This document shows positions 1 to 64,000 of a DNA stretch of 64,000 nt, piece by piece. The notes under the pieces are model-generated. The model did not search any database and was not told where the DNA came from. It worked only from the letters and a program-made list of their open reading frames with translations. The stretch comes from Desulfobacula sp. (GTDB taxonomy: Bacteria; Desulfobacterota; Desulfobacteria; Desulfobacterales; Desulfobacteraceae): the NCBI GenBank assembly GCA_018645325.1, contig JABGOU010000010.1:1-64000 (forward strand), written 5' to 3'. Position 1 is the first letter of the stretch; every line of letters starts with the position of its first letter. Made by a program: the position numbers and the translations under genes.

Positions 1-221
1 CAGGGAAAAAAATGTTTGAAAAGGCTATGAATTGTAATTGCGGTGCGAGATTCACCGGTGCCGGCGGAGGAGGGTGTCTCTGGGCAATCGGGGAAACAGC
101 AGATATCCAGAATTTAAAATTTTTCTGGCAGGAAATACTGGAATCGGTTGAGAATGCAAAAATTCTTGATACAAAAATTGAAGATAAAGGCATAGTAATA
201 ATGGTGAATGGTGAGTTGTGA
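1..221 (+). CDS. GHMP-family sugar kinase, C-terminal fragment
   Basis: Only the last 73 codons or so are in the window; the frame stays open to the left edge. The visible part has the glycine-rich C-terminal GHMP kinase motif (GARFTGAGGGG), which in galactokinase, mevalonate kinase and heptose kinase relatives helps form the substrate and phosphate site. The substrate cannot be told from this fragment; a sugar 1-kinase or an LPS heptose kinase are both possible. The stop codon lies inside a run of heptamer repeats, so the last residues are encoded by repeat sequence. Confidence 0.75.
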   Translation, partial: GKKMFEKAMNCNCGARFTGAGGGGCLWAIGETADIQNLKFFWQEILESVENAKILDTKIEDKGIVIMVNGEL

Positions 222-238
222 GTTGTGAATTGTGAGTT
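211..238. repeat. Four tandem heptamers, GTGAGTT type
   Basis: Four head-to-tail heptamers: GTGAGTT at 211-217 and 218-224, GTGAATT at 225-231, GTGAGTT at 232-238. They begin in the last codons of the kinase gene and run into the glyQ leader. Such short heptamer runs usually arise by slippage; no function is visible. Confidence 0.8.
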
Positions 239-331
239 TTGAGGAAAGCGATGATTGATGTTTTTTTCTCAATAGTTAAAACTCATGTGTCAATGCTTTC
301 ACATAAATTTTTTATTGAAAAATGGAGTAAA

Positions 332-1213
332 ATGAACTTTCAAGATGTAATTTTAACTTTGAATAATTTCTGGGCTGAAAAAGGATGTATACTCATACAA
401 TCCTATGACATGGAAGTGGGCGCCGGAACATTCCATCCGGCAACACTGCTAAAGGCCCTTGGACCTGAACCCTGGAAGGTGGCTTATGCGCAACCCTCAA
501 GACGTCCCACAGACGGCCGCTATGGTGAGAACCCGAACCGGCTTCAGCATTATTACCAATACCAGGTACTTTTAAAGCCTTCTCCACCGGATGTGCAGCA
601 ATTATACCTGGACTCAATGAAAGCTTTGGGTGTGGATCCTCTTGAACATGATATCCGTTTTGTTGAAGATGACTGGGAATCTCCAACCCTTGGTGCCTCA
701 GGGCTTGGATGGGAAGTCTGGCTGGATGGAATGGAGGTCACCCAGTTTACATATTTCCAGGTAACCGGAAGTATAGAGGTAAACCCGGTTCCGGTGGAAC
801 TGACCTATGGTCTGGAAAGGATCTGCATGTATCTTCAGGGTGTGGATAATGTATTTGATCTCAAATGGAACGATGAAATTACTTACAGGGATGTCTATCA
901 CATGCAGGAAGTAGAGCAGTCCACGTATAATTTTGAGATTGCCGATGTGGACATGTTGTTTGACCTGTTTAAAAAATATGAGGCTGAAGCCCATAGAATA
1001 ATCGGAAAAGGGCTTGTTATACCCACGTATGAATATTGTTTGAAATGTTCCCATACCTTTAATCTTCTAGACGCACGCGGCGCCATAAGTGTGACGGAAA
1101 GAACAGGGTATATAAAGAGGATCAGAAATATTGCAAGGGAGGCCTCCAAAGCATATATCGAACAGCGCAAAGAAATGGGATATCCGTTATTAAAAAAGGG
1201 AGGGGAAAATTAA
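332..1213 (+). CDS. glyQ: Glycyl-tRNA synthetase, alpha subunit
   Basis: Catalytic alpha subunit of the bacterial alpha2-beta2 glycyl-tRNA synthetase, which charges tRNA-Gly with glycine in the cytoplasm. The protein begins [19 protein letters not shown] and continues through the family-typical [11 protein letters not shown] and [20 protein letters not shown] segments; 293 residues is the normal length. The frame is open further upstream (an earlier start at 239), but the ATG at 332 has a GGAG sequence at 324-327 and matches the family N-terminus. glyS begins one base after the stop, so the two are co-transcribed. Confidence 0.97.
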
Positions 1214-1214
1214 A

Positions 1215-3290
1215 ATGAACACATTTTTAATTGAAATTGGCACAGAAGAAATCCCGGCCGGTTATCTTATCCCAGCTCTGGAAGCCTTTAAGGAAAATAT
1301 TCTTTTAGCCTTGGACAATTTTAGAATTGACTATGGTAATGCCCGGACATATGGAACACCCCGGAGGCTTGCCTTGATGGTGGAAGATGTGGCTGAAATG
1401 CAGAATGTAAAAACCACAACAATTACAGGCCCTCCTGAAAGGGTGGGATTTGATGAAAACGGGGATCCAACCATTGCAGCAGAAAAATTTGCAGCAAAAG
1501 CTGGTCTTCCCCTTGATCAAATCAAAGTCACAGAGACAAAAAAGGGTCGTTATCTGACAGCGGTTGTCGGAGAAAATTGTCAGTCTTGTGCTTCCATACT
1601 TGAAATGATTCTGGAAAAACAGATTTTATCCATTCCCTTTCCCAAAAGCATGAGGTGGGGAGATCAGTCCATCAGTTTTGCCCGGCCCATTATTTCATTG
1701 GTTGGACTTTTGGGGGAGAAAAAACTTGATTTTAAGGTAGGCAATCTTAAATCGGTTTCTTATGTTTTCGGGCATCCTTTTATGCATCCGGGCAAATATA
1801 TTGTGAAATCGGCAGATAACTATATCCAGGTGCTTGAGAGTGTCGGTGTTATCCCTGATATTAAGAAAAGAAAAGCTGTCCTGACAAAATCCATTGAAGC
1901 CTGTGCAAAAGAGCACGCTGTTCGGATTCTTGAAGATGATGAATTGATTAATCTTGTGACAAATCTTGTTGAATCACCATTCCCCGTCGTGGGAACCTTT
2001 GATGATGAATTTCTTGAAGTTCCTGACGAGGTTTTGATCACTGCCATGAGAGAACATCAGAAATATTTTGCCCTGGTAGATGAAAACAATAATTTAAAAC
2101 CATTGTTCATAGCTGTTAACAATACAAACCCAAAAGATATGCAGCTTGTGGCAAGAGGGCATGAAAAGGTGTTGCGAGCAAGACTTTCCGATGCAAAATT
2201 TTTCTATGAAGTGGATTGTAAATCTTCTTTGGATGAATTTACCCAAAAGCTTAAGAATGTAACTTTTCAGGAAAAGCTGGGATCAGTCTATGATAAAACC
2301 CAGAGGATCAAAGAATTTGTCCAATATCTTGCCAGAGAATCATCCTATGGCGATAAAGAGACCTTGATACAGGATGTTGCAAGGGCTTCAGAAATATGCA
2401 AGGCTGACCTTGTCAGTCAGGTTGTAATTGAGTTTACAAAACTTCAGGGAGTTATCGGCAGGGTCTATGCAATAAAATCCGGTGAAAAAGAAGAGATTGC
2501 CCTTGCAATTGAACAACACTATAGGCCTGTTTATTCCGGCGGCCGATTGCCTGAAAATCCCATTTCCTGTCTTTTGGCAATTGCAGATAAGCTGGATACT
2601 ATTTGCGGTTGTTTTTCACTTGGTTTGATCCCCACTGGTGGCGCAGATCCCTATGCACTGAGAAGGCAGGGGATCGGCATTATCCAGATTATGCTCAAGG
2701 AAAATATGGAAGCATCTCTGGCTGCCATTATAAATAAAGGGCTTGAGGCCTATAATGAAGGGGAAGATACAAAGCAGGAAACAGCGGTTAAAATAAAGGC
2801 GTTTCTTAAAAATAGAATGGTCAATATCCTGACCGATAAAGGATATTCAAAGGAAGCGGTAAATTCTGCTCTCTGGGCATCATTTGACAATGTTCCAGAT
2901 GTTGTTTTAAGGGTTAAGGCCTTGGATTCTTTAAGCAAAGAACCTGATTTTGAGCCTCTTTCCATCACCTTTAAACGGGTTGATAATATCCTTAAAAAAG
3001 CAAAGGATTCAAAAGGAGTGGCCTTGGATGAAAGCCTTTTTGAAGATTTGTCGGAAAAGGGATTGTTCACTGCTGTCAATGAAGTGAGCCTCCTGGTAGA
3101 GGATTTGATCGGAAAAGGAGATTATGATAGTGCACTCTCTCATATTGCAGGCTTAAGGCCGGCAGTGGATACTTTTTTTGATGATGTCATGGTCATGGCA
3201 AAAGATACAAAATTAAGACAGAACAGGATTGCTTTGTTATCTTCTGTGTCAGCATTGTTTAAAAATATTGCAGATTTTTCTATGATTTAA
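1215..3290 (+). CDS. glyS: Glycyl-tRNA synthetase, beta subunit
   Basis: Beta subunit of the alpha2-beta2 glycyl-tRNA synthetase; it contributes tRNA recognition. The 691-residue length and the N-terminal IEIGTEEIPAGY signature, the MRWGDQSISFARPI block and the AMREHQKYFALVDENN block are family hallmarks. An HD-like region and a C-terminal anticodon-binding-type helical domain follow. It starts one base downstream of the glyQ stop, with the glyQ end (AAAAAGGGAGG) acting as ribosome-binding site, which indicates translational coupling and equal subunit synthesis. Confidence 0.97.
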   Translation: MNTFLIEIGTEEIPAGYLIPALEAFKENILLALDNFRIDYGNARTYGTPRRLALMVEDVAEMQNVKTTTITGPPERVGFDENGDPTIAAEKFAAKAGLPLDQIKVTETKKGRYLTAVVGENCQSCASILEMILEKQILSIPFPKSMRWGDQSISFARPIISLVGLLGEKKLDFKVGNLKSVSYVFGHPFMHPGKYIVKSADNYIQVLESVGVIPDIKKRKAVLTKSIEACAKEHAVRILEDDELINLVTNLVESPFPVVGTFDDEFLEVPDEVLITAMREHQKYFALVDENNNLKPLFIAVNNTNPKDMQLVARGHEKVLRARLSDAKFFYEVDCKSSLDEFTQKLKNVTFQEKLGSVYDKTQRIKEFVQYLARESSYGDKETLIQDVARASEICKADLVSQVVIEFTKLQGVIGRVYAIKSGEKEEIALAIEQHYRPVYSGGRLPENPISCLLAIADKLDTICGCFSLGLIPTGGADPYALRRQGIGIIQIMLKENMEASLAAIINKGLEAYNEGEDTKQETAVKIKAFLKNRMVNILTDKGYSKEAVNSALWASFDNVPDVVLRVKALDSLSKEPDFEPLSITFKRVDNILKKAKDSKGVALDESLFEDLSEKGLFTAVNEVSLLVEDLIGKGDYDSALSHIAGLRPAVDTFFDDVMVMAKDTKLRQNRIALLSSVSALFKNIADFSMI

Positions 3291-3542
3291 AATATGAACT
3301 TTAGGAGAAAAATATTATGGCGGGATATGATCCTGAAAAGGATAAAAAAATAAAAGAATGGAAAAATGAAGAGACAGGGCTTCTTGTTTCAATTCATCAA
3401 TATGGAGAAGGTGAGCCAAAAGTTCAGTTAGGCCCCAGGATTCTGAAAAAAAAAGATGGGACAGACAGGGCTCCTTCAAAGGCAGGCAGGCTATCCATTG
3501 AAGACATTATGTGGATATATGATATTATTGATGAGGTAAAGG

Positions 3543-6745
<3,203 letters not shown>

Positions 6746-6963
6746 GATTTCACCTATCCTGAAAAGGTTAGTGCGTTCTTCTTCTTAGCATAATATTAAT
6801 GCCGGGGCAACCCATGGTCGATAATAACCATGCCAGGGATAGTACACAACCCCATGGCCAGCCAGCAAATGAAAATTTGATAGTGGATTTGGGGAAAATG
6901 ATGATCACAGGTTGATTTAAATAATCTCAGATCCCAGAATTATTTGTAAACCTTGATTATAAT

Positions 6964-7938
6964 TTAATCAAATAATGCATTGATAAAGAGTTTGGGATCA
7001 AACTCCTGAAGATCAGCAATCTGTTCTCCCACGCCAATATATTTTATGGGTAGTTTCATCGTGCCGGCAATGGCAGCAACAATGCCTCCTTTGGCAGTTC
7101 CGTCAAGTTTTGTCAGTGCTATCTGGGTGAGTCCAACTGCTTCATTAAAAAGATTTGCCTGGGAAATAGCATTCTGGCCCGTGGTTGCATCTAATACCAT
7201 GAGTACTTCATGGGGGGCACCAGGCAGTTTCTTATTAATGGAACGCTTTATTTTTTTAAGCTCTTCCATGAGGTTTTTCTGTGTATGGAGCCTGCCTGCG
7301 GTATCAATTAATACGATATCAATATTCCTGGCAAGAGCTGCCTCAACTGAATCATAGGCTACAGCTGCAGGATCTGCACCTTCTTTATGTTTTACAATGG
7401 AAGCGTCTGATCTATTTGCCCAGATTTCAACCTGCTCAATTGCAGCCGCCCTGAAAGTGTCTGCTGCAGCAATGAGAACTTTTTGTCCCTTGGAAGTGAA
7501 TTTCATGGCAAGTTTCCCCAAAGTTGTGGTTTTGCCGGTCCCATTGACACCTACAACCATAATAACGTGGGGTTTTGTTATTTGCAGCTCATTTGCAGCA
7601 TCCAAATTGTCAGTTATAGGATTGTTGGGAAAAAGTCCAATCAATTCATTTTTTAATACCTGCTTGAGTTCTTCTGAGTCTGACAGTTTTTTCGCCTTTT
7701 GTTTTATGCTTTCCATCATTTCCATGGTCACATCAATGCCCAGATCAGATGAGATCAATATTTCTTCCAATTCTTCAAAAAGTGCTTCATCAATGGCCTT
7801 GCCGGGACTAAAAAGTTCATTGATGTCAGTGGTTAATACTTTCCTTGTTTTTGACAACCCGGTTTTTAGTCTTGAAAAAATATTATTGCCTTGTTTTTTT
7901 TTCTCCGGACTCTTTTTTTTAAATAAATTAAATCCCAA
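6964..7938 (-). CDS. ftsY: Signal recognition particle receptor
   Basis: SRP receptor GTPase that docks SRP-bound ribosomes at the inner membrane. The 324-residue protein has a short basic N-terminal region, the four-helix N domain, and the G domain with GVNGTGKTTTLGKLA (P-loop), DTFRAAAIEQ (family-specific insertion box), DTAGRLH and TKLDGTAKGG. The start is a TTG at 7938: a good AAGGAG lies just upstream and the following residues (GFNLFKKK) match the FtsY N-terminus. The long acidic A domain of E. coli FtsY is absent, as in most bacteria outside the gammaproteobacteria. Confidence 0.96.
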   Translation of the reverse strand: MGFNLFKKKSPEKKKQGNNIFSRLKTGLSKTRKVLTTDINELFSPGKAIDEALFEELEEILISSDLGIDVTMEMMESIKQKAKKLSDSEELKQVLKNELIGLFPNNPITDNLDAANELQITKPHVIMVVGVNGTGKTTTLGKLAMKFTSKGQKVLIAAADTFRAAAIEQVEIWANRSDASIVKHKEGADPAAVAYDSVEAALARNIDIVLIDTAGRLHTQKNLMEELKKIKRSINKKLPGAPHEVLMVLDATTGQNAISQANLFNEAVGLTQIALTKLDGTAKGGIVAAIAGTMKLPIKYIGVGEQIADLQEFDPKLFINALFD

Positions 7939-8076
7939 TTTTGCTTACTCCTTAAATACTGTTTTTGTAATGATTCTTACCATTTTTCTTGAATCAGAAT
8001 CAAGGATTGTCGTTGAAAATTTGAACAAAAGATTGACTCATATGTAAATGTATCATAGGTATCCCTATTAATTTAG

Positions 8077-9069
8077 ATGGGGAAAAAAAGGGGTATGGTA
8101 CAAAAGGTTAAAAAACAATGGTTTTTACTGAGTCTTGTTTTTGTTTTTGCTGCAGTTATTTTTGATTCATCCAATATTCTGGTAAAAATCGGTTTTTTTT
8201 TAAAGGGAAACCACGGCCCGGAAGTATTGATATTTATAATTTTTATTATATCAGGCCTTTTAATAGAAAGTGATCAGATAAAAGCGGGGATCCAAGATAT
8301 TAAATCAACGGTTTTAGCTTTGGCTGTTATTATTATTATTGCCCCCATTGCAGCAGGGTTGATCTGCCTTTTACCCCTTGAAACCGGTGTTGCCATTGGA
8401 CTTTTTATCGTTGCTGTAATGCCCACGACATTATCTTCCGGGATAGTGATGACGGGAACGGCAGGAGGCAACATGGCCCATGCGCTGCTTATAACGATTC
8501 TGTCAAATTTTATAGGTATTTTTTCAATACCTGTCATACTTTCGATTCTTCTGTCATCCCTTGATCAGCAAAAAGAGCTGATGATTGACCGGGGTGCCAT
8601 TTTTTTTAAATTGATCATATTGGTTCTTTTCCCTCTGATGATCGGGATCGTGTCAAAGGCTGTGGTTTTTAAAACAGGTCAATTGGGACAATTTAAACTG
8701 CAGGTCGTAAACCAGTGGATGATTATCGGTGTCGTTTTTATTGCCCTTTCCGGGGTAAAACAGGTGATTTTAGGAAGTGGACTGTCGGTTTTTTACATAT
8801 TGGTTCTTGTTAGTGGTTTCCATTTAATGCTTTTGGGGAGTTGCTTTTTGCTTGTAAGCTTTTTTGGAGTGGAAAAAGGCCGCTATGAAAGTATTTTTTT
8901 CATGGGATCACAAAAAACCTTGGCCTTATCCGCCATGATCCAGGTGACTTATTTCAGCGAATTTGGGACAGCTTTACTTGTCTGTGTCCTTCACCATATC
9001 GTTCATTTGATGATGGATGGATATTTGAGTACAAGTATGAATAATGGTCTTTCATTTAAAAATAAATAA
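8077..9069 (+). CDS. SBF-like (bile acid:sodium symporter family) membrane transporter
   Basis: A 330-residue integral membrane protein with about ten hydrophobic segments. It matches the SBF-like branch of the BART superfamily (YfeH-like): an N-terminal helix, the VAVMPTTLSSGIVMTGTAGGN segment with broken-helix glycines and polar residues typical of the sodium/anion site, and the late SQKTLALSAMIQVTYF motif. The transported solute is not known for this branch. Start is uncertain: ATG 8077 has no clear ribosome-binding site, and ATG 8095 follows AAGGGG closely. It is monocistronic as far as can be seen. Confidence 0.82.
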   Translation: MGKKRGMVQKVKKQWFLLSLVFVFAAVIFDSSNILVKIGFFLKGNHGPEVLIFIIFIISGLLIESDQIKAGIQDIKSTVLALAVIIIIAPIAAGLICLLPLETGVAIGLFIVAVMPTTLSSGIVMTGTAGGNMAHALLITILSNFIGIFSIPVILSILLSSLDQQKELMIDRGAIFFKLIILVLFPLMIGIVSKAVVFKTGQLGQFKLQVVNQWMIIGVVFIALSGVKQVILGSGLSVFYILVLVSGFHLMLLGSCFLLVSFFGVEKGRYESIFFMGSQKTLALSAMIQVTYFSEFGTALLVCVLHHIVHLMMDGYLSTSMNNGLSFKNK

Positions 9070-9226
9070 AGAGGCTTTACTTTCCATCCATCTGTGGTTA
9101 AAAATAGAAACATTATTAGCATCTTGGAAAAAACAGGGACAATGAGTTCCGCGGACTGGATAAAAAAATAATAATATCTCCCAGCATGGTAAGTTGTGAT
9201 TGTTTAAATAGAGAACAGGAGTGAAT

Positions 9227-11311
9227 ATGGAGCCTTTTAATCGTGAGTCGCTTGAATTTTTATTGAATCAACCTAAAACTTGTCATATAACCTCGTATGT
9301 AAATACTGAAACCATTGAAAGGAGATCCTTTTCTCCAAAGAAAATTAAGATTTTTTCTTCAAAATATACAAATATCAAAGATTGTCCGGAATATAAATTA
9401 AGCAATAATAAGGAAGCTGAAAAATTACTTCCCGATGTTATTAATAATAATGTTCAAAAGATTATTATAGGGGATAAAAAGTCTGAAACTGCAAAACATG
9501 AATTTAAACGATGTCGAAATATTGGTGTATTTTTCTCAGGGGGACCTGCGCCTGGAGGACATAATGTTATCGCAGGTCTTTACGATGAGGTGAAAAAGTA
9601 TAATTCAGAATCTAAATTGTTTGGATTCCTTTCAGGTCCTGATGGTTTGCTTGAGTCACAATATATTGAAATTACCAAGAGTCTTGTGGATGCCTATAGG
9701 AATATGGGCGGGTTTTCCATGATTAAGACCGGGAGAACCAAAATTGATTCTGAAAATAAAATGGAATTATCTTTAAAAACCTGCATGGACCTTGAACTTG
9801 ATGCCTTGGTGGTCATCGGAGGAGATGACTCAAATACCAATGCGGTCTTTCTTGCTCAGCGCTTTAAAACTGCTGGTATTAAAGTCATAGGTGTGCCAAA
9901 AACCATTGATGGTGATATACAGGTAAAAACCGATGACAAAGAAACACTTTGTGCAATATCATTTGGCTTTCATACCGCGGCAAGAGCATTTTCACAAAAT
10001 ATCAGCAACCTGACAACCGACGCAAGTTCCGACATTAAATACTGGCATGTTTGTAAAGTAATGGGAAGAGTTGCAAGCCACCTGACATTGGAATGTGCCT
10101 TTCAGACCCATGCCAATCTTTCTTTTATTGGTGAAGAGCTGGCAGATTATACAGATTATCAGAGAATTGAAAAAGCCCAGGAAAATGGAATAATCGATTA
10201 CACTGCATATGGAATGACATTGCGCCATTGGTCCAGATTAATATGTGATACCATTGTTCGAAGAGCCGCGTGCGGGAAAAATTTCGGGGTAATGATCATT
10301 CCGGAAGGTATACTTGAGTTTATAAATGAAATTCAAGTATTTATTATTAAACTGAATACTATTATTGCCGATTATAACCATATTCATGACTCTGATTTCC
10401 ACACCTCTTTTCCAACATTAAATGCAAAACTTGAATACTTAAGGCGACTGACCCGTGGTATGGGAGATACAGACAAATTTTCTATCTGGAATTTAAGGGA
10501 TGATGATTTATTTGACCAGCTGCCATCATTCTTTCGGGAAGGCCTGCTAATGGAAAGAGATACCCATGGCAATTTTCAATTTTCTCAGGTAAAAACCGAG
10601 GAGATTATAATGGATATGGTCAAAGAATATCTGAGCATTTTAAAGGAACAGGGAAAATACAAAATCGGTATTGAAAGATCCTATTACAAGTATATTATGG
10701 AAAATTCAAAATTCGCTCCTGATAAAATTGCCAAGGTCATATTTAACAATCCCAAAGATAAATATCTGTTAATAAAGGAATCCATCATTTCCCTGAAAAC
10801 ATTGAAACAGGTATTGATAAATTCAGAAATGATAAACCAGGATGACAAAGTACCTGAACCTATAGCCCGGATATTTAAAAAATCAGATCCCAAATTTAAA
10901 ACACAGACCCATTTTTATGGATATGACGGCCGGGGGTCTGACCCAACATATTTTGATTGTAATTATACCTATAACCTTGGTATTACAGCATTCCACCTCA
11001 TCGCAAACGGGTCAACAGGACAAATGGCAGCTATAAGGAATCTTGAGAAAAACTTTGATAAGTGGGAGCCCATAGGTATCCCCATTGCAAAGTTGATGCG
11101 TCTTGAGGAAAGAAAAGGAAAGCTGGAACTTGTGATTGAAAAAAGCCTGATTGATCTGGATTCAAATGCCTTCAGAGTTTTTAAAGCCTTGAGAGAAGAG
11201 TGGATGGCTGCTGACGAGAGCCCGGATAGATACAGACGTCCAGGCCCGGTTCGCTTTGCAGGAAGTGCAGAGGAAGACCGACCCATTACACTGTTGCTTA
11301 ATTCCATTTAA
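9227..11311 (+). CDS. pfp: Pyrophosphate-dependent phosphofructokinase, long form
   Basis: Interconverts fructose 6-phosphate and fructose 1,6-bisphosphate using pyrophosphate, so it can run in glycolysis or gluconeogenesis. The PFK core starts near residue 98 (GVFFSGGPAPGGHN). The PPi specificity marker GGDDSN lies near residue 200, where the second Asp replaces the Gly of ATP enzymes, and PKTIDGD has the Lys characteristic of PPi enzymes. At about 694 residues it is a long-clade enzyme with an N-terminal extension and a C-terminal insertion domain. ATG 9227 is chosen because AGGAG lies five bases upstream; an in-frame GTG at 9221 overlaps that site. Confidence 0.93.
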   Translation: MEPFNRESLEFLLNQPKTCHITSYVNTETIERRSFSPKKIKIFSSKYTNIKDCPEYKLSNNKEAEKLLPDVINNNVQKIIIGDKKSETAKHEFKRCRNIGVFFSGGPAPGGHNVIAGLYDEVKKYNSESKLFGFLSGPDGLLESQYIEITKSLVDAYRNMGGFSMIKTGRTKIDSENKMELSLKTCMDLELDALVVIGGDDSNTNAVFLAQRFKTAGIKVIGVPKTIDGDIQVKTDDKETLCAISFGFHTAARAFSQNISNLTTDASSDIKYWHVCKVMGRVASHLTLECAFQTHANLSFIGEELADYTDYQRIEKAQENGIIDYTAYGMTLRHWSRLICDTIVRRAACGKNFGVMIIPEGILEFINEIQVFIIKLNTIIADYNHIHDSDFHTSFPTLNAKLEYLRRLTRGMGDTDKFSIWNLRDDDLFDQLPSFFREGLLMERDTHGNFQFSQVKTEEIIMDMVKEYLSILKEQGKYKIGIERSYYKYIMENSKFAPDKIAKVIFNNPKDKYLLIKESIISLKTLKQVLINSEMINQDDKVPEPIARIFKKSDPKFKTQTHFYGYDGRGSDPTYFDCNYTYNLGITAFHLIANGSTGQMAAIRNLEKNFDKWEPIGIPIAKLMRLEERKGKLELVIEKSLIDLDSNAFRVFKALREEWMAADESPDRYRRPGPVRFAGSAEEDRPITLLLNSI

Positions 11312-11336
11312 TTTATTGCGAAGCTCGGGATTAATA

Positions 11337-11356
11337 CCCCGCCGCTTGCGGCGGGG
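11337..11356. terminator. Convergent-gene terminator hairpin
   Basis: A GC-rich hairpin, CCCCGCCG pairing with CGGCGGGG around CTTG, sits in an AT-rich gap exactly between the ends of the PPi-PFK gene (+) and ahbD (-). The plus side is followed by ATTATTTATT and the minus side by TATTAAT, so it can serve both strands. Confidence 0.8.
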
Positions 11357-11361
11357 ATTAT

Positions 11362-12444
11362 TTATTGAGTTTTCTTAGGCTTATAGGAACACAATGGTTC
11401 CTGGGAAAGATAACTGCCGGTAGCCTCATAGGCCCGAGCCCGACACCCGCCGCAAACCCTTTTAAATTCACATATACCGCATTTGCCTTCAAGATTATTG
11501 AAATCTCTCATTGAGTTGAAAACCTGTGAATTTTCCCAGACATCTTTAAAAGTTTGTTTGGTAATATCGCCGCATTCTACATCAAGAAAACCGCATGTTT
11601 GCACCCTTCCCACATGGGATATAAAGCAAAAGCCCGTTCCGGCAAGACACCCTCTTGTGACAGCATCCAGGCCATGGGACTCAAATGTTACTTTTTGCCC
11701 TTTTTCTTTGGCTCGCTGGCGTAATATTCGATAATAATGGGGTGCACAGGTCGCCTTAAGCTGAAGACTGGTTTTTTTGCTTTGATCATAAAACCAGTTT
11801 AAGGTTTCTTCATACTCCCGGGCATTGATTTCACTGTCCACGATATATTTTCCGCGTCCTGTGGGAACAAGAAGAAAAATATGATGAGCCACTGCCCCTA
11901 AATTTTCCGCAAGCTTTAAAATTTTCGGTATTTGATCCAGATTGGTTTTTGTAATGGTGGTGTTTATTTGAAATTCAATACCAAATTGTTTAACAATTTC
12001 AATTCCCTGGATGGATTTTTCAAAGGCATTTTTTATTCCTCTGAAGGTATCATGGGTTTCAGGTGTTGAACCATCCAGGCTGATGCTGATTCTTTTTATA
12101 CCTGAAGATTTCATTTTTTTAGCATTATCTTTGGTGATCAGGGTCCCATTGGGGGCCATAACCATGCGAAGCCCTAATTTTGTTCCATAGGCTGCTATAT
12201 CAAAAATATCCTCTCTTAAAAGCGGTTCTCCGCCGGTAAGGATAATAATGGGATCACCGACTTCTTTGATTTGCTCCAATAACTTAAAGGATGCCTTTGT
12301 ATCAAGTTCATTATCATAGGGATGATCTTCTGCTGTTGCTCTGCAATGTTTACAGGCGAGGTTGCATCTTCTTGTGGTTTCCCAGGCTACCAGGCGGATG
12401 GTATTTGCCTTTGGTTTAAAATTTTTTCCATGGGGATGATTCAT
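11362..12444 (-). CDS. ahbD: Heme b synthase AhbD (radical SAM)
   Basis: Last step of the siroheme-dependent heme pathway: oxidative decarboxylation of the two propionates of Fe-coproporphyrin III to vinyl groups, giving heme b. The radical SAM cluster motif CNLACKHC is at residues 27-34, followed by the SAM-binding GGEPLL. A C-terminal SPASM-like cysteine region (CGFLDVEC, then CGICEFKRVCGGCRARA) carries the auxiliary cluster typical of AhbD. Its ATG overlaps the hemB stop (TAATG), so it is translationally coupled as the last gene of the clpX-like/ahbC/hemB/ahbD operon. Confidence 0.93.
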   Translation of the reverse strand: MNHPHGKNFKPKANTIRLVAWETTRRCNLACKHCRATAEDHPYDNELDTKASFKLLEQIKEVGDPIIILTGGEPLLREDIFDIAAYGTKLGLRMVMAPNGTLITKDNAKKMKSSGIKRISISLDGSTPETHDTFRGIKNAFEKSIQGIEIVKQFGIEFQINTTITKTNLDQIPKILKLAENLGAVAHHIFLLVPTGRGKYIVDSEINAREYEETLNWFYDQSKKTSLQLKATCAPHYYRILRQRAKEKGQKVTFESHGLDAVTRGCLAGTGFCFISHVGRVQTCGFLDVECGDITKQTFKDVWENSQVFNSMRDFNNLEGKCGICEFKRVCGGCRARAYEATGSYLSQEPLCSYKPKKTQ

Positions 12445-13418
12445 TAAGATTTTAACTCCCTTGCAACTTCAATTGCTGAATAGGTCAGGATCAAATCTGC
12501 GCCGGCCCGTTTTATGGATAAAAGAGTTTCAAAAATGAGGTCTTTTGCATTTACCCAGCCCATCATTTCTCCGGCTTTCATAATTGAATACTCCCCACTG
12601 ACGTTATATGCAGCAATGGGAAGGTCTATCTCTTCTTTCAATCGATAGATAATATCGAGATATGCAAGAGCCGGCTTTACCATTATAATGTCGGCCCCTT
12701 CTTCAATATCCATTGTGGCTTCTCTAAGGGCTTCATTGGAATTGGCAGGATCCATTTGATAGGTTTTTCTGTCTCCAAATTGTGGAGCCGACTCGGCTGC
12801 CTGTCTAAACGGACCATAAAATGCTGAGCTGTATTTGACTGCATAGGACATCACTGGAATGTTGGAAAAGCCTTCTTCATCAAGAGTCTGTCTGATTTCA
12901 CCTATTCTTCCGTCCATCATATCAGACGGGGCTACCATATCAGCTCCGGCCTGAACATGTGAAAGAGCCGTTTTGGCAAGAAGGTCAAGGGAGGCATCAT
13001 TTTCAATAATACCGTTTTCCACAACCCCGCAATGGCCATGATCTGTGTATGCGCAAAGGCAAACATCCGTAATAATAGAAATATCAGGAACTTTTTCTTT
13101 CACTTCTCGAATGGTTTTTTGAACAATGGAATCAGATGCATAGGCCCTTGTTGCCAGAGAATCTTTTTTATCAGGGATGCCGAATAAAATAACAGCCGGA
13201 ATCCCGGCATCATAGGCCTCTTTTGCTTTCTTGACAACATGGTCACAGGAAAGCTGGAAATGACCTGGCATGGATTCAATGGGCTTTTTTACATCTTTCC
13301 CCTCTGTGGCAAACAATGGAAGTATTAAATCATCACGGGAAAGTTTTGTTTCTCTTATCATTCTTCTAAAATTTTTACTTGCCCTTAATCTTCGTCCACG
13401 GAAATCTGGGAAAAGCAT
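12444..13418 (-). CDS. hemB: Porphobilinogen synthase (ALA dehydratase)
   Basis: Condenses two 5-aminolevulinate molecules to porphobilinogen, the first common tetrapyrrole precursor. The 324-residue protein has the zinc-type cysteine cluster DVCLCAYTDHGHC, the two active-site lysine segments (YAVKYSSAFYGPFR and IMVKPAL) and YNVSGEY near the C-terminus. GAGGA-type ribosome-binding sequence precedes the ATG. Both junctions are TAATG overlaps (with ahbC before and ahbD after), so an early step and the two last steps of heme synthesis are made together. Confidence 0.97.
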   Translation of the reverse strand: MLFPDFRGRRLRASKNFRRMIRETKLSRDDLILPLFATEGKDVKKPIESMPGHFQLSCDHVVKKAKEAYDAGIPAVILFGIPDKKDSLATRAYASDSIVQKTIREVKEKVPDISIITDVCLCAYTDHGHCGVVENGIIENDASLDLLAKTALSHVQAGADMVAPSDMMDGRIGEIRQTLDEEGFSNIPVMSYAVKYSSAFYGPFRQAAESAPQFGDRKTYQMDPANSNEALREATMDIEEGADIIMVKPALAYLDIIYRLKEEIDLPIAAYNVSGEYSIMKAGEMMGWVNAKDLIFETLLSIKRAGADLILTYSAIEVARELKS

Positions 13419-14608
13419 TATAAATCCTCCTTTTTGATCTCTTCATCAGTCAGATAACATGCAGGATCACTGTCCCAGGGATCATTGGCGACAGACTCTG
13501 CACGGGCTCTGAAGTTTCCACCACAAATATCAAGCCATCTGCATTTGGAACACCTGCCTTTTACATATTTTTTCTTTTCTTTGAGCTTCATTAAAAATTC
13601 ATTTTCATCATTGGTCCAGATTTCGGAAAAGGGTTTGTCTTTAACATTGCCCAGACTTTTTTCCCGCCAGAACTGATCCGGATGGACTTCACCATCCCAG
13701 GAGATACATCCAATACCCCGGCCTGAATTATTGCCTTCATTCATTTCAAGCAATTCCATAACCTCTGAGGCTCTCTTAGGATCTTCATCCAGCAGTCGTT
13801 GATAAACATAAGGACCGTCAGCATGATTATCTACTGTGAGAATTTCTTTTGGCAAGTTACGGTCATGAAGATCTTTTGTCCTGTCCATGATAAGATCAAG
13901 AATCTTGCGAGTCTCTTCATGGGAAAGGTCTTCTTTGGCGATTTCAGAGCCCCTGCCAGAATATACCAGGTGGTAAAAACAGGCTCTGGGGATATTTTTT
14001 TCTTCAAGAAGATCAAAGATACCAGGGATGTCTTTTACATTTCTTTTGTTAATGGTAAATCTTAATCCTACTTTTATGCCGGCTTCCTGGCAATTTTCTA
14101 TTGCTGCCATGACCTTTTTATAAGAACCTTTAACTCCCCTGAATTTATCATGGGTTTCTTCCAGTCCATCAAGACTGATACCAACATAAGAAAGTCCTAT
14201 TTCTTTTAATACTCTGGCTTTTTCCTTTGTAATAAGGGTTCCATTGGTGGAGATAACGGCTCTCATACCTTTGCTTACAGCATGTTTGGCATACTCGACA
14301 AGTCTTGGATGCACAGTGGGCTCCCCGCCGGAAAATAAAAGAACGGGTACACCAAATTCGGCCAGATCATCAATCATGGCAATGCTCTGTTCATGGTTAA
14401 GTTCATTGTCATAGGAAATGTCTTCGGATCTGGCATAGCAGTGAACACATTTGAGATTACAACGTCTTGTCATATTCCAGACCACAACTGGTTTTTTATC
14501 TTTGGAAAATTGTAAAAGGTGGGAGGGCATCTTCCCTGATTGTCTTGAGTATCTTAAGGCATCTGACGGTTCTACAGTTGCACAATAAAGTTTTGAAATT
14601 CCAATCAT
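13418..14608 (-). CDS. ahbC: 12,18-didecarboxysiroheme deacetylase AhbC (radical SAM)
   Basis: Removes the two acetate side chains of 12,18-didecarboxysiroheme to form Fe-coproporphyrin III, the substrate of AhbD. Radical SAM cysteines are C50, C54 and C57 (CNLKCVHC), followed by FSGGEPTVHP and ISTNGT. The C-terminal part has the AhbC-type cysteine set (GCISWDGEVHPDQ, GRCSKCRWLDICGG, then DPACYL). The pairing with ahbD and hemB separates it from other SPASM proteins. The ATG overlaps the TGA of the upstream ClpX-like gene (ATGA). Confidence 0.92.
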   Translation of the reverse strand: MIGISKLYCATVEPSDALRYSRQSGKMPSHLLQFSKDKKPVVVWNMTRRCNLKCVHCYARSEDISYDNELNHEQSIAMIDDLAEFGVPVLLFSGGEPTVHPRLVEYAKHAVSKGMRAVISTNGTLITKEKARVLKEIGLSYVGISLDGLEETHDKFRGVKGSYKKVMAAIENCQEAGIKVGLRFTINKRNVKDIPGIFDLLEEKNIPRACFYHLVYSGRGSEIAKEDLSHEETRKILDLIMDRTKDLHDRNLPKEILTVDNHADGPYVYQRLLDEDPKRASEVMELLEMNEGNNSGRGIGCISWDGEVHPDQFWREKSLGNVKDKPFSEIWTNDENEFLMKLKEKKKYVKGRCSKCRWLDICGGNFRARAESVANDPWDSDPACYLTDEEIKKEDL

Positions 14609-16350
14609 GTTATTTCTTTCCTTATAAGATCGTTAAGATAGGTTTCATTGTCTATCAAGGCATTTTTTGACAGGAAAAATCTATCTTTCCCTGTTTTTTC
14701 TCGGATAAGGTTAAATCCGTCATAATAATTGTCATATATTTTTGATAGTATTTCTTGAATCGTTGCATTGTGGTTGATAAATTGTTCAATCAAAAAATCA
14801 ATGGCATCTTCTTCAAAAATAATGTTTAGGTTATAAGTTTTCAACACTTCAATTTCAATTTCTTTGATTGAATCCTGGTGATTTTTTATTTTTTTTAAGG
14901 CGTCTTCAATTTCCATAACATTGTTACAAAAGTAAAGTGCTATCATATCGCATCGGATTTGTGAAAGGGTGAGTCCATGGCGTACTGACAATGTTTTACT
15001 ATTATTATTAATATATTTTGAAATATAATTTTTGTGGTCGAGCAGAGCTTTTTCATAAAGATCATTGAATTTTAAAAATTTTTGTTTTGATAAAAGGTCT
15101 TTAAGATGAGCTTTTGGGTTTTCCAGAACTTCTTTAGTCACAGTGAATTTTAAAAGATCATGAGATGGAAGGTTTTCTTCAAAATCAAGTAAAGCTTCTT
15201 CAATCACACTGACAAGTCCCCGGGCCCCGGTGTTTTCTTCATAGGCCCTTTTTGCAAGAATTTTTAAGGCCTCATCTGTAAAAATAATGTCTATATTATA
15301 GGCACTAAAGTCAAGCCGTTTGCTCAAAATAACCGGATTATTGGGCATTTTTAAAATTGCGTACAGATCTTCCTGGTTAAGCGTTTCAAGAATACATCTA
15401 ACAGGAAGCCTTCCAATGAATTCAGATTCAAAACCAAAATTCACAAGGTCTTCTGCTTTTGTCAGTTTTAAAAGCTCATTTTCTTTTTTAGATTTTACAA
15501 TTTTTGAGCCAAAGCCGATATTTTGTTTTGATAATCTTTTTCTGATCACATTAGAAAGTTCTGAAAATGCTCCACTGACAATGAAAAGTATATTAGATGT
15601 GTTTACAACCTGCTTGGTTCTTTTGCCTGTTCTTTGAAAAGATTCCAGTTCCTGCATCATGGAAACAGGGTCATGGGGAACTTTTAGGTTAACCTCAGTT
15701 TCTTCCATGGGTTTTAAAAGAGCTCTCTGAACACCGGTCCGCGAAACCTGGGCGCCAATTACACTTGGGCTTGATGCAATTTTATCAATCTCATCAATAT
15801 ATACAATTCCACATTCGGCAAGCTTGATATCATCATTTGCCTCCTTTACCAGATCCCGGATCAAATCTTCTACATCTCCGCCAACATAACCTGTTTCTGA
15901 AAATTTTGTGGCATCCGCCTTTACAAAAGGAACTCCGATTTTTTTTGCAATGAGTTTAATCAGATAGGTTTTACCAATTCCTGTCGGGCCTAACATCAGA
16001 ATGTTGGATTTAATATTTCCTGTGATTTTTGATAATCCGTTTTCATTAGCCTGAGAATGTCTGATCCTGTTAAAATGGGTGCATATTTTTGTAGACAGAA
16101 CTGATTTTGCTTTTGTTTGTTTTACAACATATTGATCAAGATAAGTAATAAGTTCACGGGGCTTGATATTAAAATCAATAAGTGGTTTATTTTTTTCTGA
16201 ACTTGAGGTACCTGAGATAGTTTCTTGCCTGGGAAGAGTCGAAGGGCTGATAATTTTAACGTTGGCCCCAAATTTTTTATTTAAAAATTCTCCCAGTTCT
16301 TTTTCAATTTTTTTCGGATCGTGTGATATGGTGTTTTTTTCTTTCTTCAT
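14605..16350 (-). CDS. ClpX-like AAA+ unfoldase without zinc domain, with C-terminal extension
   Basis: A 581-residue ClpX-family ATPase. Visible: Walker A GPTGIGKT (121-128), pore loop GYVG (154-157), Walker B IVYIDEID (182-189), an IGF tripeptide (278-280) like the ClpP-docking loop of ClpX, and sensor 2 TGARGL (374-379). The N-terminal four-cysteine zinc domain of housekeeping ClpX is absent; a 60-residue lysine-rich segment replaces it. About 160 residues follow the normal end of ClpX; residues 507-578 (NLNIIFEEDAIDFL...) look like a degenerate second copy of the small AAA subdomain at 352-420 (NIDIIFTDEALKIL...). It is first in the heme operon with an ATGA overlap to ahbC. Substrate unknown. 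Confidence 0.85.
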   Translation of the reverse strand: MKKEKNTISHDPKKIEKELGEFLNKKFGANVKIISPSTLPRQETISGTSSSEKNKPLIDFNIKPRELITYLDQYVVKQTKAKSVLSTKICTHFNRIRHSQANENGLSKITGNIKSNILMLGPTGIGKTYLIKLIAKKIGVPFVKADATKFSETGYVGGDVEDLIRDLVKEANDDIKLAECGIVYIDEIDKIASSPSVIGAQVSRTGVQRALLKPMEETEVNLKVPHDPVSMMQELESFQRTGKRTKQVVNTSNILFIVSGAFSELSNVIRKRLSKQNIGFGSKIVKSKKENELLKLTKAEDLVNFGFESEFIGRLPVRCILETLNQEDLYAILKMPNNPVILSKRLDFSAYNIDIIFTDEALKILAKRAYEENTGARGLVSVIEEALLDFEENLPSHDLLKFTVTKEVLENPKAHLKDLLSKQKFLKFNDLYEKALLDHKNYISKYINNNSKTLSVRHGLTLSQIRCDMIALYFCNNVMEIEDALKKIKNHQDSIKEIEIEVLKTYNLNIIFEEDAIDFLIEQFINHNATIQEILSKIYDNYYDGFNLIREKTGKDRFFLSKNALIDNETYLNDLIRKEIT

Positions 16351-16465
16351 AATAGTTTAATATAAACAAGGTTGAGGATAATTCAAGATAGATCTGATTT
16401 CTTTAGGGTTTTTTCTTTATAAACCTCGCATGGTTTTCCGGCATTTGTCACCTGACCTGTATAAA

Positions 16466-16500
16466 ACAAAAAAAGCCGCAAACAAAAATTGATGCGACTT
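16466..16500 (-). terminator. Rho-independent terminator after tRNA-Leu
   Basis: On the minus strand an AAGTCGCA arm (16493-16500) pairs with TGCGGCTT (16473-16480) and is followed directly by a run of T residues. It lies just downstream of the tRNA gene and closes the gap-tpiA-secG-tRNA unit before the ClpX-like gene. Confidence 0.8.
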
Positions 16501-16509
16501 GTATATTTT

Positions 16510-16594
16510 TGGTGCCGAAGGGGAGATTTGAACTCCCACGGGTCTCCCCACACGCCCCTCAAGCGTGCGTGTCTACCAATTCCACCACTTCGGC
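16510..16594 (-). tRNA. tRNA-Leu (anticodon GAG)
   Basis: An 85-nt class II tRNA with acceptor stem GCCGAAG/CTTCGGC, D arm (GGTGGAATTGGTAGACAC), anticodon stem CACGC/GCGTG around loop TTGAGGG (anticodon GAG, reading CUC/CUU), a long variable arm (TGGGGAGACCCG), T arm with TTCAAAT, and an encoded 3' CCA (ACCA). It follows secG by about 90 bases on the same strand, an arrangement common downstream of secG in bacteria. Confidence 0.97.
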
Positions 16595-16681
16595 ATTGGA
16601 TTCTTTTATGAAATTTTTGAAAATAAGTTTAAAATACTAAAAGTAAACCCTTGGTTTTTCAATTTCATTATATCTCGCAGC

Positions 16682-16969
16682 TTATTTGCCGGTCTGCTCA
16701 ACAGGTATTGTGTTTTCAGTCATTACGGATGAGTCTGACTTATGACCTGACATATAGGCAAGAGTCAGGGATGTTACCATGAAAAGAATGGCAACACCTG
16801 TTGTAATTTTAGTCAGTATGGTTGCAGGACCACCTGCACCAAAAAGGGTCTGGCCTGCTCCTCCACCCAAAGAAACACCCATTTCAGCACCTTTACCGCT
16901 TTGAAGCAATACAATCAAAATTAATAAGATGCAAAATGTAACATGTAATGAGAGAAATAAAGTTGTCAT
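16682..16969 (-). CDS. secG: Preprotein translocase subunit SecG
   Basis: A small inner-membrane subunit of the SecYEG channel. The 95 residues hold two hydrophobic helices (about 4-22 and 52-72) separated by the conserved LLQSGKGAEMGVSLGGGAGQTLFG loop region, with a polar C-terminal tail. It follows tpiA by four bases with no clear ribosome-binding site of its own, so it is probably coupled to tpiA. The order tpiA-secG-tRNA-Leu is widespread. Confidence 0.95.
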   Translation of the reverse strand: MTTLFLSLHVTFCILLILIVLLQSGKGAEMGVSLGGGAGQTLFGAGGPATILTKITTGVAILFMVTSLTLAYMSGHKSDSSVMTENTIPVEQTGK

Positions 16970-16973
16970 ATTG

Positions 16974-17732
16974 TTAACTATTATATTTTATAATATTAAT
17001 AAATTTATTCGCATCAAGGCTTGCTCCTCCAACAAGAGCTCCATCAACATCCTCAATACCCATTAAAGCTTTTGCATTCTCAGGTTTGACAGAACCGCCA
17101 TACAATATACGTGTCTGATCGGACAGATTACTTGAAAATAAATTTTCAAGCAAAGAACGCAAGTATTGATGAACTTGTCTGACCTGACCAACACCGGCAG
17201 TTTTTCCAGTGCCGATTGCCCAGATCGGTTCGTAAGCTAGAACCAGTTGCGAAAGCTCATCAGAACCTAAGCCTTTTAACCCATCTGACACCTGTTTGTC
17301 AAGTACTGAGAATGTTTTTTCTTCATCTCTTTGGCTTTCTGACTCTCCAATGCAGAGAATAGGTTTTAATCCGACCTCAATGGCAGCCTTGATTTTTCTG
17401 CATATAGATGTATCAGTTTCCCCGAAAAATTGTCTTCTTTCAGAATGCCCGATAATTGCATATTCAACCCCGGCATCCCTGAGCATTTCAGCAGATATTT
17501 CACCTGTAAAAGCACCTTCTTTTTCAAAATAAAGATTTTGTGCACCGAGAGTTACTCTGGTGCCTTTAACAACTTTAGACACCTGAGATATAGCAAGAAA
17601 AGTTGGTGCTATCATGATTTCCACATCTTGAATATCCGCACAGAGGAGTACTAGTTCCTTTGCTGATTCTACCGCTTCAGGGCCGGTTTTATACATTTTC
17701 CAATTACCGGCAATTAAGGGGGTTCTGTTCAT
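16974..17732 (-). CDS. tpiA: Triosephosphate isomerase
   Basis: Interconverts dihydroxyacetone phosphate and glyceraldehyde 3-phosphate. The protein has the N-terminal AGNWKMYK (catalytic Lys), EYAIIGHSERR (catalytic His), AYEPIWAIGTGKTA (catalytic Glu) and the phosphate-binding LYGGSVKPEN and GALVGGASL loops. The start at 17732 is supported by GGAGG six bases upstream and by matching the family N-terminus; a frame-open start at 17756 overlaps the gap gene end and would add eight unlikely residues. Length from 17732 is 252 residues. Confidence 0.97.
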   Translation of the reverse strand: MNRTPLIAGNWKMYKTGPEAVESAKELVLLCADIQDVEIMIAPTFLAISQVSKVVKGTRVTLGAQNLYFEKEGAFTGEISAEMLRDAGVEYAIIGHSERRQFFGETDTSICRKIKAAIEVGLKPILCIGESESQRDEEKTFSVLDKQVSDGLKGLGSDELSQLVLAYEPIWAIGTGKTAGVGQVRQVHQYLRSLLENLFSSNLSDQTRILYGGSVKPENAKALMGIEDVDGALVGGASLDANKFINIIKYNS

Positions 17733-17752
17733 TTTATACCTCCTGGTCGATA

Positions 17753-18760
17753 TCATAAAGATTTGCCTATCATTAGAGCAAGATCAACCATTCTATTGGA
17801 ATAACCGGATTCATTATCATACCATGAATAAATTTTTACCATATTGCCGTTAATAACATCAGTGCATTCGGCATCAACAATTGAGGACAGAGGATTAGAG
17901 TTGAAATCAATTGACACAAGAGGGATATCGCAAATTCCTAATATTCCCTTAAGGCTTTCATCAGATGCCTTTTTTAGAACTTCATTAACTTGTTTTTTAT
18001 CAAGACCGCCTTTCTCTGTAACCACTACAAAATCAATCAGGGAAACATTGGGAGTCGGAACCCTGACGGATAATCCATTTAATTTTCCTTCAAGCTCAGG
18101 AAGCACCAATGATACTGCTTTTGCAGCGCCGGTTGTTGTTGGGATCATTGAGAGGCCTGCAGCTCTGGCTCTTCTCAAATCTTTATGGGGAAAATCAAGA
18201 ATACGTTGATCGCCTGTATAAGCATGAATGGTTGTCATCATTCCACTAACGATTCCAAAATTTTCAAGTAAAACTTTGGCGACCGGTGCTAAACAATTGG
18301 TCGTGCAGGAAGCGTTTGAAATGATGTTATGGGACCTGGGGTCATATATATCATGATTTACGCCCATCACAATAGTAATATCCGGGTTGCTGGCAGGTGC
18401 TGAAATAAGGACTTTTTTTGCACCCCCATCAAAATGTTTAGATGCCCCGTCACGGTCTCTAAAAAAACCTGTGCATTCACAAACAATATCCACATTTGAA
18501 TCTTTCCATGGGATTTGAGCTGGATCTTTAAAAGCCGTTACCTTGATGGTATTATTATCAATAATAAGAGCGTCTTTGTCTGCAATCACTTTGTTTTCCA
18601 GATGGCCATGAACAGAGTCATATTCCAGAAGGTGAGCACAGGTTTTTGTATCGGTTAGATCATTGATGGCTGTAACTTCCACTGAAGGGTTCTTTAGAGC
18701 AGTACGAAATACCATCCTGCCAATTCGGCCAAATCCGTTAATACCTATTTTTATAGTCAT
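17753..18760 (-). CDS. gap: Glyceraldehyde-3-phosphate dehydrogenase
   Basis: Oxidises glyceraldehyde 3-phosphate to 1,3-bisphosphoglycerate with NAD and phosphate. The 335-residue protein has the NAD-binding GINGFGRIGRMVFR start, the catalytic SNASCTTNCLAP motif, and the C-terminal WYDNESGYSNRMVD. A GAGGTGG ribosome-binding site precedes the ATG. A TATAAT-like hexamer on the minus strand (18775-18780) lies close upstream, while a miniature transposable element starts about 40 bases before the gene, so the promoter region was remodelled by that insertion. Confidence 0.97.
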   Translation of the reverse strand: MTIKIGINGFGRIGRMVFRTALKNPSVEVTAINDLTDTKTCAHLLEYDSVHGHLENKVIADKDALIIDNNTIKVTAFKDPAQIPWKDSNVDIVCECTGFFRDRDGASKHFDGGAKKVLISAPASNPDITIVMGVNHDIYDPRSHNIISNASCTTNCLAPVAKVLLENFGIVSGMMTTIHAYTGDQRILDFPHKDLRRARAAGLSMIPTTTGAAKAVSLVLPELEGKLNGLSVRVPTPNVSLIDFVVVTEKGGLDKKQVNEVLKKASDESLKGILGICDIPLVSIDFNSNPLSSIVDAECTDVINGNMVKIYSWYDNESGYSNRMVDLALMIGKSL

Positions 18761-18802
18761 TTCTATCCACCTCTATTATAATTGCCATAATTAAAAATTT
18801 AT

Positions 18803-18935
18803 GTAATTGTTCAGTCTGTTAAAAAAATATACCCAAAGCCCTGTCTGATGGATATTTGCAGGAGGTTAAGCGTTTAGCATCGAAACAAATATCCATCAGA
18901 CAGGGCGGTTTCAAGCATAAGAGCTAAATAATTAC
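18803..18935. mobile_element. Miniature inverted-repeat element, copy 1
   Basis: A 133-bp noncoding element bounded by imperfect inverted ends (left GTAATTGTTCAG, right end reading inward GTAATTATTTAG) and flanked by a perfect 8-bp direct repeat AAATTTAT (18795-18802 and 18936-18943). Inside is a perfect 21-bp inverted repeat (18838-18858 with 18886-18906) that can form a long hairpin. About 90% identical by eye to the element at 44040-44173. It lies between the EIIA(Man) gene and gap; the right direct repeat overlaps the EIIA stop codon. GTAA ends plus 8-bp duplications are the pattern of IS66-family elements. Confidence 0.88.
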
Positions 18936-18939
18936 AAAT

Positions 18940-19353
18940 TTATGTTCTTTTTGTTCCCTTTAAAATTTCGCTTGCAAGTGATATGCTTTTTTTCCCATGT
19001 TCAACAAGTGATAAAGTTAATTTTCCCATATCCATCTTGGATCTGGCAGTAACTGCTTTTAAAAGAATGGGGAGGTTTACCCCGGAAATCACTTCGACCT
19101 GTCCTTCTTTTAAGAAAGAATAGCTTAAGTTTGAAGGTGTTCCACCAAACATATCAGTCAAGATTATAACCCCTTTGTCTGATTTGACTTTTGAGATTCC
19201 CTTCTTGATTTTTTTTCTTAATGTGGCAGGATCTTCCTGGATATTAATTGAAACACAGGAAAGGTTGTCTTGGCTTTTTCCTAAAATAAATTCAATAGTT
19301 TCAATTAGTGTACTTCCTAAATTTGCATGGGTGACTAATAGTATCCCTGTCAT
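18940..19353 (-). CDS. PTS EIIA component, mannose family
   Basis: A 137-residue single-domain EIIA of the mannose family. The phospho-accepting histidine is in LLVTHANLG near the N-terminus, and the central ILTDMFGGTPSN segment is the family signature. No EIIB, EIIC or EIID gene is near, so a regulatory role in a phosphorelay is more likely than sugar uptake. It overlaps rapZ by four bases (ATGA) and is the last gene of the rpoN-hpf-ptsN-rapZ operon, an order seen in many proteobacteria. Confidence 0.92.
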   Translation of the reverse strand: MTGILLVTHANLGSTLIETIEFILGKSQDNLSCVSINIQEDPATLRKKIKKGISKVKSDKGVIILTDMFGGTPSNLSYSFLKEGQVEVISGVNLPILLKAVTARSKMDMGKLTLSLVEHGKKSISLASEILKGTKRT

Positions 19354-20225
19354 GTTTGTTTTATATCCCGGTCAATATCCCTGTGGATCAGTTCGGGATT
19401 AAGACCTTTTTTATTAAGATGTTCAAAAATTCTTCTTGCAATGGCTACACTTCTATGTCTACCGCCTGTACAACCAATGGCAAATGTCAGATATGCCTTA
19501 TTCTCTCTTTTATATAAAGGGATTAAATAATCAAGAAGGTTCAAATACTTTTCAAGGAAAAGTTTGGTTTCATTATTTGATAATACAAATTGTTTAACAG
19601 CATCTGATTCACCATCATGGTTTTTAAGCGCCGGTATAAAATAGGGATTTGATAAGAATCTCATGTCCACTACAAGATCGGCATCATTTGGAATACCATA
19701 TTTAAAGCCAAAAGAAATAACATTGATTTTTGTTAAACTAATGGATTTATCCCCATCATGAATCAGATCAAGGATTTGGGATTTAAGCTGATGGATATTG
19801 TATCCTGTCGTATTGATAATATGGTGTGCTGTCTGTTTTATAGGTAACATCATTTTTCTTTCAAGTTTGATATTGCCTAAAAGGCTTTTTTCGTTTGAAA
19901 CAGGATGTTGACGTCGGGTTTGACTGAATCTATTTAACAAGGTTTTAACATCTGCTTCAAGAAATATTATTTGAACAGATATGCCTAAGGCTTCAATTGC
20001 GCAAATACCTGCTGTATAATCTGATATAAAATTTTTACTCCTCATATCCATCACAAATGCCAGCCCTTTTATATCAGTGCTCTCTTTTAAAGGCAGGTCT
20101 AAAAATTTTGGCAAAAGCTCTAAAGGCATATTATCAACGCAATAAAACAGAGCATCTTCAAATGCTTGAATGGTTGTTGTTTTGCCGGATCCGGAAAGCC
20201 CGGTTATGATGTAAACCTTTTGCAT
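19350..20225 (-). CDS. rapZ: RNase adapter protein RapZ family (YvcJ/RapZ)
   Basis: A 291-residue P-loop nucleotide-binding protein. It has GLSGSGKTTTIQAFED (Walker A), YCVDNMP, a central RRQHPVS region, and the C-terminal AIGCTGGRHRSVAIA motif typical of the family. In E. coli RapZ guides RNase E to the GlmZ small RNA and so adjusts cell-envelope amino sugar supply; the E. coli RNA partners may not exist here. Placement between ptsN and a PTS EIIA fits the conserved rpoN neighbourhood. Confidence 0.95.
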   Translation of the reverse strand: MQKVYIITGLSGSGKTTTIQAFEDALFYCVDNMPLELLPKFLDLPLKESTDIKGLAFVMDMRSKNFISDYTAGICAIEALGISVQIIFLEADVKTLLNRFSQTRRQHPVSNEKSLLGNIKLERKMMLPIKQTAHHIINTTGYNIHQLKSQILDLIHDGDKSISLTKINVISFGFKYGIPNDADLVVDMRFLSNPYFIPALKNHDGESDAVKQFVLSNNETKLFLEKYLNLLDYLIPLYKRENKAYLTFAIGCTGGRHRSVAIARRIFEHLNKKGLNPELIHRDIDRDIKQT

Positions 20226-20266
20226 TCTAATTACCTGTTGCCTTTAACCTGAAGGTCACACGCAGG

Positions 20267-20725
20267 TTAAAAGTCTTCATCCTGGTCCTTGATGATATTA
20301 TAAATCTCATCAACAGATTCAGCAGCTATTAAGCCTTTTTTAAATTGATCCCTTTTTAAGAGTTTGGAAATCTGGGCTAAAACCTTTAGATGTCCTCCGG
20401 TAGAGTTTTCAGGGGTCAGTAACAAAAAAAATATATGGACTGGTTTGTTATCAAGAGATTCATATTCAACCCCCTTGCGACTAAGCCCGAAGCCAACAAT
20501 AATAGATCGTACTGAGTCAAGTTTGCCATGGGGAATAGCAATTCCACCACCAATTCCCGTACTGCCTAATTGTTCCCTTTCCATTAGAACAGCGGCTATT
20601 TCCCTTACAGGCGCTTTAGTTGCTTTTGAAACTGCCAGGGCAAGTTCATCAATAGCCCCTTTTTTGTCATGGGCCTCAAGGTTTACAATAATTGAACCCT
20701 TACTAAGAAGTTGACTGATTTTCAT
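20267..20725 (-). CDS. ptsN: PTS IIA-like nitrogen regulatory protein
   Basis: A 152-residue EIIA(Ntr)-type regulatory phosphocarrier. The phosphorylated histidine is in the GGGIAIPHGKLD motif. In proteobacteria EIIA(Ntr) is phosphorylated through PtsP/NPr and reports nitrogen and potassium status rather than carrying sugar. It follows hpf by eight bases and precedes rapZ in the rpoN operon. Confidence 0.94.
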   Translation of the reverse strand: MKISQLLSKGSIIVNLEAHDKKGAIDELALAVSKATKAPVREIAAVLMEREQLGSTGIGGGIAIPHGKLDSVRSIIVGFGLSRKGVEYESLDNKPVHIFFLLLTPENSTGGHLKVLAQISKLLKRDQFKKGLIAAESVDEIYNIIKDQDEDF

Positions 20726-20733
20726 TTAATATA

Positions 20734-21276
20734 TTATCCTCTGGGCTGGATTAGTCCCAGCTTACCATTATTTTGTTTGTACAGGACATTGACCTTCTGT
20801 GTGCGGGCATTGTTGAAAACAAAAAAAGATTGTTTGCCAGAATCTAATTCAATTACCGCATCTTCAATATCCATAGGCTTATAGTCAATCGTTTCAATAA
20901 TTACCCGGTCTGTGGTAAGGTTGTCTGAAAATCCTTGAGTGGAATCTGTTAGAGTCGGCTCATCCTTAATACTTTTTTTGTTTCCTGACATATGTCGTCT
21001 TATTTTTTCTTTATTTTTTTTAATTTGTACTTTTACCTTATCCATCAATGCATCAACGGATGAATACATGCTTTCAGAGTTTTCTCTGGCGTGGATATTT
21101 AATCTGTCACAAGTCAGACTAATTTCAGCTATATGTCTTATTTTTTCAACTGACAGAACAACATGTGCTTCAGCAGGGCTGTCCAATATTTTATCAAATT
21201 TATCAAGTTTTTTTTGAACATAAGATTTTAAGGAATCAGAGGTATCAATCTTTTTAAAGGTAATTATTGTTTGCAT
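20734..21276 (-). CDS. hpf: Ribosome hibernation promoting factor, long form
   Basis: Binds the 30S decoding region in stationary phase and promotes inactive ribosome dimers. N-terminal S30AE domain (about 1-100, with VQKKLDKFDKILDSPAEAHVVLS) is followed by a linker and a C-terminal dimerisation domain (RVIIETIDYKPMDIEDAVIELD...FFVFNNARTQKVNVLYKQ), so this is the long form of about 180 residues. The ATG at 21276 has GGAGG four bases upstream; the TTG immediately before it in frame is less likely. It starts ten bases after rpoN. Confidence 0.95.
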   Translation of the reverse strand: MQTIITFKKIDTSDSLKSYVQKKLDKFDKILDSPAEAHVVLSVEKIRHIAEISLTCDRLNIHARENSESMYSSVDALMDKVKVQIKKNKEKIRRHMSGNKKSIKDEPTLTDSTQGFSDNLTTDRVIIETIDYKPMDIEDAVIELDSGKQSFFVFNNARTQKVNVLYKQNNGKLGLIQPRG

Positions 21277-21285
21277 CAAACCTCC

Positions 21286-22728
21286 TTAAAGCTGTTTGCG
21301 TTTATTGGAAGGGAGTATGTTGAGTACCTTCCTGTATTTGGCGACAGTTCTTCTGGCTATCTGGATATTTACGTCCCTAAGAATATTGGATAATTTTTCA
21401 TCGCTCAAAGGATTTTCATGATCTTCATTCTCTATCAGCATTCTTATTTTGTCCTTTACACTCTCCGATGCCATGGATTCTCCTCCGATCCGTTCTATGG
21501 ATGAGTTAAAAAAGTATTTTAATTCAAAAAGACCTTGGGGTGTATATGCATATTTATTAGTTGTCACACGGCTGATCGTGGATTCATGCATTTCAATATC
21601 TTCAGCAATATCTTTTAAAATGAGGGGCCTTAGATGTGCAATACCATGTTCGAAAAATTGTTTCTGGAATTTGAGAATACTTTCCATGACAAGATAAATT
21701 GTTTTCTGGCGCTGGTGTATGCTTTTTATAAGCCAGGATGCAGACTGCATTTTTTCATTAAGATAATTTTTTGTGTCTCTTGAAATTTTACGGCCATTAG
21801 CAATAGCATCCTTATAAAATCTATTAATTTTTAATTTTGGCAGCCCATCATCATTCATGACAATTTTAAACCCATTTCCTTCTTTGTAAACATAAATGTC
21901 CGGAGTAATATAGGCAGGTTCATCAGCAGAAAATTTCCGACCGGGTTTAGGCTCAAGATATTGGATGATATTGACTGCTGCTCTGACATCATCTGTTGAT
22001 ATTTTTAAAGCCTTTGCAATTTTTTTACTATTCCTGTTTTCCAGGTTTTTTAAATGGTTCTTTATAATTTCAGTGATAATGGGATTATCAATACCAAGCA
22101 GTTGCACCTGAATTAACAAGGTTTCACAAAGATTTCTTGCACAGACACCAGGCGGATCAAAGGTCTGAAGAATTGAAAGTACATCTTCAACAAGATCTAT
22201 ATCTACGTCACAAGCCTGTGCAATTTCTTCAACCTCACTGCAAAGATAACCGTCTCTGTTAAGGTTACCGATCATCATGATACCAATTTTTTCTTGTGTT
22301 TCATTCAGTCCTGAGAGGCCCAGTTGCCACTGAAGATGGTCTTTAAGGGTCTTTTTCTCAGAAGTAAAGGCCTCGTAATTTGGCGTTTCTGTATTTTCCG
22401 ATTCCGTATAGACCCTGCCAGTGGAATTATATTCATTGATATAGTTTTCCCAGTTTGTGTCGGGCCTTATTTTTTCTTCAATGGTGATTTCTTTTATGCG
22501 TGTTTCTTCTTCAGAAGGATCGGGTTTATTTTCCAGGGCAGTAATATTTTTATCAGACGGCTCATCAATACCTGATTCTTCCAACGCAGGATTTTGTTCC
22601 ATTTCCTGTTGAATCATTTCTGCAAGTTCAAGGCGGGACAACTGCAGCAGTTTTATCGCCTGCTGAAGTTGAGGCGTCATGACAAGTTGCTGGGTTAAGA
22701 TTAGGCTTTGTTGTAATCCAAGTTCCAT
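21286..22728 (-). CDS. rpoN: RNA polymerase sigma-54 factor
   Basis: Directs RNA polymerase to -24/-12 promoters that need an AAA+ activator. The 480-residue protein has the glutamine-rich N-terminal region I (LGLQQSLILTQQLVMTPQLQQAIKLLQ), an acidic region II (about 50-110), the core-binding region, a helix-turn-helix, and the C-terminal RpoN box ARRTVAKYRKVLNI. It sits one base after lptB. A sigma-54 activator (31521-32915) and a -24/-12-type promoter before pilA (41502-41517) are in the same window. Confidence 0.97.
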   Translation of the reverse strand: MELGLQQSLILTQQLVMTPQLQQAIKLLQLSRLELAEMIQQEMEQNPALEESGIDEPSDKNITALENKPDPSEEETRIKEITIEEKIRPDTNWENYINEYNSTGRVYTESENTETPNYEAFTSEKKTLKDHLQWQLGLSGLNETQEKIGIMMIGNLNRDGYLCSEVEEIAQACDVDIDLVEDVLSILQTFDPPGVCARNLCETLLIQVQLLGIDNPIITEIIKNHLKNLENRNSKKIAKALKISTDDVRAAVNIIQYLEPKPGRKFSADEPAYITPDIYVYKEGNGFKIVMNDDGLPKLKINRFYKDAIANGRKISRDTKNYLNEKMQSASWLIKSIHQRQKTIYLVMESILKFQKQFFEHGIAHLRPLILKDIAEDIEMHESTISRVTTNKYAYTPQGLFELKYFFNSSIERIGGESMASESVKDKIRMLIENEDHENPLSDEKLSNILRDVNIQIARRTVAKYRKVLNILPSNKRKQL

Positions 22729-22729
22729 T

Positions 22730-23452
22730 TTATAATTTAAAATTTTTCCCCAAATAGATTTTTTTAGCTATTTCACTTGAAGTTATTTTATCAGGATTTC
22801 CTGATTCAATGACTTTGCCCTGGCTCATAATATAAGCATTATCGCAAACCCCAAGGGTTTCTCTCACATTATGATCTGATATTAAAACTCCGATACCTTT
22901 TTTAGTCAACTGATAAATTATTTGCTGGATATCAATAACAGCTAAAGGATCAATACCGGCAAAGGGTTCATCTAGAAGAATAAACAAAGGGCCTGTTGCA
23001 AGAACTCGTGAAATTTCAAGACGGCGCCTTTCTCCCCCGGAAAGAGAGTTTGCTTTTTGATTGGCAAGATTACTGATACCAAGTTCTTTCATCAGATCCA
23101 TTGCTTTTTGTTTAATATTAAATTCATTTTGAGGCAGCACCTCAAGTATGGCGGTAATATTTTCTTGCACTGTCAGTTTTTTGAAAATGCTTGATTCCTG
23201 AGGAAGATAGCCAATCCCTTTTCTGGCTCTAATATACATGGGGTGGTGGGTGATATCTTCATTGTCTATCAGAACTGTTCCACCGTCGGATTTGATCAAG
23301 CCAACAGACATGTAGAATGTTGTTGTTTTGCCGGCCCCGTTCGGGCCTAAGAGACCTGTTACCTGGCCTTGTTTCACTGTAAGGTTGACATTATCTACAA
23401 CTTTTTTATCATCATAGATTTTTACAAGATTTTTTAGTACAAGTTGTGTCAT
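22730..23452 (-). CDS. lptB: LPS export ABC transporter ATP-binding protein LptB
   Basis: The ATPase that powers LPS extraction from the inner membrane with LptFG. Walker A GPNGAGKTTTFYM, signature LSGGERRRLEISRVL, Walker B LFILLDEPFAGIDP and the H-loop ISDHNVRETL are all present in 240 residues. Its ATG overlaps the lptA end, and it is followed by rpoN one base after its stop, the standard kdsA-kdsC-lptCAB-rpoN order. Confidence 0.97.
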   Translation of the reverse strand: MTQLVLKNLVKIYDDKKVVDNVNLTVKQGQVTGLLGPNGAGKTTTFYMSVGLIKSDGGTVLIDNEDITHHPMYIRARKGIGYLPQESSIFKKLTVQENITAILEVLPQNEFNIKQKAMDLMKELGISNLANQKANSLSGGERRRLEISRVLATGPLFILLDEPFAGIDPLAVIDIQQIIYQLTKKGIGVLISDHNVRETLGVCDNAYIMSQGKVIESGNPDKITSSEIAKKIYLGKNFKL

Positions 23453-24009
23453 TATTGTTTGTCTATGATATTGTCTTCAGGATTAAAAAAGGCTTCAACT
23501 CTTTTTGAGTCTTCACTTTCCACTAGTACCTTATCCTGAAGTCTAAAAAGGGTGATTTTTTTCCCGGTTACAAAACTTGAACCTGTTGTTAATTTTGGAG
23601 ATTTGCCCGAAAGAATTAGTATTTCATCTTTTGCAGTATAGACCGCTTTATCAGCATATGCCTTTTGCTCTCCAGCAATGTATCTGACATTTCCGGTTGA
23701 AACGATTTTTTTTACATTGCTTTGGGCATCACTTTCTTTATCATTGTTGCCGGCAACAAAATAAATTTTAATGGAATCTGCAAAAACGATGAAGTCTTCT
23801 CTGGTTGCTTTGACATTTCCTGTAAATTCAACCATTGATGTGTTCTTTTGTGCAATCATTTTATCAGACACAATATGAAGGGGGACTTCTCCCTCCTTTG
23901 CTGGGGTTTGAGCTTCAATCGTGGTTATTTGCAAAAAAAATATAAAACCAATAAAAATAAGATAAAACAAAAAAATGAACACTGATTTATTTAATATCAA
24001 AGTTTTCAC
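23452..24009 (-). CDS. lptA: LPS transport periplasmic protein LptA
   Basis: Periplasmic bridge protein carrying LPS between the two membranes. After a hydrophobic signal segment the OstA-like beta-jellyroll follows (HIVSDKMIAQKNTSMVEFTG, VRYIAGEQKAYADKAVYTAKD, GKKITLF). Start choice: an ATG at 24027 lacks good spacing to a ribosome-binding site, whereas the GTG at 24009 has GAGGA seven bases upstream and puts the signal peptide at the N-terminus. Either start overlaps the end of lptC in another frame. About 185 residues. Confidence 0.9.
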   Translation of the reverse strand: MKTLILNKSVFIFLFYLIFIGFIFFLQITTIEAQTPAKEGEVPLHIVSDKMIAQKNTSMVEFTGNVKATREDFIVFADSIKIYFVAGNNDKESDAQSNVKKIVSTGNVRYIAGEQKAYADKAVYTAKDEILILSGKSPKLTTGSSFVTGKKITLFRLQDKVLVESEDSKRVEAFFNPEDNIIDKQ

Positions 24010-24565
24010 TGAAATTTCCTCTAACATTCCCTTTTAGAATTGTTATATTCTCATTTAATTTGGTTGTCATTGAATCCGCTTCAATTACGGAATCTGTCTT
24101 TTCAAGCCTCACGCTGTTATTAGAGTATATTATATGTTCTTTTTTGTTATAATGCAACTTATCAGTTACCAGGAAAAAAGTTTCATAGGCTACTTTAACA
24201 TTGTCTGAAAATGTCATGTCATGGGTCTTTGTATTCAAAATCCCTTTTTGGGACGTCAAATGGACTCTTTTATTATCTTTTGTGAAGAAAGAGACTGATA
24301 CCTCTAAGAGAACGGCTTTTTCTTCATCTTTTAATAGCGTTGCAGAAGAAGCTTCCAATTCCCATTCTTTTATGCCGTTTTTTTTTGAAATCTGTTTTAA
24401 GATGTTCAATTTAAAACTAGCTTTGGTGTCTATTTTAATATCATGAAATTGTATTGGTTTGGAAAAATAATTGTTAAAATAAACAAAACCGCTGATGATG
24501 ATAATTATCACTATCAATAATCCGATCAAAGGGGCTGTCATTTTTTGTTTTAAAGACTTTGTCAT
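23987..24565 (-). CDS. lptC: LPS export protein LptC
   Basis: A bitopic inner-membrane protein that passes LPS from LptBFG to LptA. One N-terminal membrane helix (about residues 12-32) is followed by a periplasmic LptA-like beta-jellyroll (GIKEWELEASSATLLKDEEKA, LTSQKGILNTKTHDMTFSDN). 192 residues is normal. Its ATG overlaps the kdsC stop (ATGA at 24562-24565), and its end overlaps the lptA start. Confidence 0.93.
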   Translation of the reverse strand: MTKSLKQKMTAPLIGLLIVIIIIISGFVYFNNYFSKPIQFHDIKIDTKASFKLNILKQISKKNGIKEWELEASSATLLKDEEKAVLLEVSVSFFTKDNKRVHLTSQKGILNTKTHDMTFSDNVKVAYETFFLVTDKLHYNKKEHIIYSNNSVRLEKTDSVIEADSMTTKLNENITILKGNVRGNFSENFDIK

Positions 24566-25077
24566 GACAGGTATTTATTCAGGATAGTTTCCCATAACCC
24601 TTGTGATTTTAAAATACTTTCACAGATTTCCCGGACAGCTCCATGACCTCCTTTTTGTTTTGTGATAATCTCTGAATGGTTTTTAACCTCCTGACAGGCG
24701 TCTGACACACAAAAAGAAACACCAACCATTTTCATGACAGGAATATCCATCAGGTCATCTCCGACAAAGGCAATTTGATCAGGCATTATTTTTGTCTGGG
24801 ACCTGATCTTGTCAAGAGCTTTTGATTTGTCTTTTATCCCGTCAAATAATAAGGTAATGCCAAGGTTTTTACACCTGTATTCCAAAGCCTTTGATTTGCG
24901 GCCGGTAATAATACCTACTTGAATTCCTGAATCCATTAGAAGCCTTATTCCGAATCCATCTTTTGAATTAAAAGTTTTTATCTGTTCTCCAGAGTCTGAA
25001 TAAGTGATACCACCGTCAGTTAAAACTCCATCCACATCCAAGAGCAAAAGTTTAATGTGTGCAAGTTTTGTTTTCAT
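24562..25077 (-). CDS. kdsC: KDO 8-phosphate phosphatase (HAD family)
   Basis: Dephosphorylates KDO 8-phosphate to KDO for LPS inner core. It is a cap-less HAD phosphatase of 171 residues with LLLDVDGVLTDG (catalytic Asp pair), GIITGRKS, and FVGDDLMDIPVM near the C-terminus. It follows kdsA by ten bases and overlaps lptC by four. Confidence 0.95.
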   Translation of the reverse strand: MKTKLAHIKLLLLDVDGVLTDGGITYSDSGEQIKTFNSKDGFGIRLLMDSGIQVGIITGRKSKALEYRCKNLGITLLFDGIKDKSKALDKIRSQTKIMPDQIAFVGDDLMDIPVMKMVGVSFCVSDACQEVKNHSEIITKQKGGHGAVREICESILKSQGLWETILNKYLS

Positions 25078-25087
25078 AATATTTTAT

Positions 25088-25900
25088 TTATCCAACCGCT
25101 TTTTTTATAGCCATAAGAGAGGATAAAAAGTTTTGTATTTCATTTAACTGCAGGGAATTTGGTCCGTCACACAAAGCTTTTTCCGGATCTGGATGAGTTT
25201 CAATAAATAATCCATCCGCACCTGCAGCAATGGCAGCCTTTGAAAGGGTGGGAACAAACTGGCGTTCTCCGGCGGAAGAGTCTATGGCGCCACCCGGAAG
25301 TTGAACACTGTGTGTTGCATCAAATACAACGGGCACCCCTAAATTTTTAATGATTGGAATCGACCGAAAATCCACCACAAGATTATTATATCCAAAGGAT
25401 GATCCTCTTTCAGTGATACAAATATTTGTATTATTGGATTCTTTTGCCTTGTTAAGGATATTACGGCATTCAATGGGTGATAAAAACTGGCCTTTTTTAA
25501 TATTAACAGGTTTGCCCGTATTACAGGCTGCCAGTATCAAGTCGGTTTGCCTGCACAGGAAGGCAGGAATCTGGATTATATCCAGAACTTTTGCTGCCTT
25601 TTCGGCTTGATCAGGTAAATGGATGTCCGAAAGAATAGGAATATTTAAGTCTTTTTTTATAGCGTTAAGAATGCTTAAACCATCATCAAACCCCGGACCT
25701 CTGAAAGATTGAATAGATGTCCGGTTCGCTTTGTCAAAGGAGGCCTTGAAAATAAAAGGAATGTCAAGCAGGCGGGTAACTTTTTTTAAATGTTCTGCAA
25801 TCAGATAGGTGGTTTCATAGTTTTCTATTACACAGGGGCCTGCAATCAGAAAAAAGACGGGTTTAGATCGGTCAATTAAATTAAAGAAAAAATTATTCAT
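25088..25900 (-). CDS. kdsA: KDO 8-phosphate synthase
   Basis: Condenses phosphoenolpyruvate with arabinose 5-phosphate to KDO 8-phosphate. Family hallmarks in the 270-residue protein include FFLIAGPCVIEN, FKASFDKANRTSIQSFRGPG, PILSDIHLPDQ, NIKKGQFLSP, FDATHSVQLPGG and ETHPDPEKALCDGPN. It is the first gene of the LPS/rpoN operon; about 150 AT-rich bases separate it from the divergent M23 peptidase gene and must hold promoters for both directions. Confidence 0.97.
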   Translation of the reverse strand: MNNFFFNLIDRSKPVFFLIAGPCVIENYETTYLIAEHLKKVTRLLDIPFIFKASFDKANRTSIQSFRGPGFDDGLSILNAIKKDLNIPILSDIHLPDQAEKAAKVLDIIQIPAFLCRQTDLILAACNTGKPVNIKKGQFLSPIECRNILNKAKESNNTNICITERGSSFGYNNLVVDFRSIPIIKNLGVPVVFDATHSVQLPGGAIDSSAGERQFVPTLSKAAIAAGADGLFIETHPDPEKALCDGPNSLQLNEIQNFLSSLMAIKKAVG

Positions 25901-26056
25901 AAATGAGTCCTAAATATAAGTTTTTGAGGTCAAATTATATTTTGAGGTTCAAAAAGTCAAGAATGGAAAACTGCTTGATAAGTTCGACCATAGCTGCTAT
26001 TTTATTTTAATTTTGTTTAAGTATATACTAACCTCCTGAAAAGATAGGTATTATTG

Positions 26057-27430
26057 ATGAAAAGAGTTGTCTTTTTAACCCTCATTCTTATGGTTTTGAT
26101 TCCAGTAATATGGATTTTTGTCTATCAATTTGAAGGGAAAAAACCAGTTGTTGATATGTCGCTGCCTTCTTTATATTTGAAAAAAGCTTATGAGATGTCT
26201 CTTAAAGTATCAGACAATAAAACAGGCCTTCGTAAAGTTATGGTATCGATAATGCAGAAGGGCAAAGAAACAATATTACTTGAAAAGCAGTATAAATCCA
26301 AAGGTTTTTTAGGGGTGGTTCCAGGCTCAAAAATAATTAATGACACTTTTACCATTCCCGTACATTTTTGGAAATATGGAATGACGGATGGTGATGCTGT
26401 TATTCGAATAATGGTCTCCGACTATTCATGGCGTGGGTGGAACAAAGGTAATATCTCCTATACTGAAAAAAAAGTTATTATTGATTCAAAGCCACCTAAA
26501 GTAGCAGTCTTAACTAAACGCCATAATATTGAACGAGGGGGTGCCGCTCTTGTTATTTATAAACTCTTTGAAAAAAATATAAAAAGTGGTGTAAAAGTAG
26601 GAGAAAATTTTTTTCCGGGGCAATCCGGTCTTTTTGAGAATAAGGATATCTATGCTGCTTTTTTTGCATTAAGCCATCTGCAGGGTCCAGAGAGTCAAAT
26701 ATCAGTCCTTGCTGAAGATATGGCAGGAAATATTACAAAAAGAGGATTTTATCACTATATAAGAGATAAAAATTTTCGAACTGACATTTTAAATATTTCT
26801 GATCATTTTTTAAACCAAAAGGTAATAGATTTTGATGTGGATGGTAAAAATGGATCTTTTCAGGGAGAAAAAAATCCTTTATTAAAAAAATTTTTATATA
26901 TCAACAAAAAGATTAGAAAGCGTAATGTTGAAGAAGTATTAAGTATTCCCCAGATTTCAGAAAATAAAAAATTATGGGATGGCAAGTTTTTAAGACTGAA
27001 AGGGGCAGCACGAAGAGCCGGGTTTGCCGATCATAGGATTTATAAATATAAAGGTAAAGAGATTGATAGGGCAACACACTTGGGAATTGATCTTGCTTCA
27101 ACGGCTAACGCATCTGTGAAAGCTGCCAATTCCGGCACTGTGATTTTAGCACGGGAAATAGGTATTTTTGGCAATACTGTCATAATAGATCATGGATTTG
27201 GGCTTTGCAGTCTTTATTCACATCTAAGCCTGATTTCAGCCAAAAAAGGTGATGCGGTTAAAAAAGGTGATGAAGTAGGTTCTACAGGTATGACAGGTCT
27301 TGCCGGGGGTGACCATCTTCATTTTTCAATGATTGTTCACAATGTTTTTGTAAATCCAGTGGAATGGTGGGATAATTCATGGATTAAAAATAATATTACA
27401 TCAAAAATAAATTTTGTGAACCAGATGTGA
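26057..27430 (+). CDS. Membrane-anchored M23 (LytM-type) peptidase
   Basis: A 457-residue protein with one N-terminal membrane segment (about 4-22), a large extracytoplasmic region that includes Ig-like beta segments, and a C-terminal peptidase_M23 domain. Metal ligands are visible in ATHLGIDLA and in GGDHLHFSM, with the YSHLS segment between them. Active M23 enzymes cut peptidoglycan cross-bridges. The ATG at 26057 is preferred over the TTG immediately before it; AGGTA lies upstream. It is the first plus-strand gene of a run ending at the PilR-like regulator. Confidence 0.9.
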   Translation: MKRVVFLTLILMVLIPVIWIFVYQFEGKKPVVDMSLPSLYLKKAYEMSLKVSDNKTGLRKVMVSIMQKGKETILLEKQYKSKGFLGVVPGSKIINDTFTIPVHFWKYGMTDGDAVIRIMVSDYSWRGWNKGNISYTEKKVIIDSKPPKVAVLTKRHNIERGGAALVIYKLFEKNIKSGVKVGENFFPGQSGLFENKDIYAAFFALSHLQGPESQISVLAEDMAGNITKRGFYHYIRDKNFRTDILNISDHFLNQKVIDFDVDGKNGSFQGEKNPLLKKFLYINKKIRKRNVEEVLSIPQISENKKLWDGKFLRLKGAARRAGFADHRIYKYKGKEIDRATHLGIDLASTANASVKAANSGTVILAREIGIFGNTVIIDHGFGLCSLYSHLSLISAKKGDAVKKGDEVGSTGMTGLAGGDHLHFSMIVHNVFVNPVEWWDNSWIKNNITSKINFVNQM

Positions 27431-27477
27431 TTATAGGGACAAATGTAAAATATATACCAGGATAACAAAGGGCAGTT

Positions 27478-28641
27478 ATGAGTGATTATAAAGTCAATAA
27501 AACCATTGAACAGATAAACAAAAAAATTGCTAAAGGCCAGGCTGTGGTTGTTACTGCAGAAGAAATTGTCGATATTGCAAAAAAAGAAGGAATAGTTGAA
27601 GCAACAAAAAAAATTGATGTTGTGACAACAGGTACTTTTGCCCCCATGTGCTCCTCAGGAGCCTTTATAAATATCGGCCAGTCCAAACCTTTGGTAAGAA
27701 CAACGAAAACCTGGTTCAACAATGTGGAGGCATATTCAGGTGTGGCAGCCGTGGATTGCTATCTGGGTGCAACCCAGACCTGCGAAGATGATCCGTTGAA
27801 TAAACGCCATCCCGGTGAATTTAATTATGGGGGTGGTCATGTTATACAGGATCTGGTTGCAGGTAAACAGGTTCATATTAAAGCCCAAAGTTATGGTACT
27901 GACTGTTATCCCAACAGGGAAATAGAAAAGATTGTCACGTTGAAAGAATTACCCAACGCCATGTTGTGTAATCCTCGAAATGCCTATCAAAATTATAATT
28001 GTGCCATTAATAAATCCGATAAAACAAAATATACCTATATGGGAACATTAAAACAGGGCATGGGTAATGCCAATTATTGCTCAGCAGGTTTGCTGAGTCC
28101 CTTGTTGAATGATCCGTATTTAAAAACCATTGGCATTGGAACAAGGATTTTTTTAGGCGGTGCGCAAGGCTATGTAACCTGGACTGGAACCCAGCACAAA
28201 TCCCAGGTTGAAAGAGGATTAAATGGTGTGCCCGTTGCACCTGCAGGAACCCTTTCAGTGATGGGAGATTTAAAGGAGATGTCTCCTGAATGGCTTGTCG
28301 GGCAAAGTATCCGTGGTTATGGATGCTCTTTGTCCATTGGATTTGGTGTCCCGATCCCTATTTTAAATGAGGAAATCCTCAAATTTACATCTGTTTCTGA
28401 TAGTGACTTGTTCACCCAGATAATTGATTATGGATATGATTACCCACAAGGTATCTCAAGATCCTATGGACAGATCAGTTATGCTGAGTTGAAAAGCGGC
28501 TCCATCATGATCAAAGGTAAAAAAATTCCAACGGTTCCTTTATCCAGCATGGTAAAGGCTAGAAAAATAGCTGATATTTTAAAGAAATCAATACAAAAAG
28601 CAAAGTTCTTTTTAACCCAACCTCAGCACATGTTCTACTAG
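27478..28641 (+). CDS. HcyBio/DUF39 homocysteine biosynthesis protein
   Basis: A 387-residue member of the HcyBio family. Relatives in methanogens and sulfate reducers convert aspartate semialdehyde and sulfide to homocysteine, together with a small NIL/ferredoxin partner. Recognisable stretches are VDVVTTGTFAPMCSSGAFIN, DCYLGATQTCEDDP, YGTDCYPNREI (conserved Cys) and GTRIFLGGAQGYVTWTGTQH. CBS domains found in some members are missing here, and no NIL/ferredoxin gene is nearby, so the partner must be elsewhere. Upstream GGCAG serves as a weak ribosome-binding site. Confidence 0.85.
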   Translation: MSDYKVNKTIEQINKKIAKGQAVVVTAEEIVDIAKKEGIVEATKKIDVVTTGTFAPMCSSGAFINIGQSKPLVRTTKTWFNNVEAYSGVAAVDCYLGATQTCEDDPLNKRHPGEFNYGGGHVIQDLVAGKQVHIKAQSYGTDCYPNREIEKIVTLKELPNAMLCNPRNAYQNYNCAINKSDKTKYTYMGTLKQGMGNANYCSAGLLSPLLNDPYLKTIGIGTRIFLGGAQGYVTWTGTQHKSQVERGLNGVPVAPAGTLSVMGDLKEMSPEWLVGQSIRGYGCSLSIGFGVPIPILNEEILKFTSVSDSDLFTQIIDYGYDYPQGISRSYGQISYAELKSGSIMIKGKKIPTVPLSSMVKARKIADILKKSIQKAKFFLTQPQHMFY

Positions 28642-28662
28642 GAAAATATTTAAGGATAAAAA

Positions 28663-29301
28663 ATGACGGAAAAGAAACCCAAGAGTTCTTTGCGGGAAAA
28701 TACAGAGGCAATCATTATTGCCATTATTATTGCCATGTTTATCAGGACATTCATTATTCAGGCATTTAAAATTCCATCCGGTTCCATGCTTGAAACACTT
28801 CAGATCGGAGACCAGATTCTGGTTAATAAATTTATATATGGTATAAAAATTCCTTTTACAGAAGGGAAAACCCTTATTCCAGTGAAAGATCCACAAAAAG
28901 GTGATATTGTTGTTTTTAAGTATCCGGAAGATCCTTCCAAAGATTTTATTAAAAGGGTAGTTGCCACAGGAGGTGATACCTTGGAAATTATTGATAAAAA
29001 TTTATATGTGAATAGTAAAAAGGTTGAAGGTGAGACCTATGCTGTGCATAAAGCAAAAGATATAATCCCGGGAAATTTCAGCTCAAGGGATAATTTAAGA
29101 AAAATCAAAGTTCCTGAAAATAAATTATTTGTAATGGGTGATAACAGGGACAATAGTCATGACAGCAGATTCTGGGGATTTGTTGACCTTACTTCTGTAA
29201 GGGGTGAAGCCTTTATCATTTACTGGTCATGGAATAAAGACAAGATTGTACCCATATGGAATAGTGTCAGGTGGAGCAGGATTGGTGACATATTAAGATA
29301 A
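28663..29301 (+). CDS. lepB: Signal peptidase I
   Basis: Cleaves signal peptides on the outer face of the inner membrane. The 212-residue protein has one N-terminal membrane segment (AIIIAIIIAMFIRTFIIQAF), the catalytic serine motif IPSGSMLETL, the catalytic lysine segment FIKRVVATGGD, and the downstream box FVMGDNRDNSHDSRFWG. It lies 21 bases after the HcyBio gene and ten bases before pyrB. Confidence 0.96.
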   Translation: MTEKKPKSSLRENTEAIIIAIIIAMFIRTFIIQAFKIPSGSMLETLQIGDQILVNKFIYGIKIPFTEGKTLIPVKDPQKGDIVVFKYPEDPSKDFIKRVVATGGDTLEIIDKNLYVNSKKVEGETYAVHKAKDIIPGNFSSRDNLRKIKVPENKLFVMGDNRDNSHDSRFWGFVDLTSVRGEAFIIYWSWNKDKIVPIWNSVRWSRIGDILR

Positions 29302-29310
29302 GGCAGAAAA

Positions 29311-30249
29311 ATGCGGTTTACCAAAAAAGACATTCTTGATATTGAATCTCTGGAGCCCAATGAAATTTCAATGATCCTGGATACAGCTTATGGGATGAAG
29401 GAAATTTCAGAACGAGCTGTAAAAAAAGTACCTACTCTAAGGGGTAAAACCATAGTCCTTTTTTTTCAGGAACCCTCAACAAGAACAAAGCTGTCTTTTG
29501 ATACTGCAGCCAAAAGACTTTCTGCGGACAGCCTTTCCATTTCAAAGAGTTCTTCAAGTATTGTAAAAGGAGAAACCCTGATAGATACAGCCAAGAACCT
29601 TGAAGCCATGAATCCGGATGTGATTGTTTTGAGGCACCCATCATCAGGGGCTGCCCATTTAATTGCAAAACGTGTAAGAGCTTCAGTTATTAATGCAGGG
29701 GACGGTATTCATGCCCACCCATCCCAGGCACTTTTGGATATGATGACTGTCAGGGAAAAAAAGGGAAAAATAAAAGGGCTGAAGATTTCCATCATAGGTG
29801 ACATTGCCCATTCAAGGGTTGCACGATCAGATATTACAGGATTTTCTAAAATGGGGGCTCATGTTTTCATTTGTGCCCCTGGGACTATGATTCCAATGGG
29901 AATAGAAAATTTAGGGTGCACTATATCACCCAATATAGAAACCTGTATTGAAGGTGCTGATATTATCATGATGCTTAGAATTCAAAAAGAAAGACAGGGT
30001 AATATACTTTTCCCCACTGAAAGAGAATATGCAATGCTTTATGGACTGAATAAGGCTCGGCTTAATCTTGCGAAAAAAGATGTCATTGTCATGCATCCAG
30101 GCCCCATGAACAGAGGGGTTGAAATATCAAGTGAAGTTGCTGACTCTGAGTACTCCCTGATTTTAGAGCAGGTTACCAATGGTGTTGCATTGCGCATGGC
30201 ATTATTTTACCTTGTTGCAGGAGGTGGCAGACATGCAGACTCTGATTAA
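29311..30249 (+). CDS. pyrB: Aspartate carbamoyltransferase, catalytic chain
   Basis: Joins carbamoyl phosphate and aspartate in pyrimidine synthesis. FQEPSTRTKLSFDTAAKRL is the carbamoyl phosphate site, and VLRHPSSGAAHLIA and HPSQALLDMMT are the other family motifs; MHPGPMNRGVEIS is near the end. At 312 residues it is a normal catalytic chain; no pyrI regulatory chain is present in the window. Its end overlaps pyrC by 17 bases. Confidence 0.96.
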   Translation: MRFTKKDILDIESLEPNEISMILDTAYGMKEISERAVKKVPTLRGKTIVLFFQEPSTRTKLSFDTAAKRLSADSLSISKSSSSIVKGETLIDTAKNLEAMNPDVIVLRHPSSGAAHLIAKRVRASVINAGDGIHAHPSQALLDMMTVREKKGKIKGLKISIIGDIAHSRVARSDITGFSKMGAHVFICAPGTMIPMGIENLGCTISPNIETCIEGADIIMMLRIQKERQGNILFPTEREYAMLYGLNKARLNLAKKDVIVMHPGPMNRGVEISSEVADSEYSLILEQVTNGVALRMALFYLVAGGGRHADSD

Positions 30250-31531
30250 AGGTGCGCATTTACTTGATCCTGGAAATATTGATGGGAAAAAAGGTATCTT
30301 CATTAAAGACCATCTTATTGAAGCAATTGTCGATCCGGACGATATTGAAACAAAGACTTATATTGAAACCAGGTCCGATACCAAAATCATAGATGCTAAA
30401 GGGATGATTGTTGTGCCGGGATTAATTGATATTCATGTTCATTTGAGAGAGCCGGGACAAGAATATAAGGAAACAATTAAATCCGGGCTTTTGGCTTCTG
30501 CCCGAGGTGGTTTTACCGGGGTTTGTTCAATGCCTAACACAAATCCTGTGAATGATAATAGGCAGGTGACAAAGTTTATTATCAATCGATCAAAGGAATT
30601 AGGTCTTTCAAAAGTATATCCTACAGGAGCAATAACAAGGGGTTCACTGGGGAATACATTGGCTGAAATATATGATATGCAAAAGGCAGGGATCGTTGCT
30701 GTAACCGATGATGGGAAACCAATTGAAAATGCAAACATGATGCGCCGGGCAATGGAATATTGCAAGGGGCTCAATATTCCTGTCTTTGTCCATGCTGAAG
30801 AGTTAAGCCTGGTTGATGGCGGGTCTATGAATGAAGGACCTTTTGCTACTTTCTGGGGGATAAAAGGTATCCCTAATGCGGCAGAGAGTATTATGGTTGC
30901 AAGAGATATTGCACTTTGTGAACTTACCGGTGCATCAGTACATTTTTGCCATGTCAGTACTAAAGAGTCTGTGGAAGCTATCCGGCAGGCAAAAAAAAGA
31001 AAAATAAATATCACCTGTGAGACAGCACCTCACTATTTTACATTAACAGATGCAGATGTAAAAGATTATGATACAAATTTTAAAATGAATCCTCCGCTGA
31101 GATCTGAAGAAGACAGACTGGCAATTATTTGCGGTCTTTCAGATGGGACAATTGATCTGATTGCATCTGACCATGCGCCCCACAGTGTGGTGGAAAAAGA
31201 TGTGGAGTTTGATATGGCAGCCTTTGGTATTATAGGCTTGGAAACATCCTTGCCCCTTTCTTTAAAACTGTTCCATGACAAGTTTTTAACCCTGGAAGAA
31301 CTTATTAATAAAATGTCAAAGAATCCTGCAAAAATCATTGGGATCAATAATGATATCAAACCGGGGAATTTAGCAGATTTGACCATTATAGATCCGGATG
31401 TGGCCTATGAAATCAACCCTGAGTCATTTAAATCCAAAAGTAAAAATTCACCTTTTTCAGGGATGAAGGTCAAAGGCAGGGTATTTTTAACCATGGTAAA
31501 TGGAAAGGTTGTTTATTTAAATGGAAAATAA
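30233..31531 (+). CDS. pyrC: Dihydroorotase
   Basis: Cyclises carbamoyl aspartate to dihydroorotate. The metal-binding DIHVHLREPGQEYKET is the class I signature; later HAEEL, HFCHVST and ASDHAPHSVVEKD supply more ligands and the catalytic Asp. About 432 residues. The ATG at 30233 is chosen because GGAGGTGG lies just upstream and MQTLIKGAHLLDPG matches the family start; the open frame further upstream is inside pyrB. It overlaps the next gene by 11 bases. Confidence 0.95.
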   Translation: MQTLIKGAHLLDPGNIDGKKGIFIKDHLIEAIVDPDDIETKTYIETRSDTKIIDAKGMIVVPGLIDIHVHLREPGQEYKETIKSGLLASARGGFTGVCSMPNTNPVNDNRQVTKFIINRSKELGLSKVYPTGAITRGSLGNTLAEIYDMQKAGIVAVTDDGKPIENANMMRRAMEYCKGLNIPVFVHAEELSLVDGGSMNEGPFATFWGIKGIPNAAESIMVARDIALCELTGASVHFCHVSTKESVEAIRQAKKRKINITCETAPHYFTLTDADVKDYDTNFKMNPPLRSEEDRLAIICGLSDGTIDLIASDHAPHSVVEKDVEFDMAAFGIIGLETSLPLSLKLFHDKFLTLEELINKMSKNPAKIIGINNDIKPGNLADLTIIDPDVAYEINPESFKSKSKNSPFSGMKVKGRVFLTMVNGKVVYLNGK

Positions 31532-32915
31532 AGAAACTATCCTTGTTGTAGATGATGAAGCAAGCATGCGTGAGTTTCTTGAAGTTTTTTTGTCAAAACA
31601 AGGGTATAAGGTGTCTGATGCCAAAAATGGCAGACAGGCATTAAAGATGATTCAAAAGAACAATTACGATCTAATCCTGACGGATATTCGTCTTGGTGAC
31701 ATCACAGGGCTTGAAGTTCTGAAAGAAGCTAAAAGGAAAAGTCCGGATACTGTTGTTATTATGATTTCTGCATATTCTACGACGGAAATTGCAGTTGAGG
31801 CCATGAATGAAGGGGCATATGATTTTGTTCCCAAACCTTTTGATAATATTGAATTAAAGCAGACTATAAAAAGAGCCCTTGAATTAAAGACTCTTGATCA
31901 GGAAAAAGAGCGGACATCCACAGAGGTTCGGGACAATCTGTATTTTAACCGGATTATCGGGAAAAGTCCTGGAATGCATGCTATCTATAAAAGAATCGAA
32001 CAGATTAGCTCAACAAAAACCAATGTTTTGATTTCAGGAGAAAGTGGAACCGGAAAAGAGTTGATTGCACGAGCTATTCATGAAAATTCCGACAGAAAGG
32101 ATAAGCCTTTTGTGGTTGTCAATTGTGGAGGTATCCCAGATACATTAATGGAAAGTGAATTTTTCGGACATGTCAAAGGATCTTTTACTGGAGCAACAGG
32201 TGATAAAAAAGGACTTTTTGAGGCATCCCATCAAGGTACCATTTTTCTGGATGAAATAGGAGAATTATCCACCTTTCTCCAGGTTAAATTATTGAGAGCG
32301 GTTCAGGAGACTTTTGTGAAACCTGTTGGTGGTACAAAAGAAATTAAAGTAGATACAAGGATTATATCTGCAACCAATAAAAAACTTGAGCAGGAAGTCA
32401 TAGATGGGAATTTCAGGGAAGATTTGTTTTTCAGGCTTAACGTTATTCCGATTAAGGTTCCTCCATTAAGGGATAGAAAAGGGGATGTGGAGATTCTTTC
32501 AAAGCATTTTGCTGAAAAATACTCAAAAAAAATGGATAAAGATATCGTAAAGTTATCTTCCTATGCTATTGATTTTTTAAATAAATATAGTTTCCCTGGT
32601 AATGTCCGCGAACTTGAAAATTTAATCGAACGAAGTGTAGCCCTTTCTTCCACAAATATTATTTTACCTGAAAGTCTGACAATTTCCATGCATAAAAAAA
32701 GAAGATGGATTGAGGGCATAAAAGGAAGGCGGTTTGATCTTGAAGACGTTGAGCAGGGGGTGGATCTGGATGAAATTTTATCGATCATTGAGCAGAGCTA
32801 TCTTAACAAAGCCATGGAACTTACAAGAGGCAATAAAAGCAAAGCTGCTGATTATTTAAAATTAAGTTTAAGGTCTATGCGATACCGCCTTGAAAAAATT
32901 GAGCCTGTTGACTAA
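31521..32915 (+). CDS. pilR: Sigma-54-dependent response regulator, PilR-like
   Basis: A 464-residue NtrC-family activator: receiver domain (about 1-120, phospho-Asp in LILTDIRLGD), AAA+ domain (about 140-380) with GESGTGKELIARAIH and GSFTGA in the sigma-54-contact loop (the PilR variant of GAFTGA), Walker B GTIFLDEIGEL, and a C-terminal Fis-type helix-turn-helix ending KLSLRSMRYRLEKI. The GSFTGA and RSMRYRL forms resemble PilR, and a pilA gene with a sigma-54-type promoter lies 9 kb away. No PilS sensor kinase is in the window. The ATG overlaps the pyrC end. Confidence 0.85.
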   Translation: MENKETILVVDDEASMREFLEVFLSKQGYKVSDAKNGRQALKMIQKNNYDLILTDIRLGDITGLEVLKEAKRKSPDTVVIMISAYSTTEIAVEAMNEGAYDFVPKPFDNIELKQTIKRALELKTLDQEKERTSTEVRDNLYFNRIIGKSPGMHAIYKRIEQISSTKTNVLISGESGTGKELIARAIHENSDRKDKPFVVVNCGGIPDTLMESEFFGHVKGSFTGATGDKKGLFEASHQGTIFLDEIGELSTFLQVKLLRAVQETFVKPVGGTKEIKVDTRIISATNKKLEQEVIDGNFREDLFFRLNVIPIKVPPLRDRKGDVEILSKHFAEKYSKKMDKDIVKLSSYAIDFLNKYSFPGNVRELENLIERSVALSSTNIILPESLTISMHKKRRWIEGIKGRRFDLEDVEQGVDLDEILSIIEQSYLNKAMELTRGNKSKAADYLKLSLRSMRYRLEKIEPVD

Positions 32916-33025
32916 TGGACACCTGCAAATAATCTAAGGGATTCGATATCTGCTTAAAATATTTTTAAAATATCTCCTTACACTTTATAATTGTATGGCA
33001 AACAATATTAATTATAGAGACAAAA

Positions 33026-33799
33026 ATGTTTAACAGATTAAAGAACTATAAAGATTTATTTTTTGTTTTTGTGTGGCGTGAATTATTGATCCGGTATAAA
33101 CAGACTGCCATCGGAGTATTATGGGCTTTAATTCAACCCTTGAGTATGATGGCTTTGTTCGTCATTGTATTTGGCTATGTCTTAAATATTAATACAAAAG
33201 GTTACCCAAGATCATTGTTCTATTTTGCAGGGCTTGTGCCCTGGACGTTTTTTTCCTCTTCTGTCAATGCATCAATAAATTCCCTGATAGATCACAGGGA
33301 TTTAATTACTAAAATTTATTTCCCCCGGGAACTGATTATTTTTTCCAGAATCTCTGTATTTATAACAGATTTCATAATATCTGCTATGCTGCTTGCTGCA
33401 ATGGTTTTCTTTTGTAAAACACCATTTACATTAAATTTTCTATGGGTGATTCCATTGTGTGTTCTTTTGTTTTTATTTACAGCTTCCGTATGTTTGCTGT
33501 TTGGTACCATCAATGTCTATTATAGAGATATGAGGCTTGCATCGGGTTTTTTGCTACAGGTTTGGTTCTTTTCATCTCCTGTATTCTATTCTATTGATAC
33601 AATTAGTTTGAAAATGAAATTATTTCTATTTTTAAACCCCTTAACCTATATTATTGAAAATTTTAGAAGAGTACTCATCGAAGAAAGAGGAATTGTACTC
33701 TGGCAGTTTGCCATTGCAGCCGGCTTTGTAATGGCACTGTTTTTTGTTTCCTATAAAATTTTTATACGTCTTGAAAGATCGTTTGCAGATGTCATCTGA
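33026..33799 (+). CDS. wzm: ABC-2 polysaccharide/teichoic-acid-type export permease (Wzm/TagG)
   Basis: Inner-membrane permease of a glycan exporter. The 257-residue protein opens with WRELLIRYKQTAIGVLWALIQPL, the amphipathic gate-helix signature of Wzm/TagG, and has about six membrane helices; YYRDMRLASGFLLQVWFFSSPV near the end is typical. It is followed by its ATPase with a small overlap. About 110 AT-rich bases upstream must contain the promoter. Confidence 0.93.
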   Translation: MFNRLKNYKDLFFVFVWRELLIRYKQTAIGVLWALIQPLSMMALFVIVFGYVLNINTKGYPRSLFYFAGLVPWTFFSSSVNASINSLIDHRDLITKIYFPRELIIFSRISVFITDFIISAMLLAAMVFFCKTPFTLNFLWVIPLCVLLFLFTASVCLLFGTINVYYRDMRLASGFLLQVWFFSSPVFYSIDTISLKMKLFLFLNPLTYIIENFRRVLIEERGIVLWQFAIAAGFVMALFFVSYKIFIRLERSFADVI

Positions 33800-34499
33800 T
33801 ACAGCCATACGCTTTGACAAGGTCAGCAAGATCTTTTCAAAGGGCCACAGACAATATGGTACTCTGCGTGATGAATTTATATCTTTTTTTTCAAAAAGAA
33901 AATTAACAAGAAGCCGTAATCCTAACCAGTTCTTTGCAATAAAAAACCTTTCATTTTCAATCCGCAAGGGTGAAAGTGTTGGGCTGTACGGTCCAAATGG
34001 CTCTGGAAAAAGTACTTTGCTTAGACTGGTTGCCAAAGTCATTACACCAACTTGTGGAAGTATTAAAGTAAATGGTCGTATTGCGCCCTTGATAGAACTG
34101 GGAGCCGGCTTTCATCCTGATCTTAACGGCTTTGAAAATATTTATATGAATGGGGCTATATTGGGGATGACAATTGGTGAAATAAAATTAAAAATGGATC
34201 AAATTGTTGAATATTCAGGGCTAGGTGATTTCATGACAACACCTGTTAAAAAATATTCATCAGGAATGAATCTTCGACTGGGTTTTTCAATTGCAATTCA
34301 TTCTGATGCAGATATCTTTCTGATTGATGAGATTTTAGCTGTTGGAGATGAAGAGTTTAAAAAGAGATCTTTTGATTCCATAAAAGAATTATTAGAAAAG
34401 AAAAAAACTTTATTAATCGTATCCCATGACCTGAAAAAATTAACAAAGATGACAAATAAGATTGTAAAATTAAATAAAGGCTCAATGCTCAATGATTAA
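33789..34499 (+). CDS. wzt: Polysaccharide export ABC ATPase (Wzt/TagH core)
   Basis: ATP-binding partner of the preceding permease. Walker A GPNGSGKSTLLRLV, the signature YSSGMNLRLGFSIAI and Walker B IFLIDEILAVGDEEF match the Wzt/TagH/KpsT family. At about 236 residues it ends right after the nucleotide-binding domain, so it lacks the C-terminal carbohydrate-binding domain that recognises capped O-antigens in the E. coli O9a type. The start at ATG 33789 fits the family; the frame is open back to 33744 inside the permease gene. Confidence 0.93.
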   Translation: MSSDTAIRFDKVSKIFSKGHRQYGTLRDEFISFFSKRKLTRSRNPNQFFAIKNLSFSIRKGESVGLYGPNGSGKSTLLRLVAKVITPTCGSIKVNGRIAPLIELGAGFHPDLNGFENIYMNGAILGMTIGEIKLKMDQIVEYSGLGDFMTTPVKKYSSGMNLRLGFSIAIHSDADIFLIDEILAVGDEEFKKRSFDSIKELLEKKKTLLIVSHDLKKLTKMTNKIVKLNKGSMLND

Positions 34500-34556
34500 T
34501 TGTTTCTTTCAATGAAATATTTTCATGGAAAGTTTTTTAATTAAATCCAACAATTT

Positions 34557-35858
34557 TTAAACAGGCAATTTTGAAATTTTCAAGGCCAGTTGATTTATTG
34601 AATCGTTCCAGGAGATTAAGGCAGGTTTTTTTCTTTGTAGATTTAATTGTCCTGCCTCAAGCTTTTTTATTAATTCAAGCAAGGAATCAGAGTTATCCAG
34701 GTCAAAATAAAACGGGTATTTTTTAGAAATTTCTTTGAAAACAGGGATGTTGGATGCAAATACTATTTTGTTGTAAGCCATTGCTTCAACAATAGGCAGG
34801 CCGAAACCTTCAACAATTGAAGCAAAGATCAAAGATTTACAGCTTGAATAGAAATTTCCAAGATCCGAGTCTGATACCCTGTTAAAGAAAAAAAGACATT
34901 TATTATAATATGCAGATTTTAAAATCCTTGTCATCGTAAGTTCACAATCCCAACCAATTTTTCCAACAATGCACAATTGTCCAGTTCCGCCCTGGCTCCA
35001 GTATTTTTCAAATACGTCCAGTACAAAGTCATGATTTTTTCTTGGTTCAATTGTACCGACCATCAAATAAGCATTCTTTTTTTTACTGGAAACATTATGG
35101 GTGACGGATTTGGAATCAAAATTACAGCCCAGATGAAAAAAATCAGAAGGTAATTGTTTGAAATCTTTATAATGTTTATTCAAATGATTAGTAATTTCAG
35201 ATAATGTGAATTCTGAGTTACAGATAAAACCATTAGCCGATTTTATGATTTTTGGAAATTTTTTTTTAAAGTTTGCAAGGTGTCTTTCCTCAACAAACTC
35301 AGAGTGTGTAAAGGGGAATATATCGTGGAGTAATACAATTATCTTAGCACCGCTTTTTTTAGCTTTTCTGACGGCACTTGTAGAGAAGTTTTTTGACCAG
35401 AATGCATCTGGTAAAAAGAGTATATCATTTTTTGAAAAAGAGATTTTTTGATTTTTTAGAAACAATGTGTCAATATATTCCATGATTTTAAAAAGATATT
35501 TCAGAATATGCCTGGAAAATAGAATAATTTTTATATGCATTGTGACATAATTTTTCTCAGGTATTTCTTTTAAGAGCGTTATATTTTTTCCCCGATTAAT
35601 AAATTTGAATATAAAATCAACTAAATGCCTTAACTTGGTGGCCAGAAAAAAAAGAGCGTTTTTAAGATTCAGCGATAATGTTTTTCCATATTCCAATTTA
35701 TAAAAACTGTTGCTTGATTGAACCACGCCCGTCACTTCGTCAAATCCGTAATGTTTAAACGTCTTTTTCCGGATGAGAATGTTTCTGACAACCCTTTGGA
35801 TTCCCGTCCCTGCTTTTGAAAAATATGTATCTGAAAAATCAATATACAACTTTGACAT
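34557..35858 (-). CDS. Glycosyltransferase family 4 protein
   Basis: A 433-residue GT-B-fold glycosyltransferase. The C-terminal GT4 domain has GTIEPRKNHDFVLDVF and the donor-binding VEGFGLPIVEAMAYNK (two conserved Glu), and the N-terminal half begins with TGIQRVVRNIL, common in GTs of O-antigen and capsule clusters. ATG 35858 is preferred because AAGGT lies six bases upstream; TTG 35864 is in frame just before it. It is last in a minus-strand glycan operon and faces wzt tail-to-tail. Confidence 0.88.
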   Translation of the reverse strand: MSKLYIDFSDTYFSKAGTGIQRVVRNILIRKKTFKHYGFDEVTGVVQSSNSFYKLEYGKTLSLNLKNALFFLATKLRHLVDFIFKFINRGKNITLLKEIPEKNYVTMHIKIILFSRHILKYLFKIMEYIDTLFLKNQKISFSKNDILFLPDAFWSKNFSTSAVRKAKKSGAKIIVLLHDIFPFTHSEFVEERHLANFKKKFPKIIKSANGFICNSEFTLSEITNHLNKHYKDFKQLPSDFFHLGCNFDSKSVTHNVSSKKKNAYLMVGTIEPRKNHDFVLDVFEKYWSQGGTGQLCIVGKIGWDCELTMTRILKSAYYNKCLFFFNRVSDSDLGNFYSSCKSLIFASIVEGFGLPIVEAMAYNKIVFASNIPVFKEISKKYPFYFDLDNSDSLLELIKKLEAGQLNLQRKKPALISWNDSINQLALKISKLPV

Positions 35859-35891
35859 AAACAAACCTTGTATACAAAAAAGGTTAAATAG

Positions 35892-36629
35892 TTAAGGGAA
35901 TTTTCCATCTCCTGAATAAATAGCCCAAAATGTAGAAAAAACAGAATACAAAACCACACATACAAGCATAAAAAAACCAATCATAATTCCTTTTAAAGGT
36001 ATGCCGATTACTGGAAAAACAATAAATACAAATAATTCATAATCAGGAAATGAAATAAATGATTTAATATTTTTTTTTAAAAAAAACATTCTATAATTTT
36101 GATATAATTTAAGAATTCCCCAAAATTTATTTCCAATACTATTTGTATCCGGCATCCTGTCTTTGACTATTAATCCTGCAAGATAACTTATATATGCTTC
36201 AAAAATATGCATAACACACATTGATATTATTATGATTGAAAAAAATTGTCCCTGGCCAAAGGCAAGACAACATAAAATAAAAAGATCTCCTGTAAGGTCA
36301 GATAAATGATCAAGGTATCGACCAAATTCAGATGATTTTTCGGTAAGTCTTGCAACAGGTCCGTCAATACAGTCCAGAGTATAGGCAAAGTAGTAAAAAG
36401 AAGCTCCGGCAATGTCAAAAGACCAGTCACCCTTTAAAAAACTTATCCCTGAAATAATTCTGAAGCAAAATGCAATAATTGAAACTGTATTTGGAGATAT
36501 TTTTGTATGGTTTACAATCAATACAACTATTCTGTTTGCTATGGGGAGAACTCCCCATATTGCCCACCAGGTTTTCAACTGCAAGGTATCTTCAACCTGC
36601 TCTATGGTATAAAGCTTTGGATTGTCCAA
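35892..36629 (-). CDS. CDP-alcohol phosphotransferase family membrane protein
   Basis: A 245-residue integral membrane enzyme with the complete CDP-OH_P_transf motif DCIDGPVARLTEKSSEFGRY followed by LDHLSD (D-x2-DG-x2-AR-x8-G-x3-D-x3-D). The family transfers a phospho-alcohol from CDP-alcohol to another alcohol, most often in phospholipid synthesis. Here it sits 20 bases after a fused cytidylyltransferase/reductase that should make a CDP-polyol, so the partner substrate may be CDP-ribitol or similar rather than CDP-diacylglycerol. That link is an inference from context. Confidence 0.88.
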   Translation of the reverse strand: MDNPKLYTIEQVEDTLQLKTWWAIWGVLPIANRIVVLIVNHTKISPNTVSIIAFCFRIISGISFLKGDWSFDIAGASFYYFAYTLDCIDGPVARLTEKSSEFGRYLDHLSDLTGDLFILCCLAFGQGQFFSIIIISMCVMHIFEAYISYLAGLIVKDRMPDTNSIGNKFWGILKLYQNYRMFFLKKNIKSFISFPDYELFVFIVFPVIGIPLKGIMIGFFMLVCVVLYSVFSTFWAIYSGDGKFP

Positions 36630-36649
36630 ATTTATCCCCTGTTTTACTG

Positions 36650-38008
36650 TTATATTATTTCAAAAACACTTCCAGTTGTCTTCTGCACCATTGCAAATAT
36701 AATTTTTTTTGCTACATATTCAGGGTTAAGAAGCGTTGCTAAATTTTCTTTTCCAAAGTTTTTGTACCTTAATGGAGTATTAACCCGGCCCGGGCTTGCT
36801 ATATTAACTCTGATATTATGATTGATAGCTTCCTCAGCAAATGCCTGGCAAAAATTAACAAGGGCTGCCTTTGAACTGCAATAAGCTGAATATCCGGCTC
36901 TACCCCTTGTGTACGAACTTGAACCCACAAACATAATATTTCCGTAATTTTGTTTTTTAAAATAGGGGAACAATGCTTTTACAAAAAGAAAATTTCCTTT
37001 AAGATTTACATCATAGATATGATCCCATTCTTCAATGCTTGTAAATTCAACATTTTTTTTTATAAGATCACCAGCACAATTTACCACATAATCAATTCTT
37101 TTTTCATTATCCCAGATTGTTTTAAGCGTATTTGATATAGTGTCATAATTTGTAATGTCGAATTCCAAAGATGTTTTTCTGCCAAGAGCATATATTTTTT
37201 TTGCATGGGGTTTCAAAAATAGACTCAAGGCTTTCCCGATTCCACTGGTACCACCAGCAATTATAATTATCTTATCAAAAAATTGTTCAAGTAAAATCTC
37301 GTTTATTTTATCTTCAGTGGTTTGACAACGCAGCTGAAAAAGTTTGTCTGCAATATGAAGATCAATAGGATGTGTGATTTTCATATTTTGCTTATCTCCC
37401 ATCACTGTATATACGGGATGTTTCATTTGCATTACAAGAGCACAATCATCAGTTGCATTTTTAATATTTCTATTTAATGCAGTTTCGTGCGCTTTTTTAA
37501 TAAGCTGATATTCAAAAGCCTGTGGTGTTTGACCGCGCCTCAATAGTGAACGATCAGGAATGTTAGAAATAAAGCCGTTTCGATTTATCTGAACAATTGT
37601 GTCGGCTGAAGGAATAACTGTGTCAACTGCCTTATGTATTTTCACCCAAACAATTAATTCATTAATTGTTTGGGTTGAAATAAACGGCCTGACACCATCG
37701 TGGATAAGAACATATTTTGTTTTTTTATCACACCTGTCTATTCCAATTTTAGATGATTCCTGTCTTGTTGCAGCACCAGCAACCACTCTTGAAACTTTAT
37801 TTAAAGAATGTTCTCTGACAAATTGCCAGACAAGAGGTACAAAATTTTCATTAGCTACAACAATGATTTCTTCTATATTGTTGTTTTTCTGGAATACTTT
37901 TATGGTATGAACAAGAATAGGAAGCCCTGAAAGTTTGGTAAACTGCTTGGGTGTCTTACCCATAAACCGCTCACCTGACCCGGATGCTAATATAATAGCG
38001 GAGTTCAA
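36650..38008 (-). CDS. Bifunctional IspD-like cytidylyltransferase / SDR reductase
   Basis: A 452-residue fusion. The N-terminal domain (about 1-225) is an IspD/TarI-type cytidylyltransferase: LASGSGERFMGKTPKQF, LIHDGVRPFI, and TDDCALVMQM. The C-terminal domain (about 243-452) is a short-chain dehydrogenase: AGGTSGIGKAL, a NCAGD motif, and YSAYCSSK with catalytic Tyr and Lys. The same domain order occurs in Haemophilus Acs1/Bcs1, which reduces ribulose 5-phosphate and makes CDP-ribitol. The exact polyol here is unproven. It lies between GT genes and a CDP-alcohol phosphotransferase. Confidence 0.9.
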   Translation of the reverse strand: MNSAIILASGSGERFMGKTPKQFTKLSGLPILVHTIKVFQKNNNIEEIIVVANENFVPLVWQFVREHSLNKVSRVVAGAATRQESSKIGIDRCDKKTKYVLIHDGVRPFISTQTINELIVWVKIHKAVDTVIPSADTIVQINRNGFISNIPDRSLLRRGQTPQAFEYQLIKKAHETALNRNIKNATDDCALVMQMKHPVYTVMGDKQNMKITHPIDLHIADKLFQLRCQTTEDKINEILLEQFFDKIIIIAGGTSGIGKALSLFLKPHAKKIYALGRKTSLEFDITNYDTISNTLKTIWDNEKRIDYVVNCAGDLIKKNVEFTSIEEWDHIYDVNLKGNFLFVKALFPYFKKQNYGNIMFVGSSSYTRGRAGYSAYCSSKAALVNFCQAFAEEAINHNIRVNIASPGRVNTPLRYKNFGKENLATLLNPEYVAKKIIFAMVQKTTGSVFEII

Positions 38009-38024
38009 TAATACCTCTTAGTTA

Positions 38025-39266
38025 TTAATTTTTATTATTTAAAGCAGAACGATATGCTTTTATAGTTTCATCGGCGCATTTTTTCCATGAAAATAATTTT
38101 GTTCGTTCAATGCCTTTTTTTGAAAGATGATTACGGAGTTTATTGTTTTTTACAATATCAATCATGGCCTGGCATAATGCATCACCATCTTTTGGATTAA
38201 TCATTATACCGGCATCACCCACCACCTCGGGCAGAGAACTTGTATTAGATGTAATAACCGGTGTTCCGCACTGCATCGCCTCAAGAGGAGGCAGACCAAA
38301 TCCTTCATATAATGAAGGATAGATAAAAGCAAGAGCACCGCTGTAAATTGCACTTAAATATTTATCAGGAATAAACCCTGTGAAAACAATTCGGTTTTTA
38401 AGTATTGGGTCGGAAAAAATTTCTTTGTAGAGATGGTCTGTTTTCCAGCCTCGTTTTCCAGCAATAATAAAATGAATATGCCCCATACCGGGTTCTCTTA
38501 GGATTTGTTTGAAGCATCCAAGAGTATATAATAAGTTTTTTCTCGGTTCAATAGTGGCAAGACTTAGGAAATAGTCTCCTTCTGGAATATTGAATTGCTG
38601 AGTTGTGTTTATAATTAGATTATTATCAGTAATAGGAAAATATAGTTTTTTTGATGCCGCCAGATGGGTTACAAACACCCTGTCTTTTGAAATACCAGAA
38701 AACTCGCATATATTTTTTTTTGAACATTCAGATACAGCAATAACCCAGTCATTTTTAATATCAATACTTTTTACAACATTATGCATACGTTTGGATTGAA
38801 AACCAGTGCAGTATTTCGGGAACAGAATCGGAATAATGTCATGGATTGTGATAAACCTGGTTTGGCTTTTGTTACAAATATTTTTAGGAATAGGAAAATA
38901 TAATGAATGGAAAATATCGATATCTTCCCGTAAAAATTTATTCTTGGGCAATTGCAGCAAAAGAGCGGTATAAAGCATGAGTCCATATTTATGTTTGAAC
39001 CAGGGAGATCCAGTCATTACTCTGTAAAGAAATTTTTCAAGTTTTGTGTTTTCAAAAATACATTGAATGTGATGATTTTTATTTGAGAAATATTTTTTTG
39101 TAAGCTCAATTGAATGCGGCAGTTCCAGAAGGGCGAAATAAAGATCTAATTCAGCCCTGTCCAACAGAGCTTTTGATAGGCTTGTCGCAACACGATATAA
39201 ACCTGTCTTTCCTGTTGGGTCCAGTTGACCTTGCCCTATGTTTGAAACTTCAAGTGAGATTTTCAT
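38025..39266 (-). CDS. Glycosyltransferase family 4 protein
   Basis: A 413-residue GT4 enzyme. LATIEPRKNLLYTL begins the nucleotide-sugar domain and YPSLYEGFGLPPLEAMQCGTPVI is the donor-binding E-x7-E segment; FITIHDIIPILFP is typical of the mannosyl/rhamnosyl transferases of O-chain clusters. The ATG at 39266 overlaps the preceding gene stop (TGATG), so the GTG three bases upstream is less likely. Donor and acceptor cannot be read from sequence. Confidence 0.9.
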   Translation of the reverse strand: MKISLEVSNIGQGQLDPTGKTGLYRVATSLSKALLDRAELDLYFALLELPHSIELTKKYFSNKNHHIQCIFENTKLEKFLYRVMTGSPWFKHKYGLMLYTALLLQLPKNKFLREDIDIFHSLYFPIPKNICNKSQTRFITIHDIIPILFPKYCTGFQSKRMHNVVKSIDIKNDWVIAVSECSKKNICEFSGISKDRVFVTHLAASKKLYFPITDNNLIINTTQQFNIPEGDYFLSLATIEPRKNLLYTLGCFKQILREPGMGHIHFIIAGKRGWKTDHLYKEIFSDPILKNRIVFTGFIPDKYLSAIYSGALAFIYPSLYEGFGLPPLEAMQCGTPVITSNTSSLPEVVGDAGIMINPKDGDALCQAMIDIVKNNKLRNHLSKKGIERTKLFSWKKCADETIKAYRSALNNKN

Positions 39267-40336
39267 CACAATTTACCTGTCAGGCCAATAATAATATCAT
39301 CAACTGAAATTTGAGTCATACATGACAGGTTGTTCAAACAGGGCGGGGTAGAACCAAACCTTGTACAGGGGCTGCATTTAAGGTTTTTATTGATGACAAG
39401 GTGCTTCCGACCTTCTGGCGCCCATTTGGCAGCAATCCCGGCACCAAACAGAGAAATTGTTGGAACATTGCTCAATACCCCCATATGCAGTATTCCGGAA
39501 TCAGTACTGATCAATAATTCTGATTTATTAAACAGAGCCGCTGTTTCAATAATTGAAAGTGCGGAGCATAGATTTATTCCTGCATCTGTTTTACAAAGCT
39601 CCATGATTTTTTTGCATTGATTATATTCTTTTGAACCACCGATTAAAATTGGTTTGATATTTTTATTTGCTATCCAGTCCATGACTTTTGCCCATTTTTT
39701 TTCAGGCCAGAGCCGTTCATCTATTGTTGCACCCGGGAATAAACAGATAATTTTTTCTTTTTTGAATGATTTAGGCTGATTGTGAACCTGGGGAATAAAA
39801 TATGGAAATTTAAAATGAAATGGTTTTTTAAGGTCAAACACCATTGAAAAAAGTTCCCAGAATATCTTTGCCTCATAGATATTTTGGCTGTAGGATATGG
39901 CTTTGTCATACATTTTCTCACGGCCATTGGTTTTAAATCCGGCTTTGATATCTGCAGAGACTATCCTTGTAATAATTGCAGACAAAAAGTGAGATTGCTC
40001 CGTATCAAAAACAAGGTCATACTTAGTTTGAAAAACAGACAGCATGGATAAAAATTTTTTGTATGAAAAGACCTGATTTAAAAATGTAACGCTGTTAAAT
40101 ACAATTATATTTCTTGGTTCACATAAAATATCAATCTTTACATGAAATGAGAAGGCAATCTCTTTCAGAATTGGGAGCAGTAAAAGGGCATCTCCCATTC
40201 CTCCTGGCCTTATTACCAGAATTTTTTTTATTGGTGTATCTTTGGATTTAGATATGGCTGGTTTGGGAAATAATTTTAATAAAATCGGACCAATGATTTG
40301 ATCAATTTGTTTTATGATTTTGATGGTATTCATCAT
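39266..40336 (-). CDS. Glycosyltransferase family 9 (heptosyltransferase-like)
   Basis: A 356-residue GT9 enzyme of the ADP-heptose:LPS heptosyltransferase family. Signs are ILVIRPGGMGDALLLLPIL near the N-terminus, LFPGATIDERLWPEKKWAKV, ISTDSGILHMGVLSNVPTISLFG, and a cysteine-containing tail (CSPCTRFG...PPC) seen in many GT9 proteins. It overlaps the UbiA-like gene by four bases (ATGA) and the next GT by one codon. The sugar may be heptose or another LPS/capsule residue. Confidence 0.9.
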   Translation of the reverse strand: MMNTIKIIKQIDQIIGPILLKLFPKPAISKSKDTPIKKILVIRPGGMGDALLLLPILKEIAFSFHVKIDILCEPRNIIVFNSVTFLNQVFSYKKFLSMLSVFQTKYDLVFDTEQSHFLSAIITRIVSADIKAGFKTNGREKMYDKAISYSQNIYEAKIFWELFSMVFDLKKPFHFKFPYFIPQVHNQPKSFKKEKIICLFPGATIDERLWPEKKWAKVMDWIANKNIKPILIGGSKEYNQCKKIMELCKTDAGINLCSALSIIETAALFNKSELLISTDSGILHMGVLSNVPTISLFGAGIAAKWAPEGRKHLVINKNLKCSPCTRFGSTPPCLNNLSCMTQISVDDIIIGLTGKL

Positions 40337-41217
40337 GTACTATAAATAATAATTGTTAAAAATAAAAGAAAGATTGATGCGGAAAGTAAGAGCTGACTGT
40401 CTGAAAAAAGTGTTTTGATTGGATCAGCGGCTTTACCAAAGTCTGCAAGATAAATAAATCTAAATATGCCATAGGCTGCCGGTATAATGGAGAAAATAAC
40501 AAATTTGCCATGTTCAACCGCATACAGGGAGTAGACCACCAGGGTTACACTTCCGCATGCCCAGAGCATGTTGTTAAGAAAGGTCAAAGAATATCCTGCC
40601 TGACTTTGCCGATGAAGCCTTGCTGTCTTTTTCCCAAGTTCCTTGAGTTCGTTTAACCGCTTGGCAATGGAGATCATCATGGCAATGAAAAAAACAGTTA
40701 AAAATAACCAGCTTGATACTGCTACATTACAGACAGCTCCCCCTGCAAGCACCCTTAATACAAAACCTGTGGCAATAACAAAAATTTCAAAAATTACAAT
40801 AGATTTAAAGTATAAACTATAACTTAAGGAGAGAAGCAAATAGGCCAGAAGATAGGTCAAAAATAATGAAGGGAAATGGGAAAAGACCGATATCAATATG
40901 ATAAGGAAAACCAAGCCTGCTGAAAGAACCAGCGCAGTTTTTCCAGAAACGGTCCTGGCGCAAAAGGGGCGATTTTGTTTTTCAGGATGAAATTGGTCAT
41001 TTACTTTATCTACCCAGTCATTAACTATATACCCCAATCCTGAAACAAGGCAGAAAACAAAACAACCTAGACCGGTAATAAAGATAGTTTCACTTAAAAG
41101 GTTGCCGGAAAAAAACAAAGGCGAAAATAAAAGAAGGTTTTTGATCCACTGATTTGGCCGAATCAGTTTAATGTGGGTTTTGCAAAATAAGATGATATTA
41201 ATTTTATTTTCAGCCAT
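40333..41217 (-). CDS. UbiA-family prenyltransferase, decaprenyl-phosphate phosphoribosyltransferase-like
   Basis: A 294-residue membrane protein with about eight or nine helices. The RPNQWIKNLLLFSPLFF opening and the first aspartate-rich motif NDWVDKVNDQFHPEKQNRP match the DPPR-synthase branch (Rv3806c-like), which transfers phosphoribose from PRPP to polyprenyl phosphate, rather than quinone-forming UbiA. It is first in the glycan operon and divergent from pilA across a 389-base gap. Polyprenyl-phosphoribose could feed an arabinose or ribose donor for a GT-C enzyme; this is inference. Confidence 0.85.
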   Translation of the reverse strand: MAENKINIILFCKTHIKLIRPNQWIKNLLLFSPLFFSGNLLSETIFITGLGCFVFCLVSGLGYIVNDWVDKVNDQFHPEKQNRPFCARTVSGKTALVLSAGLVFLIILISVFSHFPSLFLTYLLAYLLLSLSYSLYFKSIVIFEIFVIATGFVLRVLAGGAVCNVAVSSWLFLTVFFIAMMISIAKRLNELKELGKKTARLHRQSQAGYSLTFLNNMLWACGSVTLVVYSLYAVEHGKFVIFSIIPAAYGIFRFIYLADFGKAADPIKTLFSDSQLLLSASIFLLFLTIIIYST

Positions 41218-41501
41218 TTAGCTAAAATTCCTGATTATTTTCAGAAGTCTAAATAGGATAAATGAATATATCACCATATGTATTTAGAACAAAGGTATTA
41301 TTTGCAAAAATGATTAAAATCATTTTATAAAAATAATATCAGAGATATTTTTTTGTTTATGCGACAATTTTTGGTAAAATGTTTCAAAAATTGTTTGTAA
41401 TTTAATTAGTTTTTTTCAAAAATAAAGCTGCAATTTTTTAATAGTCTAAAAAAGGTAATCATATCAGAATGTTCCATGTTTTTTAGATTTTTTATTCAGG
41501 C

Positions 41502-41517
41502 TGGCACCTTTTTTGAT
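41502..41517 (+). promoter_or_regulatory. Candidate sigma-54 (-24/-12) promoter of pilA
   Basis: TGGCAC (41502-41507), five bases, then TTGAT (41513-41517). It matches the -24 element TGGCAC exactly and the -12 element TTGCW except for C to A, with correct spacing. Predicted start of transcription is near 41529, about 80 bases before pilA. pilA genes are classically RpoN/PilR-controlled, and both regulators are encoded in this window. Confidence 0.72.
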
Positions 41518-41547
41518 AAATAAATTTAGTAAATACGATCTTAAGTA

Positions 41548-41580
41548 AAGAATTAAAGTAAGAATTAAAGTAAGAATTAA
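41548..41580 (+). repeat. 12-bp tandem repeat in the pilA leader
   Basis: AAGAATTAAAGT occurs at 41548-41559 and 41560-41571, followed by a partial third copy (AAGAATTAA, 41572-41580). It lies in the predicted pilA 5' untranslated region, between the sigma-54-type promoter and the ribosome-binding site. Function unknown; it may only reflect slippage in AT-rich DNA. Confidence 0.75.
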
Positions 41581-41606
41581 TTAACATTAAAAAATGGAGG
41601 TGACGA

Positions 41607-41825
41607 ATGTTGACCTGGCTAAGACAAAGAAGAAATCAAAAAGGTTTTACCTTGATTGAACTTATGATTGTTATTGCAATTATAGGTATCCTTGCTGCAA
41701 TTGCTATCCCACAGTTCAGCAGCTACCGGGCAAAGTCCTATAACTCGGCAGGATTAAGCGATATCAGGAACCTGAGAACCGATCTTGAAGCATACTATGC
41801 AGAATGGGATGAATATCCTAATTAA
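41607..41825 (+). CDS. pilA: Short type IV major pilin (PilA-N, e-pilin-like)
   Basis: A 72-residue prepilin: a 13-residue basic leader ending at Gly13, then a 59-residue mature pilin starting [20 protein letters not shown] with Glu5. It stops after the alpha helix and lacks the usual C-terminal globular head, just like Geobacter PilA, to which it aligns without gaps over its whole length. Aromatic residues in the mature chain are F1, F24, Y27, Y32, Y50, Y51, W54 and Y57, 8 of 59. Strong GGAGG before the ATG. The next gene encodes a secreted partner. Conductivity is an inference only. Confidence 0.93.
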
Positions 41826-41894
41826 TCAATATGGATAATTCAAGAATTCAAAATTTTTAGATTCAAGCTTAATCCAAAATACAGGAGAGATAAA

Positions 41895-42236
41895 ATGACA
41901 AAAAATATAATAATAGCTTTAGGTCTTCTCATGATGATAGCCTTTACTTCAACTGTTTGGGCAGAAACAGTGACTATTGACGGAAGCAACTCCGGGGGGA
42001 CAGATCTGGTATTTACCACTTCTCCCAATACAACAATGAATACTGCAACCACGGCTACTGCGTTTTATATTGCTGCTGCCAGCACCAGAACTACTACAAG
42101 TAACGGGATTGAATATGCAATGACATCAGCCAATGGTTTTATTTACCAGAAGGCTCAAGCAACTGCCGGCGCTTGTACTGCAGCTGGAACTGCCGGTGCT
42201 GTACCAAGTGGTTATACAGTAAAAGGCGGAACCTGA
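41895..42236 (+). CDS. Secreted pilin-head-like protein (PilA-C/Spc-like)
   Basis: A 113-residue protein with a clear signal peptide (IIIALGLLMMIAFTSTVWA, cleavage before ETV) and a Thr/Ala/Ser-rich mature part. The end, NGIEYAMTSANGFIYQKA then PSGYTVKGGT, resembles the C-terminal beta head of full-length deltaproteobacterial pilins. In Geobacter the corresponding gene (PilA-C or Spc) follows pilA and stabilises the short pilin. The same order, an AGGAG ribosome-binding site 70 bases after the pilA stop, and a shared terminator support the same role here. Confidence 0.82.
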   Translation: MTKNIIIALGLLMMIAFTSTVWAETVTIDGSNSGGTDLVFTTSPNTTMNTATTATAFYIAAASTRTTTSNGIEYAMTSANGFIYQKAQATAGACTAAGTAGAVPSGYTVKGGT

Positions 42237-42265
42237 TCCAAAACATAAAGAGTTAATTTGCGTTT

Positions 42266-42301
42266 AAAAGCCAGACCCCAAATTCTTGGGGTCTGGCTTT
42301 T
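42266..42301 (+). terminator. Strong rho-independent terminator after the pilin genes
   Basis: A perfect 16-bp stem, AAAAGCCAGACCCCAA (42266-42281) with TTGGGGTCTGGCTTTT (42286-42301), a four-base loop and a T tract. It ends the pilA-N/pilA-C unit; the ribosome-binding AAAGG of the next gene follows directly, so that gene may depend on read-through or another promoter. Confidence 0.93.
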
Positions 42302-42312
42302 TAAAGGTATGT

Positions 42313-44031
42313 ATGAAAATTAAAACCGGTTCATTTAAAAGCCAGCCTTTTCTTATCTGCCTGTTGCTCATCATGGCCATTTACCTTCCCGTTAATTATT
42401 TTGGTTTTGTGAGCATGGATGATGCAGAACATTTTGATAAATTTTTAAATGAAGATTTTAATTTTGATCTTTTCAAAACATTCTTTCGTGATTCAGCAAC
42501 AACATATTACAGGCCCTTGTTAGCCCTGTCCTTTTATCTTGACGGCCAGATCTGGGGATTGTCAATGAAAGGATATCATTTTACCAATTATTTTTTCCAT
42601 ATCATAAATGCCATACTTGTCTATTTGATTGCTTTGCAGCTTTTTAAGCAGGATAAGAAAGTAAAGTTTTATGCAAGTCTTGCCATGGTTTTATTCGGCC
42701 TTCATCCATTGACCTGTGAATCAGTGGCCTGGGTTTCAGGTCGCTCAGATATTGCCGGGGTTTTCTTTTTTCTTTTGGGGGTTTATTTTTATTTTATAAG
42801 GAAACCTTTTCGATTTGTACTGACACCCTTTGCAGTTTTTATGGGAATGCTGTGCAAGGAAAACGCTTTAGCAGGCATTCCAATTATTATACTCATGGAT
42901 CTGTTCATCAATTGTATCCATAAACATCGGGTTAAAGATATTTTAAAATCTTTTGTTGTATGGAGCATTGTCATGGCAGTTCCCCTTTTTTTATACCTGT
43001 TTTTAAGAACGGGCGGGTGGGAGTATTATACTAATGTTTCTTTTTTCGTGCCTGCAAAAACAATTGATACGGGTAGCGGTGAAATAAGTTTTTTTAAGTT
43101 TTTTCAAGTTTTCCCAGTGATCGCTTTTTATCTTAAAAAGCTTATAATCCCGTTTCCGCTTAATTTTGCAATATCCCAGATCAATACATTGATTTATTCA
43201 ATGGTTTTTTTTGCTTTTTGTATGCTGAATATTTTTTGGTTCTTTAAAAAAAAAAGATTTTTAGCACTCTGGAGCATGATCCTTGTCATATCTTTTGTTC
43301 CGGCCCTGCCAATTGCTTTTGGAACAATAGCATGGGTTCCTTTTGCTGAAAGATACTTGTATCTGTCCGTCAGTGTGGCAGGTATTTGCATGGCTGCCTG
43401 CGGCCGTTATTTTGTTAAAAAAGGTTTTATAAGTTTTCAAAACCAATGGATAGTTTTCATTGTCCTGATACTTGTTTTTTCTATTACAACTTTTAACAGA
43501 GAATTTGTGTGGAGAAATAATCAAACCCTCTGGGCAGATACCTTGAAAAAAAATCCGAATTCCAGCATGGTATTGTTTAAATATGGTCAGGCTTTTGGAC
43601 GAGAAAAAGAAATATGGGCTTACAAAAAAGCTATAGCTATTTCAGATAATTTCAAATTTAAAGATCTAACTCTTCTTGAGATTGCAGAATATGAAAAATC
43701 TGTCGGGAATTATGATAAAGCAATTGAAAATATTGAAAAGGCATTGGCTATTAATAAAAATTTTGAAAATCTGTGTCAAGCGGCTGAAATTATTTTATCA
43801 ATAGGACTAGAGAATAAACATCTTGAAAAAGAATATACAGCACAGGCTATACCATATTATAAGTCTGCATATAAAACACATAAGACCGCCTTTGTTCTGT
43901 ATGAAATTGGAATACTAATGAAAAAAACAGGCAGGCAGGCTGAGGCAATACAAATTTTTAAAAAGGTGATTCATAAACATCCAAAGTCGAAATATGCTCT
44001 TTATGCAGGTATACAGCTAAAAAAAATATAA
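42313..44031 (+). CDS. GT-C-type membrane glycosyltransferase with TPR tail (TMTC-like)
   Basis: A 572-residue protein with about ten membrane helices (roughly residues 15-410) and a C-terminal TPR region (about 430-572). FVSMDDAEHF has the paired acidic residues of a GT-C first loop; TYYRPLLALSFYLDGQIWG and HPLTCESVAWVSGRSD match TMTC-type protein O-mannosyltransferase-like proteins. Such enzymes use polyprenyl-phosphate sugars on exported proteins. It begins right after the pilin terminator, so pilin glycosylation is a plausible role. ATG 42313 has AAAGG five bases upstream; a TTG at 42286 inside the terminator is unlikely. Confidence 0.85.
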   Translation: MKIKTGSFKSQPFLICLLLIMAIYLPVNYFGFVSMDDAEHFDKFLNEDFNFDLFKTFFRDSATTYYRPLLALSFYLDGQIWGLSMKGYHFTNYFFHIINAILVYLIALQLFKQDKKVKFYASLAMVLFGLHPLTCESVAWVSGRSDIAGVFFFLLGVYFYFIRKPFRFVLTPFAVFMGMLCKENALAGIPIIILMDLFINCIHKHRVKDILKSFVVWSIVMAVPLFLYLFLRTGGWEYYTNVSFFVPAKTIDTGSGEISFFKFFQVFPVIAFYLKKLIIPFPLNFAISQINTLIYSMVFFAFCMLNIFWFFKKKRFLALWSMILVISFVPALPIAFGTIAWVPFAERYLYLSVSVAGICMAACGRYFVKKGFISFQNQWIVFIVLILVFSITTFNREFVWRNNQTLWADTLKKNPNSSMVLFKYGQAFGREKEIWAYKKAIAISDNFKFKDLTLLEIAEYEKSVGNYDKAIENIEKALAINKNFENLCQAAEIILSIGLENKHLEKEYTAQAIPYYKSAYKTHKTAFVLYEIGILMKKTGRQAEAIQIFKKVIHKHPKSKYALYAGIQLKKI

Positions 44032-44039
44032 AATTTTTT

Positions 44040-44173
44040 GTAATTGTTCAGCCCGTTAAAAAAGTTATCCCCAAAGCCCTGTCTGATGGATATTTGCAGG
44101 AGGTTAAGCGAATAGCCTCGAAACAAATATCCATCAGACAGGGCGGTTTCAAGCGTAAGAGCTGAATAATTAC
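44040..44173. mobile_element. Miniature inverted-repeat element, copy 2
   Basis: A 134-bp relative of the element at 18803-18935. Ends are GTAATTGTTCAGC on the left and GTAATTATTCAGC read inward from the right, with a perfect 21-bp internal inverted repeat (GCCCTGTCTGATGGATATTT plus one base). It is flanked by an 8-bp direct repeat AATTTTTT (44032-44039 and 44174-44181). It begins nine bases after the stop codon of the GT-C gene. No coding capacity; a related full transposase is not in the window. Confidence 0.9.
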
Positions 44174-44417
44174 AATTTTTTAATACATCTTTTGACAATT
44201 TATGAGTTTTAGTTCAATTTAAGCAAAACTTTTCGATAACAAATCTTGCATAATGTGTTATTCTGTTTTAATGCAAGTAAGATGCAAATTATAACCGTTT
44301 GAATATATTGAATATTTTGAGAATTATAATTTTTTTCTATTTCGCAGCAATCGGGCAAAAGAGTGGGTTATTCAAAGGCCTCTAACTGTGTAATTGACAA
44401 AAACTGTTGGTTAAATT
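44174..44417. other. Noncoding stretch between miniature element and IS
   Basis: 244 AT-rich bases with no convincing gene. The only structure seen is a 7-bp inverted repeat CTTGCAT/ATGCAAG (44245-44251 and 44271-44277). Together with 45739-45971 it is probably the original intergenic spacer before fimT, split by the insertion sequence. Confidence 0.5.
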
Positions 44418-45738
44418 CAGTAATGTCCGGTTAGGTTTTTGCTTGTGTTATTATTTTTTGATCTTTGACAACATTGTCCCTACTTGGATTCGGTGCAGCA
44501 GCATCAGTGCCACTGAATAGTTCATTTAAGATTGTGGTCCGTAATTCTCGAACTCTTTTGATAGAAACCTTTTCACTGAACTGTTCCCGGCAGTATATAG
44601 CCATCAGCAAATATGTGATGAGGCCTCCGAGTATTTGAACCATGAGCCCATATTCACTTCTGGCAATCAAATGGTATACCTTTAAGTGTTCTTTCCACCA
44701 TTTGAAAAAATTTTCTATGGTCCACCTGAGTTTATAAATCGTTGCTATCTGTTCAGCTGTCAGATCATGCCGATCAGTCGCAACATAATATTTAACCCCG
44801 GCAATCTTATAATCGACGACTCGAACAGGCTTCCGGGTCTGATTTTGTCCAGGGGTGCCAATAAGTACCACAGCATCATAGAAAATATAATTGCCAGGGA
44901 TAACGCAGTTCTCTTTAAGGATTGTCCTTGTTGTTTTGGTTTTGATACGGCAAACAAAATGTTTGTTTTCTTTTTGAAGCAGGTCAAAATCCTTATGAGA
45001 TTGATACCCCCGGTCCATGACACCGGTTTGTCCTTTTGAAAGAATAAGGTTAACAAAAGGACGTTCTCCACCATTACCGTCAGTAAGGAATATTTTGTTT
45101 GGAATGCCGTGATTGATATCAAATCCGCAATGAGCTTTGGCTTTTTTAGAACCTTTTCTGTAATCAGCCCAGTACATTGAAAGAACTGCATCAATCAGTC
45201 TGCCATCAATGGATACAAGATTTCCTAACTGTGAATGCTCTTTAGGAAGAACGCCCGCAGCCTGTTTATAAAGATTTTCAAAAATGAATTGTAATTGTTC
45301 AAGCCCCCTATGGTTGACTGCCTCAGAAAAGCTGCTGCGACTAATACCCCATCCGGGGAGATGTTTTGTTTGGCAAATTCATTTTCTTTCAGATCTTGAA
45401 TGAGGTGCCGGGCTGATTTGTGTTCCTGAAGATGAAAGTATATCAGGGCGTTTAATTGGTCCTCAAATGTCATTTTTAAAGGTCGATCTCCTCTTGATAA
45501 TAATTCTGGCGTAAATGGAAATAACTTTACCAGAGGAATCTTAAATTTGTCAAAAGTCAGAGACTGAAGCTGTTTTTTAGGGATCGATATGCAAGTCATG
45601 CTTTAACTCCTTGAAAATAAAGGTTATATTTTCAAGGCGCGCGGCATTTTGCCGCCCCTTTGTCAACAAAAAAATGAAGTTTTAATTAAAAAAAATGTGT
45701 TAGATGTGCTATGCAAGTATCTAACCGGACATCACTAT
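44418..45738 (-). mobile_element. IS4-family insertion sequence
   Basis: About 1.32 kb. Terminal inverted repeats AGTAATGTCCGGTTAG (44419-44434) and, on the other strand, AGTGATGTCCGGTTAG (45721-45736) match at 15 of 16 positions. An 8-bp direct repeat GTTAAATT (44410-44417 and 45739-45746) is the likely target duplication; the exact ends are uncertain by one or two bases. It holds one broken transposase gene on the minus strand. Hairpins upstream of that gene (45609-45637 and 45641-45655) resemble the transcription-shielding stems of IS ends. Confidence 0.9.
44431..45599 (-). pseudogene. IS4-family transposase, frameshifted
   Basis: The N-terminal part (45599 to about 45365) and C-terminal part (about 45365 to 44431) are in different frames; the total length is not a multiple of three. 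In the second frame the protein continues PGWGISRSSFSEAVNHRGLE, then SIDGRLIDA (first catalytic Asp), VMDRGYQSH (second Asp) and YKLRWTIENFFKWWK, the Y-R-E-K box of IS4 transposases with the catalytic Glu. A -1 shift around 45360-45370 would restore the frame; I see no canonical slippery heptamer there, so inactivation by indel is more likely than programmed frameshifting. AAGGAG precedes the ATG. Confidence 0.88.
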
Positions 45739-45971
45739 GTTAAATTGACAAGTTTTGTAAAATAACAATTTTATAATCTTAAATGAAATGATTTGTTCTC
45801 AGTGAGCCATATTCTGTATTCATAATTGATCAATCTACGTTGACAGTGTTTTCGACGATAATTTGTTATTGTAAAGAGTTTACTATGTGGATTATTAGAA
45901 AATAAATTAATGCTTGCATTATTCTTGCTTATAATATTTTAGATGGATAATCATGAAATCAGGATTTTAGT
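45739..45971 (+). promoter_or_regulatory. Leader of the minor pilin operon with weak sigma-70-like promoter
   Basis: 233 AT-rich bases between the IS and fimT. The best promoter match is TTGACA (45840-45845) with TGTTAT 18 bases on (45864-45869), which is only moderate. A TTGACA at the IS junction (45745-45750) and TATAAT at 45772-45777 are 21 bases apart, too far for a normal promoter. No -24/-12 element was found, unlike before pilA. Confidence 0.35.
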
Positions 45972-46523
45972 ATGGTATTGAGAAATAAAATAGAGGCAAA
46001 GGCGGGTTTCACGCTAATAGAGCTTATGATTGTGATTGCCATGATTGGTATTTTGTCTGCTATTGCAGTTCCAAGATTCAATGCCTGGCTTCCAGGGTAC
46101 AGGCTTAAATCAGCTGTTAGTGATTTACAATCAAATATGCAAAAAGCAAGAGTTATGGCAATAAAAGGAAACCTTTCAGTTCAGATACGATTTGACAATA
46201 CAAATTTACCGGGTTTTTATTATTTTGATACTATTGACGATGATGCGTACACAGCCGGAGAATTCCGGGTTAATCTCTCATCCTACAGCAGTGGAGTTGA
46301 TTATGGCACAGGAAATGCCAGTCTTAACTGGAGTGGAAATAATTGTACCCAGGCTACAGCCATAGGTTTTGGAAGCCGTGGTACGGCAAACCAGGCAAGT
46401 GTTTTTCTGCAGAATGAAAATGCAGCTGTCTGTTATGCAGTAACTACCAGTATTGCCGGTACTGCAAAAGTCAGAAAATATAACGGATTACTGCCGTTTA
46501 GTACTAACAATTGGATTCAATAA
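45972..46523 (+). CDS. fimT: Type IV minor pilin, FimT/FimU (GspH) type
   Basis: A 183-residue prepilin: short basic leader ending in Gly, then [20 protein letters not shown] with Glu5, followed by a beta-rich head (IRFDNTNLPGFYYFDTI...). The LQSNMQKARVMAIKGN helix after the N-terminal segment is the GspH/FimT domain mark. It begins the operon fimT-pilW-pilV-pilX-pilY1, the standard set of minor pilins that prime pilus assembly with PilY1. Two cysteines (NNCTQ and AAVCYA) may form a disulfide. Confidence 0.9.
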   Translation: MVLRNKIEAKAGFTLIELMIVIAMIGILSAIAVPRFNAWLPGYRLKSAVSDLQSNMQKARVMAIKGNLSVQIRFDNTNLPGFYYFDTIDDDAYTAGEFRVNLSSYSSGVDYGTGNASLNWSGNNCTQATAIGFGSRGTANQASVFLQNENAAVCYAVTTSIAGTAKVRKYNGLLPFSTNNWIQ

Positions 46524-47398
46524 TGGTCTATAATATTTATAATTCTAATAAATCCAAAGGTTTTACATTAATTGAAATTCTTATCACTTTATTAATTTCA
46601 AGCGTTGTGATGATTGCAGCTTATCAGACATTCGACTCCCAGCAAAAAAGTTATTTGATCCAGGAGAATGTTGCAACAATGCAGCAAGGGCTGAGGGCGT
46701 CAATGCTTCTTCTGACTAATGATATCAGGATGGCAGGATATGACAGCCAACTCAGCGATAATTTTGGAATTACAGATATCACTCCCAGAGACATAAATAA
46801 CAACGTAGATGCCGGGAATACTGGAAAAAGCGGTATCGAGATCACAGCAGATTTAGATGATGACGGGCAAATCAGTACTGGAGAAAGGATTCACTACTCA
46901 GTTTATGATTTCGTCGCAGGTGATGGAAATCTTGATCTGGCAAGAAATAGTGGTAATGGTAGACGGCTATTGGCCGAAAATATCCAGGGATTTGGTCTTG
47001 CTTTTGCCTTTGACGATGATCTTGACAATGAAATGGACACCTATACTGCAACAAATCCCGGTGCAACCCAGCATATTATTTGGGCCATAGATTCAGACGG
47101 TGACAATGACCTTGATACAAATCTTGATACAAACCTTGATGGGATTATTGATGTTGCTGACAGCCCCGGTGGGGCTGGGAGTAATGGTATAATTGTGGGA
47201 ACTGCCCTTTCAACTGATGTTCCCATTGCCAATATTCGGGCCGTAAAAGTTTGGCTGCTTGCAGAAACCGACCAAATACAAACCGGCCTAAATTCAACAG
47301 ACACCTATATCGTTGGAAAATATGTAATTACACCAAACAATAACAAACTGATGAGGCTTTCAAGCACAACCATTAAATGCCGAAACCTGGGGTTATGA
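46523..47398 (+). CDS. pilW: Type IV minor pilin PilW
   Basis: A 291-residue prepilin with leader ...NKSKG and mature start FTLIEILITLLISSVVMIAA (Glu5 present), then the typical PilW region AYQTFDSQQKSYLIQENVATM and LLTNDIRMAGYD. The head holds acidic calcium-loop-like stretches (DLDDDGQISTGE and DSDGDNDLDTNLDTNLDG). The ATG at 46523 overlaps the fimT stop (TAATG), so they are translationally coupled; an upstream in-frame TTG at 46511 is less likely. Confidence 0.92.
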   Translation: MVYNIYNSNKSKGFTLIEILITLLISSVVMIAAYQTFDSQQKSYLIQENVATMQQGLRASMLLLTNDIRMAGYDSQLSDNFGITDITPRDINNNVDAGNTGKSGIEITADLDDDGQISTGERIHYSVYDFVAGDGNLDLARNSGNGRRLLAENIQGFGLAFAFDDDLDNEMDTYTATNPGATQHIIWAIDSDGDNDLDTNLDTNLDGIIDVADSPGGAGSNGIIVGTALSTDVPIANIRAVKVWLLAETDQIQTGLNSTDTYIVGKYVITPNNNKLMRLSSTTIKCRNLGL

Positions 47399-47841
47399 AA
47401 AATTTTATTTTAAAATTAAAACAAACATCAAAGGTTCAAAAAGGATTCACTCTGATAGAAATCCTGATTGCCATTGCCATTTTATCCATAGGCTTATTAA
47501 GTATTGCTGCTATGCAGGTATCAGCAATCCGTGGGAATGCCAAGTCAAACAAGTTATCACAAAGAACCACAACCGCATCCAACCATATAGAATATCTCTT
47601 AAATCTACCTTTTAATGATTCCAATTTGTCAGCTGGAAATCATGACCCGGAAAATGACGGTGTTGATAATGATGGAGATGGTGTTACAGATGAACCAGAT
47701 GATGACGGTGAATTAAAATATTCTGTCACCTGGAATATTACAGATGACACCTCAAGTCAAAAGACCATTGCACTGACCATTGCCGTAACTTCTTATGGCT
47801 CAGCAACAACCTTAACTATCAATACTATAAGAATTAGATAG
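47395..47841 (+). CDS. pilV: Type IV minor pilin PilV
   Basis: A 148-residue prepilin: leader ending KG, then FTLIEILIAIAILSIGLLSIAAMQ, the PilV/GspI-type N-terminus. The short head contains an acidic run DPENDGVDNDGDGVTDEPD, which resembles thrombospondin type 3 calcium loops. Its ATG lies in the ATGA overlap with pilW (47395-47398), so the earlier in-frame ATG at 47377 is rejected. Confidence 0.92.
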   Translation: MKNFILKLKQTSKVQKGFTLIEILIAIAILSIGLLSIAAMQVSAIRGNAKSNKLSQRTTTASNHIEYLLNLPFNDSNLSAGNHDPENDGVDNDGDGVTDEPDDDGELKYSVTWNITDDTSSQKTIALTIAVTSYGSATTLTINTIRIR

Positions 47842-47861
47842 AATGTCAAGGAGGTAAACAT

Positions 47862-48350
47862 ATGCGGATCAAGACTTTAAATAATCAGGAGGGGTTTGCT
47901 TTAATTACCACCTTGCTTTTTTTAGTAATTCTGACCATTATTGGAATTGCAGCAACAAACACTACCTCCATTGAAATCAGTATTGCAGGTAATGAAAAAG
48001 TCTATAAACAAAATTTTTATCAGGCTGAAGGGGCAGCCAATGAAGCTGCCAGCAAAAATCTTGAATCCGCCTGGGTATGGGAATTCAACAAAAATGATTT
48101 TCCTGATAATGGTAATGGAGAAGTGGACGTAGACCAGGTTTTTACACAAACCTCCGGACTGAGTGCCAATACAAATTATGGTGTTGTTGATAATGATATC
48201 CCTTCAGGTATATTAGGTTCAGGTCATTCTTTAAAGGTTGAAGGAACCAGTGGTTCCGGAGGTAGGATGAATTTTTTTGATTTATATGGTCAAAGCACTG
48301 AGAACAACAGTACTGTCAGAATTGTCATGGGATACACAAAACGGCTATAA
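47862..48350 (+). CDS. pilX: Type IV minor pilin PilX
   Basis: A 162-residue protein with a PilX-type N-terminus: leader ending EG, mature FALITTLLFLVILTIIGIAA with no Glu at position 5, then the PilX box SIEISIAGNEKVYKQNFYQAEGAANEA. Absence of Glu5 is usual for PilX and GspK-like tip subunits. Good GGAGG ribosome-binding site 7 bases before the ATG. It lies directly before pilY1, its usual partner. Confidence 0.92.
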   Translation: MRIKTLNNQEGFALITTLLFLVILTIIGIAATNTTSIEISIAGNEKVYKQNFYQAEGAANEAASKNLESAWVWEFNKNDFPDNGNGEVDVDQVFTQTSGLSANTNYGVVDNDIPSGILGSGHSLKVEGTSGSGGRMNFFDLYGQSTENNSTVRIVMGYTKRL

Positions 48351-48362
48351 GAGGGGTGATTT

Positions 48363-51300
48363 ATGGTTTTTAAAAAAAAAATCGCTGGCTTTACTGGAAA
48401 ATGCAAGTTCATCATGCTATCTTTATTCTTTCTTTTATACTATACCACCAATGGATTATGCATAGATATAAGTGATGATCCAATGGATACAAAAGTACAG
48501 GCAGCACCACCCAATATCATGTTTGTCATTGATAATTCAGGCAGTATGGACTGGGAGTTCATGACAGAAGAGAATAACGGAAGATTTACGATTTCAGGCT
48601 CCGCGCATGAATACCTTTTCTCAAATCCCGGTGATAATGTCTACTCGTCCTATAGCTCTAATGGGACTATTTTATCAAACACAGATAAAGAGTATTGGAA
48701 AGGCCAGTGGTCTGGTTACAATAAACTTTATTACAATCCTTCATCTACCTATACCCCATGGCCCGGCACAGCAACCTATACCATGGATGATGCTGATTTG
48801 AAAACTTCTTATTCCAATCCTATTCATGTCAGCGGTGGAGATCCATCCATAACTTTAAAAAATACTTTTAAAACAATTACCTATAGAACACCGATCATTG
48901 TGGATAATGCTGACGGTGGACCTGATTTTACCACAACGGGTACCTGGTCTGAATCATCCTATGAAAATGAGTGGCCATATCCAGATGCAACTCATAGCTC
49001 TTTATCTACAAATGGCAGTGGGACGGCTGTTTTCAAACCTGACATTCCCAATACGGATGTTTATGAAGTTTATGCGTGGTGGAATTGTTATTCCAGCCGT
49101 GATACCAACGCAAAAATCACAATTAACCACATTGGAGGTCCAACAATAATATTCAAAACTCAGCAGGCTTCTGCTGTCACTAAAAATGAACCTGGTGTTT
49201 GTGGAGAATGGATATCTTTAGGTGATTATAATTTTAACAGTGATGACAGCGGAAATGTCGTTATCGAACGCCACGGCGCCAGTACAGGAGATTCTACCAT
49301 TGCCGATGCCATCAAGTTTATTCGAACTAGCACTCCTGATGCAGACATCCTAATCAAGAACGCCCATTATTTCACATGGTATGATGAGAATAGCAATGAG
49401 ACAGTGGACAATCTGGAAGTCTATCTTGTTACATGGGAAGACACGGATGCTGATGACATTCTTGATCACAGGCTCTATTACCAGGTGGACAATACTGATG
49501 ACGATAAAGTTGAGTCATTGGAGTTAAGGCCTCTATCCTATCATAAAGATGATCAGGGAAATGATGAAGTTCCCAATGATATACAACCCAAAAATTATGA
49601 TGAAAACGGGAGTGATTTTACATACAAAACAGATGAAGAAGACCTTCAAAATTTTGCTAACTGGTACTCTTACTATCGGCGAAGGGAACTTGCAGCAAAG
49701 GCAGCTATTGCAAAATCCATTTTAGACCTTGATTGGGTATATGCAGGATTTTATACCATTAACAGCGGACTTCGACAGACGGTTTTACCCATAAATGTAG
49801 AATCAAACTCGATTATTGTTGATAATAAAGACAGCGGATTTACTAAAAGCGGTACCTGGAAGGAATCAAGCGCCCAAAATTATGGCCAGGAGTATAATGA
49901 AAGCTCTCTTTATTCAAGCAGGGGTACTGCAAAATGGACTCCCAGTCTTACTGCAGGCTCATATAAAGTCTATGCCTGGTGGGGGTATGCCGGTAGTCGT
50001 ACCACCCAGGCACAATATACCATAAATCATAGTGGCGGAACTTCAACTATTACTAAAAATCATAATATTCAAACCGAGGCATTTCAGTGGCAGCTTTTAG
50101 GAACTTACTCTTTTAATGCAGGAACTTCAGGATATGTAACTGTAAAAAACATAGGAAGCACTAGGAAATATGCCAGTGCAGATGCCATAAAATTTGAAGG
50201 CACATCCGGCGGTACAACGGTTGATGACACGGATACGCTTTTGAATCTATTATACGAAATGAACTCCAGTGGTGGGACACCTTTGCGAGCTGCTCTCAGA
50301 GATGTTGGACGATATTATGATCAGGATGACGGGTATACGGGGAATCTTGGCACCTCTCCCTTTAAGGATGAGGCAGATGGAGGTGCCTGTCAACAGGCTT
50401 TTACGGTTTTAATGACGGATGGATATTATAACGGCAGTGATCCTGGAATTGGAAATGAAGACGGGGATGATGGAGCACCCTATGCAGACTCGTATTCAGA
50501 TACCCTGGCAGACATGGCTATTAAATATTATGATACTGATTTAGCCGATACTTTACCTGACAATCTGCCCACTAACAATTATGACAATAAAAAATCCCAG
50601 CATATGATCACATATTCTGTTTCATTCGGAGTTACGGGCACGATTGATCAAACCGATATGGATAATGATGGAATCACTGACAACCCGAGTTATGAAGATG
50701 ACCCATATTTTTTAAATTCTAACACCCCAAAGCCGACCTGGCCTAATCCGGACAGTGGAGATTCGCAGAAAATTGATGACCTCTGGCATGCTGCTGTAAA
50801 TGGCAGGGGAGAATTTTTCAGTGCTGATGATCCTGAAGAACTGGTCTCTTCATTAAATTCAGTTTTTGAAAATCTGGCATCCAGAATTGCATCCGGTGCA
50901 TCTGTCTCAGTAAATGGTGATGAACTGAACACAGGGTCAGTCATGTATCAGTCTACATACACATCCGGAGATTGGGAAGGAGATGTGACAGCATATCCCA
51001 TAGACTCACACACAGGTGAAATTAAAACAGAAGATAGTGATATTCTCTGGCATGCATCAGAAAAGCTTCAATCACAGGATTGGGATACCGGGCGAAAAAT
51101 TGTAACCTATAACGGATATGATGATATTATAATTTTCAGATATGATAATTTGACAGCTCTTCAGAAAACATCCATTGACAGCAATCCCGATGTGGTGGAT
51201 TTTATCCGGGGTAAAGAAATATCAGGATTTAGATCCAGACAGAAAAAACTTGGGGATATTGTCCATTCTGCTCCACTTTTGGTGATTGGGGACAGTATGG

Positions 51301-52895
51301 ATAATGATAGTGACTCAGATATTGATGAAGAAGATGAAGAATCAGGCCTTATTTTTACCGGAGGAAATGACGGGATGCTGCATGCATTTGACGCACAAAC
51401 CGGTGATGAAATGTTTGCGTATATCCCCCACATTGTTTTTGAGCATTTAACCGATTTGACTTTAGTTGACTATGACCATAAATTTTATGTTGATGCCACA
51501 CCTTTTTCAAAGACTATCAATGTAAACAATAATGAACTGGTTGTTTTAACCGGCGGACTTAAAAAGGGAGGCAAAGGATATTTCTGCCTGGATATCACCA
51601 AAATTTTATATCAGAACACCACTTTTTCCGAAGATGAGCTGGCAACCCCTGCCCATACTGATGGGATTGATGTCTTATGGGAGTATCCGCAGTTAACAAC
51701 AGCCGGAGCAATTTTTGCAAGTGATGATGATTTGGGATACAGTTTTAGTGATATTTTTATTGTTGAATCTTATAAAACCGACAGTGATCCTGGCAACCAC
51801 AACTGGGTAGCCATTTTTGGGAATGGCTACGATTCTGTCAATGGGAGTGCCATACTTTACATTCTTAATGCATATACGGGCGAACTCATTAAAAAAATTG
51901 ATACAGGTGCTGCGGGAAATAATGGCTTGTCAAGCCCGGCCCTGATTGACATCGACAATGATGGAAAAGTTGATTATGCTTATGCCGGGGATCTTTTGGG
52001 CAACATGTGGAAATTTGATTTGACCAGTGATGATTCTGCAAACTGGAAAGTTGCCTACACAGAGACTGACAGCTCTCCTGCCCCGTTGTTTTCATCTCCG
52101 AGTCAGCCTATTACATCTACACCGGATGTAATGAATCATTGCGCCGATGATGAAGGCTATATGGTCCTTTTTGGCACGGGCAAATTTATTGCTGAATCCG
52201 ACCGAACCAATAATGACCAGCAAACAATTTATGGAATTTGGGATACGGGTTTCCCCGTGGGTGAATGGAATGAAACACTTGGTACTTTATCAAAAATGGC
52301 CGGAGCTACTCTGCTTGAGCAGACAGAAATTAATTTCCAGTATCTGAATGATCATTATTTGAGGACATTGAGTGACAATGAAGCCACCTGGGTTGAAGTT
52401 AATGAAGCCAGTGGACTTATAGAATCCGGCACCCATATTGGCTGGTATTTTGATTTACCCATGGACATGGACAATGATTTGGTTTTAGATGGAGAACGAG
52501 TAATTAAAAATGTCATGATTCGTGACGGACATCTTATTGCTATTGCATTTACTCCCAATGATTCACCATGTACAGGTGGGGGTACATCCATGGTGCATGA
52601 GTTAGATGCCTGCGACGGTAGCAGACTGAGTTCACCACAATTTGATATTAATGAGGATGGTATTATAGACATAAGTGATATGATAGAGATAGATGATCCC
52701 GACAATCCTGGACAGATGATCTTGGTACCCCCAACGGGAAAAGGATATGATGGTCTTTTACATCCTCCGATTATTGTGACTATGCCTAATAAGACGGTTG
52801 AAATGAAAATATTCAGCAGTTCAGCCGGGACAACGGAAAGACTTTTTGAAAATGCTGAAGGTGGGTTTTATTATTGGCGGGAAATTAAAAATTAA
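48363..52895 (+). CDS. pilY1: Type IV pilus tip protein PilY1 with two golvesin-like insertions
   Basis: A 1510-residue exported protein. Signal segment near 14-33; VWA domain starts at about 50 with MIDAS DNSGS (57-61), and its later MIDAS residues are in GGTPL (about 638) and MTDG (about 686). Between them are two related golvesin C-terminal-like beta domains (about 177-325 and 483-613, each with IIVDN at the start, YAWW, ITINH and ADAIKF near the end). The C-terminal PilY1 beta-propeller starts near 990 (GLIFTGGNDGMLHAFDA) and includes the calcium-site segment DIDNDGKVDYAYAGD. It acts at the pilus tip with the minor pilins in adhesion and retraction control. Confidence 0.93.
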   Translation: MVFKKKIAGFTGKCKFIMLSLFFLLYYTTNGLCIDISDDPMDTKVQAAPPNIMFVIDNSGSMDWEFMTEENNGRFTISGSAHEYLFSNPGDNVYSSYSSNGTILSNTDKEYWKGQWSGYNKLYYNPSSTYTPWPGTATYTMDDADLKTSYSNPIHVSGGDPSITLKNTFKTITYRTPIIVDNADGGPDFTTTGTWSESSYENEWPYPDATHSSLSTNGSGTAVFKPDIPNTDVYEVYAWWNCYSSRDTNAKITINHIGGPTIIFKTQQASAVTKNEPGVCGEWISLGDYNFNSDDSGNVVIERHGASTGDSTIADAIKFIRTSTPDADILIKNAHYFTWYDENSNETVDNLEVYLVTWEDTDADDILDHRLYYQVDNTDDDKVESLELRPLSYHKDDQGNDEVPNDIQPKNYDENGSDFTYKTDEEDLQNFANWYSYYRRRELAAKAAIAKSILDLDWVYAGFYTINSGLRQTVLPINVESNSIIVDNKDSGFTKSGTWKESSAQNYGQEYNESSLYSSRGTAKWTPSLTAGSYKVYAWWGYAGSRTTQAQYTINHSGGTSTITKNHNIQTEAFQWQLLGTYSFNAGTSGYVTVKNIGSTRKYASADAIKFEGTSGGTTVDDTDTLLNLLYEMNSSGGTPLRAALRDVGRYYDQDDGYTGNLGTSPFKDEADGGACQQAFTVLMTDGYYNGSDPGIGNEDGDDGAPYADSYSDTLADMAIKYYDTDLADTLPDNLPTNNYDNKKSQHMITYSVSFGVTGTIDQTDMDNDGITDNPSYEDDPYFLNSNTPKPTWPNPDSGDSQKIDDLWHAAVNGRGEFFSADDPEELVSSLNSVFENLASRIASGASVSVNGDELNTGSVMYQSTYTSGDWEGDVTAYPIDSHTGEIKTEDSDILWHASEKLQSQDWDTGRKIVTYNGYDDIIIFRYDNLTALQKTSIDSNPDVVDFIRGKEISGFRSRQKKLGDIVHSAPLLVIGDSMDNDSDSDIDEEDEESGLIFTGGNDGMLHAFDAQTGDEMFAYIPHIVFEHLTDLTLVDYDHKFYVDATPFSKTINVNNNELVVLTGGLKKGGKGYFCLDITKILYQNTTFSEDELATPAHTDGIDVLWEYPQLTTAGAIFASDDDLGYSFSDIFIVESYKTDSDPGNHNWVAIFGNGYDSVNGSAILYILNAYTGELIKKIDTGAAGNNGLSSPALIDIDNDGKVDYAYAGDLLGNMWKFDLTSDDSANWKVAYTETDSSPAPLFSSPSQPITSTPDVMNHCADDEGYMVLFGTGKFIAESDRTNNDQQTIYGIWDTGFPVGEWNETLGTLSKMAGATLLEQTEINFQYLNDHYLRTLSDNEATWVEVNEASGLIESGTHIGWYFDLPMDMDNDLVLDGERVIKNVMIRDGHLIAIAFTPNDSPCTGGGTSMVHELDACDGSRLSSPQFDINEDGIIDISDMIEIDDPDNPGQMILVPPTGKGYDGLLHPPIIVTMPNKTVEMKIFSSSAGTTERLFENAEGGFYYWREIKN

Positions 52896-52914
52896 AAATT
52901 TTCAGGATAAAAAG

Positions 52915-53244
52915 ATGAAAATATTAAAATTTTTTTTAATCATATTAAGCAGTTTTTTTTGTTTACTCACTATTTACACTGTAATATCTTTTGCAGAAGA
53001 CCCGATACACCCTGGTTACCCTTTTGTCTTTGACATGACTGGCAAGCTTGACAAAATTTATGATAAAAAACTGGTTATAGATGATGTTCTAGTCAAACTT
53101 TCCTCATCAACAACTTATCATGCTCCTGATTCGATCTTCACGAACCCCTCTGCATTTCAAAACAGAGATACAATTGGAATTATTTTGAAAAATAACAATA
53201 CCAGGGAAGCTCTTTCTGTCTGGCTCATAAAAAAAGCTGATTAA
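52915..53244 (+). CDS. Small secreted protein after PilY1 (PilY2-like position)
   Basis: A 109-residue protein with a signal peptide (ILKFFLIILSSFFCLLTIYTVISFA) and a compact beta-rich domain containing MTGKLDKIYDKKLVIDDVLVKL and TIGIILKNNNTREALSVWLI. Genes of this size follow pilY1 in several type IV pilus clusters (called pilY2 in Pseudomonas), and the position, 19 bases after pilY1, suggests the same role, but I cannot show homology. AGGAT before the ATG at 52915 decides the start; the frame is open back into pilY1. Confidence 0.65.
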   Translation: MKILKFFLIILSSFFCLLTIYTVISFAEDPIHPGYPFVFDMTGKLDKIYDKKLVIDDVLVKLSSSTTYHAPDSIFTNPSAFQNRDTIGIILKNNNTREALSVWLIKKAD

Positions 53245-53298
53245 TTGGCTATTCCATTTTTCATTGTTTTTTATTCATGAAACTTGATATGTAAACCT

Positions 53299-54042
53299 AT
53301 GCAGAAAATCTTGATAAAAAATGTATCCAAAGAATATATTTCCGATTTTAAAAGGAAGAGAAAAACAGCGGTTGACAATGTTTCTTTGTCCATAGAAAAA
53401 GCAGAAATCTTCGGGATTATCGGTGTGAACGGTGCCGGCAAGAGCACCATTATCAAGATGATCATGGGGTTTATCAAACCTCATTCAGGTCAGATCTTTG
53501 TTTCTGGAAAAACGCCTTTGGACCCTGATTCCCGGCGTAATCTAGGGTATCTGCCTGAAAATCCCTATTTTTATGATAATTTAACAGCCAGGGAACTCTT
53601 GATGTTCAGCTGCCAGGCTTCGGGGCTTGATAAAAAAACTTCCATAAGGCGGATTGAAATTCTTTTAAAAAAAGTAGGGCTTTTTGCAGAGCAAAATCAG
53701 AAACTGAGGACCTTTTCCAAAGGGATGACCCAGCGGGCCGGCATCTGCTTTGCCCTGGTCCACGACCCGGATATCATTATCCTTGATGAGCCAATGTCCG
53801 GCCTTGATCCACTTGGCAGGAAAATCGTGATTGATCTTATTTGTGATCTTAAACAAAGAGGGAAGACAGTCTTGTTCTGCTCTCATATTTTAAATGATGT
53901 GGAAAGGATCTGTGATCGTGTGGGCATCATGGATGGCGGAAGTCTGAAAAGGGTTTATACCAAAGAGGAAATTTTTAAAAGTGTTGATGCAGAAAATAAC
54001 CTGGAAGAAATATTTTTAAAGATAATAGGTAGAAATCAATGA
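53299..54042 (+). CDS. pilH: ABC transporter ATP-binding protein, PilH-like
   Basis: A 247-residue ABC ATPase: Walker A GVNGAGKSTIIKMI, signature FSKGMTQRAGICFAL, Walker B DIIILDEPMSGLDP and switch His in CSHILNDVERI. It belongs to the ABC-2 group that works with a six-helix permease. In Myxococcus, PilH with PilI and PilG is an ABC system needed for pilus assembly; here the trio follows pilY1 in the same direction. The assignment rests on context. ATG 53299 is the best start, with no strong ribosome-binding site. Confidence 0.8.
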   Translation: MQKILIKNVSKEYISDFKRKRKTAVDNVSLSIEKAEIFGIIGVNGAGKSTIIKMIMGFIKPHSGQIFVSGKTPLDPDSRRNLGYLPENPYFYDNLTARELLMFSCQASGLDKKTSIRRIEILLKKVGLFAEQNQKLRTFSKGMTQRAGICFALVHDPDIIILDEPMSGLDPLGRKIVIDLICDLKQRGKTVLFCSHILNDVERICDRVGIMDGGSLKRVYTKEEIFKSVDAENNLEEIFLKIIGRNQ

Positions 54043-54857
54043 TGACGAGAAAATTGTTTGCCCTGACCATTTTAACATTTAAAGAAGGAGTCCGGGACAG
54101 GGCATTGTTTGGGATTGGCCTTTTTTCATTGTTGTTAATGGCAGGTTCCATTGTTGTGGTGAGCATGTTCATGCGGGAACTTCACAAGGTGACTGTGGAT
54201 ATTAATCTTTCAGCCATTACTTTTGCAGGTCTTTTACTGAGCTTTTTTGTCTCAATTAACCTGATGTCAAAGGATATTGACAGGTACACCATTTACTCGG
54301 TTCTGTCCAAACCATTTTCCAGAAGCCAGTATATCTGGGGAAAATATCTGGGAATCATGCTATTGATCGTTACTGCAATGGGTATATTGACTTTTTGCAG
54401 CAGTCTTGCCATCTGGTTTACCAAATCACAGTATTCATTGTATTTTCAGGGATTTTCCTGGATGGAATTTTATAAAGCCGTGTATGCTGAACTTTTAATG
54501 TTTTTTCTGCTGAATGCGCTTATAGTATTTTTTTCCACAATCACAACCAGCTCATTTATAACACTTTTATTCAGCATATCCACTTATATTGCCGGCCAGA
54601 CAATTGAAGAAGTGGTTCTGTTTTTAAAGACAAAACATGCTGCTGAAATATTTATGTCCGAGGGCATAAATACTATTATTGGTATTGTTCAGTATATCCT
54701 GCCCAATCTGTCTGTATTTGATCTTAAACTACAGTCTGCCCACGCCATTACCATATCATGGGACTACCTTGCCGCCGTCACGGGTTACAGCATAGTATAC
54801 TCCATAGTCCTGCTGATTATGGCATCTCTTATCTTTAATAAAAGAGAGCTTCGATGA
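54039..54857 (+). CDS. pilI: ABC-2 type permease, PilI-like
   Basis: A 272-residue membrane protein with six hydrophobic segments. FKEGVRDRALFGIGLFSLLLM at the N-terminus and the RYTIYSVLSKPFSRSQYIWGKYLG segment are typical of ABC-2 permeases, where the latter contacts the ATPase. It overlaps both neighbours by four bases (ATGA), so the three products are made together. Myxococcus PilI has the same place and size; the transported substance is unknown. Confidence 0.82.
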   Translation: MMTRKLFALTILTFKEGVRDRALFGIGLFSLLLMAGSIVVVSMFMRELHKVTVDINLSAITFAGLLLSFFVSINLMSKDIDRYTIYSVLSKPFSRSQYIWGKYLGIMLLIVTAMGILTFCSSLAIWFTKSQYSLYFQGFSWMEFYKAVYAELLMFFLLNALIVFFSTITTSSFITLLFSISTYIAGQTIEEVVLFLKTKHAAEIFMSEGINTIIGIVQYILPNLSVFDLKLQSAHAITISWDYLAAVTGYSIVYSIVLLIMASLIFNKRELR

Positions 54858-55699
54858 AGCGGCAGTTCATCCTGGTGTTATTTCTTTTTGTGTCAATATT
54901 TTTTTGTTTTATGTTTCAAAAAAATTTAATAGAAAAAAGAGAAATTTTTCTTAAAGAAAACTATGCAGGATATATACTGCCTTCAAAGATTACAGGTCCA
55001 GCATCCCTGGAATTTTCAGGTATTGTTGCTGATTTTCTTTTTTTGAAAATTACTACATTTTTTGGGGGTGAATTTAATCAAAATGAACCTATTGACAACA
55101 AATATGCCCAGTTTCTTTATGAATCAATGAATATTCTTACGGATTTGGATCCCTGGTTCTGGGATGCTTATCTGATGGCAGACATGATTCTGACCTGGGA
55201 TTTCGGAAAGATTGATCTTGCCAATAAACTTCTTTTAAAGGCAATGGCACACAGAAAAGAGGATTTTAAGGTGCCGTATTATATCGGCTTTAATTATTTT
55301 TATTTTTTAAAGGATAACCTTAATGGGGCCAGGTATTTAATGCAGGCTGCCAGGCTTCCCAAAGCACCAGGTTATTTGTCTTCCCTTGCCACAAGACTTT
55401 CAATGTATCAAAATCAGTACAGGCCCGCCATTATGTTTTTAAATGATATCATTAAATCCACCCAAAACCCGGAACTTCGAAAGCAGTTTGAAATAAGGCT
55501 TAAAACCCTGATGATTATGGACAGGCTTGAAAAAAAAGTTCATGAATTTAAAAAAAGATTTGGAACTTTCCCTGACCGGTTATCTGATCTTACTGACAAG
55601 GGGCTTGTTAAATTAATTCCCGATGATCCCTATGGTGGAAAGTTTATCCTTCTTGAAAACAAGAGAGTGTATACCACCAGCAAAATGATTTATAAATAG
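54854..55699 (+). CDS. Membrane-anchored TPR-like protein, PilG-like position
   Basis: A 281-residue protein with one N-terminal membrane segment (about 4-21), a helical repeat region that reads as TPR-like (ILTDLDPWFWDAYLMADMIL, YYIGFNYFYFLKDN, ATRLSMYQNQYRPAIMF), and a C-terminal tail KRFGTFPDRLSDLTDKGLV then PDDPYGGKF. That tail resembles the end of the major pseudopilin GspG. As third member of the ABC trio it corresponds to Myxococcus PilG by position. Homology is not proven by eye. Confidence 0.65.
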   Translation: MKRQFILVLFLFVSIFFCFMFQKNLIEKREIFLKENYAGYILPSKITGPASLEFSGIVADFLFLKITTFFGGEFNQNEPIDNKYAQFLYESMNILTDLDPWFWDAYLMADMILTWDFGKIDLANKLLLKAMAHRKEDFKVPYYIGFNYFYFLKDNLNGARYLMQAARLPKAPGYLSSLATRLSMYQNQYRPAIMFLNDIIKSTQNPELRKQFEIRLKTLMIMDRLEKKVHEFKKRFGTFPDRLSDLTDKGLVKLIPDDPYGGKFILLENKRVYTTSKMIYK

Positions 55700-55713
55700 T
55701 GCCCGCATATGCT

Positions 55714-56493
55714 TTATTTTTCCTGCCAGACCGGGGGGCGTTTTTCAAAAAATGCGTTAACCCCTTCTTTTGCATCATCTGTGGTGCAAAGTCTGGCAAA
55801 GGCCTCATTCATATAGGCAAACTGTGCCTGGTAACTCATATCTTCTGAATGGTAAAATGCAGTTTTTGCAATTTGCACTGCAATGGGGCTTTTTTTAGCC
55901 AGTTCTTCTGCCCATTGAAGTGCCAGGGAATCAAGGTCTTGTTTTGGGACAATTTTATTGATCAGGCCAAGAGAAAGCGCTTCGGGTGCTTTTATTAATT
56001 TTCCATAGAGTAACAATTCCAATGCTTTTTTCCGGCCAACACATCTGGCAACGGGAATGACAGGACCCACACAATTAAGGCCCACATTGATGGCCGTAAG
56101 GCCCATGCGGGAATTATCAGCAGCAATAACCAGATCTGCTGCAGCAATAAGGCCCATGCCGTTTGCTGCCGCAACCCCCTGAAGCTGGGCAATAACTGGT
56201 TTTTTTAACTTTGAGATGGTAACAAGGGGTTGTTCCATTCTCTCTATCCATTCGCGGTATTCTATGGCTGTTTTTCCGGAAAGCTCTGTTACGTCAATTC
56301 CAGCACAAAACGCTCTGCCGGCCCCCTTTAAAAGAATGACCCTGACTAATGGGTCTGAATCCAGGTCAATTAGTGCCTGATTCAGTTCGAGGGCCATCTG
56401 GCTGCTAAAGGTATTCATGCTTTCAGGGCGGTTTAAAGTAAGTGTTGCAACATGGTTTTCGCCTGTTTTAATAAGAATTTTTTCAAATTTCAT
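55714..56493 (-). CDS. Enoyl-CoA hydratase/isomerase family protein
   Basis: A 259-residue crotonase-fold protein. VATLTLNRPESMNTFSSQM and FCAGIDVTEL (first oxyanion-hole region) and GVAAANGMGLIAAADLVIAAD (second) are intact, so acyl-CoA binding and oxyanion stabilisation are likely. In hydratases the next segment carries a catalytic Glu in a PE motif; here it is TAINVGLNCVGP, so a simple hydratase activity is doubtful and isomerase, hydrolase or decarboxylase chemistry are possible. It stands alone on the minus strand. Confidence 0.85.
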   Translation of the reverse strand: MKFEKILIKTGENHVATLTLNRPESMNTFSSQMALELNQALIDLDSDPLVRVILLKGAGRAFCAGIDVTELSGKTAIEYREWIERMEQPLVTISKLKKPVIAQLQGVAAANGMGLIAAADLVIAADNSRMGLTAINVGLNCVGPVIPVARCVGRKKALELLLYGKLIKAPEALSLGLINKIVPKQDLDSLALQWAEELAKKSPIAVQIAKTAFYHSEDMSYQAQFAYMNEAFARLCTTDDAKEGVNAFFEKRPPVWQEK

Positions 56494-56615
56494 TATATTA
56501 CATCCTTTTTAATAAGTTTTAATCCCAAATTATATCCTAAAACTCAACTTTCGATCTTAAGTTCTTGTAGGCCCTACTCAAATCTGGCAACTCCAAAAGT
56601 TGAGTCCTATAATAT

Positions 56616-57029
56616 TCAACAATTAAGTTTTTTCACCATTTTGATTATATTAAAACCTTCCGGTGTACGAGTATATTCAACCTTGTCCATCACCTGGTTT
56701 ATGATATACATGCCAAGTCCCCCGGGTTTGATTTCAGTAATGTTCCTTATTTTGATGGAATTTTTATCAAATTTGATGCCATTATCAATAATTGAGGTGG
56801 TAAGAAGATTCGGCTCCAGTCTAAAATTCAAGTCAATTTTCCGGTTATATTCATTTTTGTAACCGTGCTTTATAATATTTGAACAGGCTTCATCAATAGC
56901 AAGAATAATACAACCCGAATCCTCTTTTGAAAGACTGGTCTTTGACATAATTTCTTTTATCGCCTTTCTTACATCTTTCAAGTTTTTTGGATGCGACATT
57001 ATACTTAAAGAAATGGATTCAAATTTCAT
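56616..57029 (-). CDS. RsbW/SpoIIAB-type serine kinase (HATPase_c_2)
   Basis: A 137-residue GHKL ATPase of the anti-sigma factor/switch kinase family. N box IILAIDEACSNIIKHGY, G1 box SIIDNGIKFD, and G2 box GGLGMYIINQVMDKVEY are all present. Such kinases phosphorylate a serine in a STAS-domain partner and release or bind it according to phosphorylation. It lies 32 bases after a PP2C phosphatase gene on the same strand. The only STAS protein in the window is in the Mla operon about 3.5 kb away; no sigma factor gene is near. Confidence 0.9.
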   Translation of the reverse strand: MKFESISLSIMSHPKNLKDVRKAIKEIMSKTSLSKEDSGCIILAIDEACSNIIKHGYKNEYNRKIDLNFRLEPNLLTTSIIDNGIKFDKNSIKIRNITEIKPGGLGMYIINQVMDKVEYTRTPEGFNIIKMVKKLNC

Positions 57030-57061
57030 AAATTATGTATCTTTTTAAATTATTGAAAATA

Positions 57062-58384
57062 TTAATTTGTAGTAAATACAAGAAGGGTCAAATCATCACT
57101 TCTGCCTTCTGTTAAGGTGAATTGATCCACAGAATTTATTATCCCTTTGATAATCAAATCAGGATCATTGGGCTGCATTTTAATTACCTTTAAAAGTCGT
57201 TTTATATCAAATAATTTTCCACCAGTGTTCTTTGCCTCAATAACGCCATCTGTATAAATGGTAACGCTTGAATTTTCTTGAAGTTCAAATGTTTCCTGTT
57301 CATATTGGGCATCCGAAAGAATGCCAAGCGGCAGGCCTTTTTTATTATCATGGCCCAAAAGCTGGCTTTCTCCATCATTGCAATAAACAGGGGATACATG
57401 ACCTGCGTTGGCAATCTGGATATTGTTGCCGGCAGTATCTAAAAGCATGTATATAAGGGTTACAAACATGCCTCTTTTTGCCCGTTCACATAAAACTTTG
57501 TTTATTTGGGTTAAAAGGTCTCTGGGTTCGGGGTATAAAAGGGTATAATATTGCAAATCGCTGGTCAGCCGGGCCATAAAAAGAGAAGCAGAAATCCCTT
57601 TTCCGGAAACATCTCCCAGAACTATTCCCAGTTTATCTTCAGGCAGTTTGAAAAAATTGTAAAAATCACCGCCTATCTCAAGGGCAGGTTGATTTAATGC
57701 GGCAAATCTATATGTTTCAACCATGGGAAGCTCTTTAGGCAGAAAACTTTCCTGGACTTCCCTGGCAAGTTTTAAATCCCTTTCAAGGGTTTCTCTTTGC
57801 AGAATGATTTTATGCATTTTAGCCGTATCAATGGCTACTGCAACGCTGCTGCTGATGGTAACCAGCATCTCAAGTTCTTCATGAGAAAAAACAAAGGGTT
57901 TGGTCAATTTATTAATCACTTGTATGACGCCTATGATTTTGCCTGAAACCTTAAGTGGTACACAGAGCATTGCCCTGGTTCTGTATTTTGTCTTTTTATC
58001 ATTTTCCGGAGAAAATTTAGGGTGCTGATAAACATCTTCAAGGTTCAGGGGAATCCCTGTTATGGCAACTGTTCCTGCAATGCCTTGCCCTTTTTTTAAT
58101 CGAAAGATTTCCTTGATTTCATCGCCAACTTCACCAAGGGCAATCTGGAAAGTCAAGTCACCAGATTTATCATCAATTAAAAGCAGGCTGACTGCATCTG
58201 CCACAAAGGTTTTTTTTGTCGTCTCCATTACGCTGGAAAGAAGTTTTCCAATGGAAAGTTCCGAGTTGATCAAATTGGCAATTTTAATGCAGGTAGACAG
58301 GCGCTCAACTTTACGAAGACAGGATTTAAGATCAGATGAAAAATTTGTGGAAACAGGGAAAGGTATGTTTTTATTTGTTGTCAT
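57062..58384 (-). CDS. GAF-domain PP2C/SpoIIE-type serine phosphatase (RsbU-like)
   Basis: About 440 residues from ATG 58384. An N-terminal GAF sensor domain (roughly residues 30-190, with FVADAVSLLLIDDKSG and RAMLCVPLKVSGKIIGVIQVINK), a short coiled segment (LERDLKLAREVQESFLPKELP), and a C-terminal SpoIIE phosphatase domain (FAALNQPALEIGGDFYNFF, GIVLGDVSGKGISASLFMA, IYTDGVIEA, DDLTLLVF). It should dephosphorylate a STAS partner in response to a GAF ligand. An in-frame GTG at 58444 would add 20 residues; neither start has a clear ribosome-binding site. Divergent from mlaF. Confidence 0.9.
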   Translation of the reverse strand: MTTNKNIPFPVSTNFSSDLKSCLRKVERLSTCIKIANLINSELSIGKLLSSVMETTKKTFVADAVSLLLIDDKSGDLTFQIALGEVGDEIKEIFRLKKGQGIAGTVAITGIPLNLEDVYQHPKFSPENDKKTKYRTRAMLCVPLKVSGKIIGVIQVINKLTKPFVFSHEELEMLVTISSSVAVAIDTAKMHKIILQRETLERDLKLAREVQESFLPKELPMVETYRFAALNQPALEIGGDFYNFFKLPEDKLGIVLGDVSGKGISASLFMARLTSDLQYYTLLYPEPRDLLTQINKVLCERAKRGMFVTLIYMLLDTAGNNIQIANAGHVSPVYCNDGESQLLGHDNKKGLPLGILSDAQYEQETFELQENSSVTIYTDGVIEAKNTGGKLFDIKRLLKVIKMQPNDPDLIIKGIINSVDQFTLTEGRSDDLTLLVFTTN

Positions 58385-58527
58385 AGTCTTATTTTTATAT
58401 AAAGGAGTTCTGGCTTTGTCAATCTTTGTAATTATCGTTGACACGCTAAAACCGGTAAGTTATTTATGATCATTCATAATTTGTACCTGACCGAAAACAC
58501 TAAACAGACAGGTAACCAGCAGAATAT

Positions 58528-59313
58528 ATGATCAAAGTAGAAAATCTTGTAAAAAGGTATGGCAGTCTAATGGTTTCCAATAATTTAAATTGTCATTTTG
58601 AAAAAGGGAAAATTACTGTTATCCTTGGTGGGAGCGGATCTGGAAAAACTTCTCTGCTAAGGCAGGTCACAGGATTGGAAAAACCGGATTCAGGCTCTGT
58701 CTATTTTAATGGGTTGGACCTTACAACCATGGGGAGAAAAAAATTATATGATACCAGAAAAAAAATGGGTATGCTCTTCCAGGGTTCTGCTCTTTTTAAC
58801 TATTTGAATATTTTTGAAAACATAGCCTTTCCTTTACGGGAACATACTAAAATTGCTGATAATATTATCAAAACAATCGTGACCATGAAACTGGAAATGG
58901 TGGGACTAAGGGGGACGGAAAAATTGATGCCCTCCCAGTTATCCGGCGGGATGACCAAAAGGGTAGGGCTTGCCCGGGCCATTGTAATGGATCCTGAAAT
59001 TATATTTTATGATGAGCCGACTTCCGGTCTTGATCCGATTTCAACAGGGGTGATTGACAAACTTATCAAGGATCTTAACCAGGCGTTGAATATTACATCT
59101 GTTGTGGTTTCCCATGATATCAAATCCTGTTTCAGGATAGCAGATAATATTATTATTCTATTTTACGGAGATATTATAGCAGAAGGAACCGTGGAAGAAA
59201 TAAAAAACAGCAAAGATTTAAGGGTGAAACAGTTTATCAATGGGGAACCTGAGGGCCCGATTCCATTTACACGTACAGATAAGAACTATTTAGATGAAAT
59301 ATTATTTGATTAA
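58528..59313 (+). CDS. mlaF: Mla-type lipid transport ATPase MlaF
   Basis: Cytoplasmic ATPase of an MCE/Mla phospholipid transporter. The 261-residue protein has Walker A LGGSGSGKTSLLRQV, signature LSGGMTKRVGLARAI, Walker B IIFYDEPTSGLDP and H-loop VVSHDIKSC, with the MlaF-type PLREHTKI region. It is first in the operon mlaF-E-D-STAS-mlaC, ten bases before mlaE. Confidence 0.94.
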   Translation: MIKVENLVKRYGSLMVSNNLNCHFEKGKITVILGGSGSGKTSLLRQVTGLEKPDSGSVYFNGLDLTTMGRKKLYDTRKKMGMLFQGSALFNYLNIFENIAFPLREHTKIADNIIKTIVTMKLEMVGLRGTEKLMPSQLSGGMTKRVGLARAIVMDPEIIFYDEPTSGLDPISTGVIDKLIKDLNQALNITSVVVSHDIKSCFRIADNIIILFYGDIIAEGTVEEIKNSKDLRVKQFINGEPEGPIPFTRTDKNYLDEILFD

Positions 59314-59322
59314 AGGAGCCTT

Positions 59323-60096
59323 TTGAATTTGGATATTACAGCTAAATTTGGCAGATTCACTTTAAATCGGCTTCAGATTCTTGGCAGGAGCGGCATATTT
59401 TTGTTGGCTGCAATTTTTCAGGCTTTTCTTCCGCCATTCAGAATAAGGCGACTTGTAAAAGAAATCGAATTTATAGGTTCAAAATCATTTTTAATTGTTT
59501 TTGTCACAGCCCTTTTTACCGGTATGGTACTGGGTATTCAAGGATATTACTCTTTAAGCCAGTTTGGAGCGGAAGCCGCCCTTGGTGTCATGGTTGCCCT
59601 TTCCATTATCAGGGAGTTGGGACCGGTGCTCTGTTCCCTGATGGTGGCAGGAAGGGCAGGTTCTGCCATTACTGCTGAAATTGGTATTATGAAAATTACA
59701 GATCAATTTCCAGCTCTTGAGATGATGGCCATTGATCCTTTAAAATATGTGATCAGTCCTAAAATTATTGCAGGAATCCTTTCTTTACCACTTTTAACTG
59801 CTTTTTTTAACCTCGTGGGTATTGCCGGCGGATACCTTGTGGGTGTAAAATTATTAGGAGTTAATGAAGGTGCATATCTGGGTAAGATGGTTTTGGCCAT
59901 AACTTTTACAGATATTTATGGCGGGATTTTAAAGTCGCTTTGTTTTGGAGTTTTGATAACCTGGATTGCATCGTTTATGGGGTTTACAGCTGAACCAACC
60001 ACTGAAGGGGTGAGCCGGGCAACTACAAATGCGGTTGTTCTTATCTCGCTTTCAATTCTTATTGTGGATTATATCTTGACATCTTTATTGCTATAG
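59323..60096 (+). CDS. mlaE: Mla-type lipid transport permease MlaE
   Basis: Inner-membrane permease of the MCE/Mla system. The 257-residue protein has the conserved MlaE core: VTALFTGMVLGIQGYYSLSQ, ALSIIRELGPVLCSLMVAGR, GSAITAEIGIMKITDQFPAL and the late TEGVSRATTNAVV. The start is a TTG at 59323 with AGGAG four bases upstream; the next residues (NLDITAKFGRF) fit the family. Confidence 0.95.
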   Translation: MNLDITAKFGRFTLNRLQILGRSGIFLLAAIFQAFLPPFRIRRLVKEIEFIGSKSFLIVFVTALFTGMVLGIQGYYSLSQFGAEAALGVMVALSIIRELGPVLCSLMVAGRAGSAITAEIGIMKITDQFPALEMMAIDPLKYVISPKIIAGILSLPLLTAFFNLVGIAGGYLVGVKLLGVNEGAYLGKMVLAITFTDIYGGILKSLCFGVLITWIASFMGFTAEPTTEGVSRATTNAVVLISLSILIVDYILTSLLL

Positions 60097-60113
60097 GATT
60101 TAAATTATTCATC

Positions 60114-60551
60114 ATGTATGGAAGAAAAACAGAAATTTCAGTCGGTATTTTTATGATGGTGGGTATTGCCTGTCTGGTATATCTATCCATTAACCTTGGC
60201 AACGTTGATCTTTTCGGGTCTGATTCTTTCATGATTGATGCGAAATTTGGCTCCATAGAAGGTCTTGAGGTTGCAGCTTCCGTGGAAATTGCCGGAGTGC
60301 CCGTGGGAAAAGTGAAAAGAATAACCCTTGAAGAAAATGAAGCCTTTGTGCAGATGGAGATAAAAAAAGGAACGAAAATCACAGAGGATACTATTGCTTC
60401 TATTCGTACAAAAGGCATTATAGGAGACAAGTTTGTCAAATTGTCACCAGGCGGTTCTGATAATTTACTGGGAGATAAGGATGTTCTGATGGACACAGAG
60501 TCGGCAATTAGCCTTGAAGAACTGGTCAGCAAATATATTTTTAAAAAATAA
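60114..60551 (+). CDS. mlaD: MCE-domain protein MlaD
   Basis: A 145-residue periplasm-facing MCE protein that forms the hexameric lipid-channel ring with MlaFEB. One N-terminal membrane helix (about 9-25), then the MCE domain with FGSIEGLEVAASVEIAGVPV and IASIRTKGIIGDKFVKLSPGG. The tail after the domain is short, as in E. coli MlaD. It lies 17 bases after mlaE. Confidence 0.94.
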   Translation: MYGRKTEISVGIFMMVGIACLVYLSINLGNVDLFGSDSFMIDAKFGSIEGLEVAASVEIAGVPVGKVKRITLEENEAFVQMEIKKGTKITEDTIASIRTKGIIGDKFVKLSPGGSDNLLGDKDVLMDTESAISLEELVSKYIFKK

Positions 60552-60558
60552 CGACCCT

Positions 60559-60906
60559 ATGAGCTTTAAAATTAAAAGTAAAGAAAAAGAAAACATTGGT
60601 ATCATCATAGTAGAAGGCGAGATTGATATGTTCTCCTCACCAAATTTACGGGACAAACTGGTTCCTTTTTTTAAAAAAAGGATTAAAGGTGTTATAGTAG
60701 ACCTCTCAGGGGTTTCATTCATGGACAGTTCAGGTATTGCAACCCTTGTGGAAGGCCTTCAATGGAGTAAAAAAGAAAAAAAAGAATTTATATTGACAGG
60801 ATTGGGTACAAATGTGAAGAATGCGCTTTCCCTGACAAAACTGGATAATGTATTTACCATAAAATCAGATATGGATGATGCATATAAAAAATTGTGTGAA
60901 TATTAA
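60559..60906 (+). CDS. mlaB: STAS-domain protein, MlaB/RsbV-like
   Basis: A 115-residue single STAS domain in the position of mlaB. EGEIDMFSSPNLRDKL and GVIVDLSGVSFMDSSGIATL are the anti-sigma-antagonist (RsbV/SpoIIAA) hallmarks; the DSSG serine is the residue phosphorylated by RsbW/SpoIIAB-type kinases. MlaB of E. coli lacks that exact motif and is not known to be phosphorylated. An RsbW-type kinase and an RsbU-type phosphatase are encoded just upstream of this operon, divergently. The ATG at 60559 follows mlaD by seven bases; the frame is open back into mlaD. Confidence 0.88.
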   Translation: MSFKIKSKEKENIGIIIVEGEIDMFSSPNLRDKLVPFFKKRIKGVIVDLSGVSFMDSSGIATLVEGLQWSKKEKKEFILTGLGTNVKNALSLTKLDNVFTIKSDMDDAYKKLCEY

Positions 60907-60935
60907 CAAAGAGTTGCTTTACTTTGGAGGTTTTA

Positions 60936-61535
60936 ATGAAACAATTTAGGATAATTATCCTTATTTTTTTTGTGGTCTGTATTTTTCCCCCGGTTAATAA
61001 CGCTTGTGCGTCATCTGTTCAGGATGAGCTGAAAGTCACTCTGGATCAAATTTTAAAGATATTGCAAGATAAGTCTCTTAAGGGAGAAGACGCTACTGAA
61101 AAAAGAAGAACCTCCCTTCGTAAACTGATCCATGACAAATTCAGTTTTGATAAAATGTCACAATTGAGTCTTGCCAAGCACTGGAAAGCAAGAAGTGATG
61201 AGGAAAAGAAAACCTTTATTGATTTATTTGGACAACTCCTTGAACAAACCTATATCTCCAAAATAGAATCCTATTCCAATGAAAAAGTGATTTTTTTAAA
61301 GGAATATGTGACAGATAAGAAAGCACAGGTTGATACGAAAGTTATTACAGAGACTATTGAAATCCCCATTGATTATCGATTGTATCAAACAAATAACGGC
61401 TCCTGGATGGTATATGATGTGATTATTGAAGGTGTCAGTCTTGTGGGGAATTATCGCTCCCAGTTTGACCAGATGCTGCAGAAAAACTCTTTTGAAAAAT
61501 TAATAGAAGACCTTAAAAATAAAATTAAAGCCTGA
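60936..61535 (+). CDS. mlaC: Periplasmic phospholipid-binding protein MlaC
   Basis: Soluble shuttle of the Mla system (Tol_Tol_Ttg2 family). A signal peptide (IIILIFFVVCIFPPVNNACA) precedes a helical and beta-sheet domain with LRKLIHDKFSFDKMSQLSLAKHW, FIDLFGQLLEQTYISKIESY, and the late WMVYDVIIEGVSLVGNYRSQFDQML, which is the family signature. GGAGG lies before ATG 60936; an in-frame ATG at 60924 is upstream of that site and is rejected. Its stop overlaps the coaBC start (TGATG). Confidence 0.94.
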   Translation: MKQFRIIILIFFVVCIFPPVNNACASSVQDELKVTLDQILKILQDKSLKGEDATEKRRTSLRKLIHDKFSFDKMSQLSLAKHWKARSDEEKKTFIDLFGQLLEQTYISKIESYSNEKVIFLKEYVTDKKAQVDTKVITETIEIPIDYRLYQTNNGSWMVYDVIIEGVSLVGNYRSQFDQMLQKNSFEKLIEDLKNKIKA

Positions 61536-62734
61536 TGGAATTACAAAATAAAAATATTCTTCTCGGAGTTACAGGGGGGATAGCTGCCTACAAGGCTGTT
61601 GAGCTTTTAAGGCTTTTGAAAAAGACGGGTGCCAACGTAAATGTCATAATGACGGACAGCGCACAAAAATTTGTCGGTAAAACAACATTTGAAGTTTTAT
61701 CTGAAAATAAAGTGCTGTCGGATTTGTTTTTTGACACTGAATCTTCTGTAAAGCATATTGAGCTTGCAACAAGAGCCCATGCTGCAATTATTGCACCTGC
61801 AACGGCAAATACAATTGCAAAGCTTGCCCATGGCATAGCAGATGACGCATTGTCCACAACTCTGCTTGCAGTGACCTGTCCTGTCCTGGTATGTCCATCT
61901 ATGAATACAGACATGTACCAGAATATCAGGGTGCAGAGAAATCTTGATATTCTTGAAAAGGATGGATGGGTAATTCTTGATCCGGATTCAGGTGTTCTGG
62001 CCTGCAAAACTATTGGAACAGGACGACTGCCAGAGCCCTGGTTTATTTTTGACAGGGTTGAAGCAATGCTTGTTAAAAAGGATTTAAAAGGCAAAAATAT
62101 TCTTATTTCAGCCGGCCCGACTATTGAACCCCTTGATCCGGTCAGATATATCAGTAATCATTCTTCCGGCAAGATGGGATATGCCATTGCCAGAGCAGCG
62201 GAGAAAAGAGGAGGGCAGGTTACCTTGGTGTCCGGGCCTGTCAGTCTTAGTGCGCCAGTGGGTGTCGAGTGTATTTGCGTTCAAACCTGTGAAGAAATGG
62301 GAGATCAAATGCTTTCAAGGTTTGATCAGGCTGATATCATTATCAAGGTTGCGGCAGTGGCTGATTATAAACCCATGGATCCCAAAACCAGCAAAATAAA
62401 GAAAAAAGAAAAGGATAAAGATCTTTCCATTTTAATGACTCAGAATCCTGATATTTTAAAGCTTCTTGGAAAAAAGAAAACCAAAGGCCAGTTTCTGGTA
62501 GGATTTGCCGCTGAAACAGATGACCTTGAAAAAAACGCTTTATTAAAAATGGAAAAAAAGAATCTGGATATGATTGCTGCCAATATAGTGGGATCATCTG
62601 ATTCAGGATTCAAGGCAGATACAAACAAGGTAAAGCTTTTTTTTAAGGATGGCTCATCATTTGATATCCCATTAATGGAAAAAGACAAGGTTGCAGATAT
62701 CTTGATTGATCAAGTGATTGAGAAAATGGAATAG
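61535..62734 (+). CDS. coaBC: Bifunctional phosphopantothenoylcysteine synthetase/decarboxylase
   Basis: Makes 4'-phosphopantetheine from phosphopantothenate in two steps of coenzyme A synthesis. The N-terminal flavoprotein decarboxylase CoaC (about 1-185) has GVTGGIAAYKAVELLRLL, APATANTIAKLAHGIADDAL and CPSMNTDMYQN; the C-terminal synthetase CoaB (about 188-399) has ISAGPTIEPLDPVRYISN, HSSGKMGYAIA, KVAAVADYKP and FAAETDD. 399 residues is normal. It starts inside the mlaC stop and so is co-translated with the Mla operon. Confidence 0.96.
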   Translation: MELQNKNILLGVTGGIAAYKAVELLRLLKKTGANVNVIMTDSAQKFVGKTTFEVLSENKVLSDLFFDTESSVKHIELATRAHAAIIAPATANTIAKLAHGIADDALSTTLLAVTCPVLVCPSMNTDMYQNIRVQRNLDILEKDGWVILDPDSGVLACKTIGTGRLPEPWFIFDRVEAMLVKKDLKGKNILISAGPTIEPLDPVRYISNHSSGKMGYAIARAAEKRGGQVTLVSGPVSLSAPVGVECICVQTCEEMGDQMLSRFDQADIIIKVAAVADYKPMDPKTSKIKKKEKDKDLSILMTQNPDILKLLGKKKTKGQFLVGFAAETDDLEKNALLKMEKKNLDMIAANIVGSSDSGFKADTNKVKLFFKDGSSFDIPLMEKDKVADILIDQVIEKME

Positions 62735-62742
62735 ATTTTAAA

Positions 62743-63327
62743 ATGGAATCAGACATTTCGACTGACCCGGCTTCAATCAAATTTGAGATGGTCCGGGTGA
62801 TAAAAGATTTTTCTCAATATTTTCTTTACCAAAAAAAAACAGGGAATACATTTCTTAATCTTTCTGAAGAATCTAAAAGCCTGATAAATAACTGGGAAAT
62901 CAAAACACAGTCGCACAATTTTTTTTTTGAAGGTCCTGAAAATGCGGATATTTTTATCATAGACAGTGGTACAGGTTTTTTTAAAGGTGACAGTGGTGTG
63001 CTGCTCAAAAAGATTCTTAAGGCCATGAATCTTTCTTATGATTCCATCTTTATCTGCAATTCAGATGACTTGAAATCAGTTCAAGAAAAAATAAAAATCG
63101 TTTTTCCTGAAATTATCATCACTCTTGGAACAAAGGCTGGCCAGTCCCTTTTAAAGATTGAAAAGCCCCTGGAACACTTTCGGGGAAAATTTTATGACTA
63201 TAATGGAATTAAGGTCATGCCCACTTTTCATCCATCCCTTCTTTTAAAAAACCCGGAATATAAACGCCAGGTATGGGAAGATATGAAACTTGTGATGGAA
63301 AATGCAGGGTCCAAACATGATTCTTGA
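62743..63327 (+). CDS. UDG-superfamily protein, degenerate family 4-like
   Basis: A 194-residue protein whose C-terminal half matches family 4 uracil-DNA glycosylases: IIITLGTKAGQSLL, HFRGKFYDYNGIKVMPTFHPSLLLKNPEYKRQVWEDMK in two parts (LEHFRGKFYDYNGIKV and PTFHPSLLLKNP). The first catalytic motif (GEGPG...D in active enzymes) reads FIIDSGTGFFKG here, and the four iron-sulfur cysteines of family 4 are missing. It may be an inactive DNA-binding relative or have another activity. It lies nine bases after coaBC and overlaps xerC by 11 bases. Confidence 0.75.
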   Translation: MESDISTDPASIKFEMVRVIKDFSQYFLYQKKTGNTFLNLSEESKSLINNWEIKTQSHNFFFEGPENADIFIIDSGTGFFKGDSGVLLKKILKAMNLSYDSIFICNSDDLKSVQEKIKIVFPEIIITLGTKAGQSLLKIEKPLEHFRGKFYDYNGIKVMPTFHPSLLLKNPEYKRQVWEDMKLVMENAGSKHDS

Positions 63328-64000
63328 TACCTTTATTGATACTCTTATGGCTGAAAAAGGTTATTCGGTCCACACCTGCAGAGCATACCGATCAGATATT
63401 TTTGATTTTGTTCAATTCGTTTTAGACAAACAGGATATTGATGAAATTGATCCGGAAAAATTATTTTGGCAGCATTTGAATACACTTGATAAAACTATAA
63501 TTAGAAATTACCTTGCCCAGCTTGTAAGGCTTGGAAAAACCAAACGAACCATTGCACGAAAGCTGTCTTCTTTAAAAGCATTTTTTAATTATCTGGTCAA
63601 ATCAGGGCAGATCCGGGCTAATCCTGCAGAAACTATTCCGTTTCCAAAGCTTGAGAAAACAATACCGAAGTTTTTAAGCATTGATGATGTCGTAAGACTT
63701 TTGGATTCCATAGAGACGAATACCTGGTTTGACAAAAGAAATCTTGCCATGTTTGAAACATTCTATTCTACTGGTATGCGGGTATCGGAAATGGAAGGAC
63801 TTAATATTGAAGATATTGACTTTAAAAGTCAAATGATTAAAGTCTTTGGAAAAGGTTCAAAAGAAAGGATTGTACCCGTTGGCAAAAGAGCTGTAAATGC
63901 AATAAATGATTACAGGGCATCTTTAAAAGAAAATTATATTCCGATTTTTTTGAATAAAAATTTTACAAGATTAAGTTCCCGGTCCATCCGGCGGATTCTT
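63317..64000 (+). CDS. xerC: Tyrosine recombinase XerC, N-terminal part
   Basis: 228 codons are visible and the frame runs off the right edge. The N-terminal SAM-like core-binding domain (FIDTLMAEKGYSVHTCRAYRSDI, RTIARKLSSLKAFFNYLVKSG) and the start of the catalytic domain with the first active-site Arg in STGMRVSEMEGL and the beta-hairpin VFGKGSKERIVPVG are present. The HxxR and Tyr lie beyond the window. ATG 63317 overlaps the preceding gene. XerC with XerD resolves chromosome dimers at dif; no phage gene is near, so a housekeeping role fits. Confidence 0.92.
   Translation, partial: MILDTFIDTLMAEKGYSVHTCRAYRSDIFDFVQFVLDKQDIDEIDPEKLFWQHLNTLDKTIIRNYLAQLVRLGKTKRTIARKLSSLKAFFNYLVKSGQIRANPAETIPFPKLEKTIPKFLSIDDVVRLLDSIETNTWFDKRNLAMFETFYSTGMRVSEMEGLNIEDIDFKSQMIKVFGKGSKERIVPVGKRAVNAINDYRASLKENYIPIFLNKNFTRLSSRSIRRIL

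What the first reader, a model, noticed from the sequence alone, without database searches (positions are those of the whole stretch)
41607..42236. Split pilin: aromatic-rich short PilA-N plus secreted PilA-C
The 59-residue mature pilin aligns end to end with the Geobacter conductive pilin but has more aromatics (8 of 59, including a Y50-Y51-W54-Y57 cluster). The next gene encodes a signal-peptide protein that looks like the missing globular head. Known: in Geobacter short aromatic-dense pilins and their Spc/PilA-C partner are linked to extracellular electron transfer, though the nature of the conductive filaments is debated. Inference: this sulfate reducer may make a conductive or tightly packed pilus.
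Basis: partly seen in the sequence, partly recalled or inferred. Interest (0 to 1): 0.72.

Follow-up and report, generated by a model that had tools for sequence, protein, structure and literature searches.

The report
Two-gene type IV pilus subunit
A relative of the sulfate reducer Desulfobacula appears to make the main subunit of its hair-like surface fibre from two neighbouring genes, as Geobacter does; this is a known arrangement, and its many ring-shaped amino acids alone do not show that the fibre conducts electricity.

The parts
41502..41517 (+). sigma-54 (-24/-12) promoter-like site TGGCACCTTTTTTGAT, 90 nt before the pilA-N start
   Evidence: 10 of 11 consensus positions; at least 10 of 11 upstream of 16 of 26 short and 19 of 28 long pilins, about 0.15% of shuffles; alone in the window it is no rarer than chance (2 hits, 2.3 expected). 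Consensus recalled.
41607..41825 (+). pilA-N: short type IVa prepilin, 72 aa, mature 59 aa
41895..42236 (+). pilA-C: exported pilin head, 113 aa, mature about 90 aa, Ser/Thr-rich (28 of 90)
42286..44031 (+). multi-membrane protein with C-terminal TPRs, possible GT-C-like glycosyltransferase; matches of 80 bits or more near 20 of 29 split and 6 of 30 single-gene pilin loci
   Evidence: only TPR in Pfam/NCBIfam; synteny; glycosyltransferase role inferred
40333..41217 (-). UbiA-family protein resembling decaprenyl-phosphate phosphoribosyltransferase; near 16 of 29 split and 0 of 30 single-gene loci
   Evidence: PF01040 2.6e-22; NF008977 175.9 bits, below cut-off 234
39266..40336 (-). glycosyltransferase family 9, often next to the UbiA gene in relatives
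   Evidence: PF01075 5.8e-29
31521..32915 (+). NtrC-family response regulator, PilR-like by position in relatives
   Evidence: domains; directly upstream of pilA in several relatives; found in 10 of 29 split and 15 of 30 single-gene loci
45972..48350 (+). minor pilin genes (GspH/FimU-like, PilW-, PilV-, PilX-like)
48363..52895 (+). PilY1-type protein, 1510 aa, with two Golvesin_C stretches
   Evidence: PF05567 2.1e-47, PF25275 2.7e-42
53284..55699 (+). ABC ATPase, ABC-2 permease and third protein (PilH/PilI/PilG-like trio by position); lies directly behind pilA-C in 14 of the 15 other split loci of the family
   Evidence: no sequence comparison with M. xanthus PilGHI
44431..45599 (-). insertion-sequence transposase read as two ORFs, between the pilA part and the minor-pilin part of the locus
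   Evidence: PF01609 in the larger ORF; ORFs

Best explanation
pilA-N and pilA-C encode the two halves of one major type IVa pilin. PilA-N, the helix, is cleaved by prepilin peptidase and held in the inner membrane; PilA-C, the beta head, is exported by Sec and docks on the C-terminal end of PilA-N in the periplasm. The heterodimer is then polymerised and can be retracted. Residues Y50, Y51, W54 and Y57 lie where a head packs on the helix in one-chain pilins, so their first job is probably helix-head packing. Shown: both genes, processing motif and signal-peptide-like start, homology and fold of the halves, conserved linkage, shared locus type with single-gene pilins, motor-type ATPase and PilM genes in the genome. 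Inferred: docking, filament make-up, retraction, the role of the aromatics.
Confidence: 0.75

Rival explanations
1. Conductive e-pilus: PilA-N alone forms a thin filament whose aromatics carry electrons outside the cell; PilA-C is only a chaperone.
For: 8 aromatics in 59 residues, as in G. metallireducens PilA, whose expression in G. sulfurreducens gave pili of 277 S/cm (PMC5241403, abstract and passages; that construct carried pilA-N and pilA-C). Short pilins have more aromatics in the first 59 residues than long ones: mean 7.8 (26) against 6.5 (28, same phylum), Mann-Whitney p 1.1e-4, not corrected for kinship, and against 5.1 (72, named set).
Against: Same cluster in 8 of 28 long pilins; aromatic-poor split pilins seem to exist (L085 and L093); no MtrB-type porin; the solved Geobacter filaments hold PilA-C and are called poorly conductive.
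Confidence: 0.1
2. Periplasmic pseudopilus-like piston that helps secretion, as proposed for G. sulfurreducens PilA-N/C.
For: Model cited in PMC8844916; title of Gu et al. 2021 seen in a reference list only.
Against: Locus bears PilY1 and minor pilins and the genome two PilT-sized ATPases, the anatomy of a surface T4aP; other N_methyl clusters with their own ATPases lie on contigs C80, C81 and C125.
Confidence: 0.1
3. PilA-C is a secreted chaperone or accessory protein that is not part of the filament; the pilus is an ordinary T4aP otherwise.
For: Trimeric inner-membrane chaperone model cited in PMC8844916.
Against: Homology of Geobacter-type PilA-C with covalent pilin heads and presence in three cryo-EM entries.
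Confidence: 0.05

Closest known systems
Geobacter metallireducens type IV pilus, PilA-N/PilA-C (PDB 9egp)
   Same: Best PDB match of PilA-N; 59-residue mature pilin with 8 F/Y; its PilA-C chain is among the top three structural matches
   Different: W54 and no F56 here; PilA-C 22% identical over the structural alignment
Geobacter sulfurreducens PilA-N/PilA-C (GSU1496/GSU1497; PDB 6vk9, 7tgg)
   Same: Two-gene pilin with a separately exported head
   Different: 6 aromatics in the 58 aligned residues; PilA-C 22% identical over the structural alignment
Desulfobacula toluolica Tol2 and Desulfobacter postgatei pilins in Shu et al. 2016 (cluster 2 of that paper)
   Same: Same genus-level group; the paper lists Desulfobacterales among groups with truncated pilins
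   Different: The passages seen do not say which of the two is truncated; the partner-gene analysis in section 16 covers eight Geobacter genomes
   Same: ABC ATPase and third protein behind pilA; heads belong to the set homologous with Geobacter-type PilA-C (G035, G058, G059, G280, G331, G334 and G110 are among its 11 rows)
   Different: One chain; no UbiA gene found near them; heads of the 11-row set poorer in Ser/Thr (15.7% against 26.6-29.1%)
Myxococcus xanthus PilGHI transporter
   Same: ABC trio next to pilA; in Myxococcota locus L121 the order behind pilA is third protein, ATPase, permease
   Different: M. xanthus sequences themselves were not compared

Membership tests
Split geopilin (PilA-N/PilA-C) | Type IV prepilin with class III motif, mature 58-64 aa, no head | tested here: met
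Split geopilin (PilA-N/PilA-C) | Secreted partner gene directly downstream | tested here: met
   72 nt downstream, signal-peptide-like start (crude rule); 26 of 26 parsed short-pilin loci
Split geopilin (PilA-N/PilA-C) | Partner homologous to Geobacter PilA-C | tested here: met
Split geopilin (PilA-N/PilA-C) | Both chains in the filament | not testable with these tools
   needs cryo-EM or mass spectrometry
Type IVa pilus | Motor-type ATPases, PilM, minor pilins, PilY1 | tested here: met
   extension and retraction ATPases told apart by size only
Type IVa pilus | PilC, PilN, PilO, PilP and secretin PilQ | not tested
   not searched
Conductive e-pilus | Aromatic density at or above G. sulfurreducens PilA | tested here: met
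   8 of 59
Conductive e-pilus | Aromatic pattern confined to short pilins | tested here: not met
   same four-site cluster in 8 of 28 long pilins, 16 of 26 short
Conductive e-pilus | Measured filament conductivity | not testable with these tools
   experiment needed
Conductive e-pilus | Outer-surface electron-transfer cytochromes in the genome | tested here: inconclusive
   MtrB none; multiheme matches at 2 places and 5 places, one place shared; one is like high-molecular-weight cytochrome c; OmcS/OmcE/OmcZ not searched
PilGHI ABC transporter | Orthology to M. xanthus PilG, PilH, PilI | tested here: inconclusive
   synteny and a Myxococcota locus; M. xanthus proteins not compared

The most novel reading that the evidence does not exclude
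Splitting the pilin gene lets the head be exported on its own and O-glycosylated by a lipid-linked pentose pathway (UbiA/phosphoribosyltransferase-like gene plus the TPR membrane protein beside pilA) before it docks on the helix; the split arose more than once and was kept for head decoration, not for conductivity.
Probability: 0.2. Interest if true: 0.6.

Novelty: new member of a known kind. Interest (0 to 1): 0.36.

Why it matters
It shows that two-gene pilins recur in relatives of Desulfobacula and sit in the same type of locus as one-gene pilins, so the aromatic density of a short pilin is weak evidence for a nanowire. It also offers a testable other reason for the split: separate export and glycosylation of the head.

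Tried and rejected
Direct PDB sequence search with PilA-C: nothing relevant. Profile of 10 relatives: four antibody chains rank above geopilin domain 2, the best of them through signal-peptide letters. NCBIfam ArfC match of PilA-C (E 5.7e-4, 20.5 bits against cut-off 100): rejected as low-complexity similarity. Phylum search with the PilA-C profile A1: only 3 of 297 genomes, own included, so PilA-C is too divergent to track alone. Aromatic richness as a mark of short pilins alone: rejected, although a modest excess remains. Sigma-54 site by window-wide count: not above chance; kept because of its conservation. Phylogenetic contrasts for the glycosylation link: only 3, none against, not significant. 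One origin of split pilins: rejected on the linked ABC ATPase tree (AU p 0.00089; quick tree of a locus gene, with long branches). Foldseek search of the PDB as such: machine busy three times; only the VIA-align second look ran. On rereading, the confidence of the best explanation was set from 0.77 to 0.75 so that the four explanations add up to 1.

Full report
What is there. The two ORFs exist as described. PilA-N has the class III prepilin motif; its mature 59 residues carry 8 F/Y/W. Its nearest PDB sequences are Geobacter PilA-N chains. The chain of the G. metallireducens entry in that alignment also has 8 in 59; the G. sulfurreducens chain has 6 in its 58 aligned residues. So the pilin is not more aromatic than every Geobacter pilin. 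The genome (G000, 4.39 Mb, 90% complete) is in the same genus (tool's kinship) as G038, whose contig has the same length (20,879) and the same pilin as JABIYQ010000191.1, a MAG titled Desulfobacula sp.. A dsrA-like fragment is present but covers only 111 of 402 positions and is below the family cut-off.

How general it is. At E 1e-15 or better, short-pilin loci were found in 16 of 86 genomes of the family, 9 of 26 in the window's own genus (a floor, since weaker matches were not examined and many genomes are incomplete). Of 59 loci fetched as the best matches to PilA-N in family and phylum (L022-L080), 54 were parsed: 26 short, 28 long. All 26 short ones have a secreted 112-146-aa protein within 250 nt downstream; among the 28 long ones only one hit, itself a pilin. 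Of the 5 unparsed loci, 3 hold short and 2 long pilins by eye; they are not in these counts. In the named genome collection the best 80 of 501 relatives gave 9 flagged short, of which one (L139) is a false frame and one (L089) runs into the contig end; two others, Mariprofundus L085 and Brachymonas L093, are aromatic-poor (3 of 52, 4 of 53) yet have secreted neighbours.

One locus type, two gene arrangements. In 14 of the 15 other split loci of the family, an ABC ATPase, an ABC-2 permease and a third protein follow pilA (the exception is G001). Single-gene pilins with PilA-C-like heads, for example G035 in the same genus, have the ABC ATPase and third protein behind them too, and G035 has the PilR-like gene upstream. 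In fetched stretches the ABC ATPase plus third protein is seen in 25 of 29 split and 14 of 30 single-gene loci, the PilR-like gene in 10 of 29 and 15 of 30. A sigma-54 site with at least 10 of 11 consensus positions lies upstream of 16 of 26 short and 19 of 28 long pilins against 0.15% and 0.14% of shuffles. In M. xanthus PilG, PilH and PilI are described as essential for pilin translocation across the inner membrane (PMC3724824, passages); the identification of the trio with PilGHI rests on position and on L121 (Myxococcota). In the window the trio stands at 53284-55699, separated from pilA-C by the TPR protein, an IS remnant and the minor-pilin/PilY1 block. The genome holds five PilB/GspE-like and two shorter, PilT-sized ATPases and PilM. 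The simplest reading is a T4aP whose major pilin is made in two pieces.

Aromatics. In the first 59 residues short pilins average 7.8 aromatics (26), long ones of the phylum 6.5 (28), long ones of the named set 5.1 (72); the samples are best matches to a short query and are not corrected for kinship. All four of 50, 51, 54 and 57 are aromatic in 16 of 26, 8 of 28 and 0 of 72. So there is a modest excess, largest at 54, 32 and 57 against the phylum's long pilins, but the cluster also exists where a covalent head is kept. That speaks for helix-head packing; it does not exclude electron transfer. Literature: Tan et al. 2017 link aromatic density to conductivity (PMC5241403, abstract and passages; their construct carried pilA-N and pilA-C); a 2026 review calls the PilA-N/PilA-C pilus poorly conductive (PMC12954529, passages); PMC9207759 disputes that such filaments occur in the wild type (passages).

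Cytochromes. Own-genome searches: paired CXXCH 2 places, MtrB/PioB none, C554-type 5 places, one place on contig C103 being in both lists; one multiheme protein matches high-molecular-weight cytochrome c at 1.3e-120. Geobacter nanowire cytochromes were not searched. This neither supports nor excludes extracellular electron transfer.

A possible reason for the split. While reading synteny I noticed a UbiA-family gene and the TPR membrane protein near split pilins. Counted on 29 split and 30 single-gene loci, UbiA is near 16 and 0, the TPR protein (80 bits or more) near 20 and 6, both near 15 and 0. Limits: the set includes the loci in which the link was noticed; the queries come from split loci; stretches differ in length (3 of 29 split and 6 of 30 single-gene stretches under 10 kb; three split ones 30-40 kb, others up to 20 kb); the 30 are 28 of the 30 long-pilin loci plus G031 and G046, with G127 and G163 left out; and the loci are related. 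The UbiA protein is below the NCBIfam cut-off of the phosphoribosyltransferase it resembles. PilA-C is Ser/Thr-rich: 28 of 90 in the window, mean 29.1% in the 15 and 26.6% in the 9 split heads, 15.7% in 11 covalent heads. On the ABC ATPase tree the split loci are not one clade (AU p 0.00089, 34 rows), and well-supported branches force at least 3 changes in the 42-row tree, so the split may have arisen, been reversed or been transferred more than once. Of the 42 loci with the ABC gene, UbiA is near 16 of 25 split and 0 of 17 single-gene, the TPR protein, now at 130 bits, a cut-off set, near 17 and 0. Independent contrasts number only 3: UbiA goes the same way in 0.7, the TPR protein in 1.9 of them, the other way in 0; not significant. 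That these genes glycosylate the pilin head, and the parallel with TfpW in Pseudomonas, are inference (TfpW papers seen as a search listing only).

Prior work. Shu et al. 2016 (PMC5174107; abstract, sections 14 and 16, passages) reported truncated pilins with adjacent PilA-C-like genes in Geobacter, a likely origin by gene fission, truncated pilins in Desulfobacterales, and Desulfobacula toluolica Tol2 in a cluster that mixes truncated and full-length pilins. A 2018 review (PMC6201914, passages) notes two separate pilA-C clades. Paper searches on Desulfobacula pilins, truncated pilins in sulfate reducers and Geobacter pilin glycosylation showed no title or abstract start linking split pilins with glycosylation genes among the rows listed (3, 12 of 33 and 12 of 54 papers); I did not read those papers beyond the passages named here. 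The window's pair is a new member of a known kind.

Noticed in passing
48363-52895: The PilY1-type protein carries two Golvesin_C stretches besides the PilY1 propeller.
   Followed up: no
44431-45599 (-): IS transposase read as two ORFs, lying between the pilA part and the minor-pilin part of the pilus locus; G026 has homologous IS pieces near its locus too.
   Followed up: partly
L085 (5001-5707), L093 (5001-5597): Mariprofundus and Brachymonas loci with 52-53-residue pilins and secreted neighbouring genes but few aromatics: apparent split pilins outside Desulfobacterota.
   Followed up: partly
36650-38008 (-): 452-aa protein that reads as an IspD-like cytidylyltransferase followed by an SDR-like domain, next to a CDP-alcohol transferase-like gene in the glycan cluster (ORFs; reading by eye, not searched).
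   Followed up: no
L033, L034, L035 partner genes: Three same-genus genomes (G044, G036, G055) have short pilins whose 141-146-aa partners look unlike the window's PilA-C, though pilA, ABC trio, TPR protein and UbiA genes match. They were not put into the PilA-C alignments.
   Followed up: no
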